DNA from: Berberis thunbergii
Taxonomy: Eukaryota; Streptophyta; Magnoliopsida; Ranunculales; Berberidaceae
Assembly (NCBI GenBank): GCA_003290165.1
Contig: QNQO01000806.1
Span: 186,001 to 250,000 of the forward strand
Length of the DNA: 64,000 nucleotides
Reading direction: 5' to 3'
Made by a program: the position numbers and the translations under genes. Below the pieces are notes generated by a model that made no database searches, was not told the origin of the DNA, and was given only the letters and a program-made list of their open reading frames with translations. The first letter of the stretch is position 1; each line of letters starts with the position of its first letter. This document shows positions 1 to 64,000 of this stretch, piece after piece.

Positions 1-1312
1 TGTTAAAAAACATTTGTTTATGAAAAATGCTAATTTCTCAAAGAATGGGATACTATTGTGGTTGGTTCGTTTATGGTCGACAAAGTGTCACCGTATAAGA
101 GTTTTGAGAATTAGTTGATTTTTGTGTTTTTTTCCACAACTCCGAAAAAATTGGAAAAATGTGTTTTTGTATACATACTTACTTGTATACGTGGTATATA
201 AAGTTTGGTATATAGACTTGTTTGCATATCGGTACTCGTTCCATGTGAGTTCAGTAGTACGTATAATATTTAGGAAATATTTTCCATGTATCAAACTTTG
301 AACATGTTCCTTGATGTGGCACCCACTTTGAACATGTACGCTCTAAGTGGTTTCAAAGGCAAGGGAGACACACTTAGGTGAGGTGTGTTCGGCACAGGAT
401 GAGAGTGTGATTGTGAAAAAGAAGCTGTGTTTTTGTTTATATGCATGGTTGCCTTGAGGGAAGATATCAAATGCTCATTCGATTATTGAATGAGAACTAC
501 ATGTCTTCCCTAAGATAAATATGTTTGTTGTGAGTATTTTGTAATATGATTTCCTTGAGGGAAGAAACTTAATGCTCGTTCAACCATTGAATGAGAACTT
601 TATGTCTCCCTTAAGGAAAATAAAAGTTTGATTGCTAATATTTCAATGATGATGTATTAGGGTTATGAGTTGTACTTTGTTGAATGTAAATTACTCACAT
701 ACGTATTGAAATATTTGTTAAAATAGTATTCATGATGAATACTAATAAATTTAAAATTTTCATCCATTTGGTTCCAGCTGTTTCATGCAGGATGGTAAGT
801 CAACTAGAATTTCTGCAGGTCAGACTTACCATGGTCAACTTTCATAGTGTAAGTATTGGTAAAATAAATATTTATTTAGGTACGATATAACTTATTAGTA
901 TGACATGTTTGCCTCGTTGAAGAACTACATATTTTTGAGTTATTGCTTCCTTTTGTATATAATATATGAAACCTATTTGAATTGATAAAGTTGAGGATTA
1001 CTCATACCAACTACTTCGCCGACCCAAGTAAGTTTATGCTTCTTAGATACGTTTTTATTGGAATGTAGCCATTTAGCCTTTCACGGGTTTAGAGATTTAT
1101 GATCAGCATTACTAGTGTTTTGTTAGTGGGGCTAGCAATGTCAGAGTTTCATGGTTAGATTATTTTTAGTTTGTTTTAATTTTATAAATTATGTTTTGGT
1201 TGTTGCTGCTAAATATTTATGTTGTTATTGAATTTTCATGTCTCGAGTTTTGGGAAAACGAATAATCCTAAGTGAAATTTAGGATTTTTTTCTCGAAAAT
1301 CAGGGTGTGACA
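1..1312 (-). mobile_element. Partial Gypsy LTR (runs off left edge)
   Basis: Read on the minus strand, this block begins TGTCACACCCTGA at 1312. It matches, block by block, a second copy at 44,124-50,020 in the opposite orientation. Shared blocks include the paired 'gccttgagggaag' segments near 450 and 550, the 'ttaccatggtcaac' segment near 830, and 'tatacggtgacac' near 90. Start, length and AT-rich content fit a long LTR of a chromovirus-type Ty3/Gypsy element. It ends abruptly inside gag-like sequence, so it inserted there. The far end lies outside the window. There is no coding capacity. Confidence 0.65.
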
Positions 1313-2020
1313 CTGTGGTTTCCTTCAGGGCCATCATGTGGTGAAAGTGTCTTAGGTGATCAGTTGGGTTGGTAGTACCATCATATACTTTGAAGTTTGG
1401 CGAAATGAACTTTTTTGGCATTGTCGTTTTCATGAAGGTGTCGGAGAATGGCGATTTGGCTAACTTGTATAGTACGTTGGGATCCATGACTCCTATTCCG
1501 AACGAGATTTTTACAGGCATTCCATCACATTATGGAGTCTTGCCTTGGGGGAGCTCATTGCTTTTGAAGTTTCCCTGGTGGGGTTCTACTGGGACTTCAT
1601 CACTCCCTTGAGTTTGATTGTCACAGTTTTGTTAAGGCGGTGTCTGAACAGGGTCAGCTGGCTGGGTGTGCTCTTGAGTGATTGTTTCTAGCATATTTGT
1701 CATGTAGTTCATATGGGGCCATAAGCAGGTCTACCAGAGGATCCGTGGCAGCGTCACCGGATGTCTGGATTGTTTGGGCTATTGCGTGCTGTGGATCCGG
1801 ATTCTCGAGCGCCATCAGTCCGATGATCCGGGTTGCTAATTTGTGATGCATTGTTGCCAGTAGGAGAGTTGTTGTCATCACTATGTTGGAGATCTGTAGG
1901 GTGTGTCATTTGTTCTGACAACTTGTTGATCTTCTATCAGATTGTCTTGAGTTTTGTCACTGTGGATCTTATTTTTTTAGAAAGGAAACTCATAGTTCCC
2001 CACAAACGGCGCCAAACTAA
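1313..2020 (-). pseudogene. Truncated Gypsy gag and leader
   Basis: The minus strand encodes a gag N-terminal segment with VMDPNVLYKL, then SPFSDTFMK, then YDGTTNPTDHLRHF. This is the conserved start of Tat-lineage-type Ty3/Gypsy gag, just ahead of the retrotransposon gag domain. Upstream are a frameshifted leader ORF (about 1,654-1,881) and, at about 1,996-2,018, the complement of TTTGGCGCCGTTTGTGGGGA, the hallmark sequence after the primer-binding site in this group. Coding stops at 1,312, where the neighbouring LTR begins, so the last about 30 residues of the open frame there are LTR sequence. Inactive fragment. Confidence 0.75.
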
Positions 2021-2560
2021 TGCATCCAAAAATTGTTCTCCTATGAGTTTGACCTGCAAAACAGATGTTAGACAGCCAATAACCACATTTTTGATGGTCG
2101 AAGACGCTCCGATGCTTAAGTCAGCAATTCTGTTTGAAGAAAGAAGTGAATCTGGACAAAACTCGGTTAAAGCTGCATATCTGTGTTGAATGTCCCCTTT
2201 ACCTTTTAAAATGGTTGTCGTTAATTTTCTAGGTGACTTAAGCGTGTGAGGAGCAACGGAAGGAGATGTTTCCCGTAACAGTCTCTTCCTTGCTGGAGAT
2301 GTGTCCGTGGAGGCATAACTCCCTCCTTTACTCTTTTTTTGGTGCAACGTTCATCTTCTTTGTGAGAGAACTCGTGTTGGGCTGGGATTTGGGCTTTGAT
2401 TATATCTTCTCATAGTGGGCCTTGCCTAGGCCTCTATGATTGGCTTTGTTCTTTTTGGGTTTTACGAGCTGACCCAATAAATGGGACATCATATCCTAGT
2501 GATGGATGTTCTCTGCCACGTGTATGGTCATGATGATCGGTCTATTTTGATGTATCATCA
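2021..2560 (-). repeat. 5' LTR of the truncated Gypsy element
   Basis: On the minus strand the 540-bp segment starts TGATGATACATCA at 2560 and ends TGCA-type at 2021, directly before the TTTGGCGCC leader. The start resembles the TGATGAGACATCA start of the LTRs at 57-58.5 kb and 18.3 kb, so it is a relative of those elements. The minus-strand ORF across 1,937-2,347 is LTR and leader sequence, not a host protein. Confidence 0.65.
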
Positions 2561-2877
2561 AGATTCAAGGATATGGCAATGTTTATGAAAAAAAATGATA
2601 TAAATAAAAGAAAGAAAATGAATGAAATCGGGATAAAGATTGTTTTGGTAGCTTTTTTATTTTATGCGATTGAAATCAAAACAAAAGATACATGTTACCT
2701 TGATTGCAGCCAAATCAAACCTGATATGTAGAGAAAAATATGAAGTAAGGTATTCTAAAGTTGGACATTCAGAGATAACTTTTTTTCCAAATTTTGATTT
2801 TTATTTAAAAAAGATAAATAAGGGGTACAGGTTGTTTCAAATTTGAAACATGGGAATCTAATTTTTTTGGGATGGTG

Positions 2878-3000
2878 TCTACCAATTGTAGCTCAGTTGG
2901 TCGAACATCCACTCTCCTTGTGAAAGGTCACGGACTCACGGGTTCGAGACTATCCAATTAGGATTTTGTGAGTTTTCACCTTATTATTATGAGCACATTT
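2878..3000 (+). mobile_element. tRNA-derived SINE head
   Basis: An A-box-like TAGCTCAGTTGG (about 2,889) and a B-box-like GGTTCGAGACT (about 2,940) are spaced as in a tRNA promoter. There is no proper tRNA fold and no CCA-end context, so this is a SINE head rather than a tRNA gene. The 3' boundary is unclear and the tail may extend toward 3,330. Confidence 0.6.
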
Positions 3001-3433
3001 GTTCCGTCGTTGATAAGCCTTCGGGTATTGAATGTAGCTACTTAAATAGACTAGATTGAAGCGAAGTGAAAGCAAGTCTTCATGGAAGGTGGAGGCAATG
3101 TACCGGAATGAAAGCAAATCTCCATGCGAGATGGAGGCGGCGAGAATATTAAGTGGCAACAATATTGTAGCCTTCGGCCAGGTTTTGTAAACCCTAGGGT
3201 CAGTTATGCAGCTTTCAATCGGGAAGGAATTACTAAATAAATAAATAAAAAGGTCAACAACCCAATTTTTATTTTTTTTAAAAAAAATTGGGATTGGAGG
3301 GGGCGTGTTTACGGAGTTTAACTTTTCATGTTTCATGAGAGTTTAATATTTTCCATTTAAATGAGGTGAAGTGAAATCATTAATAAAGAAATAACAAAGT
3401 GTTTTCATTTTACTTTTTTTCTTAAGATTATAC

Positions 3434-3525
3434 TAATGTCAATGATTGTCTCTTAATAATGTAATGAATTGATTTTAGCAAAGATGCAAACCCTAGCATT
3501 AATTGTCTATTTAAGGCACAACTAC
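3434..3525. repeat. Left copy of target tandem duplication
   Basis: The stretch containing 'attgattttagcaaagatgc' and 'taaggcacaac' recurs at 16,034-16,120 beyond the CACTA element. The two copies formed a local tandem duplication, and the transposon landed at the end of the left copy. The right copy reads through 'ggcacaactaatcacaag' without interruption and so shows the unoccupied site. Confidence 0.75.
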
Positions 3526-3554
3526 CACTACACCAAAAGGGCTGATTAGCTACA

Positions 3555-3745
3555 CAGGGGTGGCCACGGTTCTAAGCCGTTGGTGTGTTTGCCACGGCTA
3601 AAAACCGTGGCTATAGTGCCCAACGGCTTAAAACCGTGGCTAAAAAAAGGCTTGGCTACGGTTCTAAACCGTTGGTGTGTTTGCCACGGCTAAAAACCGT
3701 GGCTATAGTGACCCACGGCTTAAAACCGTTGCAAAAGTGCACGTG
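3555..3745. repeat. 5' subterminal repeats of CACTA element
   Basis: Repeated, partly palindromic units of the type GCCACGGCTAAAAACCGTGG, in both orientations. In this superfamily such arrays bind the TNPA-like protein. The same motif recurs at the other end of the element. Confidence 0.85.
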
Positions 3746-4985
3746 TGTTGCATGTGGACCTATGGAGATCTAGGTCGAATTCACGCGGGCGAAATTTTGG
3801 GAAAAAAATTTGCTTCCCACGTTCCCGCTCCATCTCCCCCCAACTCTGCAATTTTCAGCCCTTAATTTGCTTCAAACCCTAAAATTTCAAGGAGAGGGAA
3901 AGAGAGAAGGAGAAGGAGAAGGAGAAGGAAAGAGAGAGGGAAGTCGAGGAGGAGCAGTAGTCGGTCGAGAAGGCAATACGAAGAGTGTAGAAGGCGAGAC
4001 AGAGAGAGCTTCTTCTTCTAGGGATCGGTTCTTCAATCTGTGACCCTAGACTTCGTAAGTTTTCTTTGAAAGATCGCTATCTGCTTGTTTAGATCTTCCT
4101 TCTTAAGCTCTCTAATGTGTGTGATTTTTAGCTTCGATTAAGTGAATGTAGTTCAATCAAAGCTCTGAACGATCAATCGTTGAGTTCTCTCTCTGATTTT
4201 TTGTACTAATTTTTAGTTAGCTTGAATGAAATGAAGACACAACTTAGGTTTGCTTAACTAACACCTTCTTCATTCTTGTTTTGTTACATTTTCTAGTTTC
4301 AATCTCTGCAATTTCGGTGTTTGTATCGATGGATTGATTGGCATTGCTTTATGTTCTATTTGTGCAAGTTTCGGATTTCTAAAAATTTAGAGAAACTCTT
4401 TGTAATTTTAGAGCTACTTTACATTTTTGCATCTTTATGTCATAAAAGATTTTCAATTCAGCAATGCTGCTAGTGTAATCTTTTTGAACAATTTGAGATC
4501 TGATCTTAACTCAGAGATCCCACCCAACTTGTCATTGTAGGTTTCCAACATCTGTTTTCGTTAAATCCCCTTCAGTTTCTTCTTTGCATCACACATACTT
4601 TACTAGATAGAGATTGAGATGGATCTGAAACTCTTATTTTTCATTCAGTTACTAAAGATCTATGGAGATCTTGTTTAGATTCATTCCTACAAACTTGTTT
4701 TTGCGGATCTCCTGTGCTTTCTAAATGTGTTTTCAGTTTTTATAATGTACTAATACAAGTGAAACACCCACCCCATTCGATACTCGTCCACTCAACTCTT
4801 TGATTTTCATTATTTTGGAGAAACTCAATTGAACTGAATTTGGTTATCACAATCACACGCGCATTCACATCTAGATTAAATCATTAAAATATATATGGGG
4901 GTAATTCGTATGCAACATTTTCTTTGCAATTACTTGTTTGGGTACCATGAGATTTTGATTTTTTTCTTGATGTGAACCAGAAAAA

Positions 4986-7230
4986 ATGGCATCACATATT
5001 GTTGGATATCCTCGCATGGGCCCCAAAAGAGAGCTCAAGTTCGCCTTGGAATCTTTCTAGGATGGCAAGACCATTGCCAAGGATTTGCAGAAGGTTTCTG
5101 CTGATCTCAGGTCCTCCATTTGGAAGCAAATGGCTTCGGTCGGGATCAAGTACATCCCCAGCAACACCTTTTCAAACTATGATCAAGTGCTTGACGCTAC
5201 AGCGATGATCGGAGCTGTTCCTTCCAGATACAACTGGACTGGTGGTGAGATTGGGTTTGACACCTACTTCTCCATGGCTAGAGGAAATGCCTCTGTACCT
5301 GCTATGGAAATGACCAAGTGGTTTGACACCAACTAGTAAGTGATGATATCCTTTTTCATAATTTCAAACAAGTTTCATTGATCCATGGAGTTTTGTGTAT
5401 TAATTGGGTTCTAATTGATGCAGCCATTTCATTGTCCCTGAGTTGGGACCAGAGACCAAGTTCAGTTATTCTTCCCACAAGGCAGTGAATGAATACAAAG
5501 AGGCCAAGGCGGTATGTGCACTCAGGAATTTTATTATTAGTCGAATTGTAATGGTAGAGCTATGCCATGTTGATATTACTTGGTAATGGTTAAGTCTCCT
5601 TAAATCTTTCCTTCTTTCTGTTTTGCAGCTTGGCCTTGAGACCGTCCCAGTCCTTGTAGGCCCTGTCTCTTACTTGTTGCTATCAAAGCCCGCCAAGGGT
5701 GTAGAGAAATCCTTTTCTCTTCTCTCCCTTCTGGGAAGCATTCTTCCAGTGTACAAGTAAGTCTGCCCATGAGTGTTGCTATCTATATTTCCTAGTATGC
5801 CCACTCCAATTAGTTAGAACTAATGAATGATGATCACATTTTTTGCAGGGAAGTAGTTGCTGAGTTGAAGGCTGTCGATGCTTCCTGGATTCAGTTTGAT
5901 GAGCCCACCCTAGTGTTGGATCTTGAGGCTCACCAACTTCAAGCATTTACTCAAGCCTATTCTGAACTAGAATCAACTCTGTCTAGCCTTAATGTTATCA
6001 TTGAGACATACTTTGTGATGTTCCAGCTGAGGCATACAAGACAGTCACTTCTTTGAAGGGTGTTACAGGAGTAGGGTTTGATTTGGTTCGAGGGACTCAA
6101 ACCTTTGATCTGATTAAAGGTGGATTCCCTTTGGACAAATACCTCTTTGCTGGTGTGGTTGATGGAAGGAATATTTGGGCTAATGATCTTGCTGCGTCTG
6201 TCAGTACCCTTCAGACTCTCGTAGGCATTGTGGGTAAAGGTAATCATCCTAGAGACACAATGCACTAGTTTTTTTTATTAATCAATCAGGTTGAACTGAT
6301 TTATCATGATATCAATTATCCTATTCAGACAAGTTGGTGGTTTCCACCTCATGCTCACTCCTCCACAGTGCTGTCGATTTGATCAACGAGACCAAGCTAG
6401 ATGATGAAATCAAATCATGGCTTGCATTTGCTGCACAGAAGGTTGTTGAAGTGAACGCCTTGGCGAAGGCATTGTCTGGCCAAAAGGATGAGGTATCCAT
6501 TCTTATCTTTAGCTCCCAAGTTTCTATTTTTGTATGTTTGCTGTTGGCATGCATCAATCAAATTTTATGGTCCTATAATTGTTCAGTATGGTGGTTAATG
6601 TCACTTTGATGTTTTCCTAAGAACCTCGGACCCTATAGTGCATGCTATCATACTGGCACTTGGCAATTTGATTTACCCAGATCTATAAATATTTATAATT
6701 ATACTGAACAGCGAATAAATATAGTTGTGTTTGTCTCACTGTATTTGCTATATTGACAGGCTTTTTTCTCTGCTAATGCTGCTGCTCAAGCTTCAAGAAA
6801 GCTTCAAGAAAATCCTCCCCAAGGGTGACAAATGAGGGCGTTCAGAAAGTCGTAAGTGATCTGAGGATATTTTGTATTTTACTGTTTCATAACTTTTCAT
6901 GCTTACTAATCTTTACTGTCTATATTTGCTCAGGCTGCTGCTTTGAAGGGCTCTCATCACCGCAGAACTACAAATGTGAGTGCCAGATTGGATGCTCAGC
7001 AGAAGAAGTTAAACCTTCCAATCCTCCCAACCACGACCATTGGGTCTTTCCCTCAGATTGCTGACCTTAGGAGAGTCTGTCGTGAATTCAAGGGAAACAA
7101 GTGAGTGATCTCTAGCAATATAATCTGTTGACCTCATGATTTCAGCTTCAAGCAATTCTGTTCCACTAACATTTAATCCGATTTTCAGGATTTCTGAGGA
7201 TAATTATGTAAAGGTCATAAAAGAGGATAA
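4986..7230 (+). pseudogene. Captured methionine synthase (METE) 5' half
   Basis: Eight exon pieces match plant cobalamin-independent methionine synthase, which makes methionine from homocysteine and methyl-tetrahydropteroyl-glutamate. Exons: 4,986-5,335 (MASHIVGYPRMGPKREL), about 5,425-5,511, 5,629-5,757, 5,850-6,240, 6,330-6,492, 6,761-6,832, 6,935-7,100, and 7,189 to the break near 7,230. They cover roughly the first 460 of about 765 residues: the N-terminal domain and the start of the catalytic half (TTTIGSFPQ). The zinc-binding C-terminal half is missing. Lesions: TAG replaces the Trp codon after ESF (5,058-5,060), a 1-bp deletion in exon 4 (about 6,015), and an 11-bp direct duplication of GCTTCAAGAAA (6,790-6,811). 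Introns keep GT/AG ends. Sequence upstream (about 3,800-4,985) looks like a plant promoter, a leader and a leader intron ending in an AG before the ATG. It may have been captured with the gene. Confidence 0.93.
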
Positions 7231-7261
7231 TTATGATTTATTTTATTTCTTTTTTGGGCAG

Positions 7262-7507
7262 GTCGAGGTTTCTGAAAGAGAGAGAGTATTGCTTCTCAAG
7301 GTTGCAGAACTACAGGCCAGGTAGGTCATTACTGGTGCAGATCAAGTATCTTAGTTGAAATTTTTTCATCTTTAGGATATATGAACTACTGATGACAGAA
7401 GACAAAATCTTATTTGAAGAAATCTCCTTTTTTGCGTTCCCTGTATTCTGTGCAGGATGGTTGGTTTAAACCAAGAGCTTACACTGGAAAAGTTGAAACA
7501 TAATGAG
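7262..7507 (+). pseudogene. Captured coiled-coil gene exons
   Basis: Two exon-like blocks with good splice borders, 7,262-7,320 (VSERERVLLLKVAELQAR) and 7,456-7,507 (MVGLNQELTLEKLKHNE). The heptad-like, Leu- and Glu-rich composition suggests a coiled coil. I do not recognise the parent family. The fragment sits between the methionine synthase and glucosidase fragments and so marks a separate capture. Confidence 0.45.
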
Positions 7508-7680
7508 GTATTTAAACAAGGATAAATCATTTTAATTTGCATCTTCTCTCTCTCTCTTTTTCGAGTAAATTTGTTTTAAGCTAAAGCTTCATGGGTGAAA
7601 CTCGAAGCTTGTCTGTTTGAATTAGAAGAGGGCTTATGTCAAATATTGAATGGATGGTGGTAATTTGTGTAACCCCCCAG

Positions 7681-8263
7681 CTCACATCCTTCACCTCATG
7701 CTCCTCCTTCTAATGACCCACCAAGTTATCAAACTGATGCTTGTGTTAAACTCAGTAGTAAGTTCTTCTTCCCATTCAATTCTCTTTATGACTGTTTATT
7801 CTAGTTAATTTTACAGTTACATTAAATTAAACATTCTCTTCTTTTGTAGCTGAAAAGAATGGAATCCCAATTGGCACACAGGTAATGCTCGAATTATATA
7901 ACAATTATAATTTATTTAAACAAAAAAAAGGATTACTATGTAAGAAATACTCTCAACTTTTACATTATGTTATAATAGGCGGGTTCATCGTGGCTTTATG
8001 TGTTTCCAAAAGGGATGAGAAATGTGTTGGTTTACACAAAAGAAAAATACAACAATCCTACAATTTACATAACAGAGAATGGTAAGAGTGTACATTCTTA
8101 TTACAGAATTGGTGTAAAATTTATTAATATACAAATATTTTTTACATATAACAGGAAGAAGTGAAAGGGATAATACTACATTATCTTTAGAAGAAGCATT
8201 GAAGGACGGTCCAAGGATAGATTACTACCGTCGTCATCTTTTATCAGTCCTGCAAGTTATCAA
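7681..8263 (+). pseudogene. Captured GH1 beta-glucosidase fragment
   Basis: Four exon-like blocks (7,681-7,757, 7,850-7,881, 7,979-8,081, 8,155-8,263) with GT/AG borders encode the later part of a family-1 glycosidase. Recognisable segments are [21 protein letters not shown], then [18 protein letters not shown], then LSLEEALKDGPRIDYYRRHL. The ITENG motif holds the nucleophile Glu of GH1 enzymes. The N-terminal barrel with the acid/base NEP motif and the C-terminal end are absent, so no enzyme can be made. Family match is strong; the natural substrate cannot be told. Confidence 0.88.
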
Positions 8264-8401
8264 GTAAGTGTATTCATCTTGTTACAAAACCCCCAATTCA
8301 AGATCTGTGAAGGACTGACTAAATGATATATCTATTTACTCTTCTTTTATTGCTCTCACCTTTTCTTAGGCTGACCAAGAGGTTTTAACATTACATTGCA
8401 G

Positions 8402-8666
8402 GAGAGAAGGGATATGGTTACAAGGGCTGCTCATTCCACCGTATCATTAAAGATTTCATGATCCAGGGCCGGGACTTCACTAACGGAAATGTACGTTTTC
8501 ATTTTCTTCTTATCACTAAAAGAAGTAGTAAATTTAATAGATTTCTAGTAACGTTTTCTTTTGGGACTTAAATGTGCATTTCTTCTTCATTTTCCAATCT
8601 GGCTGCAACAGGATACTGGAGGAGTTAGCATCTATGGTTCTAGTTTTGAAGATGAAAATTTCAGTT
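8402..8666 (+). pseudogene. Captured cyclophilin fragment
   Basis: Two exons, 8,402-8,490 and 8,612-8,666, encode the heart of a cyclophilin peptidyl-prolyl isomerase: [20 protein letters not shown], then QGRDFTNGN, then DTGGVSIYGSSFEDENFS. FHRII and FMIQG include active-site residues (the FHR Arg). The family's usual GGDF reads GRDF here. Only about 50 of about 170 residues are present. The YGYKG loop resembles secretory-pathway plant cyclophilins. Splice borders are intact. Confidence 0.9.
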
Positions 8667-9919
8667 GTAAGTACCAAATCCATAAATTTTTTTGATTGGT
8701 TAGTTGACCTCTCGAACACCAAGTGCTTTGCTTCCTAATCAATATTTTATTAAGATCAGGTTATTAATTCAGGGCAATTGCAATATTTCCCTTCTATGGA
8801 GATAATGATGATTTTGTGTTTATTAGGATTTCGGTTAATAGCATTTTTATTGCAAACAAAGTCAAAGTGGCCTCTTTTCCTGAGCTCATGAACTTCAGCA
8901 TTGGAGGTGTACACGTACTTAAAAATACGGCTTTATGGGAAGATCTGTTTTGTGACTTGTCTATGCCTTGATTAGTCCTTTCAGACATTGTCTTGGTACA
9001 ATCATTTTCTCATAGACTTGTCTGCAGAGTTAATCTCTTAAAGACTTAAACTAGTTGGTACTTGTGTAGAAAATAAAGCAAAGAAAACTAAAGGAAAACA
9101 GAGTGAAAGTAAGTGGAACGGCCTAAGTATAAAGGACCTAGGCGTAGTTCCGTAGGCAGTATTTGAAAAAGTGAATAAGGAAGATGTTTTAAAGAGTGAA
9201 AGGAGGTGATAGGAAAGCCATGAAAAGTTGAAATATAATTGACAACAAAGGCTGTTATGGGCAATTTCTAAAGCAGAGGACAATAATATATGTGCCTTCC
9301 AAGAGTTTTACTAGAATGAATCTTTCTGATAATTGTGTTAATTTCCTCAAAATTGCTTACGAGGGAGGAAGTTATGTGTTGAAAGTCTGAAACTGAAAAA
9401 TGGAACATCAATTCTGCTCTGTTAATTCTCCTAACTTGAGGTTTCACATTTGATATGGATGACTTAGTCCATTTACTCTTTATTTATTGTAACAAACAAT
9501 ATACCTATTTTACTATTGAAAGCACTATCGTTTATCAAAATTTTATTATGAGTATTGTAGCTCTATTTTCAACAAATGGAATGGCCTTCAAAATCGCTGG
9601 TATGGTTACGCATGTTGTACACAGCATAAAAGTGAAGAACAGCTCGTAAAAGAAATCATGTTTGTTGACCAACTAGGGGAAATAATATGTAACAATTTGA
9701 TGATGTGTTTAGCGTTGTTGATGCTCACACGGGATCCGAATTATTCAAGGTGGGTGTGTACAATGTGCTAGTGCATTCTAGGTATTCTATGAATCTTTGT
9801 GGTAAAACGTACTTTAAGTATTCACCATGAACTTGTATTAACAGTTTCTAATGCTTTAATAGCATTAGCAGTTTGCAGTGATGTATCATAGCTATCAAGT
9901 ATTAACACTGATATTGCAG
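8667..9919. other. CACTA interior without recognised gene
   Basis: AT-rich sequence between the cyclophilin and ABC-transporter fragments. Short ORFs on both strands show no family features. The part just before 9,919 is probably intron carried with the ABC fragment. Confidence 0.5.
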
Positions 9920-11667
9920 GACTGTGTAAGGGGTGCTTTGAAGGGGAAGACCGTATTACTTGTGACACATCAAGTTGACTTCTTGCATAATGCAGATCTC
10001 ATATTGGTACGTATACACTTCTGTAAGAGCGAGGTAGAAGAATGTATTAATACATTTCAACTTATCAAACCCGACCACTTGGAATGAAATTTGTTTATGT
10101 CGTTCTTATTGTTGTCTAAAAATTCACAACTTAATCATGTATTAGGCCTTTGGATTAAGTTGTACTCATTATGGCTGATTGTATATGTTGGTGAAAAACT
10201 GTCAATGGGATTGGGCTTGATTCTTCCACTATGAAGCATATGAGAAAACCTTTTTCATAGATTGTTATTCATGCAAAAAGCAAAAAGATTTTTTATTTTT
10301 TTTGAAAAATTGACTTCTCAAGGGAAAACTTTCTTGTAAAAAATGATCTTCCATGAGATCTTATTTATTTTCTTGAAGAGAACGCCAGTTTGTGTTGAAT
10401 TGTTTCATCAGTGAAGTATGGGGGCGTTTTTCATAAGCCTTTGTTGTTGGTGATGATGTCAATAGTAAATTGTATAGTTGAGCTTTTGTTTCAATAGTGA
10501 AATTGCAATTCAAATTTACGTTCTTGGTATCCAATTCAGGTAATGAGAAATGGGATGATAGTTCAATCTGGAAAGTACAATGAACTTCTTGAAACTGGCT
10601 TGGATTTCAAAGCTCTTGTTGCTGCTCACGAAACCTCTATGGAACTAGTAGAGCAAGGTAACAATGATACAGAAGAGTCACCAAATTCACCAAAATCCTC
10701 TTCTCCCAGGGTGGCCAACGGTGAACCTATGCCTACAAATCTACCTAGTTCAGAGAGTGGAACCTCTAAGCTCATTGAAGATGAAGAGAGAGAAACTGGA
10801 CAAGTTAGCTGGCAAGTTTACAAGGCATATAGTACTGAGGCTTATGGGTGGTGGGGTGTGGTAGTAGTGTTGTTATTGTCGATTCTGTGGCAATTCTCCG
10901 TTATGGCAGGGGACTATTGGCTGGCATATGAGACTGGAGCTAAACGTGCAGCTTCATTTGATTCTTCGTTCTTCATTGGCATCTATGCGATCTTAGCTGC
11001 AGTTTCTATTGTGCCGGTGCTGATTAAAGACTTGTTTATTACAGTACTTGGCCTCAAGACTGCTCAAATTTTCTTCAGACAGATTCTTCATAGTATCTTA
11101 CATGCTCCTATGTCATTCTTTGATACCACACCTTCAGGAAGAGTTCTAAGTCGAGTAAGTTTAGTAGTGCAATTTTATGATTACATGGAATTGTCAATGA
11201 AAATTAAATAGTGCAGAAGTCCAACTCAGAATCACTAAATCAACATATTTCTTAGCGAAGCATTTGTTCGGGCTGGAATATTTAACTAGTGATTTGATTT
11301 TGTAGGCATCGACAGATCAAAGTAACATCGACTTCTTAAGCCAGGTGTGCATCTGCCAACAAATTTTATTATTGTTCACATACAAAGGCATTGACTGTGT
11401 GTTCATGAAGCATTTTGAGATTGGTCTCTAATCTAACTTTTTGTATACCCCCTCACATATATGGACTTTACATATTGCTCCTTCATTTAGTTTTTTGTAT
11501 TACAAGGCTCCTGGCTGGTGGTCTTTAGTTTAATAGCCCATTGCATGTTGTGGTGAGCATATACATGTATGTACCCATACATGGTGCGAGTAGAAACCAC
11601 TTGCATGTTGTGGAGAATCGAATGGTTTCTGTTGAAAGGATAAAACAGTTCACAAATATCCCATCTG
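9920..11667 (+). pseudogene. Captured ABCC (MRP-type) transporter fragment
   Basis: Four blocks match the middle of a plant multidrug-resistance-type ABCC transporter. 9,920-10,006 ([20 protein letters not shown]) is the end of nucleotide-binding domain 1, with the H-loop His in VTHQ. 10,540-11,154 carries the strand after the H-loop ([18 protein letters not shown]), the Ser-rich linker and the start of the second membrane domain, ending [15 protein letters not shown]. 11,306-11,344 is ASTDQSNIDFLSQ. About 11,615-11,667 is ENRMVSVERIKQFTNIPS, from just before domain 2. Sequence between the last two blocks is missing in the coding sense, so an internal deletion occurred. The 10,540-11,154 exon is still fully open. 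Walker A and domain 2 are absent, so there is no transport function. Confidence 0.93.
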
Positions 11668-12664
11668 GTATAACTTGTCTACACTACTTCTGGTATGTAA
11701 TTTTGGATTAGTAGTTTTAACATTATACTGGTTTTGATGCATTTCCTTATGATTTAGTTATATTTTTGTTCTGTAGTAACAGATGCTTCTCAGAATGGTT
11801 AAAAAGGTCTCAGAATTCCAAAATGTCATTGAACTGTTCATTCTGTTGATACTTTGTTTTACCCCATATGTGTTTCTTGACCATGTATCTGTTTCTTGAC
11901 CATGATTCATGAACATCCGTTGTTTTATTTTGTTGAATTTACTAGTTCCTCTGCACCTTATAAATGTTCTCATTTCAGGCAATAGTGTAGAAATTTGCCA
12001 TCTTAAATTCACAAGCTACTTAACAAGTTATATTTGACGTGTATGCTGTAGCTTTGCATTGAAGTCCTCTACTCTTCTTGACATTCACTTGAGGGTTTTT
12101 AACATTTTGAGGGCAGTTCCTGTTTTATACTAGGTTGATGTGTATGATAGGATTCCTATCTTTTAATTTGAATTAGGAAAAGAGACATTTTAATTTAATA
12201 ATTTTGGAAATATAATAGGTTGTAAATGAGGCAGACAGGATTATTCTTATTTTTTTTTCCTTGGTATATCCAAAATATAGAAGGGCTAGAAATAGAAAAT
12301 ATAACCATCATCTTAGACTGTTTTATACTCTATTTGGGCTTTGTATGCCAAATTACATTAGCTGATCAGTTCATTTTGTTCGACATAATTATCTTTGGTT
12401 GTTACCCTACTAACAATGAAGATAAACACTCGAACAAAAACGACGACTTAAATGAAAAAGCTTAACAATGTAAAGGATTGACCTAGCTTGATATTCTAAT
12501 CAACCATTTCTTCGTTGTCATCTTTGTTTCTTTCACCATTATTTGGTTTCTATATTCAGTTGGTTTCTCTGGACAAGTTGTCAAGTAACAAATATTTTGT
12601 TGCCAATCATATACATCCAAGTTCCGCATGGCATTCTGTTGGTATAACATGTGAACCATGACAG
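11668..12664. other. CACTA interior without recognised gene
   Basis: AT-rich spacer between the ABCC and SEC14 fragments. Nothing beyond short chance ORFs is recognised. Part is likely intron taken along with one of the neighbours. Confidence 0.45.
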
Positions 12665-12745
12665 ATTGTGAAGCCTTTTTTGCAAGAGAGAACAAGAACG
12701 AAAGTCCAAGTGCTGCAAGGTTCTGGTAAGGATGAATTATTGAAG
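12665..12745 (+). pseudogene. Captured SEC14/CRAL-TRIO exon
   Basis: One exon with AG before and GTAAG after encodes IVKPFLQERTRTKVQVLQGS then GKDELLK. This resembles the plant SEC14-like lipid-transfer domain just after its core, where 'KPFL..KT..K..VL.G..KDELLK' is typical. Only about 27 residues are present. The assignment rests on this motif alone. Confidence 0.7.
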
Positions 12746-13940
12746 GTAAGACGGTCATCTTCTTGGACTAGTTTTATGCTAATCTAATATTGGTGTTTGG
12801 TTTGTTGCATCCTGATAAAAGTTAATTATTCATTTGCTCCAGAGTATGCATATTTCTCTGTGTAGTATTATACATTTTCCTAATTTTCATCTGCGTAACT
12901 CTTCTCTGTTTGGGGTTACCCTTTTGTTCAAGATCTTTCATCATTCATTCATTTGTTAGTTGATTCAACTGTACATAATATGCAATTTCATTTCACAATC
13001 AGATTACAAATCTGACTAACCAAACCAATATGAATTGCTGATTTTACTGTAACTGATTTTCAAAAATCCGCAGATCATAACTGCCAGGACAGTGGGTACT
13101 CTGCAGTGAAACAGAGCGCACTCTGGTTTGCGACCAGCAGCAAGCTCGCATCAGTGCGTCCCTCGCAGAGCAGCAGTTCGTCCCTCACAGCAGCAACAGT
13201 GATTCCCTCGCAGCAGCAGCAGCAGTGCGTACCTCGCATCATCAGCAGATCGTCCCTTGCAGTAAGTCCGAAAATCTGCTATTGTTTACTTTTTTTTTGC
13301 AGTTATATTTAGTTTTTTCTTTGTTTCGGAAACTTGGTTATTAGATGTATGAACTCCTTATATGGTTCTAGAGACCACCATGTTCATGCTCTTACATTTA
13401 ATTATGTTTCTTTATACACTCTTAGAGACTGTTGTTAATTACTTATCGTTTATTCGAAAATACGTATTTGTGGTTAACTAGTCTTAGTTGCTTGTTGGCT
13501 TGGTTAATCACTTTCAATACAACATATATTACTTTAGAAGGGCAGTGAAAAATATGTTTGGAACTCGGGTTTTTTTTACAACTGAGTCTCAAATGATAAA
13601 TATGACTTGGGCGTCAGAACTCGGAACAGATTAGGAAATTTGGGCAATTGGATTTCGCCATATCTGAGCGGATAGTTGGGCAGTTCAAACTTCCAAATAG
13701 GGATTTGGGGATTTGGGAGATTTGAATGAAATCTCATATATAGTTTAGATACAATCTCAGCTCAAGGCTCATATCATAGACTCACTGTCAGCCTTCCTCC
13801 TTTTCCACTAATAAAACTTCCTTGCAGTCTCGCCTGAATAAAAATGAAAAAATAATAAACAAAAAATATCTTAACATAAATGCAATCCCATCTAGCTCTT
13901 CACATGCTTATTATTGTATACACTTCATTATAATTTGATC
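12746..13940. other. CACTA interior; Ser/Gln-rich ORF, no family
   Basis: The ORF at 13,106-13,312 encodes a low-complexity Ser- and Gln-rich segment driven by CAG/TCG repeats. It shows no domain and may be leader sequence of an unrecognised captured gene. The remainder is AT-rich and unassigned. Confidence 0.4.
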
Positions 13941-13941
13941 A

Positions 13942-14058
13942 ATGATGTATCTTCCAACTGTGTCGGACATCGTTCCAGCATTGAATGGATGCGAGCATGC
14001 AAGTAACCTAGAAATATATCACTCAGCTTTACTCCTGAAAGACATGCTCTGCATCTCA
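13942..14058 (+). pseudogene. Possible captured exon, unknown gene
   Basis: An open block encoding PTVSDIVPALNGCEHASNLE then IYHSALLLKDMLCIS, followed by a GT. It reads like real protein, and its position just upstream of the DUF547 exons could make it part of the same or another captured gene. I cannot name the family. Confidence 0.35.
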
Positions 14059-14310
14059 GGTAGCATTAAATTCCTGTATGATGAATGTATGAATGAGAAC
14101 CTTCGCATTAAATATTTTGATGGGCAATTGAAGATCAATGTCTTTTTATTTCACTTTGTGGAATTTTGATAGTTTTCTTGATGAAATGATCTATTACCCG
14201 TTGTTCTTTTCTCCGGGGAAACTTTGCATGTGTATTAAAAATCCCTATGTGTTTTAGTTACCCATTTCAGCTTAAAAGGAGGTAGACATTTATTTTTCTT
14301 GTTTTCACAG

Positions 14311-15151
14311 GCCTTTCTTGAGCACGGGATCCCAGAGAATCCTCAAATGATTTTCATACTGATGCAGAAGGTAATTTTATATTTGGTCATTCAATTTTCG
14401 TGCTTAGTGTTGCCATTTTTTTACTCTATTTTCATTTGTTGTGCCTAAGTTTTATGCATATGCACGATCTTCCTGTAAAGAAGAATTGGTTCGCTACGTG
14501 AAATTATTTTAAATTTCGTGTTCTTTATGTAAGTTTTTCAGATCACACTATTGCACGACTTTTTATATTTTACTCCTAGAATCTAGAATTTTAAATGAGC
14601 CTTCGTTTACTAATTGTGATTATAAACTAAATTTATTGTTCACTTCACACCTCCTCATTCAAATTTTTATCAGCTTGAAGGATCGTACTCATCCACCAAG
14701 ACATAGACCTTTCTATGAATAATAAGATCATGATGGTCTTCTCATCCTGAAATTTGTTATTCATCAACCACATACACAAGACACTCAAGCTCAGACCATA
14801 CTTTCTCCAACACTAGCTGATGATTCATGAAAGCCTAAATTTCCTCTGTTTCAGGCACTGATAACTGTAGCTGGGAACTCATTCAATGCAATGACTATCG
14901 AGCATTTCATATTAAGACTGCCTTTTCACTTAAAATATGTAAGTTTTTCATTTCAAATTTCTCTTTTTCATTCTAAATGGATTACCAGTTGTACAAGAAG
15001 AGGCGTTATTTTTATTCGTACTGATCTTTGCAAATCCCAGCAGACATGTCCAAAAGGTGCAAAGAATGATGAGATGACAGCACGAAGCATCTTTGGGTTG
15101 GAGCTATCAGAACCTTTGGTTACATTTGCACTCTCATGTGGAAGCAAAAGG
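14311..15151 (+). pseudogene. Captured DUF547 (MIP1-type) gene fragment
   Basis: Three exons encode the DUF547 core found in plant leucine-zipper/MIP1-like proteins: 14,311-14,370 (AFLEHGIPENPQMIFILMQK), 14,855-14,938 ([20 protein letters not shown]) and 15,044 to about 15,151 ([20 protein letters not shown], then [14 protein letters not shown]). In intact proteins the last block continues toward a variant of 'WSSPAVRVYT'. Here it breaks after CGSK and becomes unrelated sequence. The N-terminal zipper and the C-terminus are missing. The function of the family is poorly known. Confidence 0.9.
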
Positions 15152-15252
15152 TTTGCTGATATCACAAAAGGTTTGCTGAAACTGAAAGTCTATATGAGGG
15201 GTTTTGGGGTGCTAATTTATGTACTGGGAGAGTCCAATCTTCGACCTGTTTG

Positions 15253-15374
15253 AATTCCTCAAAAGCGACTTCCGGGAAGGATATCAAATTCCAATGTAGA
15301 TTCTAACAGCCAGGAATCATCACTCATTGATTGGAAGCTGGGAAGGTTTTCTGATTACCAAGATTCAGATAATG
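15253..15374 (+). pseudogene. Possible captured exon, unknown gene
   Basis: An open block encoding PQKRLPGRISNSNVDSNSQE then SSLIDWKLGRFSDYQDSDN, followed by GTAAA. Composition looks protein-coding (SNSQESSLIDWKLG). The parent gene is not recognised and no conserved domain is visible. Confidence 0.35.
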
Positions 15375-15704
15375 GTAAATTTTTCAAAGAGCTGCTAGTG
15401 TTTTCATCATTTTCATCATCAGCTTTGATTTTGACAAATAATGTAGTTTATTGTGTTGTTGTGATTCGACAGAAGAGATGGTGCTATTAGTTTGGTGGAT
15501 GTTGTTGTGTATATGGATAAGAGAAAAAAAGGGATTATTTGATTTGTAAGAAAATTAGCTTTCTTATTGAATACAATCCAGTCCATTTACTGTCATCAAT
15601 CCAGAATTACAATTATAAGTTCTTTAGTTTGTAATTTCTCTTCATTGCCTGTATTGCATCACTGTCACTTAACACCATAAAATAAAAAAAAAATTGAATT
15701 TTTT

Positions 15705-15990
15705 TACTAGCCACGGCTTAAAACCGTGGCTAAAATTTTAGCAACGGTTTTAAGCCGTGGCAAGTCTGGCCACGGTTTTAAGCCGTTGCTAATACTTGCC
15801 ACAGCTTAAAACCGTTGCTAAACTATTAGCAACGGTTTAGAACCGTGGCTAAAGCATCAACCGTCCTGAATATAAAACCGTTGCTAAAATTTTAGCCACG
15901 GTTTATAGCCGTTAAAAGGAATTTCGCGACGCCTCTGTAGCCCACGGCTCTTAGCTGTGACAATGGGTTACCCCCACGGTTTAAAACCGT
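15705..15990. repeat. 3' subterminal repeats of CACTA element
   Basis: About ten copies of units like TTAGCAACGGTTTTAAGCCG and their complements, often as perfect palindromes around TTTTAA. They mirror the 5' array, and this end is the denser of the two. Confidence 0.87.
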
Positions 15991-16033
15991 TGCTAATGGG
16001 GATTTTTGGTGTAGTGTACTCACAAATTTAACT

Positions 16034-16130
16034 AACAATGTAATTGATTGATTTTAGCAAATATGCAAACCCCTTACATTAATTGTTTGTCTAAGGCACA
16101 ACTAATCACAAGTTTAACTAATACGAATAA
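16034..16130. repeat. Right copy of target tandem duplication
   Basis: Parallels 3,434-3,525, including 'ttgattttagcaaatatgca' and 'taaggcacaac'. It shows the uninterrupted sequence at the site where the CACTA element sits in the left copy. Confidence 0.75.
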
Positions 16131-16877
16131 AGCACACTGAAACAAAAACATAGAATAATTCTGACTACCATGGATGCATGACATACACGATGAAAGTAAT
16201 ATGTGTTTGTTTATAAATCAACCCAATGTCAAATCACACAATGCATTGAAAAATAATAAAAACGAAAGTAAATTCTACTAAGCCTAAGGAATCATCTACG
16301 CCTTAGTGAAGAATTTAGAAGATCATGGTGGTCATGGTCGTAGTGACAATGAAGGTGAACATCATCTCCTCCTCCCCCTTGATTCAAGCCTTCAAGCTCT
16401 TATTTCTAGTCTCCAAAGCTCGTTTTCCTTAGCTTGGAGAAGAGGAAATTCAAAAGAAGAACAAAATTCAGAAAAAAAAAAAAAAAGATGTCTCCTCCTA
16501 GGATTCGGACTATGCTTGACCGTCAACTTGTGGCATTATTTTCTCTATAAATTCGGTATAATTTGATAAATTTATAAACATATGAATTGTGGCATTATCT
16601 GTTAGCTTCCACAACTATAAGAATCACATGATTTCGACATCTACAACTCATGATATGCCCAAAATACCGAGATCTATTTAGAGGGTGATTGGATAAAAAG
16701 TTTCTAAATGTGTCAAAAAGGAAGGTTTGCCTAATTGCCCAAAAGAGATCTTCCAATTACATTCTTTGACTTTCCACTTTGATACGATTTCATCATTTAA
16801 GCTCTCAATCCTACAAAAACATGAAATGAGATAATTAGAATAAAATACAATATTCAAAACACTAACAAATATAAATT
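16131..16877. other. Unassigned AT-rich spacer
   Basis: One 86-codon ORF (16,306-16,566) shows no family features. No other signal was found between the CACTA element and the foldback element. Confidence 0.5.
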
Positions 16878-18202
16878 AGGGTTATTTGCAATTTCCCCCT
16901 ATAATATATGTCATATTTAGCATTGCCCCCAATTAACATTCATATTGCATTTTCTCTCTAAGACTACAGTCAACGTGCTTTGATCGTCTGTTTTCAAAGC
17001 ATATTACAAAAATACCCCTGAGAAATCAAAGGTTGAGATTGAATCTTTCATAACTCGAACATCTCATCTCGAGGAAAATCCTAAGGCTCAACTGAAATCG
17101 TAATTGTATCTTGAGGAAAATCCAACAATTGATTTTAAAAATCTTTCATCTTAAAGAACTCATCTCGAGGAAATCTAATGGTTCAAATTTAATTATCCAT
17201 GCATCTTGAGAAAAATCTAACGTTTCAACACGCATCTCGAAGAAATCTGACTCTTCAAAACACATCTCGATGGAAATCTGCGCTTCAACACACATCTCAA
17301 GGAAAATTTGATATTTAGCCACATGTAGAGGAAATCTTACGGCCCAACACGCATCTTGAGGAAAATCTGATGGTTCATATTTATTCGTGCATGCATCTCG
17401 AGGAAATCTAAAGTTTGAATAAATTGCCCTCATATAATAAATTACTGGCAATGACTTAACCCTATAAAATAAATTTAAATTTAATAAATTGCCCTGTATA
17501 ATAAATTGTAATTTAATTTTAAATTACTTGCCACCACCTCCCCCTTCATCCTCCTTCCTCCTTCTTCCCCCATCATCTCTCAAGTCTGTTTTGTTTCAGG
17601 GGGAAAATAAAATTTAAATTTGTTTCAAGGGACGAAATTAAATTAAAATTTTAGATTTTCTTGAGATGTGAGTAAGAATAAATTTGAAACGCCAGATTTC
17701 TTTGAGATACGTGCCATCCCATCATTTTTTGCCTCGAGATGCGAGTCAAACCATTATATTTCCTCGAGATGCATGCTGGATCGTAAAATTTGCCTCGAGA
17801 TGCATGTTGAATTGTTAGATTTTTCTTGAGATGCTTGCATAATTGAATTTGGACCGTTAGATTTACCTAGAGATGTGTGTACGATTAAATTTGGACCATT
17901 AGATTTTCCTTGAGATGAATTCTTTTAGATGAAATATTTTTTTAAAATCAACTGTTAGATTTTCCTCGAGTTATGATTACGATTTCTGTTGGGCCTTAAG
18001 ATTTCCTAGAGATGAGATATTCGAGATACGAAAGATTCAGTCTCAGCCTTTGATTTCTCATATGTATTTTGGTAATCTGCTTTGAAAACATACGGTCAAA
18101 GCACATTAACTATTAGTCTTAGGGGGAAAGTGCAATATGAATGTTAATTGGGGGCAAAGCTGAATATGACATATATTATAGGGGAGAATTGTAATTAACC
18201 CT
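16878..18202. mobile_element. Foldback (long-TIR, MULE-like) element
   Basis: The first about 500 bp (from AGGGTTATTTGCAATTTCCC) are the imperfect reverse complement of the last about 500 bp (ending GAATTGTAATTAACCCT), with a short centre near 17,480-17,600. The direct flanks 'ataaatt' (16,871-16,877 and 18,203-18,209) look like a target duplication. Within both arms the motif 'catctcgaggaaatct' recurs about every 45 bp. No transposase is present. Long inverted-repeat arms fit foldback/Mutator-like non-autonomous elements. Confidence 0.82.
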
Positions 18203-18345
18203 ATAAATTATAAGGTAATTTATGTAATAATTATGTGAATATCAATAATCATTAACAACAATGCAGAACCCAAAAATGCGCTGAAATATGCCATCATGGC
18301 ATTGCACGGGCCCCTATGTAGCCCCACTAACTAGGGAGGAGTAAC
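18203..18345 (+). mobile_element. 3' internal end of Gypsy element with PPT
   Basis: The segment containing 'cactaactagggaggagtaa' matches, in opposite orientation, the polypurine tract (PPT) region just inside the LTR at 58.55 kb. The purine run AGGGAGGAG lies directly before the LTR start at 18,346, so this is the 3' end of a plus-strand element whose body is missing. Confidence 0.6.
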
Positions 18346-19963
18346 TGATGAGACATAAAAACAATCACCCAACTGCAGCTAGACATGTTGCACAAGTAAA
18401 CCCTAGTGCGAAAATCCTCAATTTGGTTTATTGCAGGCCTAATCAAGGTCCAACCAAGACTTAGACTGATTACTATAAAAGCCTTAAGTCAGAGGCCCAA
18501 ACCTAGATTACACAAGCCCAACATGGCGCGAATCTTGGAGTTTGGCCAGGGACAATAAGGCCTGATACATACCTCTGGACTATAGGAGGCCCAAGGTCCA
18601 TCTACGCAACTCTTGGTCCAATCAAGTATTGGATCCCAAAGAGAGCCAAGTGCCAAAAGAAACTCAGTCATGGACGAGTAAGATTCTAACAAGATATCTT
18701 CCCTCTATCACGCTCTCAACGCTAGAGTTAGTAAATGTGCAAAACACTCATTATATGAGGTGAACAAAAAGGATGAGAAATGTACACACATGCAACTAGG
18801 GGTGGGCAAAGTCGGTTCGGTTCGGTTTGAGGCCCAAACCGCTTTCGAACCATTTTCAATCGGTTAGCCCAAATCCAAAACCGAAACCGATTTTGTATAT
18901 GTTAAATCGAGAAATTCGGTTGGGCCGAATTTCGGTTCGGTCCGGTTCGGTTGGGCTGACAATTCGATCTTAACTTTTTCAGCCCATTTTTAGCCCAAAT
19001 GAAAATTGACAATGAAATTTTTTAAACCATTGATTGAAAAATTCACATACAAACGAAGTAAAATTTTCAATAGCCCATTTTTCAACCCCTGTAGTAGAAG
19101 TAAAAATTTATGTCTCTGAAAATTGGCCGAAAATGTTCTCCAAAAGCGCGACAAATAGCATTGGCAGCTCGAATTCACTCTATAATGCCATCCACCACTC
19201 CTTGCCAAACACTTTAGAGCTTACTTTCCACTCTACCGTGAGTTCACACAGATCTCCAATCACAAAACCCCAAATTCAGAAAGAAAATAAGAAAGAAAGA
19301 AAAAAAAAAGAAGGAAAAAACCCCAACTTTGTTTCCAAAACCCTACAGAAAACCTCGAGTTTATCTTCCCGATTGATGGATTTGGGCGAGTTGAAATACT
19401 CGGATCCAATCAACCAAGAAGAATCGAAGAAGAAAGTGAAACGGGAGAGTCCGAGACGTGCCAGCCAGCTCAATACCATCCATCTCAATCTGAGAGTTTG
19501 AGTGAATCTCAATTTGGTTTCCTCGCTGGTTTCGTCGCTATTTACAATTTCTGCAAGAAGAAATACAAACCTAAAGATTGGGTTTTCGTTTTTGCCTTTT
19601 TGCCTTTGGGGTGTGATACAGTGCGACAGTATGCAGCATATGCACCAATCGGTCGATTCGGTTTTTAATCGAACAGTTTAAAATGGTGAACCGATTCCGA
19701 ACCGTTTGGAACCGGTTTCGGTTCGGTTTTACAAAATCTCTTATCATCTCTTATTCGGTTCGGTTATCGAACAGTATTTAAAAATCGGTTTAGTCGGTTA
19801 ACCGAAATTAAATCGGTTTATGCCCACCCCTACATGCAACCCTAATTTTATCAGTCTATCTCTATCCTTGTTTAGTGCTTGACTTCACCATCAGAGTATC
19901 TTTAGCCGTCACAATGGTGGTCTTTCGTTCACTGTTGTTCGTTTTGTAAGTCAAAAATAAAGA
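18346..19963 (+). repeat. Gypsy LTR, split by a hAT element
   Basis: Starts TGATGAGACATAA and runs parallel to the complement of the LTR at 57,981-58,547, including 'gtccatgactgag', 'ccaaactccaagattcgc' and 'ttttatcagtctat'. Two parts, 18,346-18,796 and 19,833 to about 19,963, sum to about 580 bp, close to the 567 bp of the uninterrupted copy. No matching coding region lies on either side, so it is essentially a solo LTR with a piece of 3' end. Confidence 0.75.
18797..19832. mobile_element. Non-autonomous hAT element 1
   Basis: Ends are TAGGGGTGGGCA and its complement TGCCCACCCCTA. The flanking 8-bp direct repeat CATGCAAC occupies 18,789-18,796 and 19,833-19,840. Inside both ends are runs of the 'cggttcggtt' type in opposite orientation. 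An 8-bp duplication and this terminus fit the hAT superfamily. No transposase is seen; the 155-codon ORF at 19,034 shows no domain. The uninterrupted LTR copy near 58.1 kb shows the empty site. Confidence 0.9.
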
Positions 19964-21829
19964 AGGCGGATTTGGACCCAAAAAGCAAAATCATATGGCC
20001 AAATCTTTCATTTTTTCATTTGCTCCATATCCTAATGCATTCTTTGATGTTTATGATTATGTTTTCACCATACCAACTTCAGTATGGAATGCATATGTTT
20101 TAGGGAACAACGATTACGGTTAGAGCTTTTCTTTAGTTTTATGCGCTACTAGATCGTATTGTCAAATATTTTTCTAAATGATTTGATCACCGTCTAGGTG
20201 GAAGACACCCGTTGAGGTTCTCGGTGGAAGACTCACATTGAGGTCTCCCTAGTTTGGATCTATATGATTGATCAATTCTTTGACTATGTGGGCAATTGTT
20301 TCTGGGGAAGGAAAAAAAATATAGGAGGATAATATTTAACTTTTTTCAGAGCATGGCAAAACACAAATGGAGGTTGATGTACTTTACTATATGTTTAGTT
20401 TACAAGACTACTAGATTGTCAAATTATGACATAAAAGCCAAAAAATATTAAAAGGTTAACCTTCACCTAATTATTGACTTGCATATATCAACTTATTGGT
20501 GCACACGGATGAGATCATGCATATTCCTAGCTATTCATCTAAATCAATCATATTTGGGGAGGAATGATAGTTTTCATTTCTACAAATATAGATGTTGACA
20601 AGAATAAGACTCGTCGACTGACATTTTCAGTAATTATCTAGAGCAAAGTTTATATATGTTGCATTTCACTGAGTTGATGGAGCTTGACACAAAAGTCTAT
20701 TCTTTCTTTATGAATTACAACAAAAATGGGGAAAAGAATGGATTTTGGCTATTTTATTGTGTAAGGAGGATATGAATATCATCATTTTGCGTAAAGGGAT
20801 GGATATAGACTCGTACACATGACAAAAGTTTATTGTGCCTGCAATACTTTATTATGATTTCAAGGAATTTAAAATTTTACCAAAACGAAAAACAACCTTG
20901 AATGCAAAATGATATCAACAAGAATGGACCGTGTCAATTCTTAGACCTTTTATTTATTAATTTTTTGAAAAACGATCAAGGTTTTAAGGACCCTAAAATA
21001 CAGATACAATCATTGAACTAATTTAGTGAATTCGAGGAGATTTCATCATATCCTCAACAAACAAGCTAACAACTATAGCTCAACCTACTCCGTGAAGAGA
21101 ATAATCTTGCAAAGTGATTTGCTTCCATAGAGCCACATTCGTGCGATTGGCCAAAAATCTCCATAGTATTAATGAACTTGGGATGCCTTCCTCGATCGGT
21201 TCGATTTACTGAGGCTTGATTACATTTTTTTTTTGTAATTGAGCTCGAGCCCAAACATTCACATGCCAAAGTGGATTAAAGTTTGAATTATCATCATTAC
21301 ATCATCTTCTTCTAGTCATTTTATTAAGAAAATCCCAAAACACAAAATACTTTTAAAAACCTTCCTTATTAGATATTGGAACAAATGAATTAACCAAAAC
21401 CTAAACCTAAAACCAAACCCTGAATCAAGGTTTATTGGCATCCCTAATTGGTAATTCAAATGACACCATCACTTTACCATCCTAACATAGCTCTATAATA
21501 AAAGCAAAAGAATCTCACATCATACAACTCCTCCCCAATCCCCACACCAACCTGATAGCGCACTTTAATCCTCCCAAATCTCACGGGTGCGCAGTCCGAT
21601 ATCCTACGCACCACCAATAAGACAAACTCAACGAAAAAATCTCCACTCTTTCACTAAAGCGAGTGTCCTCTGTCAAGTCTCTTCTTCTTCTTCTTCTTCT
21701 TCTTCTGCTCCACACATCAGCAGATCTCCAGTGCGCACTCAATCCACTCTTACCAGTCCAGTGCGCACTCTCTTATCTTACGCACCCTCTGCTCTGTTTC
21801 TCTTCAATGGTTCAACATTTTCGAACCCA
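19964..21829. other. Unassigned region upstream of GT14 gene
   Basis: No recognised gene or element. The last about 300 bp are CT-rich and form the likely promoter and leader of the GT14 gene. An in-frame upstream ATG at 21,587 opens an 81-codon extension. Confidence 0.45.
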
Positions 21830-24800
21830 ATGAAGAGCTTATCAACTTCTTCTTCACTCCTCTCCAAAGTCTCTCTTCTTCTCCACATCGACTCGACGAA
21901 ACAACAACAACAACAACAACAAAAGAGGAAGAAATGGTTCCTTCCATTAGTCTTCACTCTAATCTTCTCATCTTTGCTCGTCATTGTATCCATCTTTGCT
22001 TCCAACGGAATCTTACCCGTCTCTCGCCCTAAATTCAATCATCAAAAACCCGTCTTTGTCGAATCAAAACTACACATTTCGCCCATTTCAACTAAACCAA
22101 TTCCTCGAATTGCGTATCTGATCTCTGGATCGACTGGGGATGGGGAGAGCTTGAAGAGGACGCTTAGAGCTCTGTACCATCCCATTAATCAGTATGTAGT
22201 GCATTTAGACCTTGAAGCTTCGGCGGATGAGAGATTAGATTTGATGAATTTTGTGAGAAATGAGCCAGTTTTTAGTAAAGTGGGGAATGTTCGAGTTATC
22301 GTTAGAGCCAATTTGGTCACTTACAGAGGCCCTACTATGGTTAGTAATACGCTTCATGCCGCGGCCATCTTGTTGACGGAAGGTGGAGATTGGGATTGGT
22401 TTATTAATCTCAGTGCTTCTGATTATCCTTTAGTGACCCAAGATGGTAATTTTCTTCTTTACTATTCTCCTTTTCTTGCTTCCTATTTTCTTGTAGAATT
22501 ACTTAATTTCAGAGATGGCTTCTTTCAATCTTGCTTAATTCACTTCCTTATGCATTGGGAATATGTGATCTGGCTTTAGATCATAACAATAATCTAGTAC
22601 CATAATAGGATCTATGGGGTGTCGTTGGAATGATGGTTAAAAAAAAAAAAAACCTATATGTAACAAGACATACTGCTTCTGGGTTTTATATTCATTTTGA
22701 GTTTCCTTTTTTTTTTATTTAGGATTATTATATTATTGTGTTTAGTATATCCACTTGTCTGTGCTATTATCGATTCTTCCACTTTTTATTTATTTATTTA
22801 TTTATTATTATTATTATTTATATTTTTTTATTTTATTTTTATTTTTAATGAAATGCTATATATGCACTTAACTTAATTCACCTTCGATTTCCATGAAACA
22901 GATCTTCTTCATACCTTATCCAGTATACCAAGAGACCTTAATTTTATTGAGCATACAAGTGACATTGGATGGAAAGAGTACGATTCTTTCAATTTTCTAT
23001 AACATAGTATGTTTATCAGTTTAACGTTAAGCTTACCAAAAAGATGTTGGTTTTTGTACATTTTATAGATATCAGCGAGCAAAGCCAATTATCATAGATC
23101 CTGGGCTATATAGCATAAAAAATCGGATGTATTCTGGATTTCAGAGAAAAGAAGTGTTCCTACAGCATTTAAGCTTTTCACAGGTAACAGCTTCATAGTG
23201 TAGAAATGTGGTAACTGAATTCTACAAAAGTACAACAAATATGGTATAATTAGGGAACATGCGGGTTGACTCACTATAACTATAAAACTGACTGTGGTTC
23301 CATAAGGTATAAAGGTTCATTATGCTTTAGGACAATTTATTCTTGTTAAAGATTTTATTCAATTGTTATGACACGGTTTTGTTGCTGTTTTAGTTTCTTA
23401 CGCCAATCTATGAGTAGATTAGTTTCAACACATTTTCCTACAAGCCTAGAGATGCAAGCAGGAAACTTTGGTTTTTTGCTTCCTTAATGAGGTATTAAGT
23501 GGTTGATCAAGAAAATGCCTCTCCTGTCTTTTCTTGATTGGTCTAATTATGAAAACGTGGACTTCTAATCAAGTAAGCTATGTCATGTGGCGTTGGCTAT
23601 CATATTGAGGTGAAAGAGGGTATTTTGACTAGTTTCATTGAGCTATCACTCCTATATCAGCTATTTGACTTTTCTTGGTCTTGATTCCCATGTGGTCAAG
23701 AGATATATATTCCACATTAGTCTCACCTTTTTGAAATAACCACAACGACAACTCAAATGGTGCATTAGAATGACAAGATCATTGCTATAATGAAATTAGA
23801 ATAGTGTCTCTCTTCATTTCTATTTGTAATGTTGTTTCTTTTTCTTCCAACATGGTCTTTTAACAATGTCAAGTCACAAAGCTGAGAATTGACATCAGTT
23901 TCTCACTGTTGACAATATCATCAAGAGAGGACTGTTGATTCTTCCTAATCCTTCCTAGAGAGTGTTAACATTTGAACTGAATGCTTCAGTGAGATTGTAA
24001 GCACAAATTCTTGATTCCATTCAGCAGTGGGCAGAGACTTGGTCTTCAACAAACTTGGGCAGCTCCCACTTGTTACTCACTGGGAGGTGGGTTTGGGCTA
24101 GAATACTTCATGCCATTGCTTGGGTAGTCTGGAAGGAGAGAAATAATAGGATCTTCAAAAGTATTTCCAAAGATGTACATAGTTTATGGAACTAAAAATC
24201 ACTCACGGGTTTAGTGTCAACACGTGGGATATATTCAAAGATACTCCTCTTATATGTTCGACTTGGGTGAGATAGTGAGAGATCTAAATTGATAGAATTA
24301 ATACTGTAACTAAGCGAGAATTGAAATACGAAGCATGAATTGAATTGTAATAAACCTAAGATAAAAATAAGTAAACAAAATAAATACTCTTTTATTCAAT
24401 CAATTGTCTAACAATGAACAACCTACACCCTACTTATAATTGTCATAACTTCTCTGGCACCAAAACAAACCTAATTCTAATTAAAAACCAACGCCTTCTC
24501 TCGTATGGGCTATTACTAAATATGCCCAATTATTCCTAACACTAATCTAACCCTAATATTGGTGGTCGGAGGACGGCAGACTACTGTCTATCGAGGGAGT
24601 GTTGTTGATCGACTGATGATGGAATTAAACGGGGTGGGTCAATGAGGAGAAAGAGGAGCGGGGGGTCTGTGATCGACTGGCCAAGGGTTTTTACAGAGTG
24701 GGTCAATGTGACTGATCGAGACAAGGGGAAGAGGAGGTTGATCGATGTGGTGCAGGTCAGGGGGAAGCAGGAGGTTGATCGATGTTGTGTAGGATAGGGG

Positions 24801-27800
24801 AAGTAGGAGACACTTGTGCAACGCCGGCTATTTGTGCAACATCACCAGCTGGCAGGAAGAGGGGTGCGATCTGGGCGATTGTCCCGGTGATGGGTTGTGT
24901 GTCACCGCTACCTGTGGTGCTGGAGGAGGGGTTCTGTAGTGCTATCGGAATTGGTGGTGTTGTGTATGCCCTTTGGCTTTCATGCATGAAAAAACTATGT
25001 GAGCATCAGTCGCATCTCCTTCATCTCCTTTGCCAGTGCCTTCGCTAGTTGGAGTCGCCCTTCTTCTGTTATCTCCCAAGCTTTTCTTCTCAAACAAATT
25101 TTTCGTGAAATCGAACGTAATATCTTGAACCATTTCGACTCTGATATCAATTGATAGACTTGAAACTATAACTATGAATGAATTGAAATTCAAAGCAGGA
25201 ATTGAATTGAAATAAACCTATGATAAAACAAGTAAACAAAATAAATACTCTTTTATTCAATCAACAGTCTAACAAGAAGCAACCTACACCTTATTTATAT
25301 TTGTCTTAACTTCTTTGGCAAGAAAACAAACCTAATTTTAACTGGAAACCAATGGCCTAACTATATGGGTTGTTACTAAATAGGCCCAATTATTTCTAAT
25401 ACTAATCTAATCCTAATATTGCTAATACTGTCTACATCACATTATTAATTGTGTACTATATATAATACAATTTTGTTCTGCTTGTTAAAAAAAAATCCAA
25501 AAATTAATATAGGGATTGATCGTCAAAAGAAGGAAGATCTTTTATAAATAAACTCCTTGATTATCATCTTAATGATAATTTCTGTGAAAGTAGCCTTGAA
25601 TATTAGGTTTGTAAATGTGGATCTCTAGACTTTGAGGAAAGTTCCTTGACATGGGAGGATCTGATTGTTGATCGATGGATGAGGAAGAAGTTAGGGTATA
25701 TTTGGTTGCATGGAATCCATGGGGACTACTTGAATTGGTGGGAAGACCGCTTGTCAATGATGCACGGACTCTTAGAAAAATTTCCATTCCGACACTCGCT
25801 GAACACGCATCAGACACTTGGTCAACGTGTCGCCGGGGTCAGACACATGGTCTATGTGGTCAACGTGTCGAACACCCCTCTGACCCATCCAAAACTTGGT
25901 CAGGACAGTCAAGACTCGACAACCAAATTTATGTTATTTTTATTTTTAATTTAACTCATATAACCACTTAATTTGAAGGTTGTTAGTCCATGAAAAGTGA
26001 AAAACTTTCAATTATGATTTAGGAGTCAAGATAGAAAGGGCGATGAAATGCCACTACGGCATAAAGGTAGTCTATGCTTCTTATTAATCTTTGTTAATTC
26101 TTCTCTCGTCTACTTCCTTACTTCACGTTGTTTTTTTACAAAATGTTATTTTCTTCTCTACTTTTATACATTTTCTCGTTTTTACTGTTGTTTCTTCATG
26201 TTCTTTTCTATTTATTTTTCCTACTTGCAATAGAAGTAAGGATGCATTGTTTGTTTTTTCTATTTAAACTCTTTCTTTATTGAGTTTTTGTTTATCTTCA
26301 TTTGGTTTTATTGAAAAAAATATATGATGTGTCATCGTGTTCCCTAGTCCTAGTTTTTTGAAAATTGTCGAGTCAGCGCATCGTGTCTGTGTCCATGCAT
26401 CCTTGCTGCTTGTGTTTAAAGAAAATTTGATCAAAATATGGTGGACCACTTATCACGAGTTCTAGTTCGTGATCAAAGGTGGGGAGTTAAACTCCCGTGA
26501 AATATGAGAAATCTATTTCTTTGGAAAGGAGTTGGGATTTTCATGTTTCATGGGAATTCAACTCCCACCTTTGATTAAAATGCTGAATCCATGATAAACG
26601 GTTCATCACATTTTGATTAAATTTGCCTTAAACACAAGTGATCTTCCATGGATTCTATGAAATTGGATTTAACTTTAAAACACGTAATACTTTGTAGATC
26701 TAAACTCGTACATATATAGTACATCACCATCTCTCATCCAGGCGACGTGGGACTATATTCTACCCTTTGTAGCTTGCCAATCCTTTTGAGATCCATGGGC
26801 TCTTGGGCTTCTCCCGCGCCCTCCCCTTCAGGTCCGCCTACACTAGGGTATCACAGTCCACCCCTTGGGAGCTCAACATTCTCGTTGGCACACTTTCGGC
26901 TAGGTTAGGCTCTGATACCATTCTGTAACGACCCGATCCATTGAGTATTATATTATCCGCTTTGGACCCAAGGCTCGCACGGCTTTAAAACACGTAGTAC
27001 TTTGTAGATCCAAACTCGTATATATATATAGTACATCACCCTTCCTTACCCAGCGATATGAGACTATGATCTATTTTTGTAGTTTGCCAACCTTCTTGGG
27101 ATCCATGGCTTCTTGAGCTTCTCCCGCACATTCCTCTCATGTCCACCCACTAAAGGGTATCACAAGAGGAAAGGCTTAACGTTTCAAACGATGATGGCTT
27201 CTTTCTGGTGAGGGAGAGAGGAAAGTATCGGGGATGCTAATAGTGTAGGATAAATGGATAGTGTTGGTCTCGTAGTACTTATAGTTTTGGGGGCTAGAGT
27301 TAAGCTCTCACTGCCTTTTCAAGAGTTGACCACAGGCAGGTTCCCTTCTTTGCCATTTTTCTTTATATTAGCCTGGGGTTGGAATTGAAAGGATTGGTTT
27401 AAGCCCATGATTACGTTCTTTCCAATATGGATATACAAAGAAAATTTGCCTTAATATATGTGTTCTGTTAGTGACTGTCTAAATTCTTACTTGATATGAA
27501 TAAGCATATGAGAATTTCAAATAATGAAGAAAATTTCAGATATCAGATTTTGATTTGAACAATTTTCTGTATCCAAAATTTTGTGGATGTGGATTGAACA
27601 TGTATTCTTTCTGATAGTATCAAACCCAATAATGTTGTGCATCAAAGTATTAGCTAACCAATAATAGAAACTATTTCATTGACGTAGTGTCTCAGTTAAT
27701 GTCACTCTGTATTGAACTATTCAAATTTTTGGCAATTTGTGTGAACTCACCAGATTTCATCATTCCGATGCTAGTGGTAAAGGGATTTGACTTTTGGAAG

Positions 27801-28999
27801 TAAGAGTTGGAATGCCATGTTTCTATGAGGCAGCTTTTCCATGTTCACGGAACTATATAGTCTTAACATAGATTGTCATGAAGCTCTATGATGGTCAAGA
27901 GTATAATGCTATTTTCACTAATATATTTAAATGTTATTTTGTACTTATAAAATTGAAAAGCTTAGCATTAGCTGTATTTCCTTCTTTTTTTAAATATATG
28001 TTTATAGCTGATAGACCAACTCCTCTAAGTAGGCTTGACAACAGGTCATGTCATGTCAAAGAGGGTTGCTTGTGACAGGATTGGCTGTTATAACTTATAA
28101 CACCCTAGTACCCACTTTCCTAGCAGTCCCCTGTATTTTGTTAGCAATAAGCTTCTCCCATTAGTGCATTCGCTTAATATTATGCTGACTGACTTCCGGT
28201 CCCCTGCAAGCATAATGGTGGTTCGAAACAAGTTTTCTCAGAGAACAATTGGCAATTTAGTCGTATGAAACTCATAGATTACCAATTAATGATGATCCTG
28301 GATGCCCTGTTGAATTAGAATTTGCTCACTATCCTTGTTGAAAATGATGGCATATAAGATGCATGTAGCTTGAGTTACGATAATACTTTTTAGTCATATG
28401 TTAGACATTATTGTGGTGGGATCAAGTTTGTTTTGAGTGTGTTAAACCTTTCTTTTAACAATCAGTCATGTATTTTGTTTTTCTCAGGTTCAGCTTGGAT
28501 GATGCTTTCTAGACCTTTTACAGATTTCTGTATATGGGGTTGGGACAATCTCCCAAGGACAGTCCTAATGTACTATACCAACTTCCTCTCCTCGCCTGAG
28601 GGATACTTCCATACTGTCATTTGCAATGCTGATAACTTCCGGAACGCAACTGTCAACCATGACCTCCACTTTATATCTTGGGATAATCCTCCCAAGCAGC
28701 ATCCCCACTTCCTCACAGACAATGACTTCCAAAGGATGGTCGACAGCAATACCCCGTTTGCGAGGAAGTTTGGCCACAATGAGCCAGTGCTTGACAAGAT
28801 CGATACGGTGCTTTTAGGCCGCACTCCCGATGGATTTGTGCATGGTGGATGGTCTATTGATGGTGGAAATGCAACCATGAGTATCCCTTATTTAGCAAAT
28901 ATATCTGAGCTCAAACCAGGCCCTGGTGCAGAAAGGCTCAAACACCTTATCACAGGTTTGTTATCGGCGAAAGATTTTGATTCAACGCACTGTCTTTGA
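21830..28999 (+). CDS. GT14 glucuronosyltransferase-like gene, frameshifted
   Basis: Four exons: 21,830-22,445, 22,902-22,977, 23,069-23,183 and 28,488-28,999. The product resembles plant GlcAT14-type enzymes (CAZy GT14), Golgi type-II membrane proteins that add glucuronic acid to arabinogalactan glycans. A poly-Gln tract and Lys/Arg-rich stretch are followed by a membrane anchor (LPLVFTLIFSSLLVIVSIF). The catalytic region follows: RIAYLISGSTGDGESLKRTL, WDWFINLSASDYPL, CIWGWDNLPRTVLMYY, SPEGYFHTVICN, and a C-terminus GPGAERLKHLI. Start 21,830 gives a normal-length protein of about 439 residues if the frame were whole. Exon 3 is one base short: the A run at 23,117-23,122 has six A, and the expected frame resumes after it. 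Read as given, translation stops just inside exon 4. Either a recent null allele or a homopolymer error. Intron 3 is about 5.3 kb of repeats. Confidence 0.88.
23830..24190 (+). pseudogene. LINE 3' fragment (zf-RVT region)
   Basis: The + strand encodes FLTVDNIIKRGLLILPN (about 23,895-23,950) and then WAETWSSTN plus HAIAWVVWKERNNRIFK (24,022-24,190). Both are signatures of the zinc-binding region after the reverse transcriptase in plant LINEs. The frame is broken between them. It is a 5'-truncated, decayed copy inside intron 3 of the GT14 gene. Confidence 0.78.
24290..25435 (-). mobile_element. Short LTR element (TRIM-like)
   Basis: Direct repeats at 24,290 to about 24,560 and 25,152 to about 25,435 share 'aaataaatactcttttattc', 'caacctacacc' and 'taggcccaattatt'-type blocks at roughly 80% identity by eye. 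Just left of the second repeat is GACTCTGATATCAA, the complement of a methionine-tRNA primer-binding site (TTGATATCAGAGTC). That makes the right copy the 5' LTR of a minus-strand element. The about 590-bp interior has no pol. Confidence 0.65.
25693..26670. mobile_element. Interrupted palindromic MITE
   Basis: A MITE end (GGGTATATTTGGTTGCATGG) at 25,693 and inverted arms around 'caaaggtggggagttaaact' (26,475) and 'ggaattcaactcccaccttt' (26,550) belong to one family of palindromic elements. Between about 25,760 and 26,400 another unit with ends like ATGCACGGACTC and GTGTCCATGCAT appears to have inserted. The right outer end is cut off where the TRIM repeat begins. Exact borders are uncertain. 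Confidence 0.45.
26672..27164 (-). mobile_element. TRIM retrotransposon with about 68-bp interior
   Basis: The right LTR is 26,924-27,164 (TGTAACGACCCG ... GGGTATCACA, 241 bp). The left LTR, about 26,672-26,855, lacks its first about 55 bp. The interior (26,856-26,923) holds only a complement of a polypurine tract (GTCCACCCCTT) and a complement of the primer-binding site (GCTCTGATACCA), so the element is on the minus strand with essentially nothing but priming signals. It lies in intron 3 of the GT14 gene. Confidence 0.8.
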
Positions 29000-29719
29000 G
29001 AAGGCAGAAACATGTGGCTAACAAATGGATACTCACTATGAAGACTCATGGTGTCGTAATTATTATACACATAACCACTTTCTTGCAACAGTTGATGCTG
29101 TGGAGGCTCTTCTGTTCAATTGAATAAACAAAGGTCTATCAGTTCCTTTGTTGATGTGTGGGTTCAACGTGTCACACAAGCTTCCATCTTTGAAGAAGGT
29201 AAGTGTGTCAGACATGCTTGTCTAGTTCTAGTTCAACCTTCATTTTTCATTAAATAGCCATGTGCTGTTTTAGTGCATGCTGGCTGTCTTGTGATCCACT
29301 TAGAGAAACGATTGTCACACTTCTAGTGCTCCTTTGTGGAGGTCTTAGGGTTGTGTTGTCTTGTGATGCACTTAGACAAGCGGTGGACACGTCTACTTCC
29401 TATGCAGAGGTCTTAGTTTTGTTATATTGTTGTGCCATTATTAATGAAATTGTACACTAATGTTATTTAATCTGGATATTGTCTGACAATTATATCGCCA
29501 TATAGCCTGCTCATAGTTGATTCTTTGATGTGTTTGTGAGTAGCCTATATCCTAAATGATTCAGCCAATGTCAAGCACTCGAGCCTTACCTGCAACTCAA
29601 AACATTTATTTGTTTTTTGGATTGGAAAATGCGAGGGGTTTATAGAATACCCCGTGTTATGGTACTACAATCTACGTATTCTAACGTTTTTTTTAACTTT
29701 TGCAGCTAGTTTAGCATAC

Positions 29720-29842
29720 ATAAAAAAAATCTCATCATTATGGGTTACCCGAGATTTGAACCCGGAACTAGTCGGATGGAGTAGATGGCCAAGCAGAGTC
29801 CTTTCAGTTTGTTAACCCTTGGTCTGACATTTTTTTTCCCGG
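29720..29842 (-). mobile_element. SINE remnant
   Basis: On the minus strand GGGTTCAAATCTCGG matches a pol III B box. An A-box-like TTAACAAACTGAAAGG lies about 45 bp upstream, and a short A-rich tail lies at the 29,720 end. No target duplication was found. Confidence 0.5.
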
Positions 29843-29903
29843 TAACCACCCGAAAAGGCTAATTGGTCGAGCACAAAGTTGTTCTTGATTTGCTGTAACT
29901 TAA

Positions 29904-30220
29904 GGGTGTCTTTGGTTATATGGAATTTTATGCCATGAGAATCCATGAGGGAATCACCTAAATTTAAGTTAATTTGAGGTTCAATCATTAATCCACTATT
30001 TGATTTTGTGATCAATGGTAGAAATTAAAGTCTCATGAACTTAAGAATCTCATGCTTTAGGGGGATAAATGAGTGATTCTCATGTTCATGAAACTTTCAT
30101 TTCCACCATTAATCACAAAATCAAATGGTGGATTGGTGAGTATATATCAAATTAGCTTAGATTTATGTGCTCCCTCCATGAATTCCCCTTACATACAATT
30201 CCATGCAACCAAACACACCC
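29904..30220. mobile_element. Tourist-like palindromic MITE, copy 1
   Basis: 317 bp, almost a perfect palindrome with arms around 'ttgattttgtgatcaatggt' and its complement. Ends are GGGTGTCTTTGGTT and AACCAAACACACCC. The flanking 3-bp duplication is TAA (29,901-29,903, 30,221-30,223). Size, terminus and TWA-type target fit PIF/Harbinger-derived (Tourist-like) MITEs. Confidence 0.85.
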
Positions 30221-30566
30221 TAAGTGGTATCGACCATCTTGCAAAACTCCCTAAGAGGCTTGAATCCCACACACAGAATTTTAAGACCAAAACCTCCAGT
30301 ATGATGTTTGAATGTACATTTTGCCCCCTCATGAGCCAGGTCATCCGCTAATCTCTTTGTATGTAATGATAAATGATGTAAGAGAAGAATGTGTATAGAA
30401 TAAAGAAACATTAAAAGGCAGATAATTAGAGCATCACCAAAGTCATTGTTAAAAGCTATGAAAAAATTTACGGAGTGCTTTCACGTGTATCTACAAAGCA
30501 AAGAGTTCAATAACTAACTCGGGAAGATGGACCAAAACTACTACCTCATACAACAACACGATAAGT

Positions 30567-31438
30567 GACGGAGCCAAAAATTTTGTTGAAGTGGGTGGAG
30601 TGATGAATTATATTAATGATAATATAATAATTAAATAATTTAATAAAAATTTAATTTGAACAATACATAAATAACTATACAAAACATCAATTATTAAACA
30701 AAACTTCATCTAATTTATGAAAAATAAAATGAATCAATAAACTAATTTGTAGGAGCACAAAAGATAAATATATGTGGGGACAAATCAAATTGGTATATAA
30801 ATTTAAAGGGCAAATTAATTTCAAATGTAAAATTAGATGTGGATAAAAATTGGGTTATTTGCGTTTTGTCACCTATTTATCATAAATAGCTAATTAGAGG
30901 TTACTCCATCATTAATCACTATTGCAATCTCCCCACAGAACTAGCAGTCAGCGTGCATTCATTGTCAAAAGGCTCACGTTGATTACCAAAATGTCCTCCA
31001 AACAATAGCCCACAAATAAACCTTAAGATACAAACATGTATCTTTAGGAAAAATTAATTGATCAAAATTTTCATCTATCTAGAAAAATCTATGAATAAAA
31101 TACAAAACTATACTTCGAGATACAAATTCTGAGAAAATTCATTTTTTAAACATTCTTTTTCCTCAAAACAGAAAAGAGAGGTTGGGTTTGCTGGTGGCTG
31201 ATGGTGATGGTGGAAAAAAACTAAATTAAACAAAGAAGGAGAGAGAGAAAGATAGTAGGAAGTGGGGCGATTGCCAGTGTGTAAACAGAAAGAGGGAACA
31301 GAAGAGAGGAAATGGGCGGAGTAGGGAGGGAGAACAGAAAGAGAGATAAAGGGGTGGGGCAGGACGAAGTCGTCAACATAGCAAGGGTAGGCATATTAGA
31401 AGTTAAGTGCCCCCACTTGCCCCCCATGTGGCTCCGTC
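30567..31438. mobile_element. Putative TIR element containing foldback arm
   Basis: Ends are GACGGAGCC and GGCTCCGTC, and the imperfect inverted match extends further in. Inside, 30,845-31,160 resembles one arm of the 16,878-18,202 foldback element (same order: 'gggttatttgc', 'gcagtcagcgtgcat', 'gattaccaaaatgtc'). No target duplication was identified, so the borders are tentative. Confidence 0.5.
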
Positions 31439-31531
31439 TCTGAGCACGGTGGAAGAAGCCATGACATTATTTTATGGAAATCAATACATAGTTGATAATC
31501 ACACCGCAATCTCATCATTCAAAGATTTTTA

Positions 31532-31797
31532 GTGTGGGGGTTTGGTTGGATGAAATCTTATTTCATGGGGTGTTACTTATCATCTATCATTAAATTTTGT
31601 GATGAATAGTGAGAATGAAAGTTCATGAATATGATAATCACACTCATTGATCTCCAAAGCATGTGATTTTCATGTTCATGAAATTTTCATTCCCACTACT
31701 GATCATAAAATCTAATGGTTGATTGGCGAGTAGCCTCAAATTAGTTTAAAAGTAAGTGGTCCCCTCATGAATTTTCATGGAATCACCAAACACACCT
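31532..31797. mobile_element. Tourist-like palindromic MITE, copy 2
   Basis: The same family as the copy at 29,904: shared 'catgtgattttcatgttcat' core, ends GTGTGGGGGTTTGG and CCAAACACACCT, flanking TTA (31,529-31,531, 31,798-31,800). It is shorter (266 bp) and more diverged. Confidence 0.72.
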
Positions 31798-32907
31798 TTA
31801 GGTTCTACTAAAGATGGTTCACTCGTGCAACACCCAGAACATGAATGTCTACCACGAAGCTGCCACTGAAGAGTTGTCCAGCGGCAGTGATGCTACTAGC
31901 AATCAAGACACTTCTGCCTCTGCTCCAGAACTTTGCCTTGAAACACGTGTTCAAGGAAGCATATCTTAATGATTTTTTGTTGTACCTCCGTTGAGAATCT
32001 CGCCTCTCTTGCAAGAAATGTAAGAGGACGCGAACAGAAATTACTAATTACCTTTATTATTATAAAATTATGATCAAGGTTCCTCCTAGAATTTGATCAT
32101 GAATTGGTAGAAATTTCATTAATTTGATATTAACTTTAAGGTTTCCCAAATTTCTTGATTACAAATGAATCGTAGTTTTGCTATTCATTTTTCAAAGTTT
32201 GGCACTTAAAATAATATCAGTTGTTATTTTTATCCAAACTCCAATCCAAATTGCTCGAGATGTTGATAACAGATTGATAAAATTATGAGTCATAATCAAA
32301 GGTAAGAATAAAATTCTGAGTCATAATCATAATTTTATTAACCAAAGGTCTGATTATTAAATAATTTGACCAAAATTTGGATTTAATGTAGATTTGGGCT
32401 TATATATATCCATCAAATTAAGGGCATTATTAAGGAAAGGGGGTTCAACTTGGGTTTGAAACCTAATAGGTTAGTTCAATGGGACATAAAAGACAATAGG
32501 GGTCAGTAAATTATGAGCCCATTTCACCTTTTTTTCATTCCATCACGAGTAAGTCTAGTCAGCCAAGTTTTCTAGCCATTTTTTAGCTAAGTTTTGGGGT
32601 TTTTACACTTTTTACCTCATTTTTAAAACACAACCACCATCTATAGGAAGGGTAGAAGTATAAAAAAATCAAAACTTGGCCAAAAATGGCTAGCAAACCT
32701 GGCTAGCTAGAATTACAGTTCCACCACATACTTGGATTTTGAGAGTCTGGAGCCGAAACTGCCAATAAAGTTCCTCTTCCTCTACCCTTGTTGTCATTTT
32801 CTCTTTTCTTTTCAAGGACTACAACTGCTGCATGTCCTTGGTAAGGTTGTTGGAGGACCATCTTCAAAACCTCCAATGCTCAATCACCAGTGTGTATTGC
32901 ACTTGTT

Positions 32908-33051
32908 TTTTTTTTTTTTTTTTTTTTGAAAGGTAAGAAGGGTTTTTATAGGATTCAAGAACCCATAAAGATGTCGCAAGCTGGGTTTGAACCCATGACC
33001 TAGTAGTACCATCCGCCAAGCTCCAACCGTTGAGCTGTCATGCCATTGGTT
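32908..33051 (-). mobile_element. Complete tRNA-derived SINE
   Basis: On the minus strand it starts with an A-box-like region (GACAGCTCAACGGTTGGAGC) and B box GGGTTCAAACCC, and ends in a run of about 20 A. A perfect 15-bp direct repeat TGTATTGCACTTGTT flanks it (32,893-32,907 and 33,052-33,066), as expected for LINE-mediated insertion. Confidence 0.92.
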
Positions 33052-33135
33052 TGTATTGCACTTGTTACAACCAAGTTGGAGCCTACTTTGGTTGTTTCCT
33101 TGATTGAACATGATGCTGGTGGTTTCAGTTTGGAG

Positions 33136-34120
33136 TAGGGATGACAGTGGGGCGGATTTTCACGGATATCCGTCCCACTCGCTCCGTTTGAGGCGGATTT
33201 GGTTAAGGGTATATGGAGGTTAGGGCGGATACGGATATCTAAATTATATCCGTTTATTATTCGGGGCGGATACGGATTTAATCATATCCGCCCCGCGTAT
33301 ATCCGTTTAACCGGTTAAATTACTAAAACACCCTTAAAATATAAATAGGGAATACCCTCGTCTCATTCTCATCTATTTCATTTTTTATTTCATTCTCATT
33401 TCTCAACTCACAGCGAGGTTGAAGTCGAAGGCTGCTTCAGGCCCTCAAGGGTGGTCGAAGGTCTCAAAAGGTGGTCGAAGGTTGGTCTCGCAGGGTGGTC
33501 TCGGCCTCAAGGGTGGTCGCAGGGTCGAAGGCTGATCTCGGATCTCGGCCTCAAAGGGTGGTCGCAAGGTGATCTCGGTCGAAGGTGAGTCGCAGGTGGC
33601 TCTGAGATCTGCTTAGATCTGAGTTGCAAGGTTTCTCGTCAGTGAGATCGTTGGAGGTCAGATCGGGTGGTTCGATCTGCATCTGCGGTGGCTCGATCTG
33701 CGTCTGCGGTGGCTCGATTTGGTTGTTCGATCAATTGATTTGGTAGTTTTGTAATTCGATTTGGTAGTTTTGGTTGTTTGATCAAACGATCTGGTGGTAA
33801 TGAAATGGTTGTTGTTTGGTTGATATTTGAAAATGAAAATGATGTTGTGATTTGTTGTTGTTCGACCTGTTTGTTGAAAATAGTGTTGTGATTTGAGAAT
33901 GAAAATGGTGCTCTGATTTGAGAATGAAAATAGTTGAGAAATTTTTTTTTTTTCGGGTATTTGGGGCGGGGCGGATATTCACCAATCCATTCGGTTCGGA
34001 GATGGTTTTTATAAAATATGGTAAACGGATATCCGGGGCGGATTTGAATATCCATGATCTCCAGCGGGGCGGGGATGGATTTGTCCAAATCCGCTCCAAT
34101 CCGCCCCGTTGCCATCCCTA
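33136..34120. mobile_element. Non-autonomous hAT element 2
   Basis: Ends are TAGGGATGACAGTGGGGCGG and the complement of TAGGGATGGCAACGGGGCGG. The 8-bp duplication is GTTTGGAG (33,128-33,135, 34,121-34,128). The interior has GGTCGAAGG/GGTCTCGG minisatellite-like units near 33,420-33,600. ORFs of 105 and 179 codons on the minus strand are low-complexity with no transposase motif. Confidence 0.9.
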
Positions 34121-37100
34121 GTTTGGAGGGAGCAGTGGTGCTCAAACAAGAGGGAGGAGGATATGTTGGAAAATTCAAATTTAAGTGAGGGCATTTTCAG
34201 AAAACTAAAATTTGTGCATGACGTACTTATTGGAGGCGCACAGACTTCAATTTTTGTAGTTAACAAGGTTTGATTAGATATCAGCTTTTCGATAAAAAAA
34301 AAAACAAAAAGTGGGCAAAAGTTTCCAAACTTGAAATGGTTACCAAATTGGCATGTGGCACTATTAATTTTGTGAAGCATAAGAGAAGTGGAGAGCGTCC
34401 CGAATCTTTTGGTACGAGAAGAAAAACAAAGGAAAATGATAGGGGGCAAAATAGAAAGCAAACATGGCTCTCCTCTCCTCCTGCTGCTAAATTGAGGGCG
34501 CAAGACTGGTGCGTGTGAGCACCAGGCAGGCAAAGATCTCCTGTGGACGTAGTTGATTGATTGGAGGGAAGCCACTTGTAGTTTCTTCCAACAGGATAGG
34601 ACTATCATGCTTTTTGACGCTAACTTCAATACATTTCACACACCATTTCCATCTTAAGCAATCTCTTGCTGTTGTAAGAGAGTAGAGTATAATCAACTTA
34701 TCATCATGGGCAATCGGAATTATGCAACTTGTGAGAAAATTTACATTTGACACTTCATGATTTTTTTATACATACATAGCCTAGCCTAGGTGTTTGCAAC
34801 TTATGTAATGGATCATGGCTTAAGTTTGTCCGTGATAATGAATGATCCCCAAAGCTCAGTTTCGCAACCCCCTGTATGTAAAAATAACTTGTTTAAGAGA
34901 TTTGATTAATTGAAGAAATCTTTGATCGTCAAATGGCTTGGCAAGATCAGCCTACTTCAATTGAATCTTCATGAATTAAGAGATCCTAAGGCAATGCACA
35001 ATTTTACTCAGCTCAACACTGGGAATACTCCCTCCTCTTATGTGACAGACTAAAAATGTTACCTAAAACACCTTTCAAATTTTGGAATTTATTGTTTGGT
35101 TAGTTTCATGATGAATAAATTCTCTCAATCAGGTTCCGTACTTGATTTATCATTAATATTTCTTACTTCATCTTAAACGGATTTAGATTTCATTGTTTAT
35201 TTCTTAGAGGAAGATGATATTTGAAGCTCTCCAAAGTGAATCAGGCAGGAAACTACTGCATTGATCAGGAAGAGCACCTGGTGATATTTCTGGCGTCCTT
35301 CTTGTGGAAAATGACAGGTGAGTCTTAAACTATTAACATTGTTCGTGGCCTGACCAGTTGATCTATTATTAGAACAATTTAGTGCCTTGCAGATCTAACA
35401 TTAAAGTCAGAAGCAGAGCTGAAGATCATGGAATACATAGACCTGCCTTTCCCTCAGTTGACATTTTTCCTACAATTCATACCTCTGTAAGTTATCCCCT
35501 TTCTTTCAGACACAAGCTTGCTTTGTAAAATGATGTTTGGAATAACAAGTTTTATCATAAATGGTTGCAGGTTTGCAAGACTTTTTATACAGACAATGTT
35601 GCAGATAGCTTTGGCCAGTCAGAGACATGTCAACTATAGATTCCTGTTGGTCTTCTCCTTCTTCTCATTTTTTATGTCTGTACATTATAGACCACTCTGT
35701 TATTATATTATATCAGATCATATGGTCTAATCCTTTGTGTCTGGGAGTGTTATTTTTTTTATAAAGTACTAAATACGGTCAAGAATAGTCAAAATCTTAA
35801 CTGATATTACATAACCAAGCAACAGACAACTATCCAGTATAGAATGAAATGCAACAAATAATCAACAACACTGATTATTTGCCTACACTGACTAGGTGCG
35901 AAAGTTTTCATTGGTCTTCATCTTGAACTTTCACCTACTCCACTACAAAAATTATCACGTCAATGAATCGCTTGTTACAACAGGAAAGACCATCAAAACT
36001 ACAAGAGTAAAATATCTGACATTCAGATATGAAGGGCAATCAAAACAACGTGAAAGAAGAGTTGAGGTAGAAGATTCACACATGGGAAAGCATTATTACT
36101 TTTCCGATGGGAATTCCTTCTCAGATATAGTGATGGTTCCAGGATGTACGATGTTATGTTTATTGGGCTAATGAAAGTACTGGTGTAAGACTGCAAAGTA
36201 CAGTTTTGCTGCGATCTATAGTAATAGTTTTTGTGATATCAAAGTTCCACTGTAGTGCATTGTATATAATGTTGCTCACTGAACAGCTCAAGTCTTTTAA
36301 TTAGCAGTATTTATTATCTAAGATCGAGTAAATTAAGTGCAAGTACAACTGATCATGACAATTTGTATACTAACATTTCAGTTGTCAACTGTGTAGGATT
36401 GGTTGTTGCCACCGGATGTTCAACTGCTACATTTGTTTGAACAATATATTCTCAGCATATCCAGAACCACCCTTTACCTTGTGCAGATGACCTCAATCCA
36501 TATGTGATAATAAATATTAGAATGAAAGGAAAAGAAAATAAATCTGCCAACTCTACATCATAACTCCATTATTATGGGCCCCATTCAATATGCAATTTAT
36601 CACGAGGACTTCTTTGACTGTATCATAAATGCCAACCTCTCCTAGGCTTCCAGCACTACGATAATAATAACCGTCAGTTTTTTTATGAGTCCATAGAGAT
36701 TCATTTTTCACTCCAAAAGTGCCAAATCAACTTTCTCAAGAACTAAGGATTGTATACGAATGCTATGAAGATTACGCTAATCCTACAATAATAATACTTA
36801 AAATCCGAAATGACAAAAAAAAAAAAAAATTGGACGGAAAACTGGTGTTATGAACTACGCATGACCTCCACTGGCCATGTGTTTCTTGTTTTCTGTTTGT
36901 AATTACAAGAAAACGAGATACGAAGAAAAGAAAGATAAAAACTTGTAAACAAAACAAACAAGGTAAATTAGAATGAAATAGAGAATTATTAAAGAAGAAG
37001 AGCAGTAAAAAGGAACAAAAATGCTAGGAAATCAGGCTTTTGCAACCAGGGTGACGTGGCGTGAACTCGAGAGAATGAGGAAATCTCCAAAGAGTTTATG

Positions 37101-37525
37101 TGTATCTCGAGGTTGTAAAAAGCCTCCTCTAACAAACGTTACATCATCCTAGTTACAAAACCTGGTTCCCTAGCATCAGTCAAAAAGGAAAGAAGAAATA
37201 GGTTGCATTTTTGTCCTAGTTTCATGCTTACCTTCGAATCCGGGGAGTTAGGAATCTGTTTAATCAGAGACATATTAGGATGTGTTTGCTCTTAAAGCTA
37301 GTTATAGATCCAGATTTGAGGAAGAATGTGTTATGTTTCGCAAAATTCAGACCTAAAAAGGCAAAAACATGTCACTAGCATTTATCTGGTAGGTAAGAAG
37401 TGTAATCAAACACCTTTTTTCCGCTGATAATGCGGAAATTAGATCCTTTTCTCTCCCGAAAAAACGTAAATCAAACTGACCCTAAGATCCAAAAAGTTTG
37501 GTTCCTAGTGTGGTCAGAGTTGATC
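34121..37525. other. Unassigned region before O-methyltransferase
   Basis: Scattered short ORFs (for example 34,009-34,629 minus, which mostly overlaps the hAT element, and 35,896-36,171 plus) show no known domain or consistent splicing. I see no gene or element I can name. Confidence 0.45.
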
Positions 37526-37533
37526 TATATAAA
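37526..37533 (+). promoter_or_regulatory. TATA box of O-methyltransferase gene
   Basis: TATATAAA lies 45 bp before the start codon at 37,578. This gives a very short leader if transcription starts about 30 bp downstream. Confidence 0.6.
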
Positions 37534-37577
37534 TTATATGTAACAAGGGTAAGAATATCAAAACATAGAAAGTAATT

Positions 37578-38917
37578 ATGGGTTCCATTACTACGGACAA
37601 TCTACACTTAAACTCCACAAAAGGAGATGAAGACTGCTTGTATGCAATCCAGTTGGTGAGTGGAACAGCTCTGCCCATGGTCATGCAAACAGCAATAGAG
37701 CTTGACTTGTTTGAGATCATAGCGAAAGCTGGTAATGAAGCTAAGCTCTCCTCGCCTCAGATTGCATCTCAACTCAAGCCTAAGAATCCACAAGCACCAA
37801 AGTTGCTTGATCGTATGCTCCGTCTTCTAGCAAGTCATAATGTGTTAACATGCACCACCAAGACGTGTGTGGGTGGGGCTGTTGAAAGGTTCTATGGGTT
37901 GTCGCCTGTTGGCAAATATTTGGTTTCAGATGAAAATGGAGTTTCTTTTGCGCCTTGGGTCTTTTTGAATCAGAATAAATCTTCAATGGAAAGCTGGTAC
38001 TTGGTAGCACAAGCCAAATTCTGTTAATCTATATTCTATGGTTATATGATTTATGAATCCTCTGTTTGTTGCAGGCCCCGCCTAAAAGAGGCGATTCTTG
38101 ATGGTGGGGATGCTTTTAGCTTGGCCCATGGAGTACACGCCTTTGAGTACTTTCCGAAGCAGCCCCAGCTTGGTGAGCTCTTCAACAAAGTGATGTTCAA
38201 CAACACCACCATTACTATGAGCAAGCTTCTTGAGAAATACAAAGGGTTTGAGGAAGTAAAAGAGGTGGTTGATGTAGGTGGTGGGGTTGGCACCATGAGT
38301 GGCATCATCACTGCCAAGTATCCTTCAATCAATTGCATCAACCTAGACTTGCCTCATGTGGTGCAAAATGCACCTTCCTTCCCCAGTAACTTGCTTTTCT
38401 ATTCCCCTTCCTATATCTCACCATCTTAAACAATGAATTCACGTTATATTTATACATGTTACAGGAGTTAAACATGTTGGAGGAGACATGTTTGCCAGCA
38501 TTCCCAAAGGAGAAACCATTCTCTTGAAGGTTAGTAGTTAGTTAAGATACTTGTTATGGGAATTACATGGATAACAATCAAATACATCAACATAAAAACT
38601 CTTTCTTTATGTAGTGGGTACTACACAACTGGGATGACGAAAATTGCATAAAACTATTGAAGAAATGTCATGAAGCTCTTCCAGATAATGGGAAGATGAT
38701 CATTGTTGACGCTGTTTTACCAGAAGAACCAGAGTCAGATGCAGCAGCCAGAGGCATTTGTCAAATTGATATGATAATGATGGCATATCATCCAACAGGC
38801 ACAGAAAGAACTAAAAAAGAGTTTGAGTCCTTGGCAAGTTTAGCTGGATTTGCTGGAATTAAACTTATTTGTCCTGCTTCTATTTATTGGGTGATGGAGT
38901 TGTACAAGAAAAAGTAA
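37578..38917 (+). CDS. Caffeate-type O-methyltransferase, intact
   Basis: Four exons (37,578-37,996, 38,075-38,385, 38,465-38,529, 38,615-38,917) join in frame to 365 residues, the usual size of plant class-II, COMT-type S-adenosylmethionine-dependent O-methyltransferases. The N-terminal dimerisation domain includes YAIQLVSGTALPMVMQTAIEL. The SAM-binding motif is VVDVGGGVGT, followed by NLDLPHVV and GGDMF. The catalytic segment is KWVLHNWDDENC, whose His is the general base. The end is GIKLICPASIYWVMELYKKK. All introns are GT/AG. These cytosolic enzymes methylate phenylpropanoids, flavonoids or alkaloids; the substrate here cannot be told. The residue at the exon 2/3 junction is Arg where many relatives have Gly. 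No premature stop. The canonical start ATGGGTTC fits the family. Confidence 0.95.
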
Positions 38918-39880
38918 AACTGATAATTAGGTTTGACACTTATAATTGAATAAGAGGTGCTATATATATAGTCTACACAACTGTTGGCCGGTTCAAAGGA
39001 CTTGCATTTTAGTTTTTGATCTTTGCAACAAAGTTAAAGACCTATATGTCAAATATCTGTTTCATCTCTAAAAAGTGCGATTCCAGTGAAAAATTTTCAG
39101 CTTCCTTAAGGGGACTCTTTATCATTTTATTTAATTTTTTTTGGAAGCAGTTGTCTTCCCTCTTCGTTTCTTCTTAATCTTCGCTTTATTTCCAAGTGGT
39201 CATGAGTGAGCGGAATTTGTCAGTTGATATCGTACAAGCTCTGTGAGAGGATGTCTCTGAAATTCCTTTGGAGTGCGCAATCTTGAATGCTAATGTTGTT
39301 TGATATGCAAAAAGTTTGTAAATATCTCTTAGAAATTCTTATCTTTCCTCGTACTGAAATCACTTACAAAGTTGGGTGCAGAAGTCTTGTAGCATCACTT
39401 TGTACTAAAAACACAGACTTTGATCAATGACATGCACATGAATTTCCAATCATTCTGGTGTGCTAAATATTGCATTGATTGTCATGATACTGTAAAGCTT
39501 ATCATTATTTATCCGTATCCGCCAGATGACAGTTTATCAGCTTCAGCTAAATTTTGCATAAGCAGGTTCAAACGAGCTGAAATATCGCACGACTTTGTGG
39601 ACAATGCATGGGTTTTTCGTGTAAATCTTGATTCACTTCGTAATACCATAACACAACCACAAACTTTTTGTTTTTCATTGCTTTTCTTACCATCATATCT
39701 GCAGAAATCTTTATAACTCTACACGCCAGTATATCCTCCTCAGTTGTCAAATCGATTGGGAGCCTCCTTCCTGTATGTCGAATAACACACACATATGTTG
39801 ACAAAGAAGTAGCTGTCTGCTTCAGATATCTTGATGATCTCAAAGATACCGAAGCTGTATGGTGAGGCCCACATCCACAA
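38918..39880. other. Downstream of O-methyltransferase; no gene seen
   Basis: AT-rich sequence with the likely 3' UTR of the methyltransferase in the first 200 bp. ORFs near 39,420-39,900 on both strands overlap each other and show no family features. Confidence 0.45.
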
Positions 39881-39996
39881 GTATTAGTTCCTACCACAAG
39901 CTGTATAGGCGTTTGTGATTAAATGATTAATTGTTGAGCTGACAACAAATTATAAAACTACGTATAAAATTGCAAAACAGCCACTTACTGAAGAAT

Positions 39997-40302
39997 CAGG
40001 GCCGGCCCTTACATTAGGTGCCCAAAGCGAACTCTCCAAGTGGCACCCCCTTTATATATATATATATATATAGCATACACACACGAAAATAATAATAATA
40101 ATAATAATAAATAAATATACATTTGAAACACGAGCTGGAGCGTGATCGATGTATCTTACAACAATGAAATATTTTCACCTCGTCAATTTTTCAATTGATC
40201 TCTTGAGGTATGACATGGGTTTGCATAACGACAATTATGTAATTTTTTTTTTAACTTGGTGGCCCTGAGGTGTGGTGCCCTAGACCTAGGCCTCTTGACC
40301 TG
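39997..40302. mobile_element. Decayed hAT-like MITE
   Basis: The left end CAGGGCCGGCCCTTAC is typical of a common plant hAT MITE group. An inverted 'ggtgccctagacctaggcc' segment lies near 40,275. It includes (TA)n and (AAT)n microsatellites at 40,051-40,110. No duplication is visible. Confidence 0.4.
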
Positions 40303-40972
40303 AAAAGAATCTTAGTTCTAATTGAATGAAATGTGTTGTTAATTTCTTTAATGAAAAACAGAGTACATCTCTTCCATTTCCAAAACTGAAATTTAAAATG
40401 CAACTGTGGATGTTCTTAAAGGCGCATTACGATGTGTATGATAACTTGAAGGCATGTCAAAATGAAATGAAAATGGAGTGTTTTGAGGCATCACAATTCC
40501 ATCCCTCAAGTTTAACAATAATCTTCTTGATCAATTGGTTGTTTTCTAAACCTGACAACCCCAAAGAGGATGTAGAAGTGAGCCTGTTCTAAAGTCTTAA
40601 ACACTTCTGAAAGCCATTTCTTTGAATTTTCTGCTTTTTTAATACATCGAGATTGTCTACTCATAAGAAATCCACTTGAGGTTGAACCCAATCTTTTATT
40701 TCATATGATCCATAATTTCTGGTAGCAACAACCAACCATTAAATGTGGCACATTAACAGGTCAAGATTTATTCTCATGATGTATAGACAATTTGAAATCA
40801 GTTTTCTTACATATGGTTGTAAAAATGGTACGAAGAAGATAACATGCGAGAGTAATTTTTCATTATAAAGCAATGTAATTTATGCAAGAGGTATCCTATT
40901 GGATCTTGTCCTACAATTTAGACTATGATAAGAATACAGCTAGATAACTATAATTACAATATTCCTAAGTTG

Positions 40973-42266
40973 TGTTGATAAAGAATTGTATTGAAAATAT
41001 TGTTCTCCCTTCATTGAAATAGAATACAAGCTTATATAGAGCTAACTTTGACATAACCTAATAGAAATAGAAAACCTAACAAACTTAGGAAACCAAAATA
41101 CAATAGGAAATCTAACCAAACTTAGGAAACAAATCACTAGCCATCAGAAAGTTTCCTAACCCCATAAAACTTCTAACCCCATAAAACTTGCAACACAATA
41201 TGCTAAAATATATTTTCCTAACAATAGGATGTATTTCCTAATACTGAAAGATATTTTCCTAACAATAGGATGTATTGACTTCTATTCTCTAACACCCCCC
41301 CGCAAGCTGGACATGTAGATGCAGACGAAATGTGCAGCTTGGAGGAAACTTTAAAGTCCTATTTGGTGATGAAATCATTATCGTCGAGTCTGGACGAGTC
41401 CTGGTATTGCTCAATTCGAGTGGTATTGCTCAAGCCGAGACAACACGGATTTTGGTATTGCTCAATTCGAGTGGTATTGCTCAAGTCGAGACAACATAGA
41501 TTTTGGTATTGCTCAATTTGAGTGGTATTGCTCAATTCGAGACAACATAGAATTTGGTATTGCTCAATTCGAGACAACACATATTTTGGTATTGCTCAAT
41601 TCGAGTGGTATTGCTCAATTCGAGACAACATAGATTTTGGTATTGCTCAATTTGAGTGGTATAGCTCAATTCGAGACATAGATTTTGGTATTGCTCAATT
41701 TGAGTGGTATAGCTCAATTCGAGATAAGATATATTTTGGTATTGTTGGCCCTCCTTCCTTGATTGAATTGCAGATTGGCGGCGTGTTGCTGATATGCATG
41801 AAGTTGTTGTAGAGTGCAATTTCCCTTCAATTTAGTTGAACTTTGTTGTCGAAGATGTTTCTCCTGCTGTCATCCCTCCCCCGCCTCTTGCATAGTCGTC
41901 AGAGGCGGGGAAGAGCTTGAATCTCCAGAGTCTTAGGTCACCAAAGAAAGTAGCTCTGATACCATGTTAAAGAATTGTATTGAAAATATTGTTCTCCCTT
42001 CATTGAAATAGAATACAAGCTTATATAGAGCTAACTTTGACATAACCTAATAGAAATAGAAAACCTAACAAACTTAGGAAACCAAAATACAATAGGAAAT
42101 CTAACCAAACTTAGGAAACAAATCACTAGCCATCAGAAAGTTTCCTAACCCCATAAAACTTGCAACACAATATGCTAAAATATATTTTCCTAACAATAGG
42201 ATGTATTTCCTAATACTGAAAGATATTTTCCTAACAATAGGATGTATTGACTTCTATTATCTAACA
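40973..42266 (-). mobile_element. TRIM/LARD-type LTR element with inner minisatellite
   Basis: Near-identical LTRs lie at 40,973-41,294 and 41,965-42,266. They differ mainly by a repeated 'cataaaacttctaacccc'-type segment present only in the left copy, and both end CTAACA. AGCTCTGATACCA at 41,952-41,964 is the complement of a methionine-tRNA primer-binding site touching the right LTR. A C-run at 41,295-41,303 is the complement of a polypurine tract touching the left LTR, so the element is on the minus strand. The about 670-bp interior has no pol and contains a tandem repeat. High LTR identity suggests recent insertion. Confidence 0.85.
41402..41745. repeat. Minisatellite inside the TRIM element
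   Basis: About six units of roughly 55-60 bp are built from 'tggtattgctcaattcgagt' and 'gagacaacatagattttggt', with deletions in the later units. All are in the same orientation. Open frames on both strands follow from the repeat length and do not indicate a protein. Confidence 0.85.
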
Positions 42267-42279
42267 TGTCAAGCTATCC

Positions 42280-43800
42280 CTATGTCATAGGAGAATCAAG
42301 TTGGTGAGTGAATATCAAGAACTCCCAACTTGTACAACATACCATTGAAAGCTTATTTTCCTAATGGCATTGTGAGCATGTCCGCTACCTGTTGTGATGA
42401 GGCTATGTGCTTGGTGTCAATTGAACCATTTTGGATTATTTTTTTCTCTAATGAAGTGGCAATCTAATTCAATGTGCCTCATTCTCTTATGAAATACATG
42501 GTTGGCCGCTATGTGCAAAGCAACTTGATTGTTGCCTCCGGATGTGGCACCTGTAGATCTTGCAACAAGCTGTGCAACCAAGTGAGTTCATAACAAGTAC
42601 CCACTATGGTTCGATACTCAGCTTCTTTTAAAGAAAAAGAGACAATTTCTGTCTCTTTCTCCTCCAAGAGATCGAAGTTCCTAGAAAGACCCAATAACCA
42701 GTTCTTGACCTCCCAAATAGTAGGACAACAAGCACAATCAGAATCAAAAGAATTTTGAGCTGAAAAGAAAAGATCTCGTCTGAGAGAACTTTTAAGATAC
42801 TTCAAAGTATGGAGTGTGGCATCCCAATGCGGCTTCCTTGGCTCATGCGTAAACCTGCTAACGACATGAACTGCATATGTAATATCAGGCTTAGTGATGG
42901 TCAAATAGATTACATGACCTACAAACCTTCTATATTGTTGTGGATCTACAAGTAGTTAACCTGTGTCTGACAATTTGAGGTTTTGTTCCATAGGAAAGCA
43001 AATTGGTCTTTTTCCTCATAAACCTCAAATCTTCAAGAATTTCAAGGGCATACTTCCTCTAAGAAATTGCAATACCTTTCTTGGAGCGAGATACCTTAAT
43101 TCCTAAAAAGAATTTCAGATCCCCAACATCCTTGATGCAGAAAGTGGTTATGGAGACACCGTTTGAGAGTATTGATATCACCCAAGTCAATTCTTGTAAT
43201 CAATATATCATCAACATAAATCAAAAGAGTAGTGAGTGGCTTCCCTTTTTTACGTGTAAAGAGAGAGTAATCAGTTCTGGATTGAATGAAACCAGTAGCT
43301 CGTATGGCATTAGAGAATTTAACAAATCATTGGCGAGAAGCTTGTTTTAGGCCATATAGCGACTTGTTGAGGCAGCATATACCATATTCTCCCCTGGAGC
43401 CGGAGACCAAGAGGTGGGAGCATATACATTTCTTCATGGAGATCACCATGAAGAAAAGCAATGTGAACATCGAGTTGGTGAAGATACCAAGATTGAGCGG
43501 TAACAATGGCAAGGAGACAATGAATTGTGATCATCTTGGCTATGGGAGAGAAGGTATCATGCAATCAATACCCTTAGTCTGAGTGTACCCTTTAGCAACT
43601 AAATGAGCCTTATACCGCTCGATGGAACCATCCGAGCAATGTTTGATCTTGTAAACCCACCGACAGCCAATTGGTTCCTTGCCAGGAAGAAGAGGAGTGA
43701 GAGTCCATGTGTGATTCAATTCTACGGCTTGGAGTTCAAAGAGCATCACTTGTTGCAATTTGGATCAGAGGCAGCATTAACATAAGTGTGAGGCTCTACA
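42280..43800 (-). pseudogene. Decayed Copia pol (RT and RNase H)
   Basis: Minus-strand pieces in order: about 43,758-43,540 ([20 protein letters not shown] then VAKGYTQ, start of Ty1/Copia reverse transcriptase), 43,564-43,319 (QLDVHIAFLHGDLHEEMYM), and 42,904-42,509 (KPDITYAVHVVSRF, RNase H side). The end near 42,350 reads a degenerate ADMLT motif. Frames are shifted several times. It runs straight into the LTR at 42,266, which could be its own 3' LTR. Integrase and gag are missing. Confidence 0.85.
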
Positions 43801-45161
43801 CTACGACCAATGTTGTAGATAAAACAAGATGAGATGGTTAGTACCGATGGTAAAAAATAAAGTTGCATAGTGAACAGCGAGTACCTGATGAGTGAACTTG
43901 AGACAAATACTCCAATTGGATGGATGGTGGCAGCATGACAACATAATCCTGGATGTGGCTAGGCAAAGTTTTAGTGCAGTCTTACTATTGAAGAAGCAGT
44001 ACAGGTGATGATGAGAAGACGGGGCTGGGCGAAGTGGGGAACATTGGTGGGGGACTGTCGAGTAAAAATGGGAAACTATCGGATGAATGTGGGGGTGTGG
44101 TCAGTATAGGAAGGGAGGTCCGTTGTCACGAGAAATTTTTTAAACATTTCTTAAAACCAAAAATAAATAAATAACAAAGTTCAAAAAGTATGACGATTGT
44201 TACCAATTTTGAAGTAAAAAAAATCTTAACGAGGAAACTCCTGACGATATTCGCACCACAAATAAACCTCCAACAATGCCGCTCAAAAACTCTGTAACCT
44301 GAAAAAGGCTAATTGGCTATGTTCCAATAAAAAAGTGCCTAATAAGCATAAACTTACTTGGATAGACGATGTAGTTGGTATGCATATCTTCATCTCTAGT
44401 AAATAAAATAAGTTACATAAACTACATACACAAGAAAACAACAATTCAAAGACATGTAGTTCCTTAATGAGGCAAGCATGTCCCTCTAATAAGTTGTACC
44501 ATACTTAAAGTAAATATATTTTTACCATTGTGAGGTTGACCATGGTAAGTCTAACATGCAGAAACGTTAGTAGATTTACCATCCTGCACGAAATGGTGAT
44601 AAACAAATTGATTTAATTTCTAAATTTATTCGTATTTAACATAAATAAAATTTAATAGGTATTTGAATACTAGTATGAGAAATTTACTTTCAAGAAAATA
44701 CAAATCATAAGTGTAATTCACCATTTATTGAATTATAACAAATACATATTTTACCTTAAGGAAGACATGTATTTCTAATTCAATGATTGAATGAACATTC
44801 AATTTCTTCCCTTAAGGCAATCATCCATATATATTAACAGAGTAATATTCACACTAGGGTAAACTTTATGTTTTCATAATTGCACATTTTGCTTATTTTC
44901 ACCAATCAAACTTTCCTCATGTGTCGAACACACCTCACTCAAGTGTCTCCGTTGCATTCGAAAACCATTCGGTGTCCCATGTGGGGTACCACGTCGAGGG
45001 TCATTCATCTCATCCAAAGTTTGATCCATGGCAAATATATTATTATACATACATCTGAACTCATATGAGACATTGTACCCAGTATGCAAGAAAATTCACA
45101 TATTAAATCATATACCAAGTATACAAATGTTTGTATACTAAATCACACTTTTTACATGTTT

Positions 45162-47902
45162 CACTACAAGAAATTAGCAATTTAACGGCAGTTATTTAGC
45201 GACGGTTTGAAAAACCCGCCGCTAAATACTGTCTTTGACGATGTTTATTCACCCATCGCACAATAATATTATTTAACGACGGTAAAAGTTGATTGCGACG
45301 GGCTTAAACATCGTTATAAATAAAACATCTTTTTTTTTAGCAAATGTTATACCTTCCAAATGTGAAAACCCTACCCCTTATTCTCTCTACTCTTTATCGC
45401 CTGCGCCCACTCCAGCCCTGCCATCTCCTGCGCGCGTCTTCTTCTTCAGGTGAGTTTTTCACTTCTTCATCAACTCTCTTTCTTCTTCTTCTTCTTCTTC
45501 TTCTTCTTCTTCTTCTTCTTCTTCAGGGCGTGTTTACTCACGAAATTGGGTATCGATCTCACCGACCCATCTTCTCTTTCTATTCAGGACATCCCAGATC
45601 CTCTCGGCTACACTCGTGCTTCCCAACATCAGATTTTTATCCATCTTTCTTCTTCTTTTTCTAAATCCCCAATGCATTTATGTAGAAATTGATAAGTTTT
45701 GTTATATTTTTTATTTGGGGTTTTATATTCAAGGACGATTCCTCACTCAGTAGGCAGAAGAAGGATGCAGAAGTCAATTGGAAGTCTCAGGTATGTATGT
45801 TTCAGATTTGGGTTTGTTTAGTCAATTGCTTAGAGTCAAATACTTGTATTCTGAAGTGCCCATTAGGTATTTGACAATTTATTGTTGAGATCAGATTAAT
45901 CGAAGTTCTCCATGCAATCAAATTTTCATATTTAAATTGGCTGCAAATTGTGACTTAGGTTGCTAATGCGGTGATTTCATATTTTCTTCCCAATGGGTCA
46001 TTTACATAACCACTCACATGAATGGGAGCCTTGATGAGTCAGTTCTAGGTCAAGCTGAGTTGTGGAGAGGCTTTTCAATAGCAATCTCATGTTTGCAAAA
46101 CTTGAATGGCGCAGATGAAAGGTAAATTTTGAATAAGCTAGACTGAGACTCTATCTGTATGATTTTGTTTAACACATAAGTTGGTGAATTACACTTGGCC
46201 ATGGCCATTATTTCATTCAGATCCAAAAGACATGAATGGTGAGTGGACAAGTGGTTGGTATGTTCAACCCTTTATATAAGAAGTATGGGCTTGTCTATGA
46301 GAGGTAAGGGGCCATAGTTCATGGTTCTATTAGATCACCATGTGCACAAACCTTCTTTGAAAGTTAAAACCAGACCTATTTGCACCTCAACCGACATGTT
46401 TGCACCTCAACCATATGTGGAAGAAAAAGTAGTGTAGTACTTAAAGCACAACATAAATAGGGATGTTAATGTTATCACGAAAGCAACTCCTCTGTCCTTT
46501 ACTTTGTTTCAATAGAGAAACAAAGGTGAGTACATACTTAATTTTTAAACTATTAGTTTTGTTTCATTTTATAAAAAGTTGAATATGAATTGTTGGCGAA
46601 CCCGTCTAAGTGTCGAGGAAAACAGCGAGGGACCCCACCCCTCGCTGTTTGTGGGAACCAACTAGTCGAAAAAAGAAAACTCTAGTTGTAAGGCATTACT
46701 TGGGCATGACAAGGTATGCACTATGTGAACTATGCTTCTTTGGAAGATTGCTAAATTATGTTGTTACTTTTGGAGGTAAGACATGTTTATAATGATTTAA
46801 AAATTAATTGAACATAGAGTTCATCTTTTGAATTTATTTATTTATTAGTGTAGCATGTAATTGCAGAAGGTACAACCTTAGTCAAACAAGCTGAAGATGT
46901 CGCAGGCAATAAAAATGTCAGTTGCTTATATTTATTTTCCTCGATCTTAGCCATTAACTTAAGTAGGTATTGTGTCTTATGAATAATCGCACAGGTACAT
47001 GTTCGGTGTTACTTTGATGTTATGTTAAAGTAGATGCATCTAGGGAAACTGAATGTTGTTGTTAGTTTATTTTGGAACAGTATTAAACCTGTTGTTGGAG
47101 ATATTGATGTCAATCATGAACTTCTTCCTCATCTCCCATTGATTTATCGCAGGATGGCTAGTCAACCAGCCATGAATGTTGCAAGGCCTCCAACATGCAA
47201 ATTTGTTGGCAACCTGTTGCACAAAAGGCTAGCTGTTGTTCATCTTAAGGGGAGAATGTATCATTTGGATCTTGTATTCAGTTTACCTTTATCGTCTGCC
47301 ATGGCATGTAAAACTAACTTTCTTTTGTTTCCTATTCAAACCACTTGTCCTAGTTTCAATAGGTTCCTGATGTTTATATGTTCAACTTGAATTTCGATTC
47401 TTTTAGACTGTGATTCTAAGAAGACGCCTGTACAAATCAAGAATATTTGTTAGTGAAGTGAAATGTTTTATTTCATTAAATGTACCCATTTACTTGGTGT
47501 TGATTGAGATTGTGTTGATCTAATGGACATGAAAATTTTAAGATTGTAGATGATAAGGCAATCCATTGGCCTGCCAAAATATCGGTTATATAAGCTTATT
47601 AGAATTTTCAGTCATTAGCAGCGGTCAAAAACCAGCACAGAGTACCACATGGATTTTAGCGGCGGTTGGGAACCGTTGCTCAAAAGCAAAAATTGATGGT
47701 TAGCAGGTTTTCAACCGTCGTAGAATGCTATATTTTATTTAGCGACGCTTATGCCAGCGGTTGCTGAAAACCATCGCCGAACGCCCTAGTGACGCCTTTA
47801 TTAGCGGCGGTTTTTCAACCATCACTGTATTATTTAGCGACGGCTATAATCGTCGCTAACTACCTTTGCCCATTATCGCTGAAATCCCATTTTCTTGTAG
47901 TG
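45162..47902 (+). mobile_element. 2.7-kb CACTA element nested in an LTR
   Basis: Ends CACTACAAGAAA and TTTCTTGTAGTG, flanking duplication TTT (45,159-45,161, 47,903-47,905). Subterminal TTAGCGACGG-type repeats lie at about 45,185-45,310 and 47,610-47,890. No transposase is seen. The interior has gene-like pieces: a leader-like 'aaaccctacccc' start near 45,365, a (TTC)n run at 45,481-45,525, a block ending AEVNWKSQ before a GT at 45,790, EGTTLVKQAEDVAGNKN (46,867-46,918), and a 118-codon ORF at 47,034. I do not recognise a parent gene. It may be a second gene-carrying element, of a different terminus family from the first. Confidence 0.88.
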
Positions 47903-48993
47903 TTTTTTCTTTTCACTTTTTTTAATTGTAGAAAAGATCATAAAATCCAACAAAATTTGAAATGCATATACGGTGACACATTGTCCGTCATAAAGAAATT
48001 TTCTATAACAAAGCAGGGGTCAAACCCATTCAATATAAGAATTCACACTCCTTGGTAAGTCAATTTGCATAACAATCAAATTCAAGTTTACAGTATAATT
48101 TTCAAGTCATAACGTAAGGATGCAAATACCAATTTACATAACTATACTAGTACCCAAGTTCATATCATCAAATGATGAATCCTCACAAATTAATTCTAAC
48201 ATAATTAAAACAAAAAACTTCACCTCTAAGGTGAACACGTAGCAAAATCTACATTTGCAAAGGTTATCACAAGTTATCATGTAAACATCGAATTTCAGAA
48301 AGAAAAAAGTATTTAATACTATATTCATAATATTTTCACACGATATATTCACCTAACCTCCACAGACTAAATTACTTCGATGGTTTAGTTCCAAAACATA
48401 TTGTTCACTCCACACGTATAAAAAACCAACAATACTCATATCTTAAACATAATACTATAATAACTCAGACGTACTTAAATATGAATTTTGTTCTCAAATA
48501 ATTATTTAAAATAATATAAAGAGTGATAACTACTCACAAATCACTTAGCGGGAAATACTTCAAAAGTCTCCAATCAAATACTCCTTTCAAATTGGAAACA
48601 CAAAGTCCTAAAAATCAAACCACAAGCACCAAACATGAACATGCGCACGTGCTAAACCGTGCACTCAAGCACGTTCTCCCTCTTCTTCTCTTTCTTTCTT
48701 TCTCTCTCTCCCTTTCCTTTATCTCCTCATTTTCTCTTCTCTCTTTGTTCCTTTTTCATTTCTTTTTATTTTATTTCCTTGTGCTTGACTGATCAAAGAA
48801 GATAATTTTTTTTCCTTTTTCTTCATCTATTTTCTATTCATTCATCTCTCTCTCTAGCACAAACACACACTTCACTCTGCAAATCAACTAAACATGTTTG
48901 TGCTTTGCTTCAAAATTGAAAACATAAATAAAACAATGGAAATATAAACTTTACTTACAATAACTTTGAGATCTTCTCAAAGATAGAACAAAA

Positions 48994-49203
48994 ATGGCTC
49001 TCGCATTTCAAGACAAGAAAACTAGAATCCTTAGCATTGGCGGCGAAGGAACAAACATACTCATCTCTGGATCCACACTTGTCCATCTCGAAGATCAGGT
49101 CCAAGCTATAACTGGTGATTCTCACTTTCAAATCGCTAATTTCTTCGACATTCTGACCAGTACCGGCATCAACACCATTTACGTTGCAATGCTCGCAACT
49201 GGT
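48994..49203 (+). CDS. Unknown 70-codon exon-like ORF
   Basis: ATG in good context (aaaATGGCT). It encodes MALAFQDKKTRILSIGGEG, then ILISGSTLVHLEDQVQAITG, then IANFFDILTSTGINTIYVAM, and is followed by a possible GT donor at about 49,204. Amino-acid use looks protein-like compared with the surrounding AT-rich LTR. No family recognised and no second exon found. It could be a captured exon or chance. Confidence 0.3.
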
Positions 49204-49263
49204 AGTTGTTGTCGTCTCTCATCTGCGAGAAATCTCTCTTTCTTCAAACATAAAACTCTCTCA

Positions 49264-49581
49264 GGGTGTGTTTGGTTGCATGGAATCCTATGCCATGGGA
49301 ATCCATGAGGGAACCTCTACATTTTAGGCAAAATTGATATATCACTCCACATCTACCATTTGATTTTGTGATCAATGGTGGGAATGAAAGTCCCATGAAC
49401 ATGAGAATTCCACTCGTTGGTCCCCCAAGGCATGTGATTCCCATGTTCATGGGACTTACATTCCCACCATTGATCACAAAATCAAATGGTGGATGTGGAG
49501 TGATACATCAATTTAACCTAAAATGTAAGGGTCCCCTCATGGATTCCCATGGCATAGGATTTCATGCAACCAAACACACCC
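49264..49581. mobile_element. Tourist-like palindromic MITE, copy 3
   Basis: 318 bp with the two halves nearly exact inverted copies. Ends are GGGTGTGTTTGGTTGCATGG and its complement, flanking TCA (49,261-49,263, 49,582-49,584). It is the best-preserved member of the family also at 29,904 and 31,532, so the youngest. It sits inside the long LTR. Confidence 0.9.
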
Positions 49582-50289
49582 TCAGTGTCACCTTTTTTTT
49601 GTATGGACCCAGAGAAGAAAACTTCTCTTATTCTCTCTCTTTTCTCTCTTTCTATTCCACTCCCTATTCCCTTATCTTGTTTGTATTCTTCTTTCTCCGC
49701 TCACCTTTCTCTCATCTTCTTTTTCTCCTCCCTGCCATATAGAGAAACCATTCTCTTTCTTCTCATATTCTTTCATTATATCTCTCCCTCTTTTTATTTA
49801 AAAAAAAACCTACTCAATATCAAACCTAATGAAACCATGGCTCAAGTCTAAAATCTAAAAATGATCACAAGCCCAAAAGAAAAATAGCTCAAATTTATAA
49901 ACTAACCCCTTTTATAAACTTTAATGCTGGAAAATAATGAATAAATTATCATAAATAGGGAAATAAAATAATTTACCTATAAATTATATTTATATAGTTG
50001 GAAAAATGTGGATGTTAAAATATATACCCCTCAAAGGAATCTCGTCTCGAGATTCTTTAAAGGAAATAACTAGGTAAATAATTCTACATGAAAACTACCA
50101 CTTATTGAACGAAGCATCACTAGAGTCCCAACATAAAACACACCAATCATAATTAAATTTCTACTAAAACTCTTTAAGAAACAAATCATACATATCAATA
50201 ACAGGCAAGTAGCACATATACAAGCACATACCTTCATAAAGACAAACACACAAAAAATATATTATAAAAAATTAATAAGTATATAAATG

Positions 50290-50570
50290 TGGAGTGCTAC
50301 ATCCGAGTTGATAGGTAGAGATGTAGAAGAAGGAAAGGGATTGGATGCATCATGTTGGGTGTCAAAATGAAAAAATATTTTTACAAAAAATGATCTCATA
50401 ATTAGTAAATATTTTTCGAGTGGACAAATCATAAACTTTGTAAGCTTTTTGCATGTGGATAACCAAGGAAACATAGTGCTTGGCGCGTGGATCAAATTCG
50501 TGAAAAGGGTGGATAGCCAAGCGAGTTGCCCCATACCCAAATCGGCAGTGGCAAAAACCTTTGGGTAATC
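50290..50570 (-). pseudogene. Copia integrase fragment
   Basis: The minus strand encodes HEFDPRAKHYVSLVIHMQKA, then YKVYDLSTRKIF, then IIFCKNIFSF. This matches the segment after the integrase core of Ty1/Copia polyproteins ('KFDPRA...GY...YKVYDL..RKIF.SRDVIFHE'). About 80 residues remain, with a competing overlapping frame. Confidence 0.75.
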
Positions 50571-51129
50571 CTCTTCCCCAGTAGTCTGGTCCACAATATC
50601 CCTCTCCGGAGTATTCAAAGAGGCAATAAGAGCAGCCGAAGCATTCCACACTTTGATCATCTTTGATCGACGAGAGGGAGAAAACAAACCTTCATGAGCT
50701 TCCTTTTTTTTACGGACTAGGCATCTTTGGAACTTTCTTCCTTTGAGACCCAAGTGCTTGCAGATCAACGCCAAAAAAGGGAACAATGGGAACGATCAGA
50801 GTCCTCCCACATAGCCAAACACTTGGGAAAACAAACCACTCCGTCTGATATTCTCAGGTTGAAGAACGTTTGAGATAGGCATTAGTGGCAGAACAAGAAA
50901 TTCGGCCTTCGGAGTCTCCTCCTCTTCAGAAGAGAGTGCAAAACGGCCATGCACCCCTAGTTGGGAACAACGGATAAGTCAGACAACAAACAATGCCATA
51001 TTAAAAATAGAAAGCGAGGGAAATACACTTACTAAGATCCCTGAAACTGTGGAAGATTGTCTGGCCATCATGGGTGAAGTACCCTGACTTCATAGAACCA
51101 TTCGAACTAACTACATAGAAGGGGGAAAG

Positions 51130-51535
51130 TCATCTTAATCAGGCTTCATGAGCTCTGACAAGACTTAGTCACTTCAAACCATCTTTATCATCAATTGTAC
51201 TAGGGTTGGACACTCTATGCCATCTTAATCCTTAATCGGATTATGCTCAAAGTGGGGCGACAAGTCATCTTGATCAGACTGCATAACCTCTAGCTAGACT
51301 TAGTCATTTTGGGCCATCTTGATCCTCAGTCAGACTGGCCTACTGAGAAGTCATCTTGACTATAATTCGTGTGTTCTGACTAAACTTGGATATTGTGTGT
51401 CATCTTAATCCTCAATCGAACTAGGCTGCAGATAAGGGTGACAAGTGATCTTGATCGGACTTCATAAGTTCTGACTAAACTTCATCGTTTTAAGCCGTAT
51501 TGATCCTTAGTCAAACTAGGTTTCCCCCATTTTTT
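51130..51535. repeat. 3'-region tandem repeat of Gypsy element A
   Basis: About three to four diverged units of about 140 bp around 'gtcatcttgatcagactgca', 'gacttagtca' and 'gccatcttgatcctcagtca'. It lies directly after the integrase end, in element orientation. Similar word use to the larger array at 59.4-60.8 kb. Confidence 0.7.
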
Positions 51536-51589
51536 TAACTCATTTTTGCATGTTCTCGTAGAACTGGAAAGGGACTTTTCAAAAAGATA

Positions 51590-54500
51590 CCTCTGTTTTA
51601 TTGATAATATTTCTTCAAGTGTTTACATTCCAGGGTTTGTTAAGACTTTCTCCACTCAGGCTTTCTAACCAGTAGGTTTATGGACTATTGATCTTTGTCA
51701 CCTTATAAGCCCTTCCCAGTTTGGATTCGGCTTGACTGCCCTTGGTTGTTTCGTGTTCAATTTGACTTTTCTGAGTGCCCAATCTCCAACTTTGAATCTC
51801 GGGCTTGAATTTCTTGTCATAATACTGATTGCTGGTAGACCGTTATTTTGATGGACGCTATGTTTCTTCTTTCTTTGAGAAGGTCTAGTCCGACTCTCAG
51901 AGCTTCTTCATTATCTTCCAACATGAACTCCTCCGTTCTGAAAGTTGGCATCCCAAGTTCCACTGGGATCATTGTCTTGGCTCCATAGCTGAGGGCAAAC
52001 AGTGTTTCCTTTGTCGGGGTTATCTTAGTGTTTCGGTAAGCCCAGAGTATTCCTGGAAACTCCGATACCTAGAGTCCTTTAGTTGCTTCGAGTTTTTTTT
52101 ATTGCATCTAATATGGTTCGGTTGATGACTTTCACTTGTTCGTTGGCTTCAGGATGTCCAATCGCTGAGTAGTGGTGGCTAATGTTCAAATTGGCACAAA
52201 GATTCTTCACTTTTTGTCCTTCAAACTGGTCCTACTATCACTGACCAATGTCCTCAAAATTCTGAACCTGTAGATGATGGACTTCCAAAAGAAACTTTCA
52301 ATTTGATTATTTCCTATTTTGGACAGCCGCTCAACCTCTACTCATTTGGTGAAGTAGAACCCAACTACAAGGAGAAATTTCTTCTTATCGGGGAGGGAGA
52401 ATGAGCCTATGATGTTCGTTCCCCACTGTGCAAAGGGACATGGGCTGGTTACTGGGACCGATTTTGAGCAGGCATGTGCCTATACGGAGTGTACCTCTGA
52501 CATTTATTACATTTTCGGACCAAGTCCTTAGCCTCCTGTTGCATCTTGGGAAAATAGTACCCTAAGGCAAGGGCTTTATGGGCCAAAGTTCTTCCTTCAA
52601 GGTGGTTCCCGCAAATTTCTTCATGGATCTGTCTAAGGACATAGTCTGCTTCACTAGTAGCCAGACATATGAGTAATTGGGCATTGCTAATCCTCTGTAT
52701 AGCTTTTCATTGAGAAGTGTATACCCTATCGCTCTGTTTTTCAGCTTAAGAACTTCCAATTTTTCTATTGGGAGGACTCCATCTTTAATGAACCTGACGA
52801 TGGGAATCATCCAGCCAATTTTTTCACTTGTGGCGCAGGTCTCGTGGAGTCCTATTCTTTCAGAGTTGACTTTTCTTGGAGATCCATAAGCTTGTAAAGG
52901 TTGTTTTTTGTGAAAGAGGCCATGTTGGCCAGAGCATCAACCCTTTCATTGTTTATCCTGGAACAACGTTGGAGTAGCACCTCTTTGAATCTCTTCATGA
53001 TGTTAATTTTTTTTTCAAAATAAGTCAGCATCTAGAGGTCCTTAACGTTGAATTTTCCATTCATCTAGTTGACTACCAGTTTGGAATCACTATACACTAT
53101 GATTTCTTTTACTCCAATCCATTTAGCTAGCTTTAGTGCGAACATGAGGGCCTCATTCTCAGCTTCATTGTTGGAGGCACTGAAGTCGAACTTGATGGTT
53201 TTTTCCAGAGTTACTCCCTCTGGAATGCAAATAATGATACCAGCCCAACTTCATTTCTCATTGGATGATCTGTCACAGCGTAGGATCCACCCTTGTGGGG
53301 TTGGTTCATGGTTTTCTTCTTTTTGGCTATTTGGATTTGGTTTTTTTCTCCCCAATGAACTCATCAATGAAGTCCACTAACGCTTGTGCTTTGATGGTCA
53401 ATTTCGGAACATAATAGACATCAAACTATCCCAGCTCTACTGACCATCTGACCATCCTTCTTGATAGCTCTGGTTTGTGTAATACTAATCGGAGTGGATA
53501 TTCAGTAAAGACTGTTATTGAGTGAGCTTGGAAGTAAGGAATCAGCTTCCTGGAGGAGGTAACTAGTGCCAAGGCCAATTTCTATAAGTTGGGCTAGTTA
53601 GCTTCTACCTCAATAAATGTTTTGCTGACGTAGTAGACTAGCTTCTGTTTCCCCTTGTCTTCCTAGATCAGGGCAGAACTGACTGCATATTCTGTGACTG
53701 AAAGGTACAAAAATGTTTCTCCTGGAATTGGCTTTGAGAGCAATTTTGTGTTCTCCATGTACATTTTTAGACTCTGGAAGGCCTGCTTCGCATCCTTCAA
53801 CCCATTGGAGTTCTTTGTTCCCCTTCAAAATTTTGAAAAAGGGATACTTGTCCAAAGATTTAAAGATGACATGTTCAGGACTGCCACCCTTCCAGTCAGG
53901 CTCTGAACTCCTTTGATATTCATAAGTGACCTTATGTCGAGAAGAGCCTGAATCAATTTTGGGTCAACGTCTATTCCTTTTTGGTCGACTATGTAACCAA
54001 GAACTTTCCAGACTCTACTCCGAAGGTGCAGTTATGTGGATTCAGCTTCATTTGGTAATTGTGAAGTTGAGGGAAGGCATATTTTAGGTCTGCAATGTAG
54101 TCAAAACTGTGGAGGCTCTTTAGGAGCATATCATTGATGTAGATCTCCGGTGTCTTCCCAATTTTCTCTTTGAACATATGATTGACCAGCCATACATTAC
54201 TCCTAAATCTTTTAGTCCGAATGACATTAGCTGAGAGCAGTATGTACCCCCTCTTAGTTATGAAAGATGTTTTTTTACTGGTCTAGTGTGTACATCTTGA
54301 TCTTTGGTTATATCCGGAATAAACACCCACAAAGCTTAGAAGGTTATTCCCGAAAGTTGTGTCAATGATTTGGTCTATTCGGGGAGAGTGGAAAGTTGTC
54401 TTTAGGGCAATCCTTATTGAGGTATGTATAGTCCACGCTAACTTTCCACTTCTCATTCTTTTTTTTCACTAGACCGTATTTACCAGCCATTCTGGACAGT

Positions 54501-57000
54501 ATGACTCATTTATGATGTCGTCATTCAGTAGCCTCTGCACTTTTACGTTAATAGCCTGATTGCGCTCAGGGGCCATCACCCTTTCTTTGCTATCTGACTG
54601 GCTTCAGGCCTTAATTGACCTCCAGTCGGTGCGAGATTATGGAGGGGTCAATTTCCAACATATCCTTCATTGTCCAAGCAAACACATCTTGGTTCCCCTT
54701 CAGAAGTATATAATCTAGTCCATCACTCTCTAACCGAAGTCGGAGCCTATCTGGACAACTCTAGTGTTATCATGGTTATCCAGATAAATGATGATTGGCT
54801 CTTCATCTGGCGGTGCAGCGTTTGGTCTTCTTTTCGAACTAAGTGATGTTTCACTGTCCGAGTATGGAGATTTCTCTTCTGATTCTAGGCTTGGGATCTC
54901 CATAGATAACTCCTCCAGCCCGGACTGTGATAATTATTTGTTTGATAACTTCAATGCTGCATAATTGCAGTTTCTTGCAGTGGGTTGATCTCCGAGGCAT
55001 TGGTGTTGCATGGATACCACTCCTCCATGTGATGGATCCATGTGATGCCTAGAATTATGTTGTATTTAGAGGGGGCGTCGACGATCATGAACTCTGTCAG
55101 TATGACCTTCTACAATTCCAGCTCCCTGCTACTACTGGTAGTCTAATTTTTCAGCCCGAAAACACTTCTCTCCGCTGAAGCGGATCATGGTGTGGTTAGT
55201 TGGTGTTAGCTCCTCTTTTTTCAGTTGCATTTTGTGGAATGCTTTTAAAAACAAAACATTGGTTGAACTCCCTATGTCTACTAACGATCTTCTCATGACC
55301 CACTTCCTTATCCCGATCGAGATAACTAGTGCGTTGTTATGGAGGAAGTGGACTCTATGCATGTCTCGCTTCGTGAATGTCAGATTCAAAACTGGGTGTT
55401 TTATTCGAGTGTGTTGAACAGATCGATCTTCGTAGTTAGATCTAGTTAGCAGTTCTCCGACCTATCTTTTCCTTGATTGGTTGGATTGTCCATGAGTTTC
55501 ACATGCACCATGCATGATGTATATGACGTCCGAAACCTTTCCTTCGATCTCCCTTACCGACTCTTTTTTTTCCTTCCCTCGGGCCTCATTTTCTCCCAAG
55601 CCCACAAATTCTTTCTCCGTTTCTGGACCCAGTATTCGATCTCATTCCTGAGGTTCTTACAGTCCTTAGTATCATGGCCATTATCCATGTGGATGGAACA
55701 ATATTTGTTCTTATCATGCTTCGAAGGATCTCCCTTGAGCTTGAGATGTTATTCAATATCGCCTTAGTGCTTCATGGCATGGAGGACTTTAGACAAACTA
55801 GTAATGATCAGAGTGTACAGGTGGTATCTACTAGAGTTGACATAGTAGTAGAGTTTTCAGATTTCACCTTGCCAGACTCAAGTTTGTTGCCACTCCATCT
55901 CCTCTTGGGCATGTCTTCATATTCCAGTTTTTCCTCGTCTCTTATGTCCTGGGTCTTAAAGAAGCGTTTGGCTCACTCTCACATATTTTCTTGGCTGCCC
56001 ACATCTCCTCCATGGTGATGTATTTATGTGCACTTTTCAACAAGTCAACCATGTCTTTCGGGGTCTCCAAGGTCAAAAAATTATAAAATTGACATCCTCT
56101 GAGGCCGAAGATGAAGACAGTAGCAAAGGTGTCATCATTGCAACCGTCGATCAAGGTCAGGTCCTCATTGAACCGCATCATGTATTCTCTGAGAATCACG
56201 TTGGGCTTTTGTCTGAGGCTGAGCAAATAGTAGGGACCTTTTCCGATCAACTGGCTTCCCACAAATCGAGAGATGAAAGCCTTTGCCAGCATCTGGAATG
56301 AATTAATTGATCTTGACTGGAGGTTGTGGAACTAAGTCAGGGTTGCCTTCTTCATGCTGGTGGGGAAAGATCGGCATATGACGGCCTTGAATCCCTCCTT
56401 CAACGCCATCACGTAGTGGTGATAATGCAAGTGGTCCTATGGATCTATAGTTCCATTGTAAAATTCAAGCATGGGGGGATGAACTTCCTAGACAGAAACG
56501 TGTTCATGATCTGCTCGGAGAATGGAGGGACTATAAGGTTGTATAAGACACTTGGGTCCATAGCTCTCAGTCGGAGTGTTTGTACAACTGTTTTTTCATT
56601 TCTTGATGCATGGTCTCCTTGGAATCTTTCGTCCCTATGGTTCCTTTCAGGTTTTGGCCTTTCGGTCCCTAGTAGGTGTGTTGTTACTCTCGTGAATGCG
56701 CTCTCCTTTCTCTTGTTGAGTTTGAGCCCTCTCTTGGCCTCCATCATTTTCCAATGGTGGAGGATGCTCTTGGGTAAGCATTTCTACCACCCGCGTAAGC
56801 TAATTTATTTGGGCCAAGATCTAGTCTACACGTGGTCCATCGCGAATGCTCCAATGGCAGAACCCTGTTGTTGTCCTACTCTAGTTGTTAGAACAGGTTG
56901 GGCCAGTGGTGGGACTCCACCAGTTGGAGCATTTGATGAATTAATGTTCCCGCCATTGGCACGAGATCTTGTGCATATTTTTAGGGCAGTGTGTTTTTCT
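51590..57000 (-). mobile_element. Gypsy element A (Tat-lineage-like), degenerate
   Basis: Minus strand, in order: gag with MDPSVLYNL, SPPFSEQIMN-like and the central gag domain (56,292-55,942); protease with RRSLVDIGSSTNVLFL, a decayed D-S/T-G site (55,389-55,132); reverse transcriptase with INDMLLKS and LNPHNCTFGVESGKF (about 54,640-53,450); RNase H with a decayed 'SEAEYEAL' region (about 53,380-53,060); integrase zinc-finger and core (52,810-52,150); and its C-terminus with WEGPYKV-like sequence (about 51,850-51,600). Many frameshifts, so inactive. Gene order RT-RNase H-integrase is Ty3/Gypsy. The gag start and tandem-repeat 3' region point to the Tat lineage. Confidence 0.85.
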
Positions 57001-57034
57001 TAGGGTTTGAGAAAATTGTCATTTCCCACGAAAC

Positions 57035-57607
57035 GTAACAAGAAAATAAGAAACAATGAACCAAGGACCACCGCATGGGTGTCCAAAGGCACTCCAATGG
57101 TAAATTCAGGCTCAAAACAAGAAAATAGAATTCGACTAATTGAATTAGGATTGCATACCTTAGTCATTCATCTTGTTCACCTTATTCAATGAGAAAATTT
57201 ATCTCCTTCCTTGACTCTAACACTGATTGCGCAATAAAGGGAAAACATCTTATTCATATCTTCCCTCTATCAAGTTATGTCTTTGTAGGGTTATTTCCCT
57301 TCCATGACTTGATCTTCTTTGGTCTTAATTTCTCTTTTGGACTCAATGTCCTTAATTGGACTAAGAGTAGTCCAAATGAGCCTTGGGCTTATTCTAGCCC
57401 CACGGTCTGTGCACTGGCCTTTCTATCGTAGGCCAATCTCTTAAATCCCAGCCACCTTGGGCTTGTGTAATCTAGCCTTGATCTCCTGATTTATAGGCTG
57501 GATTGGGCTTGATTGGGACCTGACCTAGTCCATCCATGCCATCTTCCATTAGGGTTGTTCCTACCACATGTACGGTTGCGATTAAATGATTGTTTGATGT
57601 CTCATCA
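57035..57607 (-). repeat. 5' LTR of Gypsy element A
   Basis: On the minus strand it starts TGATGAGACATCAAACA at 57,607 and runs to about 57,035, next to a leader with GTGGGAAATG. It aligns in order with the LTR at 57,981-58,547 ('gttcaccttatt', 'tccatgacttgatctt', 'accacatgtacggttg'). The inner border is approximate. Confidence 0.65.
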
Positions 57608-57980
57608 GTAATGTTATTACTTTTATCTCTATTTGATAAGACCCAAATAATCAAAGTAACCAAAGCTATCAAAATTTATGGATGTGAATTAAATATGGGA
57701 CCCACTGTTGATGAAAAAAATCTAAGAAACTAATTAACCGAGGTCCTAAGAGCCATTTCTTTTAAGGAGAGAGAACTCAAGATGAAAGGGTCATTAAAGC
57801 CACGTCATATGTAACGAGTAATGAGTCTGTACCGAGTCAGTTGGAGTGGTGAAAATGTCTTTTTGCTTCCTATTATGTAGACATGTAACCAAGGAAAGAG
57901 TCTCCCAAGGAGACCGTTGGAGATGGTCTCAATAGGCAAAGAGTCATTAGATCACTACTTATGGCATCCAAATTTGTCCA

Positions 57981-58547
57981 TGTTGATTTTTGACCTATAA
58001 AAACGAACATCAGATAACCAAAGACCACCTTTGTGATGGCCAAATGCATTCCGATGGAAAAGTCAGGTGTTTCAAGTAACAGAGATGGAAATAGACTGAT
58101 AAAATTAGGGCTGCATGTATGTACCTTTCTTCTCCATTTTTGTTCACCTTATATAATGAGTGTTTGAATCCTTTATTGACTCTACCGTTGAAGGTGCGAT
58201 GGTGGGAGGAGATCTCGCTTAAAATCTTACCCGTCCATGACTGAGTCTTATTTGGCTCCTGGCTCTTTTTTTAGACCCAAGGCTTGATTGGACCAAGAAG
58301 CGTGCAATTGGACATTGGGCCTGCTATAGTCCAGAGCTATTTATCAGGCTTTATTATCATGTGCCAAACTCCAAGATTCGCACCACATTGGGCTCGCATA
58401 ATCTAGGCTTGGGCACCTGACTGGACTTGTAATTAGTTTTGGCCTAAGTTGGACCCTGTTTGGACTTGTCTGAGACCAGGATAGGGCTTGGCGCTGATCC
58501 ATTCCACGTGTTTGGTTGTGATTGGATGATTGTTTGATGTCTCATCA
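57981..58547 (-). repeat. 3' LTR of Gypsy element B with PPT
   Basis: Minus strand: TGATGAGACATCAAACA at 58,547 to TCAACA at 57,981, 567 bp. Directly outside, 58,551-58,561 is the complement of a polypurine tract (CTAGGGGGAGT). Its partner copies are at 57,035-57,607 and 18,346-19,963. Confidence 0.75.
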
Positions 58548-58708
58548 ATTACTCCCCCTAGTTAGTGAGGCTCCGTACAGGCCCATTAACTCATTAAGTA
58601 GGGACTTGCACAGTGTATTGATAATCGAATTTGACTACTCTTCGGCTTTCGTACAACATTTAACATCGATGCGACTATTGGGTGGTTGTCGTCCACCAAC
58701 GTTGTGCC

Positions 58709-59284
58709 TATATAAGCTTGATTTGGTTGGTTCAAGCTTTTTTCTTTGTTTGCATAGTTCACTTCCTTTCTTCTTAATGGAGTTCTCTGAATGTTTTTCT
58801 GGTTTAATCTCTCCAAGGGATAAAGATGAGCATCCGTTGACGAAGTCTTTGTACATTTCGACATTTGTAGCGATGAGCCCAATCAAATTTGCACTTTGAG
58901 GAGTCCACTGGTTTGAATGTGCTTCAAATCATTCTTCGAGGGCTTCCAACCATACCTCTATTTTGTGGAAAAGAAGTCAAGGGAACCTCCTTGATCCTTA
59001 GTTTGTCATCCAGCATGAGAAGCACCTGTAGCTTCTTCTACCATATTTCAGAGATAGTACCAGCAACTTTTTCTATTACCAAGTGGTTGCACTTGCAGCT
59101 TCTTCTTTAGCTGCACTTTGGAATTTCCTCCAGAAGATAGACTGGCGAAACGAATACCTAGTGTGTGTTCTAGTAGATCTTCGTTCGCAACTTCCTTTCC
59201 ACCAAGCTTAGATGTTTGTTGTGTGTAAACAGTCGATTTGATCAGTCAGTTAATCTTTGTAAGAACTTCTGTTTAATCAATAAA
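58709..59284 (+). pseudogene. Antisense gene-like unit in Gypsy element B
   Basis: On the strand opposite to pol there is TATATAAG at 58,709-58,716, then an ATG at 58,777 opening MEFSECFSGLISPRDKDEHP then LTKSLYISTFVAMSPIKFAL and stop. A second frame (from 58,889) gives STGLNVLQIILRGLPTIPLF, and AATAAA occurs at 59,279-59,284. The frame shift suggests decay of one longer ORF. It lies between the tandem repeats and the 3' LTR, where some Tat-lineage elements are known to carry extra, sometimes antisense, ORFs. The product is unknown. Confidence 0.5.
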
Positions 59285-59379
59285 AATTTGTTTTCTTGTC
59301 TGTATCTATGTTTTTCTCTGGTAATATGTTTGATCATATTAGATGTAAATCATATTAGATGTAAATCATATTAGTCCCG

Positions 59380-60045
59380 ACTAGGGTTGTGTTGGATTGA
59401 CGTCATGCTGGTCTAGGCGAACTAGACTTGAGTTGTAGAAAAACCATTTTTGTCCTGACAAACTTGACTTCATAGTATAAGATAACTTAATCCTGAATAG
59501 GATCAAGCTGTAGAAAAATTGTTTCCATTTGGGCGGACTAGGTTTCATGATATAAGCTAACTTAATCCTGAAAAGGACTTAAGTTGCAGGGAAGTCATCA
59601 TCGAACTAGACCCCAAAATAAGATAATCTTGAATATGAGTTAAGCTGTAGAGAAACCATTTTCGTCAAAGTGGAGTAGGTTTCATGATATAAGCTAACTT
59701 AATCCAGAAGAGGACTTAAGTTGTAGGGAAGTCATCCTGGTTTTATCGAACTATACCCTAACATAAGATAACTTAAACCTGAATAGAAGTTAATCTATAG
59801 AGAAACCATTTCCGTTTGAGGGGACTAGGTTTCATGATATAAGCTAACTTAATCCTGAAGATGACTTAAGTTGGACAAAAGTCATCCTAGTTCGATCAGA
59901 CTAGAGCTCAAAATAAGATAACTTAATCCTGAATAGGTGTTAAGCTGTAGAGAAACTCAGAAACCATTTCCATCTTAGCAGACTAGGTTCCATGACATTA
60001 GCTAATTTAATCCTGAAGAGGACTTAAGTTGTAGGGATCAGGTCA
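59380..60045. repeat. Minisatellite 1 of Gypsy element B
   Basis: Tandem units of roughly 120 bp around 'gactaggtttcatgatataa', 'gctaacttaatcctgaag' and 'gtagagaaaccattt', with at least four copies. It lies in the 3' region of the element. Confidence 0.85.
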
Positions 60046-60830
60046 ATATATGCGGCAAGTTGTCATCGTCTTGGATAGCCACCATGCACAACTGTGGTTC
60101 CTCAGAAGGACTAGGTCACTTAGGTGTGGTGAGTTGTCGACCTCCTGAATAGGACTAGACTCTGCCGTTGTGCACCATCGTGGTCCTCTTGTTGGATCAG
60201 CTTAATTAGATGTGTCAAATTTGATCATCCTAACAAGGACTGAATTCGACTGTCGTGTGCCATCGTGGTTCCTCGAATGGACTAGGTTACTTAGATGCAG
60301 TGACTTGTCGAAATCCTGAATAGGATTAGATTCGGCCGTGTATGCCATTGTGGTTATCTGGTCAGACCAAGTTACTTAGGTGCATCGAATTTCATCATCC
60401 TGAAAACTGAATTCGGTCGCCGTGCGCCACCGTGGTTCCTCAAAAGACTAGGTCACTTAGATGAGGTGAGTTGTGGACATCCTGAATAGAACTGGACTTT
60501 GTCGATGTGTGCTATCATGGTCATCTAGTCGAACTAGGTTACTTAGGTGCGTTGAATTTCATCATCCTGAAGAGGACTGAATTCAGTCGTTGTGTACCAC
60601 ATGGTTCCTCAAACGAACTAGGTCACTTAGATGCGGTGAGTTGTCAACATTCTGAATAAGACTAGACTCCGCAGCTATGCGCCGTCGTGGTCCTCTGGTT
60701 GGACCAGGCTACTTAGGTGCGTTTAATTTCATTATCTTGAATATGACTGAATTTGGCTGTTGTGTGCCATCGTGGCCTTTTGGTCAAATTAGGCTTCCCC
60801 ATACATATAGAGTTGTATATAAAATGGAAT
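60046..60830. repeat. Minisatellite 2 of Gypsy element B
   Basis: Alternating units around 'ctaggtcacttagatgcggt', 'gtgcgccatcgtggtc' and 'tttcatcatcctgaagagga', about 90 bp each in higher-order pairs of about 180 bp. It continues directly from the first array but with a different unit. Confidence 0.85.
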
Positions 60831-60848
60831 TCTTTAAAGAGAGTAGCT

Positions 60849-63040
<2,192 letters not shown>

Positions 63041-64000
63041 TAAGGGTGGGCATTGGAGACCAAAAACACGGCCCATACCAGGAACCGGACCGAGCATGCC
63101 ATTTTTTTTAGTTATTTTAATAGTTGGTCCCAAAGCCCGGCCCTACTAGATAAGTTGGTCTGATTGTCGGTTTCCATTCTCGAAACTCGACGGGTATCCT
63201 ACCAGGCTCGAATATTTAAAAAAAACTAAAAAACTAGTTTTCCCAAAGCCCAACCCAAACTATACCCATCCATTTTTCTCTAACTTGTGGATTCTATCTC
63301 CCCATCAAAAGCCCAACCCAAGTTATACCCACAGATGATATAATATGGGATTCTATCTTCCCATCAAAAGTCAAACTCAAAGCTCATCTCATCTCTCTCC
63401 TCTCCCTTTCTGGTCATGGAGCAGTAGTAACACAAATTTTGATTAGATAGGTCTTGCAGCCTCCCTCTCTTATTCTTCATTGTCGTCAAACCACCACCAG
63501 ATGCCTTGGCCACACTCACCTATGTTGTCGAAACTGCTGCAACCGCTGTCTTTTTTTATATCGAATTTTTCTTCTTTTTTTTTAGATTTTTCAAGTGGGA
63601 TTGGTGGGGAGTGAAGAAAGCTCAAGTATTGTGAAAATATTGGATTTTTCAGAGATTGGAGGGATTGGGTTTTCCCATTTTTTAGAAGAAGAGAGATGGA
63701 GTTGGTGGGGTTTGGGGTTGAGAAAGATTGGATTTTGGGGTGGGTTATGATTTGGGATTTGATATGAGATGTTGAAGATGGGTTCCTACCAGATCCAGTC
63801 TCCTCTTTCTTGGGCCAACAGGCCACACAGTTTATCATTTTACTTAAACTTGATAAATAATGGTGTGATGTACCCGACCATGAAAGTGAAAAAGCTTTGT
63901 AAACATGCAAACATGAACACAACATATGCTGTGAGATCTTTTGATAGATTCGTTGGAAAAAGTATGAGCTATACGACTCTATGCTGATTAGAGATGAGAT
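63041..64000. mobile_element. hAT element 4, left end (runs off window)
   Basis: TAAGGGTGGGCATTGG begins exactly where similarity to element A ends. It is followed by 'ccggaccgagc' and 'cccggccctac'-type runs as in the other hAT elements. The right end is not in the window. ORFs inside (for example 63,470-63,925 minus) show no transposase features. Confidence 0.55.

Follow-up and report, generated by a model that had tools for sequence, protein, structure and literature searches.

A probable non-autonomous CACTA transposon of Berberis thunbergii carrying fragments of six unrelated host genes

What kind of element bears pieces of several unrelated host genes between two short inverted termini, and how did it come by them? 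These questions are raised by a stretch of 64,000 nucleotides of Berberis thunbergii (contig QNQO01000806.1, positions 186,001 to 250,000), hereafter the window. Positions 3526–16016 of the window are a single CACTA insertion of 12.5 kb. The left terminal inverted repeat, CACTACACCAAAA, matches the right terminus exactly on the opposite strand, with both inverted termini beginning with CACTA and a TAC adjoining each end, as the original prediction had described. No further exact copy of CACTACACCAAAA is present elsewhere within the window. Moreover, the flanking DNA is duplicated in tandem over 85 bp; the first unit comprises 3454–3525 plus 16020–16035. The second serves as an internal empty site and shows that both ends entered as one insertion. 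The suspicion that the termini belong to two different elements that met by chance is thus answered by the TAC duplication together with this empty-site paralogue (Table 1).

Analysis of the regions next to the termini revealed that each end of the element carries short subterminal repeats running in both orientations, a result that bears out the predicted repeats through the 89-bp units, the 31-bp array and the clustering of the motif CCGTKGS. Of 34 occurrences of this motif on both strands of the window, 25 fall inside the 592 bp of subterminal DNA, compared to 0.3 expected from length, the motif having been picked post hoc after inspection of the sequence. Markov resampling of the subterminal DNA (2000 runs) gave a mean of 0.56 and a maximum of 4. 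The CACTA-type inverted termini, the 3-bp target duplication and the subterminal repeats at both ends are those of the CACTA (DTC) superfamily.

Table 1. Features of the insertion and its flanks (window coordinates).
Feature	Position	Strand	Basis or length
Target site duplication TAC, left copy	3523..3525	.	
Left terminal inverted repeat	3526..3538	+	13 bp
Left subterminal repeats; an 89-bp unit present twice (91% identity), inverted GCCACGG..CCGTGGC arms	3556..3736	.	
Region with leader; GT donor after 4054, AG acceptor 4979-4980	3737..4980	+	sequence
Fragment of methionine synthase, residues 1-470; runs from exon 1 into exon 8 (our count)	4981..7225	+	
Two exon-like pieces, 7262-7320 and 7456-7507	7262..7507	+	sequence
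GH1 beta-glucosidase, four-exon fragment with uncertain first border	7681..8263	+	
Cyclophilin fragment, two exons	8402..8666	+	
ABCC transporter fragment, four exons, Walker B to start of second membrane domain	9693..11344	+	
Possible further ABCC exon after internal deletion	11601..11667	+	sequence
CRAL-TRIO/SEC14 exon, 27 aa, weak	12665..12745	+	
Piece with imperfect 23-26-bp tandem repeats	13061..13262	+	
DUF547 fragment, three exons, last one cut near 15145	14311..15145	+	
Exon-like piece adjoining DUF547 breakpoint, right limit approximate	15146..15378	+	
Right subterminal repeats; array of 31-bp period at 15708-15912, plus more motifs	15708..16003	.	
Right terminal inverted repeat	16004..16016	-	13 bp
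Target site duplication TAC, right copy	16017..16019	.	
Intact second unit of the 85-bp tandem duplication in the flanks; serves as internal empty-site paralogue	16033..16121	+	

Protein comparison assigned the cargo to six unrelated sources: methionine synthase, GH1 glucosidase, cyclophilin, an ABCC transporter, CRAL-TRIO/SEC14 and DUF547. The claim of at least six host gene fragments in a CACTA element is thereby supported, with SEC14 on weak evidence. Five of the six fragments passed the curated Pfam cut-offs, whereas the SEC14 piece stayed under its cut-off (CRAL_TRIO, E=0.0085); against the PDB, it retrieved four sequences at E<=10, three of SEC14-like protein 2 and one of SEC14-like protein 3 (E 0.06–0.47). 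For the ABCC piece, 293 relatives were found at E<=0.001; in the 120 of them that were listed, identity is 62% for the one with the top score and at most 68%, and no near parent was found there. Its predicted identity held, and its start was moved to about 9693, in the Walker-B region. The methionine synthase piece, likewise correctly identified, needed revision to the extent and lesions given here: a nonsense codon at 5058–5060, a 1-bp frameshift near 6016 and an 11-bp tandem repeat at 6788–6809 that shifts the frame again. Against these three lesions in 1380 nt, the other exons compared, 1600 nt that include the 67 nt of the tentative ABCC exon at 11601–11667, contain no in-frame stop; such numbers are too few for dating.

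Five of the fragments keep introns, in agreement with the predicted exon-intron structure, and therefore came from genomic DNA. Removal of the introns at AG/GT borders, chosen by us with the protein in view, lets the protein similarity run on across the joins. In addition, all six recognised fragments lie on one strand, an outcome expected by hand calculation once in 32 cases under random orientation; this is only suggestive of a non-random arrangement.

Beyond these fragments, about 5.7 kb of the element lie outside the assigned parts. The region with the leader may belong to the element itself or be 5′ UTR from the methionine synthase gene. The exon at 11601–11667 may be a further ABCC exon; the comparisons gave no ABCC match for it. 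Three further pieces had no source match in the comparisons made, in line with the expectation of at least one unknown. For the two exon-like pieces at 7262–7507, neither a family match nor, among 28 candidates by shared words, any hit at E<=10 was obtained. The tandem-repeat piece gave no family match in Pfam, and the piece adjoining the DUF547 breakpoint no match in family or homologue comparison. A resemblance of the last piece to squamosa-promoter-binding proteins was considered but gained no support from the homologue search, which gave one candidate and none at E<=10.

A transposase of the tnp2/TnpD type was not found by Pfam in 24 non-cargo pieces or ORFs (some overlapping) and the six cargo proteins, a scan that took in a subset of the ORFs shorter than 120 aa. 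The element has no ORF of at least 120 aa outside the ABCC and DUF547 cargo. Two matches, to DUF3747 (E=0.066) and Ribosomal_S17e (E=0.034), were disregarded as far under the Pfam cut-offs. A search of the whole window for RNA families found nothing that reached gathering scores. We put the probability at about 0.87 that the element belongs to the Pack-CACTA or Tgm-Express type of non-autonomous CACTA (DTC) transposons, a figure that applies to identity and non-autonomous state and leaves the route of capture outside. An autonomous relative would supply the transposase in trans, and a DNA-binding protein would act on the subterminal repeats. The left end is called 5′ by convention only, from the reading direction of the cargo.

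How the cargo was gained may be read from the breakpoints. Two of the three exonic breakpoints have a local direct repeat nearby, 13 bp long in one case and 15 bp in the other (random, 0.011); adding the uncertain GH1 start gives two of four (random, 0.021), and adding the presumed ABCC breakpoint as well gives three of five (random, 0.002), in a test that is post hoc and covers few breakpoints. Such repeats are not enriched over the whole element: the 11.9-kb core holds six, the 3.5 kb to its left one, and the 48 kb to its right, satellites included, 49. The repeats at the breakpoints suggest slipped or template-switching repair. We propose, at about even odds, that the element gained genomic DNA piecemeal through error-prone gap repair after excision. 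Excision would leave a gapped element, to which error-prone repair would add genomic DNA piece by piece, while template switching and slippage would leave short local repeats at some of the joins.

Fusion of neighbouring CACTA insertions, by aberrant excision across a locus, could also have brought in the cargo in place of gap repair with template switching; we regard this route as rather unlikely, yet well worth keeping in view. It has been proposed, as a fusion or hybrid route, for Arabidopsis Pack-CACTA in two reports (PMC8903248, PMC13317346), and it would likewise take up genomic DNA with introns. However, several rounds would probably be needed for six unrelated genes, self-comparison revealed no remnants of subterminal repeats between the fragments, and the local repeats at some exonic breakpoints argue against it. 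A patchwork of old pseudogenes with termini paired by chance deserves hardly any credence: the decayed methionine synthase piece would fit, but it would not explain termini that match exactly and have equal TAC flanks, subterminal repeats that both ends share, or the clean paralogue of the empty site.

It is also highly improbable that a Helitron or Pack-MULE gathered the cargo and was later nested in a CACTA element. Helitrons have a 5′ TC, a 3′ hairpin plus CTRR and insertion between A and T, and Pack-MULEs have long inverted terminal repeats and a longer target duplication. The element has one Helitron-like 3′ end, a hairpin plus CTAGT near 12133 on the minus strand, but such ends number three in the whole window and simulation gives 0.1 per core strand, making a single one unremarkable. 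Helitron 5′-like ends with at most one mismatch show no excess in the window either (58 found, 69 expected), leaving Helitron features in the element at about chance level. In place of Pack-MULE features, there are 13-bp termini, a 3-bp duplication and a core with eight weak inverted pairs of 16–23 nt, none long; altogether, the search for a nested Helitron or TIR element found nothing beyond chance in the element. Maize Helitrons do bear many gene fragments, and one putative autonomous Helitron is reported to have eight predicted (PMC3288121).

Within the known class of gene-fragment-carrying CACTA elements, this one is a cargo-rich new example, with Tgm-Express1, Tpn1 and the maize Pack-CACTAs as close precedents. 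Tgm-Express1 of the soybean wp allele (PMC1947982) also carries several unrelated host fragments in a CACTA element, with exons and introns kept and exons that can be spliced together. At 5.7 kb, it has captured five fragments, which are spliced as cassette exons, whereas the present element has 12.5 kb, six recognised sources and further pieces; the subterminal motif of the Tgm-Express1 family (PMC2613891) differs, and the splicing of Tgm-Express1 is known, whereas that of the present element is predicted. Tpn1 elements of Ipomoea nil (7.1 kb on average, 40.6 kb at most; PMC5105172) are likewise non-autonomous CACTA elements with the inner part replaced by host genic DNA, 3-bp duplications and subterminal repeats, but were found via 28-bp TIRs, compared to an exact terminal match of 13 bp here. 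As a 20.5-kb CACTA element is also reported from soybean (PMC2613891), the label "giant" given to 12.5 kb holds only relatively. Pack-CACTAs of Arabidopsis and maize (PMC8903248) likewise lack transposase and have coding DNA, in many cases drawn from several loci, enclosed by CACTA ends; their calls rest on clustered copies and genome coding sequences, whereas ours concerns one element in one window. On wheat chromosome 3B, where CACTA elements also carry gene fragments, 140 capture events involved 145 genes (PMC4290129), mostly about one gene per event, in contrast to the six recognised sources of the single Berberis element. Viral contigs yielded no sister element by terminus or by subterminal motif, and ten pattern matches to the ABCC piece with none confirmed; the terminus as a text string had no match in papers.

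Could the element have assembled a chimeric gene? From transcripts that run along the cargo, splicing would yield a variety of chimeric RNAs, most of them non-functional because the first fragment has a stop and two frame changes. A hypothetical spliced transcript from the left end has a possible frame of 328 codons that reads ABCC in its native frame, and the cyclophilin and SEC14 parts out of frame. A CACTA-driven chimeric gene built by directional exon collection, with one orientation and slipped-repair scars at some joins, is improbable, and we lowered our estimate slightly because these cyclophilin and SEC14 stretches are not native. If true, template switching in repair, with co-orientation favoured by selection or mechanism, would be a way in which CACTA elements gather genes. 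CACTA elements represent one exon-shuffling route in plants, and the six sources, kept splice borders and breakpoints within exons make this element a good test case for the route of uptake and for orientation preference. Gene predictions across the region would be chimeric.

The CACTA insertion at window positions 3526-16016 is a real, clean and cargo-rich element of the Pack-CACTA type, a kind already known. The original prediction described perfect 13-bp termini, a TAC duplication and subterminal repeats at both ends, all of which were found in the sequence. No further exact copy of the terminus CACTACACCAAAA occurs elsewhere in the window, and both ends are bordered by TAC. The GCCACGG/CCGTGGC-type subterminal repeats comprise an 89-bp unit present twice, at 91% identity, on the left and an array with a 31-bp period on the right, and sequence comparison revealed that the left and right subterminal DNA match one another. 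The motif CCGTKGS, picked only after the sequence had been viewed, has 25 of its 34 window occurrences inside the 592 bp of this subterminal DNA.

The flanks of the element, once joined, form a tandem duplication with an 85-bp unit (parts 3454-3525 and 16020-16121), which served as the insertion target. The second duplication unit (16033-16121) is continuous across the position equivalent to the insertion site, representing an internal empty-site paralogue. Together with the TAC on each side, this paralogue shows that both ends arrived in one insertion, which answers one of the two refuting conditions set beforehand, that the termini belong to two different elements.

Features of the element, in window coordinates
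Feature	Position	Remark
Terminus CACTACACCAAAA, 13 bp	3526-3538 and, inverted, 16004-16016	exact at both sites
Exonic breakpoint, methionine synthase end	near 7225	
Exonic breakpoint, ABCC start	near 9693	
Exonic breakpoint, DUF547 end	near 15145	
Direct repeat, 13 bp	7196/7223	at methionine synthase breakpoint
Direct repeat, 15 bp	15145/15165	at DUF547 breakpoint
Direct repeat, 13 bp	11541/11601	adjoins possible ABCC deletion

Exons were joined at AG/GT borders chosen with the protein in view, and protein comparison matched all six predicted sources of the cargo, SEC14 weakly. The methionine synthase fragment matches PF08267 (E=1.4e-91, residues 1-244) and the PDB chain 1u1h_A in three stretches (residues 1-244, 246-388 and 385-470). 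The GH1 fragment matches PF00232 (E=4.5e-14) and Os4BGlu12 (E=3.8e-33), the cyclophilin fragment PF00160 (E=1.1e-8; top PDB match, E=1.9e-19), and the DUF547 fragment PF04784 (E=5.8e-13). The ABCC fragment matches PF00664 (E=6.5e-13) and ABC transporter C family member 13 (E=2.9e-49), with a Walker-B region at its start (~9693, E=1.6e-23). The CRAL-TRIO/SEC14 exon scores E=0.0085, under the curated cut-off, and all four PDB matches with E<=10 are SEC14-like. Plant proteins are the best match for most cargo pieces, from which, along with the neighbouring genes, the window is inferred to be plant DNA. All six recognised fragments lie on the + strand, and five span introns, the exception being the single-exon SEC14; the retained introns indicate that genomic DNA, not mRNA, was captured. 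Counting the exon-like pieces within 7262-7507 and a candidate extra ABCC exon as assigned, 5,738 of the 12,491 bp are left without assignment. Pfam detected no transposase in 24 unassigned, partly overlapping pieces of the element, which has no ORF of at least 120 aa beyond the cargo; Rfam gave no match at gathering scores. Neither a nested Helitron nor a nested long-TIR element showed signals in excess of chance.

The reading frame of the methionine synthase piece is broken by a nonsense codon and altered twice, first by a 1-bp frameshift and then by an 11-bp tandem repeat; the remaining joined exons have no in-frame stops. A hypothetical, purely illustrative transcript joining the left leader, which precedes methionine synthase, to all of these exons would have 3913 nt. 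This model contains the candidate ABCC exon, includes exon 7262-7320 without its first and last base, and extends its last exon beyond the DUF547 breakpoint to an end with no GT border. Its longest ORF (328 codons) starts in the cyclophilin exons in a non-native frame, passes through ABCC in the native one and stops within the SEC14 exon, where the exon lengths put it out of frame.

Searching for direct repeats of at least 11 bp spaced within 80 bp revealed six in the core, the 11.9 kb of element interior. Repeats lie within 30 bp of two of the three exonic breakpoints (random, 0.011), of two of four with the uncertain GH1 start added (random, 0.021), and of three of five with the putative ABCC breakpoint at the possible deletion added too (random, 0.002). 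Repeats at the joins fit slipped or template-switching repair, but the test is post hoc, and against it stands a repeat density no higher in the element than on its right side (6 in 11.9 kb versus 49 in 48 kb, satellites included).

Related elements are described in several reports. Soybean Tgm-Express1, a CACTA element of 5.7 kb, carries five unrelated fragments as spliced cassette exons (PMC1947982), and morning glory Tpn1 elements of up to 40.6 kb hold host genic DNA in their interior (PMC5105172). Maize Pack-CACTAs have the most distinct loci among the Pack-TYPE groups of one study, where locus number correlates with element width (PMC8903248). Gene pieces also occur in grapevine and wheat CACTAs (PMC2528002, PMC4290129), and Chenopodium elements are described with fragments from one gene family each (PMC8978399). 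The running text surveyed lists no single CACTA element with more than five named sources; we claim no record.

Elsewhere in the window, a second CACTA element of 2.74 kb (45162-47902) has termini CACTACAAGAAAT and CACTACAAGAAAA with one mismatch, TTT at each side and a GCGACGG/GCGGCGG-type subterminal motif, unlike that of the first; its 118-codon open stretch (47034-47387) has no Pfam match. Satellite-like tandem arrays of several periods occupy 41402-41744 (19 to 134 bp) and 59477-60775 (74 to 337 bp). The same short tandem arrays recur at 41068-41276 and 42057-42248, ~970-990 bp apart, a pattern that could come from long direct repeats or LTRs. Two Core-2/I-branching pieces (PF02485, profile positions 1-106 and 159-249) within 21587-28999, in ORFs 5.9 kb apart, are apparently parts of a single gene whose introns are long. 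An O-methyltransferase dimerisation domain lies at 37.6 kb.
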